This document shows positions 1-41,391 of a stretch of DNA of 41,391 nucleotides, one piece after another. Below the pieces are notes generated by a model. That model searched no databases, was not told where the DNA came from, and saw only the letters and a program-made list of their open reading frames with translations. Source of the stretch: Ruminiclostridium sp. (lineage in GTDB: Bacteria > Bacillota > Clostridia > Oscillospirales > Ruminococcaceae); assembly GCA_017635095.1 (NCBI GenBank), contig JAGBMA010000087.1:1-41391 (forward strand), read 5' to 3'. Within the stretch, counting starts at the first letter, position 1. Each line of letters begins with the position of its first letter. Made by a program: the position numbers and the translations under genes.

Positions 1-21
1 CCGCATTTTGGGGTAGGTCTC

Positions 22-175
22 GGGAGGGCGCTCCCTCCTGAGCAGGTAGTACCGCGCAGTCTATGCAAAGCCCGCACTTGTTCGGGATTTGTATAGCCAG
101 CGGTGCTACCTGCCTATCGCCTCTGACCGCCGTAAATTTATTTGTTTGGCTATACTCGGCGGTCAGAGGCGATGA
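22..175. repeat. Three consecutive strong hairpins in noncoding DNA
   Basis: Three adjacent inverted repeats are visible. Positions 23-28 pair with 33-38. Positions 42-55 pair with 100-113, enclosing a second stem of 61-74 with 83-96, so that 42-113 folds as one long hairpin of about 27 pairs. Positions 116-132 pair perfectly (17 bp) with 157-173 around a 24-nt loop. I see no convincing gene in 1-360; the short open frames there have no good ribosome binding site and resemble nothing I know. The stretch could be a structured RNA, a palindromic repeat element, or the 3' region of a gene lying off the window. Confidence 0.6.
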
Positions 176-357
176 AAATAGCGGGCGCTGCCGATTTTCA
201 GCGGATTTGGTATCAGCGTGGTATCATTTCTTGTGCAAATTGGTATATGCAGTTTGGGGCGCGGGAATGCTGGTATCAGAACGACTCGGAATTGGTGTTA
301 GATGCGGAAATAACGGTATTACTGCGATGCTGTTCCGATATAGATAGAAATGAAGAA

Positions 358-402
358 TAAGAAACCCTGTATTGCTGAAAAAAAGCGATACAGGGCTTCT
401 TA
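358..402 (-). terminator. Rho-independent terminator of the anti-sigma operon (bidirectional)
   Basis: ACCCTGTAT at about 364-372 pairs with ATACAGGG at about 387-394, flanked by AAGAA and TTCTT. On the minus strand it lies immediately after the stop codon of the anti-sigma-like gene. A-rich and T-rich flanks on both sides would let it work in either direction. Confidence 0.75.
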
Positions 403-2796
403 TTATTCGGAAATGTTTTTTATATCTTCCGCCGGGTCAATGACCTCGCTGTCCGGGAAGGATATGCAGACCAGCGGACCCGTACACCAGCCCGTCGCTC
501 CGACCGCGGCTATCTTATCACCCGCTTTAACGGTGTCGCCCTCGCTGACGTAATAGTCGCTCAGGTGACTGTATCTCCACTTCCTGCCGTCGGCGGCCTG
601 TATCGTGATGTAAATACCTTCGCCCTGTCCGGGGACATTGCGCGAATTTGTCTCGATCACGGTACCGCCCGTTACCGCGAGTATCGGCTCGCCTTCCTCG
701 GCGGGGATATTGAAACGGTAGTCTGTGCTTGTATCGCCTGTCCATTCGTCGTGCGTGCGATATGTTATAACGTCTTTTTTCCAGTTCTCAAGCGGGAAGC
801 AGTATTCCTCGCCCGCATACTGTTTCAGAATGTTGAGGGCTTCTTCGCCTTCGTAGTAGCCTGTGCGGTAGCCGCTGTCATCTTCTGTAACGGCTGAGGT
901 ATTGTCTGCCGACGGGTATATCTGATTGCCGTTAACATATATTTCGCTGATATTCTGCGGATCAAACGGCTCTGCAACAAAGCCCACAAAGAATTCATTC
1001 TCAGAAACAGCTATATTATACGGATCAACCGTAAAGACTTTCACCTGCGTTCCGTTTTTCAAAAATACGGAAACATCAAACAAGCCTGCCTTATCTCCGT
1101 ATTCCGGATTTCCCTCCAACAGGAGACATATACCGCTTGAAACCGCTTCGACTGCTTCAAGACGTAGTTTTTCGACTGTTTCTGGAACAGGTATAGTTAT
1201 ATTTGTATCTGCCACAAATGAGGGTGCTGTTTGGGGCAGATACACCGTAAATGTCTTACTTGTTTCAGTATTCTTTTCCACGAAGTCAATGTTGACATAC
1301 TCCATAACGTACGGGTAAAACACGGCCTTTTTCATAACGACACGATTGCCCGAACGGTTCAGCTCATACCCATCGTTCACAAGTCCATACTCGCTCCCGA
1401 CTATCACATCATTCGTGACATCGGCGGGCGGTTCGTCATCGTAAATTACATCATAAGCCATATGCAGCGTCATTCCGTCAAAGGTACACCAGCGAGGTTC
1501 AACTGTAAGCCCGTCAAATACAAATCTTGTGTTTTCGGGGATTGCGACATCATATTTTGTGCCGCTGCTGACATACAAATCTGCAGTTACTGACGAGCTT
1601 ACGAGCGTTCCGGCTGGCGGCTCCTGCTTGAAAATGAAGCCTGCAGGCTCGTCGTATTCCATTTCTATGAAATTGAAGTTCCTGTTCTTGTCCTCAAGAT
1701 AGTCTCTTGCTTCGTCCTTTGTCATTCCGATGAAATTCTCGAACTCGATCTCGTCGCTGCCGTCGATGTTTATTTCCCTGCCGTTCACGGTCACTGACTT
1801 TAATGTATTGATATCCGTACCGTACAGTGCATACAGAAAATAATGTCTGTTCTCCGCGCTCATGTCGTTTACGTTGATTATTTCTGCTGTGAGCGGTTCG
1901 GAAGTTCCGTCGGTATAGTTTACGGAGGCTTCAAATGTGGGATTACTTATCGGATAATTTTCAACAACAAACCCGACTGTGTTCTTGCAGATATCGAAAT
2001 GTGTGAGCTTTGCCGTATCCGTTTCGGCTTTACCGATATACTTATCCGTATCGACCGACAGATACGGAGAGTCCTCGGGTATCTCGACCGTGAACTTATA
2101 CTGCTCGGTCATATCGGCGGAAACGGCGCTCTCGCTTCCCGGCATTATCCATATTTCGAGGCTTTCAAGCACGTCAAGGCTTGTATGCTTCCACATAAGC
2201 TCCGCCGTATTGCCGTTTGTAAACAGCAGCTGCGTTGTATCCTGCGGGTGTACTTTAACATTGCTGCCGAATACTCTCAATGCTATATCATTCTCAAAAT
2301 TGTCGGGAATACCGTTGTCGTAGATAATGTCATAGGTAAACTCAAGTGACATACCGTCATAAACAAATTGCTTCGGTTGCATCGTAAAGCCGTTGAACCT
2401 GTAAACGCAGTCCGACGGCACGGTGACCGGTATCATTGTCGAATCCGGCTGCGCATAGGCAGTCGTTTCCGATGTGTCGTGATATCCCGCACCCTGCACA
2501 TCCGGACCTTTCAGCCCGCCGTGCTCGTTGAGCCAGTTAAGCCCGAATACCGCTCCGGCAAGTACCGCGGCTGTTCCTGCTATTCCAAAGAACACATTGA
2601 GTGTCTTATGTGACTTTTTCGGCTCGATATATTCCGGAGTTATCTCCGTAAACTTCACTTTCCTTAAGTTTTCATTGTTATTGCTCATTTTTTTTGCCCT
2701 TTCTTGTACCGCTCTTACGAGTTCGTCATCGTCTGCGGGACGAAAAGAGCCTTTCAGTTCATTGATAGTATCGGTTATTGCCTTTTTGTATTCCAT
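403..2796 (-). CDS. Large membrane anti-sigma-like protein with PASTA and degenerate LytM (M23) domains
   Basis: About 797 residues. I chose the ATG at 2796 because AAGGGG lies 8 nt upstream and the gene then begins 4 nt after the sigma gene ends. Domain order: a short cytoplasmic N-terminus (about 1-65); one membrane segment (VFFGIAGTAAVLAGAVFGL); two copies of an extracellular module recognisable by YRFNGFTMQP..YDGMSLEF and TRFVFDGLTVEP..FDGMTLHM; a PASTA-like domain between them (FIGMTKDEARDYLE ... KQEPPAGTLV); and a C-terminal M23/LytM-type fold (AVTGGTVIE ... YSHLSDYYVSEGDTVKAGD ... GATGWCTGP). The usual M23 zinc ligands look lost: the HxxxD position reads YRFNIPA and the final HxH position reads LVCISF. 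Only the His of SHL is seen. This suggests a wall-sensing rather than an enzymatic role. By position it is probably the regulator of the sigma factor just upstream; that role is inferred. Confidence 0.75.
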   Translation of the reverse strand: MEYKKAITDTINELKGSFRPADDDELVRAVQERAKKMSNNNENLRKVKFTEITPEYIEPKKSHKTLNVFFGIAGTAAVLAGAVFGLNWLNEHGGLKGPDVQGAGYHDTSETTAYAQPDSTMIPVTVPSDCVYRFNGFTMQPKQFVYDGMSLEFTYDIIYDNGIPDNFENDIALRVFGSNVKVHPQDTTQLLFTNGNTAELMWKHTSLDVLESLEIWIMPGSESAVSADMTEQYKFTVEIPEDSPYLSVDTDKYIGKAETDTAKLTHFDICKNTVGFVVENYPISNPTFEASVNYTDGTSEPLTAEIINVNDMSAENRHYFLYALYGTDINTLKSVTVNGREINIDGSDEIEFENFIGMTKDEARDYLEDKNRNFNFIEMEYDEPAGFIFKQEPPAGTLVSSSVTADLYVSSGTKYDVAIPENTRFVFDGLTVEPRWCTFDGMTLHMAYDVIYDDEPPADVTNDVIVGSEYGLVNDGYELNRSGNRVVMKKAVFYPYVMEYVNIDFVEKNTETSKTFTVYLPQTAPSFVADTNITIPVPETVEKLRLEAVEAVSSGICLLLEGNPEYGDKAGLFDVSVFLKNGTQVKVFTVDPYNIAVSENEFFVGFVAEPFDPQNISEIYVNGNQIYPSADNTSAVTEDDSGYRTGYYEGEEALNILKQYAGEEYCFPLENWKKDVITYRTHDEWTGDTSTDYRFNIPAEEGEPILAVTGGTVIETNSRNVPGQGEGIYITIQAADGRKWRYSHLSDYYVSEGDTVKAGDKIAAVGATGWCTGPLVCISFPDSEVIDPAEDIKNISE

Positions 2797-2800
2797 TTGA

Positions 2801-3277
2801 TCAGCCCCTTTCATATTCAATAAGTTTCCGCAGCTTCTCACGCCCGCGCCTGAGTCGTCCTTTTACAGCCGCCGTGCTTATTCCGATCATCTTCGCTGAC
2901 TCTTCGTCCGTATATCCCTCAAAATAGTGGAGATACAGCACAGCGCGCAGCTTCGGGTCAAGTGACATCATTGCATTTCTGATCTCGCTTCCGGTATCGG
3001 AATTATTATCCGGCAGTTCCTTTATGCTGTCGAGAGAAACAGAGTTTTTATGCCAGCTTGATCTGATAAGGTTCAGGCTGCTGTTTATCGCGCAGCGAAG
3101 CAGCCACGCCTTGACGTGCTCATCGTTTTTGAACTCGCCGGTGTGTATGTATAGCTTCAGGAAAACGTCCTGGACTATATCCTCCGCATCGGCGGGATTT
3201 TTCACGATAAACAAAGCTGCGTTCGTGACGTTGGCGCGGTATAGCTCTACATACCGTTTCAATTCATTTCCGGACAT
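2801..3277 (-). CDS. ECF RNA polymerase sigma factor
   Basis: 158 residues, the normal length of an ECF sigma-70 factor. Region 2 contains the DAEDIVQDVFLKLY core-binding motif and region 4 contains DEESAKMIGISTAAVKGRLRRG, a helix-turn-helix for -35 recognition. It is followed after 4 nt by the membrane anti-sigma-like gene, the classical ECF/anti-sigma arrangement, so it is probably held inactive at the membrane until an envelope signal arrives. The start is supported by AAGGAGAG just upstream of the ATG at 3277. The target regulon cannot be told from the window. Confidence 0.9.
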   Translation of the reverse strand: MSGNELKRYVELYRANVTNAALFIVKNPADAEDIVQDVFLKLYIHTGEFKNDEHVKAWLLRCAINSSLNLIRSSWHKNSVSLDSIKELPDNNSDTGSEIRNAMMSLDPKLRAVLYLHYFEGYTDEESAKMIGISTAAVKGRLRRGREKLRKLIEYERG

Positions 3278-3374
3278 CTGATTTCTCTCCTTATGTGAAA
3301 GCGCTTTCTATATGTAAAACAATTGAGAAAGGGCAAACGATACCTCCAAGATAAAATTCGGCGTTATAGACAAC

Positions 3375-3403
3375 ATTATACACTGTTTTTACAGCAAATG
3401 CAA
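3375..3403 (-). promoter_or_regulatory. Sigma-A-type promoter for the sigma/anti-sigma operon
   Basis: On the minus strand TTGCAT (3398-3403) and TATAAT (3375-3380) are separated by exactly 17 nt and read toward the ECF sigma gene, about 100 nt away. Confidence 0.6.
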
Positions 3404-4270
3404 CAACAGAAACGTTAAGTTCCCCCGATTTGGTATAAAATCGGTCAAAAAAAGGTCATGGGAAACAGCCCTCGCATGAGGTATATTATAAGTAGAGGGT
3501 CGGCTTCGGTTTAATAAAGTATGTTTTTCGCGTTTTTCGTCAAATAGCCGTCAAATTGCGCTCATAGAGTTCGGCTCGGTTTGGCAGTATAATATAAATA
3601 GGACGGTATTGGTAGCCAACGAAAACTGCACAACCCGCCCCAAGCGAGTTGCCGCCGCCGATTACATTTATATCGAGTCCGCAGTAATCAGCTTGACCGC
3701 ATTCCATATATAGAATGCGACCCCCGAAAAAAGATATTTATTCTGTTTATGGCATATACGGCGCAGCCTCGCTGTTTGTGGTATGCTTATACCTGAAAAG
3801 AAAGTGCCGACATCGGGTGCGAGCTATTCCTTATCACATTTGCACAAAAGCCTATCCCCAGCATTGTCGATAACGCTGATTTAAAATGAAAATTGTGTGA
3901 AACTACCGCAAAAAACGCAGTTTATTTTCCCTCTTTATGAGAGACCTTTTATCGGACAGTCGATTTCTGATTTGCGAGAACTACGGGATAGGCGAAAAAA
4001 TACACAAATGAACATCGTTCCAAAGTCGCTTACCCAGCAACTTGCACGAACTTTCTGAAAATATCAAAAATGCGAGTGATTTACCCTTAAAAAACGATGT
4101 TAAATTTTCCCTTATAGTGAGAGGGAAAATAACCGGTCAAGCAGATACATAAAAAATGACCGGGGTCGGTCAAAACACTAAACAGACGGTATCCGTACAC
4201 CGGCTTAAAATACTTGCTAACGCAAGCAGAGTTTGTGTATCGTTGAGAAGTTTTGATGCTATTAATTTTT
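3404..4270. other. Noncoding block, probable left boundary region of the outer ICE
   Basis: No credible gene was found in 867 bp. Visible structure: a hairpin at about 3424-3443 (CCGATTT/AAAATCGG); a hairpin at about 3709-3719 (GCATTC/GAATGC); a 9-bp inverted repeat GCCTATCCC (3850-3858) with GGGATAGGC (3985-3993); and two related palindromic motifs about 180 bp apart, around 3923-3945 (TTTTCCCTC..GAGAG) and 4104-4128 (TTTTCCC..GAGAGGGAAAA). A TATAAT at about 3588 faces right without a clear -35. The ICE left attachment site is expected between the chromosomal operon and the outward-reading recombinase, but the partner end lies outside the window, so it cannot be pinned down. Confidence 0.45.
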
Positions 4271-6074
<1,804 letters not shown>

Positions 6075-6093
6075 CTATTAAAAAGACCTACAG

Positions 6094-6285
6094 TTATATC
6101 TCAGATAATAATTCTTCCGCGTCACTTATCATGAGCCGCTTTAATATATCCTCAAGCGTTTCGCTGCACTCAAGGTTAAAATGCGTCTCGACGATAAATG
6201 TCGTGTATCCGAACTTATATTCTGATACCGTTGATTTTAAAGGTTCTGTTTTATTGTACTCTCCCACTTTCACGCTCCCTTTCAC
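6094..6285 (-). CDS. tnpW: TnpW-like transposon-encoded protein of the outer ICE
   Basis: Up to 63 residues. The core GYTTFIVETHFN..CSETLEDILKRL matches the small TnpW family found beside large serine recombinases, whose usual pattern is 'TTY.V.VHF..T..ET..DK..RL'. Several GTG codons near the start compete; the third (about 6267) sits best behind the AAAGGGAG. It lies about 180 bp upstream of the recombinase on the same strand. Its function is not established; an accessory role in excision is only a guess. It is a distant relative of the tnpW at 21891-22061. Confidence 0.65.
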   Translation of the reverse strand: MKGSVKVGEYNKTEPLKSTVSEYKFGYTTFIVETHFNLECSETLEDILKRLMISDAEELLSEI

Positions 6286-6334
6286 TGCGTAGTTGGATTT
6301 GAGAGCGGATTATCCAGTAGCCGGCTGAATAAGT

Positions 6335-6375
6335 CCTCTCATAAGTACCTACAACAAAGCTACTTTTTGAAAGGC
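6335..6375 (-). repeat. 41-bp inverted repeat copy A, in front of tnpW
   Basis: Read on the minus strand, this segment matches 13838-13878 over about 41 nt with roughly four mismatches, including an exact 19-nt stretch (TGTAGGTACTTATGAGAGG, at 6335-6353 here). It precedes the TnpW gene by about 50 bp, just as copy B precedes pcfB by about 48 bp. It may be a shared leader or operator. Confidence 0.8.
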
Positions 6376-6484
6376 TGTTTTGCCCGGAATATGAAAGTTT
6401 GGAGAAAATCACAAAAATATCTTTTCTGTTTGTTCAGATTATATATATTGCACCATATATACACGATAATATGATTTATCTCAC

Positions 6485-6513
6485 TTGACTTGAAATGCGA
6501 TATATGATAGAAT
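6485..6513 (+). promoter_or_regulatory. Sigma-A-type promoter of the 6548-7535 operon
   Basis: TTGACT (6485-6490) and TAGAAT (6508-6513) with a 17-nt spacer, about 35 nt before the start codon at 6548. Confidence 0.75.
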
Positions 6514-6547
6514 ATGAATATGAAAAACGGTATTAAGGAGAATAGCG

Positions 6548-6814
6548 ATGTCCGAACTTAAAGAGCAAATTAAAGAGCTTACCCTGCTGCTCATGTATGC
6601 GACTGCGTTTAAGCAGACCGGAAGATATGAAAGCGATTATTGGCAGGCGTGGAAGGGTTATGATTTTGACGCTATGAATGAGCTGAATGACGAAGAACTT
6701 ATTTATGACGAGAAGCATAAAAGTAAGTCGGTCGTTATAACCGACACGGGTATTGAGAAGGCAAAACAATTGGCGGAGAAATACGGGATCGACATTTCCG
6801 GATTAAACAGATAA
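6548..6814 (+). CDS. DUF6429-like small protein
   Basis: 88 residues, with AAGGAG placed well before the ATG. The sequence LTLLLMYATAFKQTG, followed by AWKGYDFDAMNELNDEELI and KSKSVVITDTGIEKAKQL, resembles the DUF6429 family as I recall it; the second half has a winged-helix-like look (…ELIYDEKHKSKSVVITDTG). No function is known to me. It is the first gene of a three-gene plus-strand operon with its own promoter, close to the ICE integration module. A DNA-binding role is conceivable but not shown. Confidence 0.6.
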   Translation: MSELKEQIKELTLLLMYATAFKQTGRYESDYWQAWKGYDFDAMNELNDEELIYDEKHKSKSVVITDTGIEKAKQLAEKYGIDISGLNR

Positions 6815-6833
6815 TAAGCACAGGAGACGTATA

Positions 6834-7103
6834 ATGCCAAAAGAGAATTTACTTAACCGCGACCTTTACCGAAAGATCAAATCTATGGATAAAGCTGCTA
6901 TGGAGCAGACTTTGAACAACATCTATGAAATGGGTGCTAAAGATGCTCTTGCAAACGCTGCTATTGACCTTGATATGGACAAGCTCCGTTCGGAGATAAG
7001 TGCTGTCAACGGTATCGGCGACAAGCGCCTGGAACAGATAATGGAGATCATTCGGAGAAATATTGCAGAAGCTGACAGCAGCGGCGCAAAAGCTCAGTCA
7101 TAA
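6834..7103 (+). CDS. Small helix-hairpin-helix protein
   Basis: 89 residues behind a good AGGAG. I recognise no family over the whole length. The C-terminal half contains LRSEISAVNGIGDKRLEQIMEII, whose VNGIGDKRLEQI core has the hairpin glycines of a helix-hairpin-helix motif that contacts the DNA backbone without sequence specificity. It sits 19 nt after the DUF6429-like gene and 21 nt before the next, so the three are probably co-transcribed. Confidence 0.6.
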   Translation: MPKENLLNRDLYRKIKSMDKAAMEQTLNNIYEMGAKDALANAAIDLDMDKLRSEISAVNGIGDKRLEQIMEIIRRNIAEADSSGAKAQS

Positions 7104-7124
7104 AAATGGTAGTGGTACAAAGAT

Positions 7125-7535
7125 ATGAAAGTATATTTAAACTCACATTTATATATTTTTGTCATTCCTATGGATGTTTTGAAAGCTGCCGGGGAGCCGC
7201 TGTTCCTGTCGTTATATTACAAGAAAGATGACAGAGTAATCGCATTAGTACCGGAAAACAAGGAAACGAAGGATAACTTTGATATTCCTGAAAAAATATA
7301 CAACGGGAACTGGAAGGGCTTGAAATTTTACGGTAATGATTTCGGCAGAATGATATGCCGGGATCAGAATTGGCGCTATTCAAATCAGCAAATGGAGATA
7401 CAACCGACATTCACCAAAGAACATGGTATTATATTGCATTTAGACCGAGCTGTTACATCAAACGATGAGATAATCGGAAGCGAATATCCTCTCCCTGTCT
7501 CACAGTATAAAGACTTTTGGGAAGATGATGAATAA
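7125..7535 (+). CDS. Hypothetical protein, ICE accessory
   Basis: 136 residues. I recognise no family. It is a mixed alpha/beta-looking soluble protein rich in aromatic residues (SLYYKKDD, YNGNWKGLKFYGNDFGR, QNWRYSNQQ) with an acidic end (FWEDDE). No signal peptide, membrane segment or metal motif is visible. The ribosome binding site is weak, which fits coupling to the gene 21 nt upstream. It is AT-rich, like its two operon partners. Confidence 0.55.
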   Translation: MKVYLNSHLYIFVIPMDVLKAAGEPLFLSLYYKKDDRVIALVPENKETKDNFDIPEKIYNGNWKGLKFYGNDFGRMICRDQNWRYSNQQMEIQPTFTKEHGIILHLDRAVTSNDEIIGSEYPLPVSQYKDFWEDDE

Positions 7536-7548
7536 TTTCAAAAAAGTC

Positions 7549-7577
7549 TTTACAAATCATGTTTTATGTGATATGAT
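7549..7577 (+). promoter_or_regulatory. Sigma-A-type promoter of the DUF6465 gene
   Basis: TTTACA (7549-7554) and TATGAT (7572-7577) with a 17-nt spacer, about 67 nt before the ATG. Confidence 0.7.
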
Positions 7578-7644
7578 AAAAGACAATAAATAAGGCGCTG
7601 CCTTTATCGTTACAAAACAATTACTGGATTCGGAGGACATTCTT

Positions 7645-8352
7645 ATGGCAAGAAAAGCAAAAGTCACAAAAGCACCGGAGATCAAGGAGACAGTAAAGGC
7701 TGCTCCTGCTGATGAAACAAAAGAACCTGCAAAGCCCGAAGTTAAGGCTGAACCGAAGAAGCCGGGCAGGAAGCCTGCCGTGAAGAAAGCTGCAACAAAT
7801 GCAGATGCCGAAAAGCATGACATAGTTCGTGTTCCGGACGAGGTAGCTAAAGATGTTAAGATAACTGTTGATGTTAAAGATGAACCGAAGGTAATAGAGA
7901 TAAAAGAACCTGATAAGAAAGTTGCAAAGGAACCGGGTAGAAAGTCTGCTGCAAATACAAAGGAAGAAGCTAAAACCGCTGCAACCGCTCCTGTTGCCAA
8001 AACAAAGGACGCTACTAAAAAGGCAGGTAGAAAAACTGCTGCAAAGAAAGAAGCAGCTCCTGTAAAGTCAAAGGCTGATACAGCTCCAAAGAAAGCAGGG
8101 CGGAAACCTGCAACAAAGAAAACTGCCGATACAAAACCTAAAGCCGCTGCAATAGGTGATACAAGCGCAACTATAAAGGTTCAGTTCGGCGGCGCTGAAT
8201 ATGACATTGAAGCTATAAAGCAGGCTGTTGAAGCTGATTGCAAGGCTAATGTCAAGGGCAGAGTCAAAACACTTGAAATATATGTAAAGCCGGAAGATCA
8301 TGCTGTTTACTATGTTGCAAACTCCGATGCCGGGCATAAAATAGACCTATAA
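7645..8352 (+). CDS. DUF6465-like, histone H1-like basic protein with AT-hook-type repeats
   Basis: 235 residues, with GGAGGA before the ATG. The first 165 residues are low-complexity, rich in Lys, Ala, Pro and Thr, with four repeats of the type KKPGRKPAVKK, KEPGRKSAA, KKAGRKTAAKK and KKAGRKPATKK. These resemble AT-hooks and the tails of bacterial H1-like proteins. The last 65 residues form a compact domain (VQFGGAEYDIEAIKQ ... LEIYVKPEDHAVYYVAN) that I associate with DUF6465. It probably binds DNA non-specifically; an effect on ICE nucleoid structure or silencing is inference. It has its own promoter and terminator. Confidence 0.75.
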   Translation: MARKAKVTKAPEIKETVKAAPADETKEPAKPEVKAEPKKPGRKPAVKKAATNADAEKHDIVRVPDEVAKDVKITVDVKDEPKVIEIKEPDKKVAKEPGRKSAANTKEEAKTAATAPVAKTKDATKKAGRKTAAKKEAAPVKSKADTAPKKAGRKPATKKTADTKPKAAAIGDTSATIKVQFGGAEYDIEAIKQAVEADCKANVKGRVKTLEIYVKPEDHAVYYVANSDAGHKIDL

Positions 8353-8356
8353 AAGT

Positions 8357-8395
8357 AATGGAGAGCCTTTACAATCGTAAAAGCTCTCCATTTTA
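8357..8395. terminator. Bidirectional terminator between DUF6465 and rmuC
   Basis: ATGGAGAGC (8358-8366) pairs perfectly with GCTCTCCAT (8383-8391), followed by TTTT. It lies between two convergent genes. Confidence 0.8.
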
Positions 8396-8411
8396 TATAT
8401 TGTAATGAAAA

Positions 8412-9710
8412 TCATTCCGGAGTATCGTCTGTATTCTTTGCAACGCTGTCAATGAGCTTGCCGGCAAGATCATCATCGGTCAGCTCGGTGATACCTCGGA
8501 GAGCTCGGTTTATAGCATTTGTCCTCGTGCCAATAAGCGAATCAAGCCTGTTTTCGGTCTGTTTTAGGTTCCTGCGCATACCCTCAAGCTCAGACTCGAA
8601 CCTGCCAAATTCTTTCTTTGCGGCTTCGAGGATACGCTGTATCTCGGCGCTCTTTTGCTGCATACGAAGCGCCTGAAAGCCTATCCGGAAGCTGTTTAGC
8701 ATAGCTGACATGGTGGACGGTCCGGCAATGTTTATGTGCATTGTCTGCAATTCCGCAACAAGTCCGGCGGTGCTGACGATCTCGGAATACAATCCCTCGG
8801 AGGACAAAAACATTATCGCAAAGTCCATAGTTGACGGCGGCGATATGTATTTGTCGTGTATGCTCTTTGCTTCGGCTTTTATGACATTCTGCAAATTCTT
8901 CCGGCAGCGTTCGATCTCGTCCCGGTTTCCGGTATTTATTGCATCGACAAGGGCTTCATAGCTGTCACCGGGGAACTTGGAATCAATCGGCAGATATACG
9001 GGAGTATTATCCGTACCGGGAAATCTTATTGCAAAATCTACCAGCGTTCCATTACCGATAATGTCCGCCTGTTTTACATACTGGTCGGGAGTGAGTATAT
9101 CCTGCAAAATTGCTTCAAGCTGTACCTCACCAAAGTTGCCGCGCGTCTTGACATTTGACAGCACTTTTTTCAGGTCGGTGACATTAGACGCGACGCTCTG
9201 CATTTCTCCGAGCCCCTTTGAAATGCTTATAAGCTGCTCGTTGACCGTTCTGAATGATTCGTTTATCTTCTTGTCGAGAGTATCCTGCAGCTTCTCGTTG
9301 ACCGTACCGTTTATCTTGTCAAGGCTCTCCTTGTTCTCGGTGCGGAGCTTATCAATGCTGCTGATAAGAGTGCCGTTCAGCTTGTCGAAATGCTCGGAGT
9401 TCTCTTTCATCAGCTTGGTGATGCTGTCTGCATTTGAAACATTGATGTCGTTCATCTTTTGCAGAACATCGGCTTTAAGCTCGGAGAAGCTGCTTTCGAT
9501 TGACTTTATAAGAGCTTCGTTATGTTGCAGCGTGGTTTGAATGACCGCTATACTTTTGTCATGCCCACGGCTCTCGATGTCAATGGTTTTCTTAAGTTCC
9601 AGCAGCTTATCGTTCACATTCTTGGTCTTATTCCTGCCTGCGAGAATGATACACAGCAGTATCAGGTTCAGACAAGAGCATACCGCTATAATTATCGTTA
9701 ATATATCCAT
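8412..9710 (-). CDS. rmuC: RmuC-family DNA recombination protein
   Basis: About 432 residues from the ATG at 9710, chosen because it starts just after the upstream gene ends and the first residues form the expected N-terminal membrane anchor (ILTIIIAVCSCLNLILLCIIL). A long coiled coil follows (about 35-180), then the RmuC core: RGNFGEVQLEAILQDIL, LPIDSKFPGDSYEALV, PPSTMDFAIMFLSSEGLY and GPSTMSAMLNSFRIGFQAL. RmuC proteins belong to the PD-(D/E)XK-like nuclease fold; in E. coli, RmuC limits rearrangements at inverted repeats. It is the last gene of the minus-strand ImmR-ImmA-WYL operon, an unusual place for it. Its job in the ICE, whether recombination control or defence, is not shown. Confidence 0.85.
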   Translation of the reverse strand: MDILTIIIAVCSCLNLILLCIILAGRNKTKNVNDKLLELKKTIDIESRGHDKSIAVIQTTLQHNEALIKSIESSFSELKADVLQKMNDINVSNADSITKLMKENSEHFDKLNGTLISSIDKLRTENKESLDKINGTVNEKLQDTLDKKINESFRTVNEQLISISKGLGEMQSVASNVTDLKKVLSNVKTRGNFGEVQLEAILQDILTPDQYVKQADIIGNGTLVDFAIRFPGTDNTPVYLPIDSKFPGDSYEALVDAINTGNRDEIERCRKNLQNVIKAEAKSIHDKYISPPSTMDFAIMFLSSEGLYSEIVSTAGLVAELQTMHINIAGPSTMSAMLNSFRIGFQALRMQQKSAEIQRILEAAKKEFGRFESELEGMRRNLKQTENRLDSLIGTRTNAINRALRGITELTDDDLAGKLIDSVAKNTDDTPE

Positions 9711-9718
9711 ATTCCTGT

Positions 9719-9994
9719 CTATACCTCGTTCGGCACACGGTCGAGATACTCCGCTTGCTTGGCTTTGTTGAGGTTCTCGAAATTCTCGATTATCATATCT
9801 CCGCACATTGAGAAGCGCTGGGGCATGAGAGGATTTGCGTACTTATAGTCTATATCCGCAAAATCCCCATCAAGGGTAATGGTTATGCCGACAAGTTCAT
9901 TGCGGGGCTGATTCCTCCGTCCGCGCAATATGTATTCCTGCAATTCTTGGTCGGAGATCATACCGCCGTTGATCGTTACTTTTACTTCCTGCAT
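9719..9994 (-). CDS. Hypothetical 91-residue protein
   Basis: A good GGAGGA precedes the ATG at 9994. I do not recognise the family. The sequence has a beta-rich N-terminus (MQEVKVTINGGMI), a basic segment (RGRRNQPRN), and a strand-like core (ELVGITITLDGDFADIDYKY). It ends 8 nt before rmuC starts and lies downstream of the WYL regulator, so it belongs to that operon. No catalytic motif is visible. Confidence 0.6.
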   Translation of the reverse strand: MQEVKVTINGGMISDQELQEYILRGRRNQPRNELVGITITLDGDFADIDYKYANPLMPQRFSMCGDMIIENFENLNKAKQAEYLDRVPNEV

Positions 9995-10009
9995 ACAGTC
10001 CTCCGCCGA

Positions 10010-10177
10010 TTAAAAATCATGCGTCCGTGCATCGGAGAGGTAGTTCTGCATATCTATGTATGCGTTCTTCAATTCCTCTAACGTCATTTCTTCGGGGTTC
10101 TCGCCGTAGAGATAGTATTTGCCGCTTTCCCTTGCCTTGCGAAATTCCTCGATGTAGTATTCTCTGTCGTCACTCAT
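10010..10177 (-). CDS. Small acidic protein (55 residues)
   Basis: This short frame begins with ATG at 10177 (AGGAG 10 nt upstream) and reads MSDDREYYIEEFRKARESG ... ENPEEMTLEELKNAY ... LSDARTHDF. It is highly charged and helical, with no known domain. It fits tightly between the WYL gene (21 nt upstream) and the 91-residue gene (15 nt downstream), which supports it as real. Confidence 0.6.
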   Translation of the reverse strand: MSDDREYYIEEFRKARESGKYYLYGENPEEMTLEELKNAYIDMQNYLSDARTHDF

Positions 10178-10198
10178 GGTATCAATTCTCCTGTCCTT

Positions 10199-11191
10199 TT
10201 ATTTATATTTGTCCGCAACTTTGTGAAGCATCGCGGAGTATTGTTGTTTCAGCTCCGGCGGTTCAACGATCTCCGCCTGCGTTCCGAACAGAAACAGCCA
10301 CGAGAAGAAGGCGGCTGGCTGCTCTGTCTGAACATCTGTCCATATCGCAAAATGTTCGTTATCGTCAGATAAGATAGTAATATCTTTCCCGAAACGGTCT
10401 ATGACAGCATTTATCAGACTGTTTTCAAAGCAAAGTCTTACAGGCTCGCTGTGACCGCTGAACATAGAAAAGGTGCTTTTCAGATACTCCGATATTTTAA
10501 AATCAGGATCCGCCTTTATAAATGGTTCATCTGTAATATCAATACGTTCCATTCGGTCAACTCTGAAATTTGTCAGAAGATCCGGACGCTTGTCGTATCT
10601 TGCGACAAGATAATACTGCTCATTGCTGAATGTAAGAGCATAAGGGGAGCAAGTTCTTTTACCGCTGCGATATTTTTTGTGCTTCTTTGTATCATAATCG
10701 AAGTATGCAAATGATATTTTTCTTTTCTCGGCAATTGCCCTATGAAGGATATCGACATTGGATAAAGTCTGCTCATTCTGTGTTTTACCGCGACCTACAA
10801 CATAAACCTGTCGCTGTAATTGTTTTGCGGAATGTATGTTCGTAAGCGTTTCAAGCTTCTTTATTAGTTCCCGCGATCTTTTTTCGGTAAGAAATTTTGA
10901 CGAAGATACTTCATCCGCAAGCACCTTTAATTCCGACAATTCAAAAGTTCGGTTTACAAGGTAATAACCGCTGTTGCTGCCTTTGGTTCCAATTATCTCT
11001 GCACCAAATGTCCGCAGCGCTTCAATATCTTCATATATACCCTTCCTGCCTGCGGTTATTCCATACTGTTCAAGTTCTGAAAGTATCTCCGGCATTGATA
11101 TTTTGTGGTTCTCGTCAGTATTCTCAAAGAGTATCTTGTATAGATACATTACTTTAAGACGCTGAATATTGCTTTTTCCGTTATCCGTCAT
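10199..11191 (-). CDS. WYL-domain transcriptional regulator
   Basis: 330 residues behind GGAGG. An N-terminal winged helix-turn-helix (ISMPEILSELEQYGITAGRKGIYEDIEALRTFG) is followed by the WYL domain (about 140-240: VDILHRAIAEKRKISFAYFDYD ... CSPYALTFSNEQYYLVARYD ... FRVDRMERIDI) and the C-terminal WCX region. WYL regulators sense ligands, often nucleic acids or nucleotides, and frequently control phage-defence or DNA-damage genes. It lies between ImmA and two small genes plus rmuC, which suggests that these form one regulated unit. Confidence 0.9.
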   Translation of the reverse strand: MTDNGKSNIQRLKVMYLYKILFENTDENHKISMPEILSELEQYGITAGRKGIYEDIEALRTFGAEIIGTKGSNSGYYLVNRTFELSELKVLADEVSSSKFLTEKRSRELIKKLETLTNIHSAKQLQRQVYVVGRGKTQNEQTLSNVDILHRAIAEKRKISFAYFDYDTKKHKKYRSGKRTCSPYALTFSNEQYYLVARYDKRPDLLTNFRVDRMERIDITDEPFIKADPDFKISEYLKSTFSMFSGHSEPVRLCFENSLINAVIDRFGKDITILSDDNEHFAIWTDVQTEQPAAFFSWLFLFGTQAEIVEPPELKQQYSAMLHKVADKYK

Positions 11192-11206
11192 ATATACCTC
11201 CGGGTA

Positions 11207-11710
11207 TCAATATGCAAGGAAGTCAGAACGGATCTCCTCGCTGAGATAAAGGGTGAATCCGCGGTCTATCATATCCTCTATCTTTATTAGCATAAGCTGA
11301 TGCGGAACATACATAACAGCAGCCGCCTGAGCACTGGTATATCCGTATTCCGCAAGCTCGATAATTTCCTTATCGCTGAGAAGCATATTCGCCGCAAAGA
11401 CATTTGCTTCCTTTTCGGTCTTTCCGGTCATATCATAGAGCGTGAATTCCTGGAATGCGTTAACGGCTAAATCCCTGTGCAGCAGATAGTGTCCTATTTC
11501 ATGCATAAGAACGATGCGCATAGTTATCTCGTCAAGGGCTTCATTCAGCCAAATGAAGTTAATCCCGTCGATCATTCTGTACATTCCTTTCAGCTTGCTG
11601 CAACGGAAATACCGTATAACTATCCCAAGATAGTCAGCAAGCCGGTAAGGGTCATTCGTTCTGTACTTCTTCATCAGCTTCCTTGCAAGTGTAAAAATAT
11701 CGGCGTTCAT
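11207..11710 (-). CDS. immA: ImmA/IrrE-family zinc metallopeptidase
   Basis: 167 residues with AAGGAG before the ATG. The zinc site is MHEIGHYLLH (His70, Glu71, His74), and the downstream helix EKEANVFAANMLL supplies the third ligand. In ICEBs1 and related elements ImmA cleaves the ImmR repressor to induce excision and transfer. Here the matching regulator lies immediately upstream (11816-12223) on the same strand, which supports that role by analogy. Confidence 0.85.
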   Translation of the reverse strand: MNADIFTLARKLMKKYRTNDPYRLADYLGIVIRYFRCSKLKGMYRMIDGINFIWLNEALDEITMRIVLMHEIGHYLLHRDLAVNAFQEFTLYDMTGKTEKEANVFAANMLLSDKEIIELAEYGYTSAQAAAVMYVPHQLMLIKIEDMIDRGFTLYLSEEIRSDFLAY

Positions 11711-11815
11711 AGACTTCCCGCTCCTTTCTGAATATTCCTGCTATATTTCTATTATAACACATTAAGTGTCCCATGCGCAGGACAGTCAGAAAATAATTTT
11801 TATACTTGCGGTATA

Positions 11816-12223
11816 TTATTCTTTTCTGTATTTTTTCGGAGTGTACTTTCGCTTGTTTATCTCTTTGGCTTCCCAATATGCTTCTGTTATCGCTCTGAAC
11901 ACTTCGTCCTTGTCCTCGTCCGTAACATCACCACCTGCGAACAAAGCCTGTGCGTTATCTATAAGGTTCTGCGCTGATTTTCTGCCTTTCGCTCCGTAGC
12001 GTTCTTCAGCTTCGACTACGAAAAATTCCTCATCGGTCATCAGTGCATCCCTGCTTACTTCTAACGCATCTGCGATTTTCTCTATAGTTTCCGTACTCGG
12101 AGTACGGGTTCCTTGTTCGTAATACTGAACAGCTCTTAATGTGATCCCGACCTTGTTCGCAAGCTCAGTCTGTGTCAATTCCCGTATTTTTCTGAACGAA
12201 ACAAGTCTGTCTTTAAATTCCAT
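11816..12223 (-). CDS. immR: ImmR-like HTH (XRE/Cro-CI) repressor
   Basis: 135 residues from the ATG at 12223, chosen because GGAGG sits 5 nt upstream; longer forms lack one. The helix-turn-helix is LTQTELANKVGITLRAVQYYEQGTR, with PSTETIEKIADALEVS completing the fold. The C-terminal half is acidic and then lysine-rich (KRKYTPKKYRKE). It is divergent from the transfer operon, with the consensus promoter at 12273-12301 between them, and precedes immA. By analogy with ICEBs1 it should repress that promoter until ImmA removes it. Confidence 0.85.
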   Translation of the reverse strand: MEFKDRLVSFRKIRELTQTELANKVGITLRAVQYYEQGTRTPSTETIEKIADALEVSRDALMTDEEFFVVEAEERYGAKGRKSAQNLIDNAQALFAGGDVTDEDKDEVFRAITEAYWEAKEINKRKYTPKKYRKE

Positions 12224-12272
12224 ACAAGCCTCCAAATAAATTTGTGCATTGTTACAAATTTGAAATTTCCTA

Positions 12273-12301
12273 TTGACAAACATGGTCTGTTTGGATATAA
12301 T
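12273..12301 (+). promoter_or_regulatory. Perfect consensus promoter of the ICE transfer region
   Basis: TTGACA (12273-12278) and TATAAT (12296-12301) with exactly 17 nt between them, reading toward 12403. Such a strong promoter needs a repressor, and the ImmR-like gene is divergent next to it. Confidence 0.85.
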
Positions 12302-12318
12302 GATAATCACAAACCTTG

Positions 12319-12347
12319 TTCGTATTTATTTTACCATAATACGAACG
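12319..12347. promoter_or_regulatory. Candidate operator: inverted repeat downstream of the main promoter
   Basis: GTTCGTATT and AATACGAAC form a 9-bp inverted repeat around about 11 nt, just after the transcription start expected for the 12273-12301 promoter. It is a plausible binding site for the ImmR-like repressor. Confidence 0.5.
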
Positions 12348-12402
12348 CCGTGTCAAGAGTTTTTTCAAAAAAAGATATGTTTTAAGGAAAGGAAGTAAGA
12401 AT

Positions 12403-12933
12403 ATGGCTAAAGAGACTGCTGCTGCCCGCATGATAAAGGACGATTACGCAATGGTGGGACTTGATGTTGATGAAACAATCAAGAAAACAGAGATCATTCT
12501 TAAGATATACCGGAAGGTCGCGTGGTGTACCGGCGAGGAATTTGACGAGCTGAACGAGATAACTTATGAAAGCTGCATGGGCGATACGGAGACCCTCAGC
12601 TATCTTCTTAATTTTGCTCCGGATAAGGAAATGGAGACATTCCGTGCGAGAGCTATAAACGCGATGCAGGCGAAAGCTCTGCTCGACCTTATAAATAAGT
12701 CGATCACAAAGCTGCGTACATATCCCAATAACGGTAAGATATATTACTCTATTCTGAATATGAAGTATATGGAGTATTTTGATTTCGATGAAGCCGAGAT
12801 ACTTGAACAGTTAGGACTTGAAAGAAGTACATACTACCGGCGCAAGAAAGAAGCTACTATGCTTTTGGGATATATTCTGTTCGGTATCATGATACCGAAA
12901 TACATTATAATGCAAAGGTCGGTGAGTGCTTGA
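12403..12933 (+). CDS. ArpU/RinA-like or sigma-like transcriptional regulator
   Basis: 176 residues behind AAGGAAAGGAAG. The C-terminal part has the pattern of phage late regulators and DUF1492-type proteins: KIYYSILNMKYME followed by DEAEILEQLGLERSTYYRRKKEATMLLGYILFG, a helix-turn-helix with the YYRRKKEA recognition helix. It is the first gene behind the ICE's strongest promoter and precedes a sigma-like gene, so it may be an early activator of transfer. The family match is by pattern only. Confidence 0.6.
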   Translation: MAKETAAARMIKDDYAMVGLDVDETIKKTEIILKIYRKVAWCTGEEFDELNEITYESCMGDTETLSYLLNFAPDKEMETFRARAINAMQAKALLDLINKSITKLRTYPNNGKIYYSILNMKYMEYFDFDEAEILEQLGLERSTYYRRKKEATMLLGYILFGIMIPKYIIMQRSVSA

Positions 12934-13021
12934 TACATAGTTGAAACTTAGTTGCGACTTTTTTGAAACAAAAGTCCGACAAAATAACCACCTGTTTGGT
13001 ACTGACACGCAATGTCAAGTG

Positions 13022-13030
13022 TGATATAAT
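13022..13030 (+). promoter_or_regulatory. Extended -10 promoter before the 13293 leader
   Basis: TGATATAAT has the TGn extension plus a perfect -10 (13025-13030). A weak -35-like TGACAC lies 16 nt upstream of the -10. Transcripts would meet the hairpins at 13077-13118 and 13130-13157 before reaching the sigma-like gene. Confidence 0.55.
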
Positions 13031-13076
13031 GTGTATGGTGGATAACTGCACACATAAAATTCAATAGGGCTTAACA

Positions 13077-13118
13077 GCTCCATGTTCTGCATCTCGCAGA
13101 GCATGGGGCTTTTTTTAT
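13077..13118 (+). terminator. Terminator or attenuator hairpin 1
   Basis: CCATGTTCTGC pairs with GCAGAGCATGGGG (one G-T), followed by a run of seven T. It can end transcripts from the 12403 gene, or those starting at the 13022-13030 promoter, which would leave a small RNA of about 80 nt. Confidence 0.75.
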
Positions 13119-13242
13119 GCCCGTTTTTGGCAACGCCCGTTCGGGTGCTGCTTTTTTAGTGTGCGTTTCCATACTTCCGCGAAAGGGACGTACACATTAT
13201 GTATTGGTACAGGATAAGGTATCCGTGATCCCGGAATTTTGA
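13117..13242 (+). CDS. Possible 41-residue leader peptide
   Basis: An ATG at 13117, with GGGG 8 nt upstream inside the terminator stem, opens a frame beginning MPVFGNARSGAAFLVCVSIL and ending VLVQDKVSVIPEF. Its stop codon (13240-13242) falls within the left arm of the hairpin that abuts the Shine-Dalgarno sequence of the next gene. It may be a regulatory leader peptide rather than a functional protein. It is not certain to be translated. Confidence 0.35.
   Translation: MPVFGNARSGAAFLVCVSILPRKGRTHYVLVQDKVSVIPEF
13130..13157 (+). terminator. Second terminator-like hairpin inside the leader
   Basis: GCAACGCCCG pairs imperfectly with CGGGTGCTGC and is followed by six T. It lies inside the 41-residue leader frame, so a translating ribosome would disrupt it. 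Confidence 0.5.
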
Positions 13243-13283
13243 TTTAATTTGTTCGTTTCAAATCTTAAAAATCAAAATTCCGG
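13231..13283 (+). promoter_or_regulatory. 15-bp perfect hairpin abutting the Shine-Dalgarno of the sigma-like gene
   Basis: CCGGAATTTTGATTT (13231-13245) pairs perfectly with AAATCAAAATTCCGG (13269-13283). The last two G of the stem are the first two of GGAGG (13282-13286), the ribosome binding site of the gene at 13293. The stem could limit translation initiation or protect the transcript. Confidence 0.65.
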
Positions 13284-13292
13284 AGGTCAATT

Positions 13293-13787
13293 ATGGACGC
13301 TATTACAAAATTATTAAAGACTATACGCTATACTGCGCTTGAAAACGGTAATTACAGGATCCGTGTCAGGGACTTCTACCCTAAGAATGTTTCAGAGGAA
13401 GAGTACACCGAGGTAAACTACGATACCCTTATCTACCTTGCCAAAAGCAAGAGAAAGAAAAAAGCACAGGAGATGGAGGATTACCGCAAGCTCACGAAGT
13501 TCTCTTTTGATGAGGTAAAACTTGCCGAAATGGAAGGCATATTTATTCCTTCCGCAGAGGATCAGAACATGGATAAGATTACTTCCGAAGCTCTTCGTAA
13601 CGCTCTGCTCGCACTTGATGAAAAATCTCGCAGAAGGTTCTATCTGCGTCACGTCGTAGGTCTTAAGGTAAATCAGATAGCTGATATGGAAGGTGTCAGC
13701 CCCCAGGCTGTCGGACAGAATATCGAGGTAACCAAAAAAAGACTTCAGAAATATATGTGCAACAATGACAGTTGGCAAGACTTATAA
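13293..13787 (+). CDS. Sigma-70-like regulator of the conjugative element
   Basis: 164 residues with GGAGG 7 nt before the ATG. The last third is a clear sigma-70 region 4: ALRNALLALDEKSRRRFYLRHVVGLKVNQIADMEGVSPQAVGQNIEVTKKRLQKYM. The N-terminal part (ENGNYRIRVRDFYPKNVSEEEYTEVNYDTLIYLAKSK, abbreviated motif) is typical of the small sigma-like proteins of Tn916/Tn1549-type elements and lacks a full region 2. It precedes pcfB and the transfer genes. It is probably a transfer-gene regulator; the target promoter is unknown. Confidence 0.75.
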   Translation: MDAITKLLKTIRYTALENGNYRIRVRDFYPKNVSEEEYTEVNYDTLIYLAKSKRKKKAQEMEDYRKLTKFSFDEVKLAEMEGIFIPSAEDQNMDKITSEALRNALLALDEKSRRRFYLRHVVGLKVNQIADMEGVSPQAVGQNIEVTKKRLQKYMCNNDSWQDL

Positions 13788-13837
13788 AAAGAATTTTTAG
13801 TGCATATTAACCAAATCTGCATTTTTGAAAGATTTTT

Positions 13838-13878
13838 GCCTTTCAAAAAACGGCTTTTTTGTAGGTACTTATGAGAGG
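13838..13878 (+). repeat. 41-bp inverted repeat copy B, in front of pcfB
   Basis: This segment includes a CTTTCAAA hairpin arm, a T-run, and TGTAGGTACTTATGAGAGG (13860-13878). It matches the minus strand of 6335-6375 with about four mismatches in 41 nt. It ends about 48 bp before the pcfB start codon. Confidence 0.8.
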
Positions 13879-13925
13879 CAAAAAATATCGCCTCCCGGAG
13901 TTCATACAGAAAGGGGTGAAAGGAG

Positions 13926-15299
13926 ATGCACGGAGATGATGTAGCGAGTGCCGGCGTTGAAGTGTCAACACAGATCGTCAGCAAAGCTACGGAAATAATT
14001 ATGGATCTGTTGAAGATCGCAATCGAAAGAGAGCGAGAAGCAAGGCGTGACAGAGCCGATGCCGAACCGAGATTGTCCGGTGGCGAGGTGACATATCAGA
14101 AGTTAAAGGCAGGCGGCGAAGTCACGATGCTACCGTCATTCGATAAGAATGATTACGGTGAGTTCCTGAAGCGAGCGAAAAAAATGGACGTTCCTGTAGC
14201 GGCGATACAGGAGAGCGGAAAAGAAAACACGTTATCCCTGTTCTTTAATGTAAAGGATAAGGAAGCTGTAAACGCAATCGTCCAGGATATTATTCGTGAG
14301 AAGATGAACCAACCGGAACAGGCTGAACGAATGATTACGCTCGAAAAAAGCGATGTAGAAGCATTTCAGATGTATTGCTCGGAACACGATATCCCGGTAA
14401 GCTTTATGGAAAGCAAGGACGGGGTCAAATGCATATTCGGACAGACTTATGAAAAGCAGATACAAGCGGCTGTCGAGCACTTTCAGCAGATACATGGCGA
14501 GCTGTCTGAAACAACTATTGATGTGACCAATGGCGATAAGGGAAAACCAAAGATAGTTGTGGAGGACGGTCAGCTCGGAAAAAAGCTGACGATCAACTTC
14601 TGTACAAAGGCAAAGGTCGAAAGGATATTGCAGGACAGGCTCGGCTACAGCGAAGAAAAAGCTGTAGAAATGGCTAATAATCTTGCAGGAAAACTATCGG
14701 ACGAACGTCTTGGGTACTATCTGAGCGGTTCGCGGCAGTTGGAGCAGATGCAATACTACGAAAAGGATATCCGGTTCGATGATGACAATTTGCTCCTCGA
14801 TAAGTTCTCATTTGCAAAAATGCAGCTGCAGAACGATGAAGCCAAACGGCTTACGATAACTGATGATCGCGGTCATTTCGTAGTTATTTCCGAGAACAAC
14901 CACAACAGAGCAGATATAGAACGGAGTATCCGGCAGCACCTTGATGTCCGGGATTCGGAAACGGTCATGGCTATTATGACAAAGGCTGAAAAGCTGGGAT
15001 TCGTAGATGCACCGAAAATATCACAATATAAGGAGTACCTTATAGAACGTGACAGTCAGACATCATTTACGGTCCGCGGCGGCAGCACAGTCGTAAGGCT
15101 CGACCTAAAAGACAAGGAAACCGCTAAAAAGCAGCTTATGGACAGCTTCGGCATGAACGAAGCCAAAGCTGAACGTGTGTTTACAAAGGCGGTAAATCAA
15201 AGTCTTGTTCATAACCTGCTGCGAAAAGCAAAGGAAAAAGCTAAAAAATCTGCGGATACCCTCAGAAACAAGAAAAAAGAGAGGGGGAGCAGAAAATAG
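13926..15299 (+). CDS. pcfB: PcfB-like (DUF3801) substrate-recruitment protein, extended
   Basis: 457 residues. The ATG at 13926 is preceded by AAAGGGG at good spacing. The first 150 residues follow the DUF3801/PcfB pattern (VSTQIVSKATEIIMDLLK ... GGEVTYQKLKAGGEVTML ... FLKRAKKMDVPVA). In Enterococcus pCF10, PcfB works with the coupling ATPase PcfC to bring the relaxosome to the channel. Family members are usually about 150 residues. This one continues with a second similar alpha/beta module (TLEKSDVEAFQMYCSEHDIPVSF) and a long region with a lysine-rich C-terminus. It lies directly before the VirD4/PcfC gene, which it overlaps or nearly overlaps. Confidence 0.8.
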   Translation: MHGDDVASAGVEVSTQIVSKATEIIMDLLKIAIEREREARRDRADAEPRLSGGEVTYQKLKAGGEVTMLPSFDKNDYGEFLKRAKKMDVPVAAIQESGKENTLSLFFNVKDKEAVNAIVQDIIREKMNQPEQAERMITLEKSDVEAFQMYCSEHDIPVSFMESKDGVKCIFGQTYEKQIQAAVEHFQQIHGELSETTIDVTNGDKGKPKIVVEDGQLGKKLTINFCTKAKVERILQDRLGYSEEKAVEMANNLAGKLSDERLGYYLSGSRQLEQMQYYEKDIRFDDDNLLLDKFSFAKMQLQNDEAKRLTITDDRGHFVVISENNHNRADIERSIRQHLDVRDSETVMAIMTKAEKLGFVDAPKISQYKEYLIERDSQTSFTVRGGSTVVRLDLKDKETAKKQLMDSFGMNEAKAERVFTKAVNQSLVHNLLRKAKEKAKKSADTLRNKKKERGSRK

Positions 15300-16831
15300 C
15301 GAGAGTAGCAAAAAAGCCGGACATCATCACTATCGGCATATACGCGGCGCTTGCATTGTTCGCAATATATCTTGCGGCTTCGCTGGGTACCTGCGTGGAT
15401 ATGTCGCTTGACGAGGACGGAAAGCTGGACTTCGACATTTTTGCGAACAGCCTTGAAGCTACGGTATCCGACACCGGCGTGGTGTTTGAATACTTACAGC
15501 TCGGCGGATACGCAACGCTGTTCCCGATATTTACAGCGTTCGGTCTCGGTCTGTATGTGCCGATGAAGATCACCGGCAAAAAGAAATTCCACAGAAAGGG
15601 GGAAGAACATGGTTCGGCACGGTGGGCGAATCAGAAGGAAATAAAATCGCTTCTCGATAAGCCCCCGAAACCGAAAAAAGAAGATAAAAAAACCAATAAG
15701 CAGGATAGTCAGACGGAAACGGAGGTCATAGAAAAACCGCCTGACAGCGAAACAGAGAGCGTTACAGAGATAATTGAGGACGCTGTAAGTACTGATGATG
15801 CACCGGAGATAAAGGTAGTTTCCGATGATACCGAGATATCTGACACTGTGGGCGATGACATATCATCAGCCGAAAACACACGGGTTGATGTAACCGCTGA
15901 CAGCTCGGACGCTGAAAACCCTGCACTACCCTGCAACACGGAAGTCGCTGAAACAGCGGATACGAACATCACGGAAGCTGTTCAACCTGAAGCCCCGGTC
16001 GCTGATGAAACTGCACCCGAAAAACCTCTGAAAAAGTTCTTTCGGACTATAGGAGCTCCGATAATCGCTATCATAGCCATCTGCAAGGCTTACAGGGAAA
16101 AGAAAAAGATGTTTGTTAAAGACAACAACATCATTCTTACCAATGAAGTCAAGATGTCGCTGAATACCCGTCAGACGAGGAAAAACCTGAATGTCATGGT
16201 CATAGGCGGATCCGGTTCCGGTAAATCCCGGTTCTATGTAAAGCCTAATCTGATGCAGGCGAATACAAGCTATGTATGCACCGACCCGAAGGGAGAACTG
16301 CTGCGCTCAACAGGAAAAATGCTTGAAAAGTACGGATACAAGATAAAAGTATTTAACCTTATCGACATGACGCACTCCAACAACTACAATCCTTTTAATT
16401 ACATATACGACGTTAATGGTAATTACAGCACAACGGCAGTAATTAAAATGATAAATGTTCTGATGAAGAACACGCAGAAGGAAGGCGGCGGCAGTTCAGA
16501 TCAATTTTGGGACGACAGCACGAAGGCGCTTCTCGCGGCACTTTGCTTTTATCTCGTTGAATGCGAGGATAAGGACAAGCAGAATTTCTCGGAAGTCATG
16601 AAGCTGCTCAAAAAGGCAGAAGTCAAGGAAGGCAGCGACGATTTCCAGTCCGATCTTGACCTAATCTTTGATGCTCTTGAACATCCCGAAAACTACAGAC
16701 AAGTAGTTGAGGAGAACGAGAAGATGAAGGAACTACACCTGATAGATCTTGCCAATAGAGCAAAGCGTCCGTCGGAATATATGTGCATCAAGTATTACAA
16801 GGATTTCAAAAAAGCCGCGGGTGTTGTATAA
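15296..16831 (+). CDS. VirD4/PcfC-type coupling protein, 5' part (interrupted by the IME)
   Basis: This is the N-terminal part of the type IV coupling ATPase that feeds DNA to the conjugation channel. Homology (TIGIYAALALFAIYLAASLG, the first membrane helix) begins before the first TTG at 15356, and the frame is open back to an ATA at 15296, 6 nt after GGGGGAG and overlapping the pcfB stop; I chose that start tentatively. A second helix and the GSARWANQKE motif follow. An unusual acidic stretch of about 170 residues rich in Glu, Asp and Thr then precedes Walker A (VIGGSGSGKSRFYVKPN). The frame ends soon after KKAAG at the IME junction: VV and a stop are element sequence. The rest of the gene is at 25938-27011. 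Confidence 0.85.
   Translation: MARVAKKPDIITIGIYAALALFAIYLAASLGTCVDMSLDEDGKLDFDIFANSLEATVSDTGVVFEYLQLGGYATLFPIFTAFGLGLYVPMKITGKKKFHRKGEEHGSARWANQKEIKSLLDKPPKPKKEDKKTNKQDSQTETEVIEKPPDSETESVTEIIEDAVSTDDAPEIKVVSDDTEISDTVGDDISSAENTRVDVTADSSDAENPALPCNTEVAETADTNITEAVQPEAPVADETAPEKPLKKFFRTIGAPIIAIIAICKAYREKKKMFVKDNNIILTNEVKMSLNTRQTRKNLNVMVIGGSGSGKSRFYVKPNLMQANTSYVCTDPKGELLRSTGKMLEKYGYKIKVFNLIDMTHSNNYNPFNYIYDVNGNYSTTAVIKMINVLMKNTQKEGGGSSDQFWDDSTKALLAALCFYLVECEDKDKQNFSEVMKLLKKAEVKEGSDDFQSDLDLIFDALEHPENYRQVVEENEKMKELHLIDLANRAKRPSEYMCIKYYKDFKKAAGVV
16820..16821. other. attL core dinucleotide (GG) of the IME
   Basis: On the left is VirD4 coding sequence (KKAA), on the right is element sequence beginning TGTTGTATAAT. 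Large serine recombinases of this family cut at a 2-bp core. Confidence 0.75.
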
Positions 16832-16832
16832 T
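16827..16832 (+). promoter_or_regulatory. Half-promoter: -10 box of the IME recombinase at the left end
   Basis: TATAAT lies 6 nt inside the left core. In the integrated state the hexamer 17 nt upstream (16804-16809, TTTCAA) is a poor -35. In the excised circle the TTGACA at 25931-25936 would lie exactly 17 nt upstream. Confidence 0.75.
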
Positions 16833-16845
16833 ATAGGGGAAATAT

Positions 16846-16885
16846 TAATCACGCATTTGAAAAATCCCGCAAATGCTGATTATTA
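16846..16885. repeat. Inverted repeat in the recombinase leader
   Basis: TAATCACGCATTTG pairs with CAAATGCTGATTA apart from one bulged base. It lies between the left end and the recombinase start, so it would be part of the leader of the transcript from the circle promoter. Confidence 0.55.
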
Positions 16886-16929
16886 TGGGAAATAACAGGT
16901 TACATAAACCAGCCGAAGGAGGTCTATTT

Positions 16930-18798
16930 ATGGGTAAATTCAAGTTCACAGCCCTCTACGAACGTCTGAGCAAGGACGACGAGCTGCAGGGCGAGAGTAA
17001 CAGCATCACCAATCAGAAGAAAATGCTTGAAGAATTTGCGCGTAACAACAGCCTGCCTGCCCCTACACATTATACTGACGACGGAATATCGGGAACACGA
17101 TTTGACCGTCCGGGATTTGTCGAGATGATGAACGAGGTGGAACAGGGCAATGTTTACGCCGTTGTGGTCAAGGATATGAGCCGTCTCGGACGCGACTATA
17201 TCCAAGTCGGAATGATTCAGGAGATATTCCGTCAGCGTGGAGTCCGCCTTATCGCACTTAACGATAATGTTGACACCTTGCGCGGCGAGGACGAAATGTC
17301 TCCGTTCCGGAATCTGATGAATGAGTTTTACGCCAAAGATATTTCCAAGAAGATCAAATCAACTTTCAAATCCAAGGGCAAGTCGGGAAAGCACGTTGCA
17401 AGCTCCACACCCTACGGCTATCTGAAATCTCCGACAGACCATAATCAGTGGGTCATTGACGAAGAAGCCGCCGAGATAGTGCGCCGTATCTTCCGTATGA
17501 CAATGGAGGGCAAGGGTCCGTATCAGATCGCACAGATACTTGAAAACGAACAAGTTGAAATACCGGGCGCTCACATGGCGCGTTTCGGCGCGGGGCTTCA
17601 TCAGCACAAAGTTTTTGATAATCCGTATCATTGGAGTTCGTCCACGATAGCGAATATTCTGAAAAAGCGTGAGTATCTCGGTCACACAGTCAATTTCAAG
17701 ACCGCCAAGCACTTCAAGGACAAGAAAAGTCATTATGTTTCGGAGGATAATTGGGTAATTTTCGAGCATACGCAAGAGCCTATTATCGACCAAGAAACAT
17801 TTGACAATGTTCAGCGTATCAGAGGGAATGTCCGCCGCTATCCGGACGGTTGGGGCGAGGCGCACCCGTTGACGGGACTTCTGTATTGTGCCGATTGTGG
17901 GAGTAAGATGTATGTCCACAGAGTCAATAACGGCAAGCGCATACCGCATTTTACTTGCTGCGGTTACAGCAAAATACCCGTTGGCACAAAATGCGTATCT
18001 TCTCACAGGGTCAGAGCCGAAGATGTTATGACGCTCATTGGCGATATGATACGGGCGATTATAGAGTATGCTAAAATCAACCGTGATGATTTTATAGCTT
18101 CCATAAAAGGCGCACAGGATACGAAAGCCGATACCGAGGTCAGGCAGAAGAAAAAGCGCTTGTCGGAGTTGCAGCAGCGTTCGGCAGAGCTTGAAAAGCT
18201 GTTATGCCGGATATATGAAGATAATGTCAACGGCAAGATCAGCGATGAACGCTTTGCCATACTTGACAGCCAGTATGGACGGGAGCAGTCGGAAAACCGT
18301 GTTGAAATGTCGCAGATTGAAAAGTATCTCGCCAATAAGTCGCAGGACACAAGCGCCGATCAGAAGTTTATCGCACTTATTGATAGGTATATGAATGTCG
18401 AGCAGCTTACTACGGTTATGATAAACGAGTTTGTAGAAAGAATAGTTGTATTCGAGCGCGATCATAAGGGCAGAGCAGACAGCACCCAGCGCATTGACAT
18501 TTACTTCAACTTTATCGGTCAGTATGTGCCGTCGCATTTCAGAGAAGTTGAGCTTACTCCCGAACAGATTGAGGAACAGCGCAAGATTGAAGAACGCAAG
18601 GAACGCCTTCATCAGAACTATCTGAAACGTAAGGCGAACGGCAAGCAGAAAGAGTATGAGGAACGTACAAAAGCCAAGCGGAAAGCAAAGATTGACGCTA
18701 TGAAGAATGCCGAGCGTCAGAAAGATATGGAAAACGGCGTTTATGCACTTGTCTCCGACCTCCCGAAAGCTGTACCGCAGATAGGTACACTCACTTAA
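16930..18798 (+). CDS. Large serine recombinase (TnpX-like) of the IME
   Basis: 622 residues from the ATG at 16930, preferred over an in-frame ATG 57 nt upstream because AAGGAGG lies 7 nt before it. The catalytic serine is about residue 14 (YERLSKDD). Further motifs are DDGISGTRFDRPGF and KDMSRLGRDY, a recombinase domain (PYGYLKS), a zinc ribbon (CADCGSKMY ... CCGY ... KC) and a coiled coil. A long charged C-terminal tail distinguishes it from the outer ICE recombinase. It is the first gene from the left end and should be expressed mainly from the promoter formed on the circle. It would catalyse excision, which restores the VirD4 gene. Confidence 0.92.
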   Translation: MGKFKFTALYERLSKDDELQGESNSITNQKKMLEEFARNNSLPAPTHYTDDGISGTRFDRPGFVEMMNEVEQGNVYAVVVKDMSRLGRDYIQVGMIQEIFRQRGVRLIALNDNVDTLRGEDEMSPFRNLMNEFYAKDISKKIKSTFKSKGKSGKHVASSTPYGYLKSPTDHNQWVIDEEAAEIVRRIFRMTMEGKGPYQIAQILENEQVEIPGAHMARFGAGLHQHKVFDNPYHWSSSTIANILKKREYLGHTVNFKTAKHFKDKKSHYVSEDNWVIFEHTQEPIIDQETFDNVQRIRGNVRRYPDGWGEAHPLTGLLYCADCGSKMYVHRVNNGKRIPHFTCCGYSKIPVGTKCVSSHRVRAEDVMTLIGDMIRAIIEYAKINRDDFIASIKGAQDTKADTEVRQKKKRLSELQQRSAELEKLLCRIYEDNVNGKISDERFAILDSQYGREQSENRVEMSQIEKYLANKSQDTSADQKFIALIDRYMNVEQLTTVMINEFVERIVVFERDHKGRADSTQRIDIYFNFIGQYVPSHFREVELTPEQIEEQRKIEERKERLHQNYLKRKANGKQKEYEERTKAKRKAKIDAMKNAERQKDMENGVYALVSDLPKAVPQIGTLT

Positions 18799-18832
18799 AA
18801 AACAGGCAAATATAGGAAGATTTTTCCGAAAA

Positions 18833-18907
18833 TGGACGGTCTGCACCGTCCATAACGGAGCGCAAAATCGAAAGACAGGAAAGTATATTACTTACCTGTC
18901 TTTTTTG
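18833..18907 (+). terminator. Hairpin and terminator after the IME recombinase
   Basis: ATGGACGG/CCGTCCAT forms a hairpin at about 18833-18854. AAGACAGG (18872-18879) pairs with CCTGTCTT (18895-18902), followed by T's. Confidence 0.8.
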
Positions 18908-18936
18908 TTTATGCGCGGTTTACAAGGGGGCTTTGT

Positions 18937-19239
18937 ATGTGTTTGTCCAAATATGAGAAAGAAACGATATTACTCACATCTGAGGGAGATGATTTCTATG
19001 ATATTCAAGTCTATGACAGCAAGCTGAAACGCAGGCTTACAGAATTTGCCGCGCAATATCCCGACCTTTGCCGGATAATGAGAGAGGACACGGACGGCTG
19101 TATCTTCTGTATCATCGACAAGTCGCGGGTATCTGTCAGACTGATTCCGCCGTATAGCGATGAACGGAAGAACGCCGCGAGAGAGAATGCCCGAAAGCTA
19201 ACGAAAGCGAGGTGTGACAATGAAGAAAATGACCCTTGA
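18937..19239 (+). CDS. Small IME protein of unknown function
   Basis: 100 residues with AAGGGGG before the ATG. I do not recognise a named domain. The sequence has strand-rich parts (YDIQVYDSKLKRRLTEF and GCIFCIIDKSRVSVRLIPPYS) and a basic helical end (RENARKLTKAR). It overlaps the next gene by 20 nt in another frame. Genes like it commonly sit before the DUF3847-like gene and the relaxase in mobilizable elements, so a link to mobilization is likely, though only by context. Confidence 0.65.
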   Translation: MCLSKYEKETILLTSEGDDFYDIQVYDSKLKRRLTEFAAQYPDLCRIMREDTDGCIFCIIDKSRVSVRLIPPYSDERKNAARENARKLTKARCDNEENDP

Positions 19240-19546
19240 AGAATTAGACCGTGCGATTGAAAAGACCAAATCCGAGATCGCGTCCGTTCAGCAGAAAATC
19301 CGTGTGGGCGAGAACAAGTTTCGCGCCGAGGAAGAAAAGCTCCGCAAAATGGAAAGGAGCATAAGGACGCACCGCCTTTGTGTGCAGGGTGGTATGCTCG
19401 GTAAGTTCCTGATCGAGCCGGATATGCTCACCGATGAACAGGTATATGATATTCTGAAACTTGCATTTTCTTATTCGGAAGTGCAGGAGCTTTTGAAAAA
19501 AATTCTCGATGAATACAAGTCGGAAAGCGAGAACGAGGTAAGCTGA
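19220..19546 (+). CDS. DUF3847-like mobilization accessory protein
   Basis: About 108 residues from the ATG at 19220; GAGG lies 7 nt upstream (a GTG at 19214 is the alternative). The N-terminal half is a coiled coil (LDRAIEKTKSEIASVQQKIR ... EEEKLRKMERSIRTHRLC), and the C-terminal part has the hallmark GGMLGKFLIEPDMLTDEQVYDILKLAF that I associate with DUF3847. Proteins like this are encoded beside MobA/MobL relaxases and may be MobC-like helpers of the relaxosome; that role is inferred. Confidence 0.7.
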   Translation: MKKMTLEELDRAIEKTKSEIASVQQKIRVGENKFRAEEEKLRKMERSIRTHRLCVQGGMLGKFLIEPDMLTDEQVYDILKLAFSYSEVQELLKKILDEYKSESENEVS

Positions 19547-19560
19547 AATCCCGCAGTCGG

Positions 19561-19660
19561 CAGACAAGGGCGCAACTATACACCGCTTAGGCGGTGTGTT
19601 GCGCTCTGTCGAGGGCTGTCGAACGCTGGCGCGTTCACAAGGGGCAAGCCCCTTGCGGCT
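19561..19660. other. Palindrome cluster, oriT candidate 1
   Basis: Three successive inverted repeats: GCGCAAC..ACACCGC/GGCGGTGT.GTTGCGC (19570-19604), GAACGC/GCGTTC (19621-19636), and CAAGGGGC/GCCCCTTG (19638-19655). The cluster lies between the DUF3847-like gene and the relaxase. Clusters like this mark transfer origins of mobilizable elements, but I cannot name the nick site. Confidence 0.4.
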
Positions 19661-19687
19661 GCTACGAAGCCTATCCCCGTTAAATTC

Positions 19688-19722
19688 AAAGACCGTCAGC
19701 TAATCCGCGAACGGTCTTTTTT
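19688..19722 (+). terminator. Rho-independent terminator
   Basis: AAAGACCGT (19688-19696) pairs perfectly with ACGGTCTTT (19711-19719), followed by further T's. Confidence 0.8.
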
Positions 19723-19745
19723 CGATGAAATATTACTACGATAAA

Positions 19746-20027
19746 TCAGAATTTACTCCACAATTCCAGTTGCTTTTGATTGTTTTCTTCTTTCTTCTCG
19801 GAGAATAAGAATCGTTCAGAATTACAACCTTGTTTATATAAAGTATCTGCTATTTCGTCCAACTTGGCAGAACCGAATAAATTATATTCTTCTTCTGAAA
19901 TTTCGTAATACCTATTATACCAAGCAATCCAAGTAACTACACAAGCAAGGACATATTTATCTAATTCAGTAGAATAGCCAATTGAATAATATTTATCTCG
20001 ATTGACTTTTTCATTTTCAAGTTGCAT
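19746..20027 (-). CDS. Hypothetical AT-rich IME gene
   Basis: 93 residues on the minus strand, with AGGAG about 10 nt before the ATG. I do not recognise the family. It is acidic and aromatic (VLACVVTWIAWYNRYYEISEEEYNLFG), probably soluble and helical. It is noticeably richer in A+T than the relaxase beside it and points the opposite way, both signs of a separate acquisition. It separates the two palindrome clusters. Confidence 0.6.
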   Translation of the reverse strand: MQLENEKVNRDKYYSIGYSTELDKYVLACVVTWIAWYNRYYEISEEEYNLFGSAKLDEIADTLYKQGCNSERFLFSEKKEENNQKQLELWSKF

Positions 20028-20084
20028 ACCAAAGTCACTCCTAATAAATTCCGATTTGGTTTATCGTAAGAAAGCACACTGCGA

Positions 20085-20170
20085 CCTTTGCCGCCGTAAG
20101 GCGGCATTGGGAGCAGACTCGCCAGCGGGGGCTCCCCGCAAATTCCGATTTACGCTTGCAAGCGTTTTTA
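20085..20170. other. Palindrome cluster, oriT candidate 2
   Basis: GCCGCC/GGCGGC (about 20091-20106), GCGGGG/CCCCGC (about 20125-20139) and ACGCTTGCAAGCGT followed by T's (about 20152-20165) lie directly upstream of the relaxase gene. The last may be a terminator. MOBQ relaxases often have oriT just upstream of the gene. Confidence 0.4.
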
Positions 20171-20235
20171 TAATTATTGCACCAATCTCTCCAAATGTCA
20201 AACCCTGTCGAAACAATTTTACCGAAAGGAGCGTG

Positions 20236-21816
20236 ATGTCTATGCCCTGTCCTCATTACGATATTTCGATAATCAGCCGGAGACAATCCGCAGTCGCGGC
20301 GGCAGCATATCAGAGCGGTGACAGCTTGTTCAGCGAATACGATAGCAAGCGAAAATCCTACAAAGAGAAAAGCGGTATCATCTACACTGAGATAATGCTG
20401 CCTTCCAATGCGCCGCCCGAATTTATGAACCGAGAAACTTTGTGGAACGCCGCAGAGAAACCCGAAAAACAATGGAACTCACAGCTTGCCCGCCGTATCG
20501 TTCTCGCCTTGCCGAGAGAGCTTGACCGACAAGCTCAAGTCGAATTGTTGCAGCGTTATTGTCGGGAGCAGTTTGTGTCTCGTGGAATGTGCGTTGACTT
20601 TGCCCTGCACGACAAGGGTGATGGCAATCCTCACGCACACATTATGCTTACTATGCGGGCATTGGACGAGCAGGGGCATTGGCTGCCGAAAGCCCGAAAG
20701 GTTTATGACCTTGACGAGAACGGCGAACGAATACGGCTTCCGTCCGGCGAATGGAAATCCCACAAGGAGAATACCGTTGATTGGAATGAGCAGACGAACG
20801 CCGAGCTTTGGCGGCACAGTTGGGAAACTCTCACGAATGAATTTCTCGAACGGGCAGGCAGATCGGAGCGTGTCGATCTTCGCTCATTTGAACGGCAAGG
20901 CATAGAAGATAAAATGCCTACCGTTCATTTAGGAGCTGCCGCCTATCAAATGGAAAAGCGCGGAGTGCCGACATTCGCGGGTGACCTTAACCGCGACATT
21001 CAGAGAGCGAACGGAATACTCGCAGCGATAAAGAAAACAATCAGCGGCTTGCACGATTGGTTGACGAGCCTTGCGGAGAAAAAGCAGCAGCTTGAAACCG
21101 AAAAGAACAAGAGCGCCACTATCCCTATGCTTCTGATGAAGTACCTCGACATTCGCAAAGCCGAGCGTGAAGATTGGACTTACGGACAACAGACAGCGTT
21201 ATCTAAAGACCTCAAAAAGATAGCTGATGTTATCGCCTATGTGCAGGAGCGCGGCATTACTACCCTCGATGAACTTGACAGTGAACTATCCAAGCGCAGA
21301 ACGGCGGCGAACGCTTGCCGAGAAAAGATGAAAGGTATGGAGAGTCGCATTAAAGACCTGTCCTCGATACTCAAAGCACACGAAACCATTGAACGCTTGA
21401 AACCCATTCACGACAAGTATGTCAAGATAAATTGGAAAGCTGTTAAAGCCAAGTATGCCGAGCAGCACAAGGCAGAGCTTGACGAGTACAACAAGGCTTT
21501 CCGCCTGCTGAAAAAGTTTAACATCGACCTAAACTTCCACTTTGACGCTTATGAGGGCGAACGGAAAACTTTGGTGTCACGGCGTGATAAGTTGCAGGAA
21601 GAACTTGAACAGATGAAATCAGACCTTAAACCTTTGGAAGATGTACGCTATTACATCGGCAAGGTCATTCCGCTTGATGATGTTCCGGTGCAGACCGAGC
21701 CGGAAAGAAAATCGGTATTGGAGCAGATATGCACAGCCAAGAAAGAACAGTCTGAAAAACAAGCGGTACAGACCGAGCTTCCGATCAAGAAAAAGCGCCG
21801 AAACGACCTTGAATAA
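20236..21816 (+). CDS. mobL: MobA/MobL-family relaxase (MOBQ)
   Basis: 526 residues from the ATG at 20236, behind AAAGGAG. A longer frame from 20002 overlaps the minus-strand gene and has no ribosome binding site. The relaxase domain fills the first 220 residues: HYDISIISRRQSAVAAAAYQSG, the conserved ALHDKGDGNPHAHIMLTMR three-His metal motif (about 123-141), and WRHSWETLTNEFLERAG. The rest is a long coiled coil ending in a basic tail. It should nick oriT and pilot the IME strand through a channel supplied by another element, possibly the very ICE it sits in once VirD4 is restored. Confidence 0.92.
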   Translation: MSMPCPHYDISIISRRQSAVAAAAYQSGDSLFSEYDSKRKSYKEKSGIIYTEIMLPSNAPPEFMNRETLWNAAEKPEKQWNSQLARRIVLALPRELDRQAQVELLQRYCREQFVSRGMCVDFALHDKGDGNPHAHIMLTMRALDEQGHWLPKARKVYDLDENGERIRLPSGEWKSHKENTVDWNEQTNAELWRHSWETLTNEFLERAGRSERVDLRSFERQGIEDKMPTVHLGAAAYQMEKRGVPTFAGDLNRDIQRANGILAAIKKTISGLHDWLTSLAEKKQQLETEKNKSATIPMLLMKYLDIRKAEREDWTYGQQTALSKDLKKIADVIAYVQERGITTLDELDSELSKRRTAANACREKMKGMESRIKDLSSILKAHETIERLKPIHDKYVKINWKAVKAKYAEQHKAELDEYNKAFRLLKKFNIDLNFHFDAYEGERKTLVSRRDKLQEELEQMKSDLKPLEDVRYYIGKVIPLDDVPVQTEPERKSVLEQICTAKKEQSEKQAVQTELPIKKKRRNDLE

Positions 21817-21890
21817 GAATTATTTGAAAAAGCTGATATTAAAAATGAAATCCCTGAACCCCAAGCTATTCGTGTAATGGAGGAAATGCT

Positions 21891-22061
21891 ATGAATAATG
21901 CAATTAAGGAAACGAACACACCGGAAACTCCCGCCCTTGTTAAGACTATCGGAAAGACCACTTATATCGTCAATGTTCACTTCTCGGAAACAGCGAGGGA
22001 GACTGTCGCGGACAAACTGAAACGGCTTATCTCAACGGACTCAGAACTCCGCGAGGGATAA
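21891..22061 (+). CDS. tnpW: TnpW-like protein of the IME
   Basis: 56 residues, with GGAGG 5 nt before the ATG. TPALVKTIGKTTYIVNVHFS followed by ETARETVADKLKRLI matches the TnpW pattern closely. It follows the relaxase and is on the same strand. In Tn4451-type elements tnpW accompanies the recombinase gene tnpX; its function is unknown. Confidence 0.8.
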   Translation: MNNAIKETNTPETPALVKTIGKTTYIVNVHFSETARETVADKLKRLISTDSELREG

Positions 22062-22063
22062 AA

Positions 22064-22095
22064 GTAATGCGGACGGATAAACCGCCCGCAATTAC
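22064..22095. terminator. Bidirectional terminator between tnpW and the Rpn gene
   Basis: GTAATGCGGACGG pairs with CCGCCCGCAATTAC with small mismatches, between convergent genes. Confidence 0.65.
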
Positions 22096-22098
22096 ATA

Positions 22099-22974
22099 TT
22101 ATTCTCCAATAATGTCCGCCGCGATATCCTCGTCCGTCCAGTCGGGATAGTTGTCTATCATATCGGATATTTCAATAAACTGGTTTTTGTCCAAGTCAAG
22201 AATACTGATAATCGTATCATCGGGTAACTTTCCCTTGTGGTTTCTAACAGACGCAACTTTGCTTTCAAGAGCACCGAGCCTTTGCGCCGCACGCTCGTGG
22301 TCTCTTAATTTTACCGTGTAATTCATATAACCAGCCCTCCATTCATCACTTTCCTTGACTTCCTTTACCGCTTTGTCAAGGTCTATTGCATACTTGCCTG
22401 TTGGTGTTTGCCCTGCCATATAACGCAACGCGTTTCTCAACTCATCGTCAATGTCCCCGATAGTGCCTTGTGTGTTCAGAACGATTGTGATAGCTTCATC
22501 ATTGAGATAAACGCTTGCATCTTCCTGACACTGGCGCTTGAATGTGTACATATATCTGCTTTTCTCAAAGAAATCAAATGTGCAGATAAAGATAACATAG
22601 CACTTTGGCAGAGCCTCATAGTCCGCGCTCTTTTTCAGAAGATTGAGATCAAGCACATCGTGATAGTATCTGATGCGCTTAGGGAGATTATCATTAGCGC
22701 CTGTCTGTATTTCCACATTATAAACAACGCCCTTGTCATCTATGATGTGAAGATCAAGCCGGACACCTTTTGCCCGATATTCAAGGTCAATGACCTTTTG
22801 CTTTTCGGCATACTCTATTTTAATGATCTTAATTCCGAGGATATATTCAAGCAGAGGTTTGCATCGTTTCGGATCGGACATTACCGCACCAAACATAAAG
22901 TCGTCTGTTATGGTAAGCTCGTCAAATTCTTTGATCTTTTTGCTTCTTTTCTGCTTCGTCTTATCATTGCCCAT
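22099..22974 (-). CDS. Rpn-family PD-(D/E)XK nuclease / recombination-promoting protein
   Basis: 291 residues from the ATG at 22974; the ATG at 22983 is too close to AGGAG. The N-terminal half has the family pattern: FDELTITDDFMFGAVMSDPKRCKPLLEYIL, then KGVRLDLHIIDDKGVVYNVEIQT with the catalytic Asp and Glu-X-Gln, and RIRYYHDVLDL. The C-terminal half is helical, with the usual repetitive tail. Rpn proteins are DNA endonucleases that promote recA-independent recombination and have been linked to phage defence in E. coli. Here it is cargo or an accessory of the IME, on the strand opposite to the mobilization genes. Confidence 0.85.
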   Translation of the reverse strand: MGNDKTKQKRSKKIKEFDELTITDDFMFGAVMSDPKRCKPLLEYILGIKIIKIEYAEKQKVIDLEYRAKGVRLDLHIIDDKGVVYNVEIQTGANDNLPKRIRYYHDVLDLNLLKKSADYEALPKCYVIFICTFDFFEKSRYMYTFKRQCQEDASVYLNDEAITIVLNTQGTIGDIDDELRNALRYMAGQTPTGKYAIDLDKAVKEVKESDEWRAGYMNYTVKLRDHERAAQRLGALESKVASVRNHKGKLPDDTIISILDLDKNQFIEISDMIDNYPDWTDEDIAADIIGE

Positions 22975-23040
22975 AGGTATCATCTCCTGTCACCTATATT
23001 ATACAGCATATCTCCGAAAAAATCAATAGTTTTATTTGAA

Positions 23041-23082
23041 AAATCACACCTCGCACTACTAAAAGCAGTACGAGGCGTGATT
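23041..23082. terminator. Inverted repeat, possible terminator
   Basis: AATCACACCTCG and CGAGGCGTGATT form a near-perfect stem. It lies between the Rpn gene's start and the next minus-strand gene's end. The T-run is weak. Confidence 0.45.
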
Positions 23083-23109
23083 CATTCTAACGTGGTTATC
23101 AACAAATAT

Positions 23110-23215
23110 CAGATTAAGGTCGCACAAAGTATTCCTATCCCGTAGAATACCCGATGGAGCCCAATATGAGCTTGAGAACTACTTTCAGGACATCAAAAAG
23201 AAGTATGGGCTATAA
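23110..23215 (+). pseudogene. Possible 3' remnant of a lost gene
   Basis: A short plus-strand frame reads SHKVFLSRRIPDGAQYELEN, then YFQDIKKKYGL and stop. It looks like the end of a real protein but has no start or upstream coding sequence. It may be a scar of an earlier insertion or deletion. Confidence 0.25.
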
Positions 23216-23220
23216 AGTTA

Positions 23221-24048
23221 TTAGTATTTAGCCGCTGTTGTGTAAAGATAAACAGCAGTACCGTCAACATAGCAGAAAGGATTTGTGGATACTAGTGTAA
23301 GACCGTAATCTTCCATTGCCTTTCCGTTAGCGTACAGATTTGCTTTGTCGAATTCCTTGACAGTTATCTCAAAATTATTGCTTAATTTCTTGCTTGTGTA
23401 AGTGAGCTGTCCGAGCGGCTGCTTATCCTTTATAAGTGATGTAAGTTCTTTGTCCTCTCTTAGATTGGATTTAAGTTTGTAACCCGATTTGCTGACCTCA
23501 TCGGGAAAATCACCGAGGTCATAGCATTTGCCGTCATCACCGTAGATAAATGCGACTGTTTCAATGAACAAATAGTAATTACTTCCATTGTACCTCAAAT
23601 CTCTTACAGTTGAAGATACGTTTCCGGGATTAACCCCATCTTCCTCACCGCCTGTCAGATAGCCGAAACTGTCAGCGTAATAGGTAAGTCCTTTTACAGT
23701 AACGGTCTGGTCTTTTATAAGCACTCCGTTTTTATAATAGCGCATTCCTTTGGAGTTCTTCACGAATCCGGTGTATTTGCCGGTGCAGATACCATTTTTA
23801 TTGAACTTGTAGCGAATGCCCTTTATAGTTGTGTTTTTGGTGACCTTTACTCCGTTTTTGTAGTAAACCTTGCCCTTTGAAGTCTTCGCCCATCCGGTGT
23901 ACTTACCCAACTGTTCGCCACTGTCTGAATAGCGGTATGTAACCCCGTCAACAACTTTGAGAGTGTCCGCAAACGCTGTCGCGCTTGTGCAGGACATAGC
24001 GGTGATAGCAGCAAGAGCTGCGGCGAGAAGTTTAATTGATCTTTTCAT
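23221..24048 (-). CDS. Secreted protein with cell-wall-binding-like repeats
   Basis: 275 residues from the ATG at 24048 (AAGGA 8 nt upstream). It starts with a signal peptide (MKRSIKLLAAALAAITAMSC ... ATAFA, cleavage expected before DTLKVV). Residues about 35-135 contain three repeats of the choline/glucan-binding style: YRYSDSGEQLGKYTGWAK, YKFNKNGICTGKYTGFVK and LTYYADSFGYLTGG, with KVYYKNGV and MRYYKNGV between them. The C-terminal half is an unknown beta-rich domain. It should be exported and may attach to the cell wall. It is downstream of the IME sigma/anti-sigma pair and could be its target. Confidence 0.75.
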   Translation of the reverse strand: MKRSIKLLAAALAAITAMSCTSATAFADTLKVVDGVTYRYSDSGEQLGKYTGWAKTSKGKVYYKNGVKVTKNTTIKGIRYKFNKNGICTGKYTGFVKNSKGMRYYKNGVLIKDQTVTVKGLTYYADSFGYLTGGEEDGVNPGNVSSTVRDLRYNGSNYYLFIETVAFIYGDDGKCYDLGDFPDEVSKSGYKLKSNLREDKELTSLIKDKQPLGQLTYTSKKLSNNFEITVKEFDKANLYANGKAMEDYGLTLVSTNPFCYVDGTAVYLYTTAAKY

Positions 24049-24113
24049 AGCAGTTATCCTTTCGTCCAGAAAACATATACACAAACTCTTAATTAAACAA
24101 GGATTTGTTCATT

Positions 24114-24194
24114 TTATCTATAAGCTGATGCATTTACCGCGAAGGCTGAAGCTGAAATAATTATTGCAGCTAAAACGGCTGTTATCTTTTTCAT
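24114..24194 (-). CDS. 26-residue signal-peptide-only ORF
   Basis: From the ATG at 24194, behind a strong AAAGGAGG, the frame reads MKKITAVLAAIIISASAFAV followed by NASAYR and stop. It is a complete signal peptide with almost nothing after the expected cleavage site. It may be a truncated secreted protein gene, or a micropeptide like the signal-peptide-sized pheromones and inhibitor peptides of enterococcal conjugation. It lies between the secreted repeat protein and the anti-sigma gene. Confidence 0.45.
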   Translation of the reverse strand: MKKITAVLAAIIISASAFAVNASAYR

Positions 24195-24314
24195 CGTTTT
24201 ATCCTCCTTTCCGAATTATTTGACCTTCTGTTATATATAACGCAGAAAGAATAATAATCGTATTGGTAAAAACCGCCAAACTTGCTTATACAAATTTGGC
24301 GATTGTGAACAATT

Positions 24315-25004
24315 TTATTCTTTTTTAATGGATTTTATAATTTCTTCTGCTTTATCAAATGATACCGTAAAATAAAATTCAAAAATATAGTCACCATTAT
24401 CCCAAGTTAAACAATGATAATCATTCGCGGTTACGAAATACAACATTTCTTTTCCATTCATTTCCATTTTTTTAATACCTGAATACTCGGTATTAAGACG
24501 TGCATTTTTATACATCGATTTTGGCGAAAATGAAAAACTTATTCTATCTGTATCATTTTCATATATTTCCCAATAAAGTATTTCATCGTTATCAACAATT
24601 ATATGTTCATAGTCTTCTAAATTATATGTTATCCTGTAATTATCCTCTATGAATTCCGGCGCGTTTTCATCATCGAAAGAAAAGACATCTGAGTGGTCAG
24701 CATACATTTCGGCTTTCATACCACCTATCACATAAGTAACATATATCGAAGCACCCGTCAGCAGTAAAGCTGTTATCGCTACGAGTAAAGCGATTCTAAT
24801 TCGTTGATTAAACCTGAGCTTGCTGTATGATCTTTCAAACTTTTGCGATTCGTCTAAAGTATTTAAATACGCTTTAAGTAAGGCTTTTTTCTTCAACCGA
24901 TAGCTTAAAGAGAATTTATGATTTGGAATACTCTGATCAATAGAGTCCTCAAGTTTTCTTGCCTGTTCGTCAAGGAGTTCATAAAATAGACTATTATTAT
25001 TCAT
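24315..25004 (-). CDS. Membrane anti-sigma-like protein (DUF4367-type)
   Basis: 229 residues. A cytoplasmic N-terminus of about 75 residues is followed by one membrane helix (IALLVAITALLLTGASIYVTYVI) and an extracellular domain. The domain resembles DUF4367 (SGIKKMEMNGKEMLYFVTANDYHCLTWDNGDYIFEFYF, abbreviated; KAEEIIKSIK at the end). It overlaps the upstream ECF sigma gene by 8 nt, so the two are translationally coupled; it probably holds that sigma factor at the membrane. AT-rich compared with the mobilization genes. Confidence 0.75.
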   Translation of the reverse strand: MNNNSLFYELLDEQARKLEDSIDQSIPNHKFSLSYRLKKKALLKAYLNTLDESQKFERSYSKLRFNQRIRIALLVAITALLLTGASIYVTYVIGGMKAEMYADHSDVFSFDDENAPEFIEDNYRITYNLEDYEHIIVDNDEILYWEIYENDTDRISFSFSPKSMYKNARLNTEYSGIKKMEMNGKEMLYFVTANDYHCLTWDNGDYIFEFYFTVSFDKAEEIIKSIKKE

Positions 25005-25551
25005 TGCTGATCCCCCCTGTCAAAACCCTTGAAAGAGTTGATTTCGCTCTGTCAAGTCTTTTCCTAACTGCTTCATAGGAAATATTAAGCTCCGAAGCTA
25101 TACTATCTAAGGTCATATCATAAAAATACCGCATAAGCAGTATATTTCGCTGCTCATCATTCATTTTATTCAAAGCATCTCTGACCTTTTCCTGTTCTTG
25201 TTTAGTTGTAATACTTTGTTCCAAATCAAAATCATCTGCTACTTCCGGCTGATCTTCATCATCTATATCGAAATGAGCATCTTTTTTTCTCTTCCTGTAA
25301 ATATTGATAGAGCAGTTTCTAATAATAATAACGAGGAAACCCCTCAATTTCGGACGGTCAACTTGTATAATTTTATCGACGTTTCGAACAATTTGTATAA
25401 AAGCATCGTGAACCGCATCCTCTGCATCTTGTTTGTTGTGCAAAATGCCGAGAGCTACTTTGTACATATCTTGCTCATATTTAAGATAAACATTTTCTAC
25501 AAAACTTTTCTGTTCATCGGTATCTACCATTGAAAGATATAACGAAAGCAT
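24997..25551 (-). CDS. ECF sigma factor of the IME
   Basis: 184 residues from the ATG at 25551, chosen because AAAGGAG lies 7 nt upstream. Region 2: KQDAEDAVHDAFIQIVRNVD. Region 4: MNDEQRNILLMRYFYDMTLDSIASELNISYEAVRKRLDRAKSTL. An acidic linker (DIDDEDQPEVADDFDLEQ) joins them. Paired with the anti-sigma gene, it makes a signal-responsive module carried as cargo; it could regulate the secreted protein at 23221-24048 or IME genes. The target promoters are not identified. Confidence 0.88.
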   Translation of the reverse strand: MLSLYLSMVDTDEQKSFVENVYLKYEQDMYKVALGILHNKQDAEDAVHDAFIQIVRNVDKIIQVDRPKLRGFLVIIIRNCSINIYRKRKKDAHFDIDDEDQPEVADDFDLEQSITTKQEQEKVRDALNKMNDEQRNILLMRYFYDMTLDSIASELNISYEAVRKRLDRAKSTLSRVLTGGISNE

Positions 25552-25779
25552 AGTTTGACTCCTTTCGTGCAGGTTCAGCATGTTCAGAATGCGCTTTTAT
25601 TACCTATAATATAGGGCTTAAAAGCAGTAGAAAATAAGATGTTTTTATGCTGCAAAACCTTGTGAACATCGTTATTATCAATTATATCATATCAAATATA
25701 ATATTTCAAGTCACCAATTGGGAAATATATGTATTATATAAGGCAGATAATATGAGGAATGATAAAAGTAATGATTTTT

Positions 25780-25812
25780 GCCCCAACCATAACGGTCGGG
25801 GCTTGTTTTTAT
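25780..25812 (+). terminator. Terminator near the IME right end
   Basis: GCCCCAACC (25780-25788) pairs with GGTCGGGGC (25794-25802), followed by TTGTTTTT. Confidence 0.8.
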
Positions 25813-25930
25813 TCCAATTCGTCCGAGTGCTTTCGCCTTTGCTCCTGCTGACCGTACTCCGTGACTAAGATCATATTCGCATTCTTCTTGATTTTCTGTA
25901 TTCTTGTAACAATTGCTGATTAAAATTTCC

Positions 25931-25936
25931 TTGACA
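25931..25936 (+). promoter_or_regulatory. Half-promoter: -35 box at the IME right end
   Basis: TTGACA, 10 nt before the right GG core. In the integrated state no -10 lies at the right distance. On the excised circle it faces TATAAT of the left end at exactly 17 nt. Confidence 0.75.
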
Positions 25937-25937
25937 A

Positions 25938-27011
25938 GTGGCAACAGGCGACACGGCGAAAAGCATATTGATTTCTACTGCCGTAAGACTGCAGGCGTTC
26001 AACATCCCGGAGGTCATTGACTTGACCTGCTGCGATAACATTCACCTTGAAATGATAGGTGATGAGCCTACAGCGATGTTCATCATCATACCGTCCTCGG
26101 ACGATACGTTCAACTTTATGGCAGCAATGATGTACACACAGCTTTTCGACGTGCTCTACGACAGAGCTAATTTCAAGCACGGCGGCAGACTGCCGATACA
26201 CGTTCGTTGCCTGCTGGACGAGTTCGCAAACGTCGGGAATATTCCGAGGTTTGAGGAATTGCTTGCAACAATGCGCTCTATGGAAATATCCGCAAACGTC
26301 ATAATCCAAAATCTCTCACAGCTCAAAAAGATGTATAAAGACAGTTGGGAAAATGTTCTCGGCAACTGTGACAGCCTGCTGTTCTTGGGCGGTCAGGAAC
26401 CGACTACCCTTGAGCATATTTCAAAAACGCTGGGTAAAGAAACAATAGATACCCGGTCGAGGAACCGCACAAAGGGCAGACAAGGCTCAACATCTGAGAA
26501 TGACGGGATCCTGGGTCGTGAACTTATGACCGTGGACGAGCTAAAAACTATGAAAGACAATGAATGTATTCTGTTCGTTCGCGGCATCTATCCATTCTTC
26601 TGCAATAAATTCGTTATCGAAAAGCACCTGAATTATCCGCTTTTAGAGGACGCAGATAAAAAAAACGCCTATCTTTTGAGCGAGATCAATACGGTCAGAG
26701 CTTATAACAGATATGAGCAGGAGGAAAGCAATGAACTGTATTCCGAGCCTATGGGAGATGGCGAGGGTACATCAAAACAGTCGGAAAACACAGATACCGA
26801 TGATACCGCTATTATAGAAGAGACAATAGAAGGTAATTATCACAACGGCGATACTTATGGCAATATGCCGAAAGAACCGGAAACCGGTGGAAGCATGGCA
26901 GCGGTCATTGATAATGACGTTGATAAGGTCGTTACCGCAGAACCGGTTCTGAAGCCGCCGTTTACGGAGACCGCCGAGGACAGTTATCTCGATGTTTACG
27001 ACAAATTATAA
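25938..27011 (+). CDS. VirD4/PcfC-type coupling protein, 3' part
   Basis: True ICE sequence starts at the GG of codon 25947-25949. The frame then runs DTAKSILISTAVRLQAF, FIIIPSSDDTFNF and Walker B (VRCLLDEFANVGNI), followed by NVIIQNLSQLKKMY and LFLGGQEPTTLEHISKTLG, all typical of the coupling ATPase. An acidic tail of about 90 residues closes it. The GTG at 25938 is only an apparent start with no ribosome binding site. Together with 15296-16819 this would make an ATPase of about 862 residues; as it stands neither half can work, since Walker A and Walker B are separated. Confidence 0.88.
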   Translation: MATGDTAKSILISTAVRLQAFNIPEVIDLTCCDNIHLEMIGDEPTAMFIIIPSSDDTFNFMAAMMYTQLFDVLYDRANFKHGGRLPIHVRCLLDEFANVGNIPRFEELLATMRSMEISANVIIQNLSQLKKMYKDSWENVLGNCDSLLFLGGQEPTTLEHISKTLGKETIDTRSRNRTKGRQGSTSENDGILGRELMTVDELKTMKDNECILFVRGIYPFFCNKFVIEKHLNYPLLEDADKKNAYLLSEINTVRAYNRYEQEESNELYSEPMGDGEGTSKQSENTDTDDTAIIEETIEGNYHNGDTYGNMPKEPETGGSMAAVIDNDVDKVVTAEPVLKPPFTETAEDSYLDVYDKL

Positions 27012-27044
27012 TAAACAATGAAATGATAAAGGAGAAATAAATAT

Positions 27045-27461
27045 ATGAGACTTTATAACGCAATTAAGAACAAGTTCGACAAGAAGGTAGCGGAGGTAAA
27101 GGAGGATTGGGCTCCTGCTGACAAGCTCACAGAGCAGCAGCGTGACGCAAGAAGAATGCGTCACATCAACAAGATCGCGTTCGGTGCGTATGCCGTGATG
27201 ATGGCAATGTCCGCTATGGGTGTTACCGCGTTCGCTGCGGACGGCGGCGGAGAGGGTGTAGAGACCTTCAACACGGTCGTGGAGTTCATCGTTGATTGGG
27301 TGGCTCGTATCGGTCTTGTTATCGGCTTCATCGGCGCGGTGCAGTTCGCAATGGGCTTCAAGGACGACTCTGCCGACGGTAAAACAAGAGGTCTTATGTG
27401 CCTTGCGTCCGGCTTCATCGTTTTCGCAGTTGCTAAGGCATACGATATGTTCAAGGCTTAA
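27045..27461 (+). CDS. VirB2/Maff2-like pilin or small T4SS membrane protein
   Basis: 138 residues behind AAGGAG. A charged N-terminus of about 45 residues is followed by a signal-like helix (IAFGAYAVMMAMSAMGVTAFAADGG) and two hydrophobic segments (FIVDWVARIGLVIGFIGAV and MCLASGFIVFAVAKAYDMF). The position, right after VirD4 and before TrbL, and the Ala-Asp-Gly-Gly cut-like site suggest the TrbC/VirB2-type channel subunit called Maff2 in related elements. A strong intercistronic hairpin follows. Confidence 0.65.
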   Translation: MRLYNAIKNKFDKKVAEVKEDWAPADKLTEQQRDARRMRHINKIAFGAYAVMMAMSAMGVTAFAADGGGEGVETFNTVVEFIVDWVARIGLVIGFIGAVQFAMGFKDDSADGKTRGLMCLASGFIVFAVAKAYDMFKA

Positions 27462-27523
27462 ATCTGAGCATTGTTTCCTCAGACGGATACATAAAGCCCG
27501 TCCCGTGACAAGGAAGTCACGAA

Positions 27524-27570
27524 GAAGGTTTCCAAAGGTGCGCAAGGATGCACACATAAAAGAAACCTTC
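27524..27570 (+). promoter_or_regulatory. Intercistronic RNA hairpin between the pilin-like and TrbL genes
   Basis: GAAGGTTTC (27524-27532) pairs perfectly with GAAACCTTC (27562-27570), with an inner GTGC/GCAC hairpin. A smaller GTGAC/GTCAC hairpin lies just before. It has no T-run, so it is more likely an mRNA stabilizer or processing site than a terminator. Confidence 0.55.
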
Positions 27571-27600
27571 GAGGGAATGTATGAAAGGAGCTGACGGAAA

Positions 27601-28389
27601 TTGATTGAATGGGAGACGGTAGAACAATGGGTGCGGGATTGGCTCGATTCCATTAACTACACATTCTACAACGCGGTCAAGGCATTGACCGTATCGCCCT
27701 TTGACAGCAGCATAAGCGTTATTGATACCGCAATGTCAGCTATCGAGGGTGTGGCGTTAGTTCTTGTCACCATGTTCTTCTTCATCGAGCTGTGCAATGA
27801 AGCAATGCTGCTGAAAATTCAGAGCTACGAACAGGTATTCAAGCTCGTTTTCAAGTTCGTTATGGCAAAGGTCATAGTAGAAAACGCGCGCGGTATCATG
27901 GGAATTATCTATAATGGCTTCAATTCGATTGCCGTGAGTCTTACGCAGGATAATTACGGCTTCCTATCGAAGTTTACGACGGACGCTGTGATACAACAGC
28001 CTGCAGATGCCGGATTCCTTAATCTGAACTATCTGTTCAAGTACATTGAAACGATGCCGACATTCTTCATTCTTATGGGCGCTTGCTGGGTAATAAACCT
28101 TATACTTCTTGGCAGACTTTTCGAGATAATCGTATATACCGTGATCTCCCCGATACCGCTGGCAACATTTGCGGCGGAAGGCTGGCACGACAGCGCAAAG
28201 GCTTTCATAAAGAGCTATGCGGCGGTCTGCATACAGGGACTTGTGGTAGTAGTTATGTTCTACGCCTTTTCACAGGTAGCCGACCTTCTCGGCGGCACGG
28301 ACAGTATGGGTATAACGATAACAGCATTGGCGCTGGCGCTCGGTGTGGCAAAGAGCGGACAATGGGCAAGACAAGCGGTAGGCGCATAA
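27601..28389 (+). CDS. TrbL/VirB6-like conjugation membrane protein
   Basis: 262 residues from a TTG at 27601, with AAAGGAG about 11 nt upstream. There are five or six hydrophobic segments (for example GVALVLVTMFFFIELC, FFILMGACWVINLILLG, FEIIVYTVISPIPLATFAA, AAVCIQGLVVVVMFYAF). The pattern VISPIPLATF .. SAKAFIKSYAAVCIQG is typical of the VirB6/TrbL-type inner-membrane channel component of Firmicute ICEs. It follows the pilin-like gene. Confidence 0.8.
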   Translation: MIEWETVEQWVRDWLDSINYTFYNAVKALTVSPFDSSISVIDTAMSAIEGVALVLVTMFFFIELCNEAMLLKIQSYEQVFKLVFKFVMAKVIVENARGIMGIIYNGFNSIAVSLTQDNYGFLSKFTTDAVIQQPADAGFLNLNYLFKYIETMPTFFILMGACWVINLILLGRLFEIIVYTVISPIPLATFAAEGWHDSAKAFIKSYAAVCIQGLVVVVMFYAFSQVADLLGGTDSMGITITALALALGVAKSGQWARQAVGA

Positions 28390-28405
28390 CGAGAGGGGTG
28401 TGCCT

Positions 28406-28513
28406 ATGAAAATAACACAGGAAGATCTGTACCCTCTCACATTTATCATAAGCGGGCTGTTGGGGCTCGGCTATACGATCTACAAAATCATAGAGTGGAC
28501 AACAGGAGGTTGA
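28406..28513 (+). CDS. 35-residue membrane protein
   Basis: ATG at 28406 behind GAGAGGGG. It reads MKITQEDLYPLTFIISGLLG, then LGYTIYKIIEWTTGG: one transmembrane helix. It lies between TrbL and another tiny membrane gene, as in related ICEs. Function unknown. Confidence 0.65.
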   Translation: MKITQEDLYPLTFIISGLLGLGYTIYKIIEWTTGG

Positions 28514-28517
28514 TAAC

Positions 28518-28670
28518 ATGAGAAAGATAATAACAATAATCATCGCGGCGGTGGGTGTTGCCGCAGCAGTAACAGGTACAGTGTTCGCAGTTCGCGCAGC
28601 GGTTCTCAGAAAGAGAGCCGACGCCGCTGCATCCGAGTCCGGAGGTGGATATGATGAGTACACGGAATGA
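28518..28670 (+). CDS. 50-residue membrane protein
   Basis: ATG at 28518 with ACAGGAGG inside the preceding gene. The N-terminal helix is IITIIIAAVGVAAAVTGTVF, followed by a short basic and then acidic tail (SGGGYDEYTE). It is probably a bitopic membrane protein of the transfer complex. It overlaps the next gene by 20 nt. Confidence 0.6.
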   Translation: MRKIITIIIAAVGVAAAVTGTVFAVRAAVLRKRADAAASESGGGYDEYTE

Positions 28671-28854
28671 CAGTCGCCCGGATACAGATATTTACGAGAG
28701 CCTGATGAAAGATTATGCGGAACAGATACTCTCCGGCAAGACGAAATATGTGTACAGCCTGACTGATGTTCTGCATATTCAGCGATATGATCCGGCGATA
28801 CGGGTATTGTACGATGCCGAGAAACAGGCATACAAAATGAGCCTTAACAATTAA
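28651..28854 (+). CDS. Small protein with the same domain as the next gene's C-terminus
   Basis: 67 residues from the ATG at 28651 (GGAGG upstream; 28654 is also possible). The sequence YESLMKDYAEQILSGKTKYVYSLTDVLHIQRYDPAIRVLYD (abbreviated) is similar in layout to the last 60 residues of the following protein. I do not know the family. A duplicated small domain in neighbouring genes suggests an adaptor or subunit pair. Confidence 0.6.
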   Translation: MMSTRNDSRPDTDIYESLMKDYAEQILSGKTKYVYSLTDVLHIQRYDPAIRVLYDAEKQAYKMSLNN

Positions 28855-28873
28855 AAATACGGAGGATTTTAAA

Positions 28874-29275
28874 ATGAATTTACACAATGACCTTATGAAA
28901 GCGAAGATCGAGCACAACTGCTCACAGTGCAGCTACAAGTGCGGCAAATGCGCCGCTTGCGAGGATTTTGTGCCGAACGATATGTGGGACTTCATGGAGT
29001 ATGTGACAGATGCTCTGATGGAAACGGTCATACCGAGCAAGGACAAGAAGCTCAAGCGCCGTCCGGTAAAAAGCAAGATACCGTATGACGATAAGATCCC
29101 GGCGCTGGATTACTACTATGTTGCGCTTGTGAATGATACGCTTTCTGAGATTCGCAGAGGTCACATTGCGTACATATTCAATTTAGAACAGCTTCGTGAT
29201 GTTATGTGCTTCGAGCCGGGAGTTCGTGTAACATACATACCCGAAGCAGAATCATATAGCGTAAGGCTCAAATAA
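28874..29275 (+). CDS. Cysteine-rich zinc-binding-like ICE protein
   Basis: 133 residues with GGAGG before the ATG. The N-terminus holds five cysteines in CSQCSYKCGKCAACEDF, a likely metal-binding cluster. A basic middle part (KKLKRRPVKSK) is followed by a C-terminal domain (YVALVNDTLSEIRRGHIAYIF ... PGVRVTYIPEAESYSVRL) like the preceding small gene. It could bind nucleic acid; no function is known to me. Confidence 0.6.
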   Translation: MNLHNDLMKAKIEHNCSQCSYKCGKCAACEDFVPNDMWDFMEYVTDALMETVIPSKDKKLKRRPVKSKIPYDDKIPALDYYYVALVNDTLSEIRRGHIAYIFNLEQLRDVMCFEPGVRVTYIPEAESYSVRLK

Positions 29276-29295
29276 ACAGACAAGGGGTGTTTCCA

Positions 29296-29415
29296 ATGGT
29301 TATGGGCTGCATAGTTCTCGCTGTGCTGAGTGCCGGGATATTAAGCGGTTTCAGCATATCGAGGGCTGTCACAAAATATGAAAAGCTCCATGAGGGCGAG
29401 GAATGGGGGATATGA
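29296..29415 (+). CDS. 39-residue membrane protein
   Basis: ATG at 29296 behind AAGGGG. It begins MVMGCIVLAVLSAGILSGFS, a single hydrophobic helix, then a charged tail ending GEEWGI. It is a third tiny membrane gene in the T4SS operon. Confidence 0.5.
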   Translation: MVMGCIVLAVLSAGILSGFSISRAVTKYEKLHEGEEWGI

Positions 29416-29419
29416 CTAT

Positions 29420-29531
29420 GTTTGAAAATTATCATTTTCAAACTGTCACTTCGATGCTCCCGTTTGGAGCAAACGGGTTTTGCTGCGCAAAACCGCATCA
29501 AAGTGAAAGGAGGCGCACCCCTTCGGGGTGC
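29420..29531 (+). promoter_or_regulatory. Multi-hairpin leader of prgI
   Basis: GTTTGAAAA/TTTTCAAAC (29420-29428 with 29435-29443) is followed by a three-way junction closed by TCACTTCGATGC (29446-29457) with GCATCAAAGTGA (29495-29506). Inside are CCCGTTT/AAACGGG (29459-29465 with 29471-29477) and GTTTTGC/GCAAAAC (29477-29483 with 29487-29493). AAAGGAGG follows at 29506-29513, then GCACCCC/GGGGTGC (29515-29521 with 29525-29531), then the ATG at 29542. Confidence 0.65.
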
Positions 29532-29541
29532 AGGTCAAAAA

Positions 29542-29955
29542 ATGATTGAGATACGCATACCGAAGGAGATCAAAAACTACCGCGAAAAGCTGTTCTTCGG
29601 TCTGACGCTGCGGCAATGTATATGTGCCGGTGTAGCGCTGCTTATATGTGTTCCGCTGTATATCTTCGGCAGGAATTTCATACCGCAGGAAATGGTATCA
29701 TGGCTTGTGATACTGATAGCCGCGCCGCTCATGCTTGCAGGTTTTTTCAAGTACAATGATATGTTCTTTGAACAGTTCGCGGTCGAGTTTTTCTACTTTT
29801 ATTTCTTTCCGCAGAAAAGGGTCTATTCCTATGAGCCCGTGTTTGCTGATCTCCGCAAGAAATATATAGCGGAGGAATTGCAGACGGAGATTGCTGCAAA
29901 GGAAGAAAAATCGGTAATAAAAAGACTTTCAAAGAAGCTCTGGAGAGCGCGCTAA
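29542..29955 (+). CDS. PrgI-family T4SS membrane protein (VirB3-like)
   Basis: 137 residues from the ATG at 29542; the open frame extends back to 29422 but only through the hairpin leader. It starts IEIRIPKEIKNYREKLFFGLTLRQCICAGVALLICVPLYI, the PrgI signature, with two membrane helices (GVALLICVPLYIFG and WLVILIAAPLMLAGFF), then a cytoplasmic tail. In Gram-positive ICEs PrgI takes the place of VirB3, and its gene precedes the VirB4 ATPase, as here. Confidence 0.85.
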   Translation: MIEIRIPKEIKNYREKLFFGLTLRQCICAGVALLICVPLYIFGRNFIPQEMVSWLVILIAAPLMLAGFFKYNDMFFEQFAVEFFYFYFFPQKRVYSYEPVFADLRKKYIAEELQTEIAAKEEKSVIKRLSKKLWRAR

Positions 29956-29981
29956 ATGCGGTCTCGGAAAGGAAATGTTGA

Positions 29982-32936
29982 ATGGAGAAGAATACAATAC
30001 CGGTTGTTTCAAGCCCGGTTTCCGCTCCTGCTGAAACAGAGATACACAGCACAGCGGCAAGGACGCTTAAGACCGTTACTACTGCGGGATCGAGCGCTGA
30101 AACGACCACTATAATAACGGAGGTACATAATGAAGTCGCGGAAGAACAGCGAGCTGAAAAAAGCTCTTTTTCGGGGAAGGAAGAACCTGTCACCGCAGGA
30201 ACAGAAGCAGATGACGGTGAAGCCGTGCGAACCGAAGCAGCGGTTCCGTCCGATACGCAGGAGTGGTATCTGACAGATGCTACGGAAGATGTGACAGAGG
30301 CGGTTGTTGAAACTGTTGTTTCAGATACTTCAACATCAGCGGAAACGACGCTGTCGGTGTCTGATACCGAGTCGATCACGGAGACCGGGACTGCAACAGA
30401 AGTCGCAGACGAAACGATAGTTTCCGAGGATAACGGTGCTGTCGGCGGTGCTGCGTTTCTGTTGGTCGGTGCTTTGGGCGCGGCTGCGGCGGCTGGGGCG
30501 TTCATGCATTTCAAGAAGAAAAAGTCTCCCGATGAAGCTGATGAGGGATTGTCTGCGAAGGAGCGCGACGCGGCACGACTGAATAAGGGCAAAAAGAAAA
30601 AGTCCAAAAAGAAGGTCGTTAAGAAAAAGCGCACGGTTCCGCGCACTACGCAGAAAACTATCCCGTATCTCCATGTCTGCGATGATTACATCTTCCTTGT
30701 TGACGAAAACAAGTACAGCAAAACTTATAAATTTGAAGATGTGAACTACGCTATCGCAAAGCAGGAGGAACAGGAGGGTATCTTCCTCGGCTATTGTTCG
30801 GTGCTCAACAGCTTCGACACCAATGCCGAAATACAGATAACCGTTCACAATAACCGCGTCAACAAAGCGGATTTCGATGATATGGTTCTGTTAAAACATA
30901 AGGGCGACAGCTTCGACCACTACATTGATGTATATAACAAAATGCTGGTCGAGAAGATGGAGCAGGGACAGAACGGTATCATCAGAAACAAGTATCTGAC
31001 GGTTTCGGTGCAGGCGGCTGATCTCGAAAGTGCAAGGGCAAAGTTCAACACTATCGACATCGACCTCTACAACGCTTTCAAGAAGATAGGCTCAATTGTT
31101 ACTCCGCTGACTTCAAATGAGCGCGTGGTGATGTTAAAGGATATTTTCAGAAACGTTGACGAAAAGATACCGGTTTTCAATCAGGACGACTTCACGCGCG
31201 GCTCGGAAAGAGCTTACTGCTGCCCCGACTATTTTGAGTTCAAAAAGGACTATTTCATGTGGGGTGACAAGTACGCGAGAACGATGTTCATCAAGGATTT
31301 GCCTGCAAGCCTGAAAGATACGCTGCTGACGGATATTACGAATACGAACCTTGACGTTATGGTTTCAGTGAATATCGCTCCGGTTGACCCGTACAAGGCT
31401 CTCAAAATCGTAAATCATCAGCTCACCTCAATGCGCGCAAACAAGCTGCAGGCGGAGAAAAAAGCGATACAGTCCGGCTACACCTCGGACGTTATCAACG
31501 AAGATCTGAAACATTCGCTGGTCGAAGCGGAGGAGCTGCTTGACGACCTGCGCTCAAAGAATCAGAAGATGTTTCTGAATAACATCATCATAATGGTCAC
31601 GGGTAAGGACTTTGACGAGCTCGAAAACAATACCGAAGCTGTTGAGGGCGTTATCCGTAAGCATATCTGCTCGGTATCGACGCTGAAATTTCAGCAGGAA
31701 GCCGGTATGCAGTCGGTTCTTCCGCTCGGCAACTGTACGTTGAAGCTGCGGCGCACAATGACTACCGAAAGTACAGCGGTATTCCTGCCGTTCTCGGCAA
31801 AGGAAATATCGCAGGAAAACGGTATGTACTACGGTCTGAACGCGCTGTCCAATAATCTGATAATATTCAGCAGATTATCGCTGAAAAATCCGAACGGCTT
31901 TATTCTCGGCTCACCGGGTTCCGGTAAGTCCTTTGCAGCAAAGCGTGAGATGCTCAATGTGTTCCTTGCGACCGGCGATGACATAATCATCATAGACCCT
32001 GAACGCGAGTACACGAACCTTGTCGCGGCGATGAACGGCTCAACGATATATGTCGGTCCGAGCAGCAAAAACTACATCAATCCGCTGGATATGTCAAAAG
32101 ATTACAGCGACGATGAAAGTCCGCTGGTCATGAAGTCCGATTTTATTCTGTCTTTCTGCGAGTGCCTTGTCGGTAAGCAGGGTTTATCCGCTAAGGAGCG
32201 CGGTATCATCGACCGCTGCCTGACAATGACTTACGGAGAGTATGTTCAGAACTTTGACCCGGACAAGCTGCCGACGCTTATGGACTTCTACGAAAACCTT
32301 AAAAAGCAGCCGGAAAAAGAAGCGCAGGGACTGGCGCTGTCATTCGAGCTGTATATCAAGGGCAATCTGAATGTGTTTGCACATAAGACAAACATTAACC
32401 TTACGAACAGAGTTGTTTCCTTCGATATTAAGGACTTGGGCAAACAGCTTAAAACTATCGGTATGCTGATAGTGCTTGATTACGTCTGGAACAAGATCAC
32501 CGAGAACCGCGCAAAAGGTAAGCGCACTTGGATATACATGGACGAAGTGTATCTCCTTTTCGCTAACGAGTATTCCGCAAACTTCCTGTTTGAGCTTTAC
32601 AAGAGAGCAAGAAAGTGGGGCGGTGTGCCGACCGGTATCACGCAGAATGTCGAGGATATGCTTAAATCCGAAACGGCGCGTTCAATGCTTTCAAACACGG
32701 ACTTCGTGATGATGCTCAATCAGGCGACTTCCGACAGGATACAGCTTGCAAAGCTGCTGAATATCTCGGATAATCTTCTGAACTACGTCACGAACAGCGA
32801 AAGCGGGCAGGGGCTCATATGCTGTGGCGGCTCAATAATTCCGTTTAAGGACAAGTTCCCGCACAACGAGTTGTACGACCTGATGACGACGAATTTGTCA
32901 GAAATCTCGGAGAATAAAAAGAAAACGGACGGATAA
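29982..32936 (+). CDS. VirB4-family conjugation ATPase with an unusual N-terminal membrane extension
   Basis: 984 residues, with AAAGGAAA before the ATG. From about residue 215 on, it is a standard TraE/VirB4: TTQKTIPYLHVCDDYIF, Walker A LGSPGSGKSFAAKREM (about 643-658), IIIIDPEREYTNLV, Walker B TWIYMDEVYLLFAN (about 850) and GVPTGITQNVEDM. It powers the channel on the cytoplasmic face. In front lie about 150 Thr/Glu/Val-rich residues, a Gly/Ala-rich hydrophobic helix (GAVGGAAFLLVGALGAAAAA, about 152-175), and a Lys-rich stretch. Usual relatives lack this. The extension would anchor the ATPase in the membrane and place an acidic region outside. Confidence 0.9.
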   Translation: MEKNTIPVVSSPVSAPAETEIHSTAARTLKTVTTAGSSAETTTIITEVHNEVAEEQRAEKSSFSGKEEPVTAGTEADDGEAVRTEAAVPSDTQEWYLTDATEDVTEAVVETVVSDTSTSAETTLSVSDTESITETGTATEVADETIVSEDNGAVGGAAFLLVGALGAAAAAGAFMHFKKKKSPDEADEGLSAKERDAARLNKGKKKKSKKKVVKKKRTVPRTTQKTIPYLHVCDDYIFLVDENKYSKTYKFEDVNYAIAKQEEQEGIFLGYCSVLNSFDTNAEIQITVHNNRVNKADFDDMVLLKHKGDSFDHYIDVYNKMLVEKMEQGQNGIIRNKYLTVSVQAADLESARAKFNTIDIDLYNAFKKIGSIVTPLTSNERVVMLKDIFRNVDEKIPVFNQDDFTRGSERAYCCPDYFEFKKDYFMWGDKYARTMFIKDLPASLKDTLLTDITNTNLDVMVSVNIAPVDPYKALKIVNHQLTSMRANKLQAEKKAIQSGYTSDVINEDLKHSLVEAEELLDDLRSKNQKMFLNNIIIMVTGKDFDELENNTEAVEGVIRKHICSVSTLKFQQEAGMQSVLPLGNCTLKLRRTMTTESTAVFLPFSAKEISQENGMYYGLNALSNNLIIFSRLSLKNPNGFILGSPGSGKSFAAKREMLNVFLATGDDIIIIDPEREYTNLVAAMNGSTIYVGPSSKNYINPLDMSKDYSDDESPLVMKSDFILSFCECLVGKQGLSAKERGIIDRCLTMTYGEYVQNFDPDKLPTLMDFYENLKKQPEKEAQGLALSFELYIKGNLNVFAHKTNINLTNRVVSFDIKDLGKQLKTIGMLIVLDYVWNKITENRAKGKRTWIYMDEVYLLFANEYSANFLFELYKRARKWGGVPTGITQNVEDMLKSETARSMLSNTDFVMMLNQATSDRIQLAKLLNISDNLLNYVTNSESGQGLICCGGSIIPFKDKFPHNELYDLMTTNLSEISENKKKTDG

Positions 32937-32949
32937 GGAGATGTGATAA

Positions 32950-34920
32950 ATGGGCATTAAGACAAAGATAGAGCGGCAGGAACGTGATATACATTCTCAG
33001 AATCGTGTTGTCAACAGTTACGCATCTCAATTAAAATCAAAGGTTATCTCCGATGGACACAGAAAAGCTATTTTGAAGGAAATGCAGCTTGAAATGACCG
33101 CTGAACAGTTCCGGAAACCGGTTCGCAGGGTCTATAAGCATAACGCGATACGCAGTTATGATGACCGTGTAGAAAATGACGATAGTTTCGATAATGAAAT
33201 TCAACCTATATTCAATCCGATACAGACGGGCGGCGAGTTCGTCCGGTCTGTACGGAACAAGGTTGATAACAACTATATTCATTCAGCAAGAAGTAACGGA
33301 TATATCCATACCGCACAACTACGGTTCACGGGTGAAGCGAAGAAAGTTGTTGATGAAGCCAAAAGCACCGAAACACGGTACAATGAGCAACTGGAAAAGC
33401 AGCGGTTCAAGATGATTTTTTCGTCAGAGCAGAAGAAGCAGGAACGGAGAAAACTTGAAGTTCAGCGTCATAGAGCAGAACTTATAGCCACATCGACACC
33501 TGCGACAGCTATGCTTGACAGCGATAGAAAATATGATCCCTCGACTGTTGTTGTTGAAACACCGGCAACGGAAATGCTTGCCAGCGACAGAAAATATGAT
33601 CCCTCGGCTGTTGTTGTGGGATCGCCGGGTAATGATATGCTGGAAAGCTCCGAAAACAAATCTAAACATAAACAGCGCAAGCGTGATAAAAACAGTAACT
33701 CCGGCGGCGATAATCTGAAAAATCAGAAATATATCATTGCAAAAGCGGATTCCGATGACTCTGTTGCGATTGAAGCCGTACAGACCGTGACCGCAAGTGT
33801 GGCAACTGCCGGACAGATCGGCGGATATATCCGAACAGCGGTCGGCGGTACAGGAAAGGCTGCCGGAAAGATAGCAACAGCGGTTAAGTCCGGACACATC
33901 TTTTCTCGAAAAAGCTCTATTAAGGACTTCGGGCATATCGCAACTGCGGTGACAAGCGGTGTAGCAAATGTCGCAAAAGATACCGGGCAGCAGCTCATTC
34001 GGACGAAGATAGATAAATCCAAGATCACCGATACCGGCACGGAAACGATAAAACAGGGGCTTACGGAAATACGCTATGCCGATAATGCTCGGAAAGCAGT
34101 TCTGAATACGGCTCGCACTACGGTCAAAGCTGGCAGAGCGATAAAGAATATGCCGCGCGATACCAAACGGCAGATGAAAAATATCAAGAAAAATGCCAAA
34201 AGAGCCAAAAAGACGGTTCAGAACGTCGGCAAGGTCATAGGAAAAATTCTGACATCACCTGTCGGAAAGTATATATTGCTTGCCGCCGGTATAATTTTTC
34301 TGATAATTTTCCTTATAATGCTTATTGTAACAGTTATCGTGGCGCTTGTCAACAGTCTTTTCGGCTGGCTCGGCGATTCGTCCGGCAGCGGTTCACAACG
34401 AAACGCGGAGGAGGTCGTTTCGGGATATACTGCTTCGGTAGATGCAAAGATAGATGATATTCGGGAGAGTATTCATCAGATAGTTGACGAGTTCGTATGT
34501 GACAGGCGGCAATTCCCACCTTATGAGGAAATAACGGAGCTCAATCAGTTCGGGAATAAGGTACTGAACGACATTGACAGCAACGAGGTCATAGCGATAC
34601 TGGCGACGCTTCGTTACCGTGATGTTAATACCGATGTGGGAATCAGCGAGATGATGTTCACGGACGCAGAGATCGCAGATGTCATAGAGAGATACTACGA
34701 CTTCAACTATTACTACACTTATGGTCACTGTGACGGCTGCAAGGAAGGTCACAACGAAGGTGGTTCATTCATCTACTGCGATGTGGATCACGAATGGCTG
34801 CACGGGGAGGTCATAAACTATACGCTTGATGATGTTCTCGCAAGCTATGGATTTACCGAGGACGAACGCAATATGTTCGATGTGTTCTACGGACAGGTCA
34901 CGGCATTTGGGGGTGGTTAA
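32950..34920 (+). CDS. CD1107/CD1108-like mobile-element membrane protein, without the hydrolase domain
   Basis: 656 residues behind AAGGAGATG. Domain order: charged N-terminus; two 21-residue tandem repeats (TPAT.ML.SDRKYDPS.VVV) at about 183-224; a repetitive basic region (AGKIATAVKSGH, RTTVKAGRAIKNMP, KKNAKRAKKTVQ); one strong membrane helix (YILLAAGIIFLIIFLIMLIV, about 437-465); and an extracellular domain with VDEFVCDRRQFPPY and HCDGCKEGHNEGG. In related ICEs this protein usually continues into a lysozyme or NlpC/CHAP-type hydrolase that opens the cell wall. Here it stops at VFYGQVTAFGGG, and a small membrane gene follows at once. Confidence 0.75.
   Translation: MGIKTKIERQERDIHSQNRVVNSYASQLKSKVISDGHRKAILKEMQLEMTAEQFRKPVRRVYKHNAIRSYDDRVENDDSFDNEIQPIFNPIQTGGEFVRSVRNKVDNNYIHSARSNGYIHTAQLRFTGEAKKVVDEAKSTETRYNEQLEKQRFKMIFSSEQKKQERRKLEVQRHRAELIATSTPATAMLDSDRKYDPSTVVVETPATEMLASDRKYDPSAVVVGSPGNDMLESSENKSKHKQRKRDKNSNSGGDNLKNQKYIIAKADSDDSVAIEAVQTVTASVATAGQIGGYIRTAVGGTGKAAGKIATAVKSGHIFSRKSSIKDFGHIATAVTSGVANVAKDTGQQLIRTKIDKSKITDTGTETIKQGLTEIRYADNARKAVLNTARTTVKAGRAIKNMPRDTKRQMKNIKKNAKRAKKTVQNVGKVIGKILTSPVGKYILLAAGIIFLIIFLIMLIVTVIVALVNSLFGWLGDSSGSGSQRNAEEVVSGYTASVDAKIDDIRESIHQIVDEFVCDRRQFPPYEEITELNQFGNKVLNDIDSNEVIAILATLRYRDVNTDVGISEMMFTDAEIADVIERYYDFNYYYTYGHCDGCKEGHNEGGSFIYCDVDHEWLHGEVINYTLDDVLASYGFTEDERNMFDVFYGQVTAFGGG
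33496..33660 (+). repeat. 63-bp tandem repeats inside the membrane protein gene
   Basis: Unit 1 (33496-33558) and unit 2 (33559-33621) encode TPATAMLDSDRKYDPSTVVV plus E, and TPATEMLASDRKYDPSAVVV plus G. A decayed third unit starts at 33622 (SPGNDMLESSENK). Confidence 0.85.
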
Positions 34921-34922
34921 AT

Positions 34923-35183
34923 TTGTTTGATTATTTCAGGTCGAGGAAACACAGCGGCGAGGTATCCGATAAGCGAAAACTGATAAGCAAGATAATAGTC
35001 GCGGTCGTGCTGATCGCGGGGTTGGTTATCGGGTTCGTAACGTCCGGCAGCACTGAAACTGAGGTGAACATTGCAGATGTGTTCAGTTTCCGGTTCAGTA
35101 TCGTGGACGCGATAATAATTGTCGGACTTGTTATCGCATACATCGTTATTCGTATCAGCAGGAGGCGAAACGGTGGAAAATAA
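34923..35183 (+). CDS. Small two-helix membrane protein
   Basis: 86 residues from a TTG at 34923; GGGGGTGG in the end of the previous gene is the ribosome binding site. Two hydrophobic helices (LISKIIVAVVLIAGLVIGFV and VDAIIIVGLVIAYIVIRI) are joined by an extracellular loop (TSGSTETEVNIADVFSFRF). The end overlaps the next gene. Function unknown; part of the T4SS operon. Confidence 0.7.
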   Translation: MFDYFRSRKHSGEVSDKRKLISKIIVAVVLIAGLVIGFVTSGSTETEVNIADVFSFRFSIVDAIIIVGLVIAYIVIRISRRRNGGK

Positions 35184-35589
35184 GAATGAGAAATACAAGG
35201 AGGCTATTAAAAAATGCGACCAGCTCATAGAAAGTACCCGTAGATACCTTGAACATCACAGGAAAAGGCTGCTTTGCTATGAGCGTAAAAAACGCAGGAT
35301 AGAGAAGCTCATGGATCAGAATCAGGGTACGCGCCTTAATGGTGCTGTAAAGGAGCAGGACATTGATGTTGAAGCGCTTCTCGAAGCTATTAAAAAGGGC
35401 GAGCTCGACGGCTTCAAGCGTAAGCCGAATAAGGAAGATACCGCAGATTCAGCGGAGGTATCAGATACAGACAAATCCGATGATACTGCGGTCACGGAAA
35501 ATACAACAAATACAGAAAACAATGAAAATACGGAGGAAAAAGAACATGGGAATAGTAAGCATAAAGAAGATACAGGAAGCACTGGTTGA
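35173..35589 (+). CDS. DUF4315-like coiled-coil protein
   Basis: 138 residues from a GTG at 35173, with AGGAGG upstream inside the previous gene. The first 90 residues are helical and charged (NKNEKYKEAIKKCDQLIEST ... CYERKKRRIEKLMDQN ... VEALLEAIKKGEL), the pattern I associate with DUF4315. The rest is a low-complexity acidic tail (TENTTNTENNENTEEKEHG). It overlaps the next gene by 44 nt. Confidence 0.65.
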   Translation: MENKNEKYKEAIKKCDQLIESTRRYLEHHRKRLLCYERKKRRIEKLMDQNQGTRLNGAVKEQDIDVEALLEAIKKGELDGFKRKPNKEDTADSAEVSDTDKSDDTAVTENTTNTENNENTEEKEHGNSKHKEDTGSTG

Positions 35590-36046
35590 TTTCTGCCAGT
35601 ATCAGACAGGATATGTCGCAACGGAGAGAGAAGTCCGCAAGCTGCTTGAATCGGCATTTGCAGCGGCAGATTATACAAGAAAGGTGAGTCTTATCACACA
35701 CGAGATCAGCAGCTATGCCGTTGAGCTTGACGGTGAGGACGAGATGGAGTTCTGGAACGATGAAGCGTTCGATGCTTCGCTTGTAAGCGAGGACGGCGTT
35801 ATTCTCGGAACATTTCTCGAAGAACCGCTCGGCGGTTCCGTTGGCGGTGAGGTAACGGTATCAAAGGGCTATCAGGTCGTGTACGACTGCACTGACGATA
35901 AGATAATGCTGCTGTATGTGGTAAGCACGGAGAGTACGGACGGTATGACAACATATTACAGAGTTGAGACCGAGGAATTTGAGGATTTCAGTCTTTACGG
36001 TTTCATCGTAAGTGTTGCTATGCAGACCTGCATGAACCTTGTGTGA
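35546..36046 (+). CDS. DUF4313-like ICE protein
   Basis: 166 residues from the ATG at 35546 (CGGAGG upstream); an earlier in-frame ATG gives a basic low-complexity shadow of the previous gene. It is an acidic soluble protein: IQEALVDFCQYQTGYVATER, a central HEISSYAVELDGEDEMEFWN and GYQVVYDCTDDKIMLLYVV. The family name is tentative. It lies 12 nt before topB. Confidence 0.6.
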   Translation: MGIVSIKKIQEALVDFCQYQTGYVATEREVRKLLESAFAAADYTRKVSLITHEISSYAVELDGEDEMEFWNDEAFDASLVSEDGVILGTFLEEPLGGSVGGEVTVSKGYQVVYDCTDDKIMLLYVVSTESTDGMTTYYRVETEEFEDFSLYGFIVSVAMQTCMNLV

Positions 36047-36058
36047 GGAGGGATAGCA

Positions 36059-38140
36059 ATGAGTGTGCTGATTATAGCGGAAAAACCTTCGGTAAGCGCT
36101 TCTCTGGCTTACTGCGTGGGTGCAGTTAATGCCGTTGAGTACGGAAATACATTCTACCGCGAGGGCAACGGATATATAGTCGCAAACGCGCTCGGTCATC
36201 TGATCGGGATAGGTATGCCGGAGGATTACGGCTGGGAGAAGTGGGAGCTTGAAACGCTCCCGCTTATCCCAGACAAGTTCAGAATGATACCGATAAAGGG
36301 TTACGGCGGACAGCTCAAAATGCTGAAGGAGCTGTTTGCTCGTGATGATGTAACGGAGATAATAAACGCCTGTGATGCCGGACGCGAGGGCGAGTGCATT
36401 TTCAGGTATATATACAATTATTTCGGCTGCAAAAAGCCGGTGAAAAGGCTTTGGATAAGCTCTCTTACGGACGAGAGCATAAAGCACGGAATGAAGCACC
36501 TGCTTAAAGGCGAGGACAAGGCGGCTCTTTATGAAGCCGGATATACCCGTGCAAAAGCTGACTGGATCCTCGGAATGTCGCTGTCCCGTCTTTATAGTAT
36601 CGTGAATAACGATACTCACAAGGTCGGCAGGGTCAAAACTCCGGTGCTGAATATTATAGCAAGCCGCGATGAAGAAATAGAGAACTTCACTAAAAAGCCA
36701 ATTTATAGGGTAATTCTCGAAAATGGTGCGGAGTACGAAAAGACTTTTGATACCAAAGACGCGGCGCAGGCTGTTGTCAACAAGTGTATGGGAGGCACGG
36801 TGGTCGTAACCTCGGTCAAGATAGACCATAAGACCGAGAACAGACCGCTCCTGCATAACCTTACATCTTTGCAGCGCGAAGCCAACGACATCTACGGTAT
36901 CACGGCGGCGGATACGCTGAAAGCCGCGCAGTCGCTCTATGAGAAGAAGCTGCTTACATATCCGCGCACGGACAGCAGTTATCTGTCTGATGATATGATA
37001 CCGCTGGTGGAGAGCATCGTCAAGTGCCTTTCCGATTATGACGCGGAGCGCATACAGATTTTGCAGGAGCAGGGGCTTAACATCGACAAGCGCGTCATAG
37101 ACAACAGCAAAATATCCGATCATCACGCGCTTATTCCGACAAACCTTATCGGCAGGCTGCATGACACGGAACTGTCAGAAAATGAAAAACGCATAATTGA
37201 GCTTGTAATAAACAGGTTCCTGTGTGCGCTTGATAAGCCGTATGAGTATGACGAAACGAGGTATGAGTTTACCGTAAACGGCGAGGTATTCAGACTTTTG
37301 CAGAAAACACCTACGGTTCTCGGCTGGCGCAGATATGTGAATAAGGGCGGTGCGGAGGAATCGGAGAATGTTCCGAAGTATGCCGTAAGCTGTCGCTTTA
37401 CCGCTGATAACATTTCTATCGTTGAGGGCGAGACTACTCCACCGAAGCGTTTTACGGAGAGTACGCTGTTATGGGTAATGGAGAATATCGACAGGCTTAT
37501 TGAGGACAAGGCACTGAAAGGATACGTCAAGGAACGTGGGCTTGGAACGCCAGCGACAAGAGCTGCAATTATCGAGGAGCTGATCGCGGCGGGATATGTC
37601 CGCAGGGATAAGAAGCTGCTTATTTCTACCAATTACGGCAGGGAGTTCGTCAAGTCACTTCCCGAAGCGGTCAAATCTCCCGACCTTACGGCGCATTGGG
37701 AGCTGATGCTGGGTGATATTGAGAAAGGCAAGGCAGACCCGAATGTGCTGCTTGATGAGATCGTTGAGATAATTCGCAATACCATAGACTGCGAAAAAGC
37801 GGTCAAGGAACGTGTTCCGGTAACACGCAAGCATGAGCTGGGCAAATGTCCGCGCTGTGGCGCTCCGATATATGAGAGCGCAAAGACCTATTATTGCAGC
37901 GCCGGACGCGATAAATGTGGTTTCTTCCTTTTCAAGAACGATAAGCGCATAGGTCGTGCTTTTACCGCCGAAGAGCTCACGGAGCTGCTTGTGAACGGCA
38001 GAGCCACATTCAATAACTGCATTTCCTCAAAGGGAAACAAGTACAGCGCGGTGTTCTCGCTCGAAGAAAAGAACGGATATGTAAATCTGAAACTGGAGGA
38101 GTTCATCGGGGATAGGAAAGGAAAAAAGGATACACCTTAA
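36059..38140 (+). CDS. topB: DNA topoisomerase III
   Basis: 693 residues, with GAGGAGGG before the ATG. The TOPRIM domain begins LIIAEKPSVSASLA and has NACDAGREGECIFRYIYNYF (about 100-119). The active-site tyrosine is in LLTYPRTDSSYLSDDM (about Tyr301). A C-terminal zinc ribbon reads CPRCGAPIYESAKTYYCS ... KCGFFLFK. Type IA topoisomerases of this group are standard in Gram-positive ICEs and probably resolve DNA during element replication or transfer. It closes the run of plus-strand transfer genes before the antisense toxin-antitoxin pair. Confidence 0.93.
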   Translation: MSVLIIAEKPSVSASLAYCVGAVNAVEYGNTFYREGNGYIVANALGHLIGIGMPEDYGWEKWELETLPLIPDKFRMIPIKGYGGQLKMLKELFARDDVTEIINACDAGREGECIFRYIYNYFGCKKPVKRLWISSLTDESIKHGMKHLLKGEDKAALYEAGYTRAKADWILGMSLSRLYSIVNNDTHKVGRVKTPVLNIIASRDEEIENFTKKPIYRVILENGAEYEKTFDTKDAAQAVVNKCMGGTVVVTSVKIDHKTENRPLLHNLTSLQREANDIYGITAADTLKAAQSLYEKKLLTYPRTDSSYLSDDMIPLVESIVKCLSDYDAERIQILQEQGLNIDKRVIDNSKISDHHALIPTNLIGRLHDTELSENEKRIIELVINRFLCALDKPYEYDETRYEFTVNGEVFRLLQKTPTVLGWRRYVNKGGAEESENVPKYAVSCRFTADNISIVEGETTPPKRFTESTLLWVMENIDRLIEDKALKGYVKERGLGTPATRAAIIEELIAAGYVRRDKKLLISTNYGREFVKSLPEAVKSPDLTAHWELMLGDIEKGKADPNVLLDEIVEIIRNTIDCEKAVKERVPVTRKHELGKCPRCGAPIYESAKTYYCSAGRDKCGFFLFKNDKRIGRAFTAEELTELLVNGRATFNNCISSKGNKYSAVFSLEEKNGYVNLKLEEFIGDRKGKKDTP

Positions 38141-38175
38141 ATGGGCGTATCCCGATGGTTGAATAAAAGTAATGT

Positions 38176-38526
38176 TCAATCCTTTTTAATATCTTCGATG
38201 ATGACATCAATAAGGTCAATGCCGAACAAAATGCGACAAAAGTCGCGGCGACCGTCTATAACACGGTAAATCCTGATCGTATCCTCTTCAAGTTTGTAAA
38301 AGATGTAATAGTTTTCACAAACGAGAAAGAGATAATCGGTATCAACGGATATATACCCGGAAAGCTCGCGCCCGATATATGGAGTCTGTTTCAGGCTCTT
38401 GTATGAATCTTTTATCATATTTGCAATGCGATTGGCGGCTTTGGGATTGCTCAATTCATCGCGTATATATTTCTTTATTTCGCCAATGTCATTTATGGCT
38501 TCCGGAGATACTGCCAACTTCATCAT
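38176..38526 (-). CDS. RelE/ParE-family toxin
   Basis: 116 residues. The pattern KLAVSPEAINDIGEIKKYIRDEL ... LKQTPYIGRELSG ... YYIFYKLEEDTIRIYRVIDGRRDFCRIL fits the RelE/ParE fold, whose members cleave mRNA on the ribosome or poison gyrase. Its start overlaps the antitoxin stop by 4 nt, so the pair is coupled. A weak GGTTGAA/TTCAATCC hairpin at about 38156-38182 overlaps its end and may serve as terminator for topB. Confidence 0.85.
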   Translation of the reverse strand: MMKLAVSPEAINDIGEIKKYIRDELSNPKAANRIANMIKDSYKSLKQTPYIGRELSGYISVDTDYLFLVCENYYIFYKLEEDTIRIYRVIDGRRDFCRILFGIDLIDVIIEDIKKD

Positions 38527-38771
38527 AGTTCATCAATAAGTCTGTCGGCATCTTCTTCGGAAAGCCAACCGCGTTTTCTTGCGGACGCTTCGCCTTTTGC
38601 AAGCTCGGAAAGGAGTTTAATGGTTGCGCGCTGTTTGTCATATTCTTTCATATCCACGATAGCATAAAGACCCTTGCCGTTTTTTGTGAGAAAAACGGGA
38701 GAATCAACAGTTATCTCGCTGAGTACATCGTTATAGTTCCGGAGATCGGAAACGGGACGGATATTCGGCAT
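38523..38771 (-). CDS. Phd/YefM-family antitoxin
   Basis: 82 residues behind AAAGGAG. IRPVSDLRNYNDVLSEITVDSPVFLTKNGKGLYAIVDM (abbreviated) is the Phd/YefM DNA-binding half; the C-terminal helix (SEEDADRLIDEL) should wrap the toxin. It is first in the operon, as usual for antitoxins that repress their own promoter. The pair sits antisense between two ICE genes and would select for ICE retention. Confidence 0.87.
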   Translation of the reverse strand: MPNIRPVSDLRNYNDVLSEITVDSPVFLTKNGKGLYAIVDMKEYDKQRATIKLLSELAKGEASARKRGWLSEEDADRLIDEL

Positions 38772-38807
38772 AAGATCAGCTCCTTTGCTGCAATATTTGT
38801 TGTAATA

Positions 38808-38836
38808 ATTGTAGCATAATTTTAAGTAAAAGTCAA
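38808..38836 (-). promoter_or_regulatory. Promoter of the toxin-antitoxin operon
   Basis: On the minus strand TTGACT (38831-38836) and TACAAT (38808-38813) are separated by 17 nt, about 37 nt before the antitoxin start. Confidence 0.7.
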
Positions 38837-38874
38837 TACATTTTCAGATAAATATACGAAATGGGGGTAGGAAA

Positions 38875-41391
38875 TTGAGCAGATACAATACCGTCCTTTA
38901 CAACTGGACGGAAATAACAAACCGTCTGATGAAGAACAAGCAGGAGCTCGCGCAGTTTCTGCGATTCTCGGCGGGAATGTACAAGCAGTCATTTTCGGAC
39001 GCGGCTCTGATATATTATCAGAACCCGAACGCAACAAAGGTCGCAACGCTCGAAACATGGAACAGGCTCGGAAGGGTCGTGAACAGAGGCGAGCACAGTA
39101 TTTCCGTGTTTGGCGAGGGTACATCCGCAAGGCATTTGTTCGATATTACGCAGACGAACGGTAAGAAGATACCCGACCTCTGGAAGATAACCGAGGATAT
39201 TGCCGGGGATATTACCGAAGTCATAAACGACAAGTACGGGAAGGACTGTAAAAACATTCAGGAGACCATTGCGACCATATCCGTTGACAGTATCAAGGGC
39301 AGACTTGACGATGTGCAGTATGCAACGGAACAGATGAAGCTGTCACAGGAACAGGTCGCGGAATATCAGAAGTCGCTCGTTTCGGCAGTGCGCTTTGTGG
39401 TCTCCAACCGCTGCGAGATCGAGGGCGGTATGAAGCTGTCGGGCGGGATAAATCTTGTCGCTGCGGATATGTTCAAGGATACCCGTGACCTTATCCGTTT
39501 TTGCGACATTGTTCAGCGCTCGGCAAAGGACGCATTGCTTGAAATAGAGCATGAGATCGTACAAATTCAGAAAAGAAAGAGGGAACAAACCTATGAGCGA
39601 GAAAATGAACCCGACAGGTCAGATCCTGTCAGAAACGGAGTACACACGCAGTCCGCAGATCGCGGCTCTGCTGAAAAGACCGATAGGTCGGTGGGGCAGA
39701 ATGTGGCAGGAGTGGGTACTGCTGGAGTACCCGTCGGAAGTACAGATATACATAATGGAGGGCAAGTGGCAGCTGATACCGCGACAGATAGACGAAGAAG
39801 CGGAGACACGGTTTCAGCAGCTCGACCGGCTGTACAGAGCGGAAAATCCCCGTCCGATGACTTTTCAGGAAATTCGGGAGTGGGAGAAAATGCGCCTGCT
39901 GACAGTAGAACATCAGGTGATGAAGGAAGTCGTATTTCAGTTGAGAATGTAACTCCCGATATTCTGAAAAAGATGAGGCTGGACGCGGATTTTAACCGCA
40001 GTCTCGATAATTACGAGATCGCGGGCTGGGCGTTCGGTGACTCGGAGGGTATGAAGATTACTCCAATTGAGTTTTTCAACCGCTTTATTGCTGACCGTTA
40101 TTCCGTGATACAGCAGCAGGAAATTCGTAATATTATGGAAGCCGCTATACGCAACGAAAAGCGGCTGAAGGAGCAGGAACAGCAGACCGAGAAAAAACCG
40201 GAGCCGGTTCCCGATGAACAGGCAGAAACCGCTGATGTTCCGCAGAAAGAAGCTGAAACACCGGAATCCGAATACACGGACGAGGAGGAACCTACGGAAT
40301 CCGAGCCGGTCATAATCAATAACAGCTATATTGATACCGGACTTCTGCCGCCTATGACGGACGAGTTCCTTATAAATGCGCTAATAAAGAATGACAGGTT
40401 TTTCAAGGTCAAAAAAGACGAGATCGCGGCTTTCTTCGCTGAAAATCCTGAAGCCGAAAAGCGCGCGGAGTTTATGAAAACAGCGATAAATCCCGATTAC
40501 AGCGAGCTTGACATAGGCAGCGCCCGTGTCGGCTACAAGACATTTGATAACGGTCTGAATGTCTGGGAGGGGAGCTACCTTTCCCGTACAAAAGAATCCG
40601 GTCTTAGCTGGGACTTGGTGCAGTCGCTTACCGCGTCCCTTATTGAAAAGGGCGAGTACCTTGATCCCGAAAGAACGCAGGATAAAAAGCCGTCGCGCTC
40701 GTCTGCAAGCCGTTCGGACAGCAATACGCTTATAATTTATTCTTTTCATTCTGATGAAACAGAGGATAAAATATATGCAAGCTGTGAGGTGGGCGGCAGA
40801 AAGTTTGAAGCGGAGGTCGAGCGCACCGAGGACGATGTTGCATACATCATGGACGGGCAGAAGCCTTACAAGCTGAACGATTATCAGACATACGATCTGG
40901 AGCAGTTTGAGCTTTACCGTTCGCCTATCGTTCACGATAAAAACGGTTATTATGCCGATGATCTTGACGAGGGCGACAATATCCGTCTTGACGGGGAGAT
41001 GTGGAAGGTTGAGAAAAAGACCGACAATATGATACATCTTTCCCGTGAGACAGATAAGGGCATACTGGACAAGCACATCTATGATAACTGGCAGGAAGCC
41101 TTGACGCAGCAGGGATTTGAGTATATCCCCGAAAAAGCTCCGGTCATTGATGTTCCACCGCCTGCAAAGAAAAAGCAGACTGCAAGGAAGTCTGAACCTG
41201 CGCCCGTGTCCGGAGGCGAACAGCTTTCGTTCTTTGGTGAGCCTGTGGATATAGCAGCACCGGCGAAGCCGAAAAAGCGTGATAAGCTGCGCCTTATATA
41301 TCCTGCAACAAATGTAACGCAGGATATGATCGACTATGCGTTAAGGGGTGGCAGCGGAAAGCCGCAGAGCCTTGAACGTATCGCGTATCAG
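38875..41391 (+). CDS. Giant ICE helicase/methylase protein, N-terminal part (runs off the window)
   Basis: 839 codons without a stop, from a TTG at 38875 (GGGGG 7 nt upstream). The N-terminus (YNWTEITNRLMKNKQELAQF ... SDAALIYYQNPNATKVATLETWNRLGRVVNRGEHSISVF) is the ArdC-like start of the very large SNF2-helicase/N6-methylase proteins of Tn1549-type ICEs. A Gly/Ser/Asp-rich linker of about 120 residues (about 240-355) follows; a TnpV-like gene is overprinted on it. Then come a helical region, an acidic stretch and a domain with SPIVHDKNGYYADDLDEGDN, and the LSFFGEP motif near the window end. Helicase and methylase motifs lie beyond the window. Confidence 0.75.
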   Translation, partial: MSRYNTVLYNWTEITNRLMKNKQELAQFLRFSAGMYKQSFSDAALIYYQNPNATKVATLETWNRLGRVVNRGEHSISVFGEGTSARHLFDITQTNGKKIPDLWKITEDIAGDITEVINDKYGKDCKNIQETIATISVDSIKGRLDDVQYATEQMKLSQEQVAEYQKSLVSAVRFVVSNRCEIEGGMKLSGGINLVAADMFKDTRDLIRFCDIVQRSAKDALLEIEHEIVQIQKRKREQTYERENEPDRSDPVRNGVHTQSADRGSAEKTDRSVGQNVAGVGTAGVPVGSTDIHNGGQVAADTATDRRRSGDTVSAARPAVQSGKSPSDDFSGNSGVGENAPADSRTSGDEGSRISVENVTPDILKKMRLDADFNRSLDNYEIAGWAFGDSEGMKITPIEFFNRFIADRYSVIQQQEIRNIMEAAIRNEKRLKEQEQQTEKKPEPVPDEQAETADVPQKEAETPESEYTDEEEPTESEPVIINNSYIDTGLLPPMTDEFLINALIKNDRFFKVKKDEIAAFFAENPEAEKRAEFMKTAINPDYSELDIGSARVGYKTFDNGLNVWEGSYLSRTKESGLSWDLVQSLTASLIEKGEYLDPERTQDKKPSRSSASRSDSNTLIIYSFHSDETEDKIYASCEVGGRKFEAEVERTEDDVAYIMDGQKPYKLNDYQTYDLEQFELYRSPIVHDKNGYYADDLDEGDNIRLDGEMWKVEKKTDNMIHLSRETDKGILDKHIYDNWQEALTQQGFEYIPEKAPVIDVPPPAKKKQTARKSEPAPVSGGEQLSFFGEPVDIAAPAKPKKRDKLRLIYPATNVTQDMIDYALRGGSGKPQSLERIAYQ
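39593..39952 (+). CDS. tnpV: TnpV-like protein overprinted within the helicase gene
   Basis: 119 residues in the +1 frame relative to the surrounding gene, from the ATG at 39593, with GAGGG 9 nt upstream. From about residue 25 it follows the TnpV pattern as I recall it: GRWGRMWQEWVLLEYPSEVQIYIMEGKW, then IDEEAETRFQQLDRLYRAENPRPMTFQEIREWEKMRLLTVEHQVMKE (both abbreviated motifs), a helical, hydrophobic-core protein. In Tn4451, TnpV is an Xis-like accessory. The frame of the host gene in the same DNA encodes a disordered-looking linker, which makes overprinting tolerable. Confidence 0.6.
   Translation: MSEKMNPTGQILSETEYTRSPQIAALLKRPIGRWGRMWQEWVLLEYPSEVQIYIMEGKWQLIPRQIDEEAETRFQQLDRLYRAENPRPMTFQEIREWEKMRLLTVEHQVMKEVVFQLRM

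Follow-up and report, generated by a model that had tools for sequence, protein, structure and literature searches.

As the window examined here (i.e. the whole stretch of 41,391 nucleotides that was analysed) contains two parts of a single VirD4 gene with other genes between them, it raises the question of what has split the coupling-protein gene of the host ICE, and whether this gene can be made whole again. The initial annotation had attributed the split to a mobilizable element whose excision would restore VirD4; here, we have compared both junctions, and the element that they enclose, with related loci.

The split VirD4 gene and the inserted element

The left part of the gene is located at positions 15296..16821 of the forward strand (Pfam T4SS-DNA_transf, 1.1e-25) and the right part at positions 25947..27011 of the same strand (TraG-D_C, 1.4e-36); both match the NCBIfam profile NF045973 (VirD4-like, CD1115 family; 442 positions), the left part over profile positions 1-202 and the right part over positions 206-441. 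Walker A, as GSGSGKS, occurs in the left part and the Walker B stretch, LLDEFAN, in the right, in agreement with the initial annotation, which had placed the two motifs in separate parts. The left part ends with AAA AAA GCC GCG (...KKAA), followed by GG at positions 16820-16821, while the right part starts with GG at positions 25947-25948, followed by C GAC ACG GCG, and is read as GDTAKSIL; the split and its coordinates had thus been placed correctly to within this shared GG. The start of the left part is either the ATA at position 15296, by homology (an ATG is found there in 3 of the 7 homologs compared, i.e. L034, L035 and L045), or the TTG at position 15356; the joined ATPase of about 862 residues that had been proposed is obtained from the former, but not from the latter, where 488 and 354 codons add up to 842. 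The ICE transfer region continues downstream on the forward strand (29422..38140) with PrgI, a TraG P-loop (VirB4-like) ATPase and a topoisomerase.

The insert, which would measure 9,127 bp if excised, carries a large serine recombinase, a MobQ relaxase and sigma-factor cargo. The recombinase (TnpX/TndX type; 16930..18798, forward strand) contains the resolvase, recombinase and zinc-ribbon domains of the TnpX type, as well as DUF4368 (Pfam Resolvase, Recombinase, Zn_ribbon_recom and DUF4368); its reading frame is listed from position 16873, with the likely start at the ATG at position 16930, behind an AGGAGG at positions 16917-16922. It is followed on the same strand by a small open reading frame (18937..19239) that matched no Pfam family, a DUF3847 protein (19214..19546; Pfam, 1.4e-19) and the MobA/MobL (MobQ) relaxase, listed at 20002..21816 (Pfam, 6.7e-89; NF041496 MobQ, 232 bits against a cutoff of 200), where the MobQ match starts at residue 81. 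The reverse strand encodes cargo: an Rpn/PD-(D/E)XK family protein (22099..22983), a protein with a DUF4179 match under the curated cutoff (23221..24084), a DUF4367 protein (24315..25004; Pfam) and an ECF sigma factor (24997..25581), next to which the DUF4367 protein may be anti-sigma-like, judging from its position. Among the profile matches of the main reading frames of the insert, a recombinase and a relaxase are present and mating-pore genes are absent; on this domain content, and set beside TnpX by description, the insert is a TnpX-type integrative mobilizable element (IME). The search of the whole window against Rfam at gathering cutoffs returned 0 matches.

Uninterrupted relatives and the shared target codon

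The comparison with L061, a natural uninterrupted VirD4 gene, locates both junctions: the 60 bases before the site are all identical to the window (60/60), and the sequence then continues with GGCGACACGGCGAA. Positions 13057-16821 (94.4% identity) and 25947-26225 (87.5%) of the window are adjacent in L061 and overlap by 2 bp, so that homology stops at position 16821 on the left, where relatives break as well, and the cores of attL (16820..16821) and attR (25947..25948), both on the forward strand, are the same GG, with no bases lost or gained. The right junction is also present in L060, another contig of the L061 genome, where 364 of 400 bp of the right end of the element are identical; since L061 is contiguous at this point and L060 has the same right junction, the split is not a matter of chance. 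The insertion of the IME inside VirD4 at a 2-bp core is thereby borne out, and the seamless restoration of the gene upon precise excision, as previously proposed, finds its natural counterpart in L061, which is continuous across the site. Intact relatives that differ at the junction, which the initial annotation had named as counter-evidence, are not what we have found: a GGN glycine codon occurs in 21 of 24 uninterrupted relatives.

Positions 16600-17000 of the window are matched in 4 of 5 related genomes, never beyond position 16821. We have searched a second genome for the left junction, which was not found there, and the genome of the window itself for an empty allele or a circle, where we have found the occupied copy only. 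L050, considered as a second occupied site, was rejected: its left flank breaks near KDFKKAA, with the frame shifted and without an IME end. The joining of unrelated contigs during assembly, which could be suspected since the draft genome comprises 236 contigs and has 4.18% contamination, is so improbable that we reject it: L060, from an independent genome, shows the right junction again, and splitting of this codon is seen in further genomes.

The initial annotation had called for a survey of same-codon targeting by related elements, which we have conducted with 19 recombinase relatives (55-62% identity to the recombinase of the window), leaving out L080 (44% identity) and other recombinase matches of 36-47%. 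In 10 of the 19, both sides lie in VirD4, which is split at this same glycine codon, and four (4/19) show this on one side only; three (L063, L066 and L013) are located outside VirD4 at other GG-core sites, that of L013 being a look-alike of the VirD4 codons within another sequence, and two lack a clear placement. Insertion at this codon also occurs in NZ_OY725736.1 (Monoglobus pectinilyticus), and at least several copies per genome are found in G140, G151, G171, G244 and G020, where up to 4 candidates per genome were scored. The target VirD4 genes are 30-55% alike over the matched stretches; the glycine codon, whose first two bases are the GG, is located between Walker A and Walker B, typically in the context K-K/L-A-A-Gly-D/K-T-A-K-S. 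Of the 10 two-sided elements that were measured, 9 have open frames in both VirD4 parts across the conserved stretch; L064 has shorter parts than the other elements, and in L065 this holds for the left part. The recombinase gene is located 3' of the truncated virD4 and runs in the same direction; this arrangement is found in the window as well as in the relatives with this VirD4 codon on their left side.

Promoter halves, proposed mechanism and alternatives

The two ends of the element contain the halves of a predicted promoter: a -10-like hexamer, TATAAT (16827..16832, forward strand), 5 nt inside the left end, and a -35-like hexamer, TTGACA (25931..25936, forward strand), 10 nt inside the right end. 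In the integrated state, the sequence 17 nt upstream of TATAAT is TTTCAA, with 3 of 6 consensus bases; from the sequence, only the excised circle would place TTGACA and TATAAT 17 bp apart, pointing to the recombinase gene. This layout is common to the window and 12 relatives, i.e. to 13 of the 13 elements with both ends read (the match of the left-end pattern in L073, where the recombinase start is displaced, is not taken as an element end), which are related by descent and so are not 13 independent cases. At fixed offsets, the circle joint scores 9-12 of 12 consensus bases in these elements, versus 6-9 at attL; for L066 and L070, the right end was located by a pattern that contains the hexamer, and at attR of these two, where VirD4 does not form the right flank, the -35 already meets a fair -10 (10/12 and 9/12). 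The hexamers may alternatively be kept as part of recombinase binding sites, because conservation extends to the neighbouring bases, TGATTAAAA..TCC; in L077 and L102, these bases differ, while TTGACA remains. A terminator-like hairpin, formed by the left end, that might silence read-through and lose its structure in transcripts started in the circle is only an idea: in the 12 relatives folded, it is strong at -23 to -40 kcal/mol, versus -6 to -19 when a guessed start is used, while the hairpin of the window is weaker and barely start-dependent (-18.8 versus -15.9), and the T-run is absent in L074-L076.

We consider it probable that a TnpX-type IME occupies the GG of the VirD4 glycine codon, with excision restoring VirD4, the circle joining the recombinase promoter and the IME reusing the rebuilt channel. 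The element would have been inserted by its own large serine recombinase at the GG of this conserved codon; recombination between the two GG cores would yield a whole VirD4 frame and a circle of 9,127 bp, where TTGACA and TATAAT, brought 17 bp apart, would switch on the recombinase while the coupling protein is rebuilt. From there, the MobQ relaxase of the circle could work through the rebuilt channel; in the recipient, the recombinase would insert the IME at a VirD4 site. The first recombinase molecules would most likely come from read-through of the ICE transfer genes, because the integrated recombinase gene has only a -10-like hexamer at this point and sits just 3' of the truncated virD4, in the same direction.

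How far excision is tied to ICE transfer is a separate matter. That the element is a parasite in a safe harbour, without any gating, is to our minds an even bet: it would recognise conserved VirD4 DNA that is found in many ICEs and is harmless to lose, and would excise rarely and stochastically, leaving the ICE mostly crippled. The three relatives outside VirD4 fit this reading, as does the occupation of only 1 of 26 VirD4 homologs covering the site by such an IME; it has also been published that an S. suis IME located in the SNF2 gene of an ICE failed to excise while the ICE transferred. Moreover, a 2004 title names TnpX as the one transposon protein that transposition requires, so that no directionality factor need control excision. 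The open VirD4 parts of the two-sided elements would rather suit restoration that is recent or recurs, but recency by itself could account for them.

A regulated lock, or toll gate, is a more doubtful proposal, to which we give roughly half that weight: induction of the ICE would trigger excision, and a single recombination would rebuild the coupling protein, make the IME circular and mobilizable, and assemble the recombinase promoter, so that the channel exists only in cells with a transfer-ready circle. If so, the ICE would transfer only from cells that hold a transfer-ready IME, the process being started by transfer-gene read-through into the recombinase, and this logic would be common to all members of a family whose target is a single VirD4 codon in ICEs distant from one another. 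The meeting of the promoter halves only in the circle and the co-directional recombinase argue for such a lock, which has already been proposed for traG IMEs (Coluzzi 2017, PMC5357655); the orientation, however, is set by the asymmetric site and so is no independent evidence, and the genome contains a second VirD4-like gene (L002), so that the IME need not depend on the channel of the split one. An immobile remnant, i.e. an IME past excising in a dead ICE, we hold to be improbable: it would agree with the lack of an excised form in the genome searched and with the many defective IMEs published from S. suis ICEs, but open frames with their domains are found for the recombinase, for the relaxase and for the two parts of VirD4, both ends keep features common to the relatives, and a fragment of an 88% identical recombinase is present in a second genome.

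Comparison with known systems

In the skin element and the comK prophage, excision by a serine recombinase restores the interrupted gene, and the genes restored in interruptions of this type are those of the host, the cue being developmental or linked to infection; in the window, by contrast, the interrupted gene belongs to another mobile element. Coluzzi 2017 (PMC5357655) likens traG IMEs to prophages, with reference to Kunkel 1990 and Rabinovich 2012, and advances the hypothesis that an IME that breaks the coupling protein, which it may itself need, can restore it when conjugation is induced. The insertion in the window is internal to the VirD4 gene of the ICE, as its two-part profile match and junctions indicate, and in this it resembles, by description, IME_Sco1050_traG_site1 and site2 of streptococci, i.e. 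serine-integrase IMEs inside traG (VirD4) whose hosts are Tn5252-superfamily ICEs (Guedon 2017, PMC5704250; Coluzzi 2017, PMC5357655). Tn6104, nested in Tn6103 of C. difficile R20291, has been detected in circular form (Brouwer 2011, PMC3158075), and its site is tabulated as traG/VirD4 (Guedon 2017, PMC5704250); as described there, it shares with the IME of the window a TnpX-related recombinase, a 2-bp repeat, a mobA/mobL gene, sigma-factor-like cargo and a location inside an ICE reading frame, while it resides in another ICE and measures 15.6 kb.

An IME that splits an ICE coupling-protein gene is an arrangement known before from Tn6104 and the streptococcal traG IMEs, and excision that restores conjugation had already been proposed. 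What this locus adds are the exact junctions, the natural uninterrupted counterpart, the target codon common to diverged VirD4 genes and the promoter halves that only the circle would unite; in the portions of the literature available to us, we have found published traG IMEs and the idea of reversible excision, and none that describes this codon as the target of a whole family. The locus makes the restoration hypothesis of Coluzzi 2017 easy to test, and VirD4 genes annotated as truncated in such ICEs may be reversibly interrupted.

Lastly, Tn4451/Tn4453 resemble the IME of the window in their large resolvase TnpX; the title of Lyras and Rood 2000 (cited in PMC13023037) names a promoter for the tnpX gene in their circular intermediate, to which the promoter predicted from the sequence at the circle joint of the window would correspond. 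Tn4451 differs in using numerous GA sites (PMC5704250), in contrast to the GG core and strong VirD4 preference found here; we have therefore classed the element as TnpX-type, and not as a Tn4451, because its core is GG and not the GA that is a trait of Tn4451, Tn6104 being described only with a 2-bp repeat.

The interrupted VirD4 gene and its uninterrupted relatives

The window spans contig C8 (1-41391) of a draft genome that totals 3.83 Mb, with a completeness of 98.3% and a contamination of 4.2%. Its VirD4 gene carries an exact insertion and has an uninterrupted counterpart, and related elements use the same target codon. As the initial annotation had described, the gene is split at GG. The left part extends from 15296 (ATA, set by homolog comparison) or 15356 (TTG) to 16819, followed by GG, and the right part resumes at the GG at 25947-25948, with Walker A in the left part and Walker B in the right part. 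The left and right parts match positions 1-202 and 206-441 of NCBIfam profile NF045973, and 17-185 and 220-443 of Pfam T4SS-DNA_transf, respectively. The start codon at 15296 seems to be ATA; among the seven homologs viewed, this position is ATG in loci L034, L035 and L045, CTG in L048, and ATA in L052, L059 and L061.

Recombination between the two GG cores would free 9,127 bp. This stretch encodes a large serine recombinase with Resolvase, Recombinase, Zn_ribbon_recom and DUF4368 domains and a MobA/MobL-MobQ relaxase, with a small ORF and a DUF3847 gene between the two; beyond the relaxase gene come genes for Rpn-type, DUF4179-like and DUF4367 proteins and for an ECF sigma factor. No resistance families occur among the matches listed for these ORFs. 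Downstream, the host ICE encodes PrgI, a VirB4-like ATPase and a topoisomerase. Elsewhere in the window, at 4281-6041 (minus strand), these four recombinase domains recur in another large serine recombinase, possibly of the ICE itself or of another element; there is also a ParE-like toxin with a Phd/YefM-like antitoxin (38176-38771, minus strand), the antitoxin match being under the curated cutoff.

A scan with the right part of VirD4 as query returned 29 loci, of which 22 have the two parts directly joined without insertion and two more (L056 and L057) read through with diverged sequence; of the rest, L060 has an IME right end at the site, L050 has a site that decayed in a different manner, and L051, L054 and L058 end short of it. 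The claim that joining at GG would restore VirD4 is supported by these relatives: a GGN glycine codon occurs at the junction in 21 of the 24 uninterrupted loci (the exceptions are L053, L056 and L057), and in the key uninterrupted locus, L061, the 60 bases ahead of the site are those of the window, after which the sequence continues GGCGACACGGCGAA; by BLAST, window 13057-16821 and 25947-26225 adjoin there with an overlap of 2 bp.

L060 is another contig of the L061 genome and carries the right part of the IME (92.3% over a 3,454-bp alignment), its right end being identical to that of the window at 364 of 400 bp; a recombinase fragment (88% identical) is also present in this genome, and a search with window 16600-17000 found no left junction in it. 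The same query matched four of five related genomes, each only as far as 16821, and had no match in the fifth, G299.

In L059, from another genome, a group II intron (10306-10385; RF02004, 61.7 bits) breaks the same VirD4 gene at Walker B (LLDEFAN); the end of L060 has an RF02004 match just below the cutoff (32.7 bits), and L061 terminates in the same intron start. VirD4 is a target of removable insertions at both the DNA and the RNA level.

Related elements at the same glycine codon

The recombinase was searched in 297 genomes of the same family (E up to 1e-60; at most four candidates scored per genome), and at least 164 of them had a match. At least 19 matches, excluding that of the window, show 55-62% identity, and all 19 were fetched. 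The initial annotation had raised the question of whether other elements target the same codon: ten of the 19 split it on both sides (L064, L065/L096, L068, L069/L097, L071/L094, L072/L095, L074, L075, L076 and L077/L102), three on the left side alone (L067, for which no right end was found; L070/L093; and L014, whose right side lies past the contig end) and one on the right side alone (L078, with a rearranged left side). L070/L093 has VirD4 on its left and unrelated sequence on its right, a pattern suggestive of a rearrangement between the ends of IMEs. Three elements lie outside VirD4, at other GG sites (L063, L066/L100 and L013), L066/L100 apparently within a hairpin-like intergenic stretch, and two (L073 and L079) were placed in neither class. 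Because the flank of L013 resembles the VirD4 codons (GATAAACTCGCCGCAGG), the recombinase would recognise a DNA sequence and not a gene. Over the matched stretches, the VirD4 of the relatives is 30-49% (left part) and 45-55% (right part) identical to that of the window. Among named cases, Monoglobus pectinilyticus (NZ_OY725736.1) has the same codon on both sides, and a Kurthia gibsonii plasmid has it at the left side, with no IME right end found on that plasmid.

Of ten two-sided elements measured on both sides, nine (the window, L064, L065, L068, L071, L072, L074, L075 and L076) have open frames for the left and right VirD4 parts over the conserved stretch; the parts in L064 and L065 may be truncated, since their left frames have 222 and 223 codons, as against 355-423 in other relatives, and the right frame of L064 has 194, as against 266-295. 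In L069, only 74 codons of the left part are open, up to the start of a group II intron (16165-18842; RF02004 152 bits, RF00029 58.5 bits), which is located in an IME-occupied VirD4. For L077, the measurement covers the right frame, of 207 codons. The open parts suit recent or recurrent restoration, without proving either.

Putative promoter halves and the proposed excision cycle

At the right end of the element, TTGACA (25931-25936) ends 10 nt ahead of the GG, and at the left end, TATAAT (16827-16832) starts 5 nt past the GG; the computed spacer over the circle joint, with one GG, is 10+2+5=17. These putative promoter halves would be brought together in the circle alone. We scored 13 elements of shared ancestry with both ends read (the window, L064, L065, L066, L068-L072 and L074-L077) at the same fixed offsets, and in 13 of 13 the joint has 9-12 of 12 consensus bases and attL has 6-9; attR has 5-10, the top values of 10 and 9 belonging to L066 and L070, which have sequence other than VirD4 on the right. 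Right ends were placed via VirD4 alone in seven of the 12 relatives (L064, L065, L068, L069, L074, L075 and L076), those of L071, L072 and L077 are also at a VirD4 match, and those of L066 and L070 were found by a pattern containing the hexamer itself; the left-end table was built on a pattern with a -10-like stretch, most left junctions having been seen beforehand. Recombinase binding could partly explain the conservation of the hexamers, because the neighbouring bases are conserved too. On both strands of the linear window, seven sites score 11 or more, and one of these seven reaches 12 of 12. At the left ends of L064-L072 and L074-L076, ahead of the recombinase gene, the -10-like hexamer is overlapped by a strong hairpin, whose 5' arm would be partly missing from transcripts initiated in the circle.

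We propose that excision at GG would rebuild VirD4 and yield a circle, whose joint would drive the recombinase gene; the MobQ relaxase and the rebuilt channel would then move the circle, which the recombinase would integrate into a VirD4 site. The first recombinase molecules would probably come from read-through of the ICE operon. Whether excision is regulated is a matter of hypothesis, against which stand the lack of an empty copy among the 40 of 55 candidates scored in the window's genome, the presence there of another VirD4-like gene (L002, 33% identity) and the case of a Streptococcus suis ICE that transferred without excision of its IME in SNF2 (PMC7168690).

Comparison with known elements

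IMEs in traG/VirD4 are already known, and that of the window belongs among them. Serine-integrase IMEs in traG were reported by Coluzzi 2017, with the proposal that excision upon induction restores conjugation (PMC5357655); the sites of Tn6104 and IME_Sco1050_traG are tabulated in Guedon 2017 (PMC5704250); and IMEs occur in traG of Tn1549-type ICEs of S. suis (PMC7168690). Brouwer 2011 describes for Tn6104 a 2-bp repeat, a TnpX-like recombinase, mobA/mobL and sigma-factor-like genes, and a circular form, and for its host, Tn6103, that transfer was not detected, possibly owing to the insertions (PMC3158075). A circle promoter in Tn4451/Tn4453 is reported in the title of a paper. To this picture, the present analysis adds a family-wide target codon, a natural uninterrupted counterpart and paired putative promoter halves.
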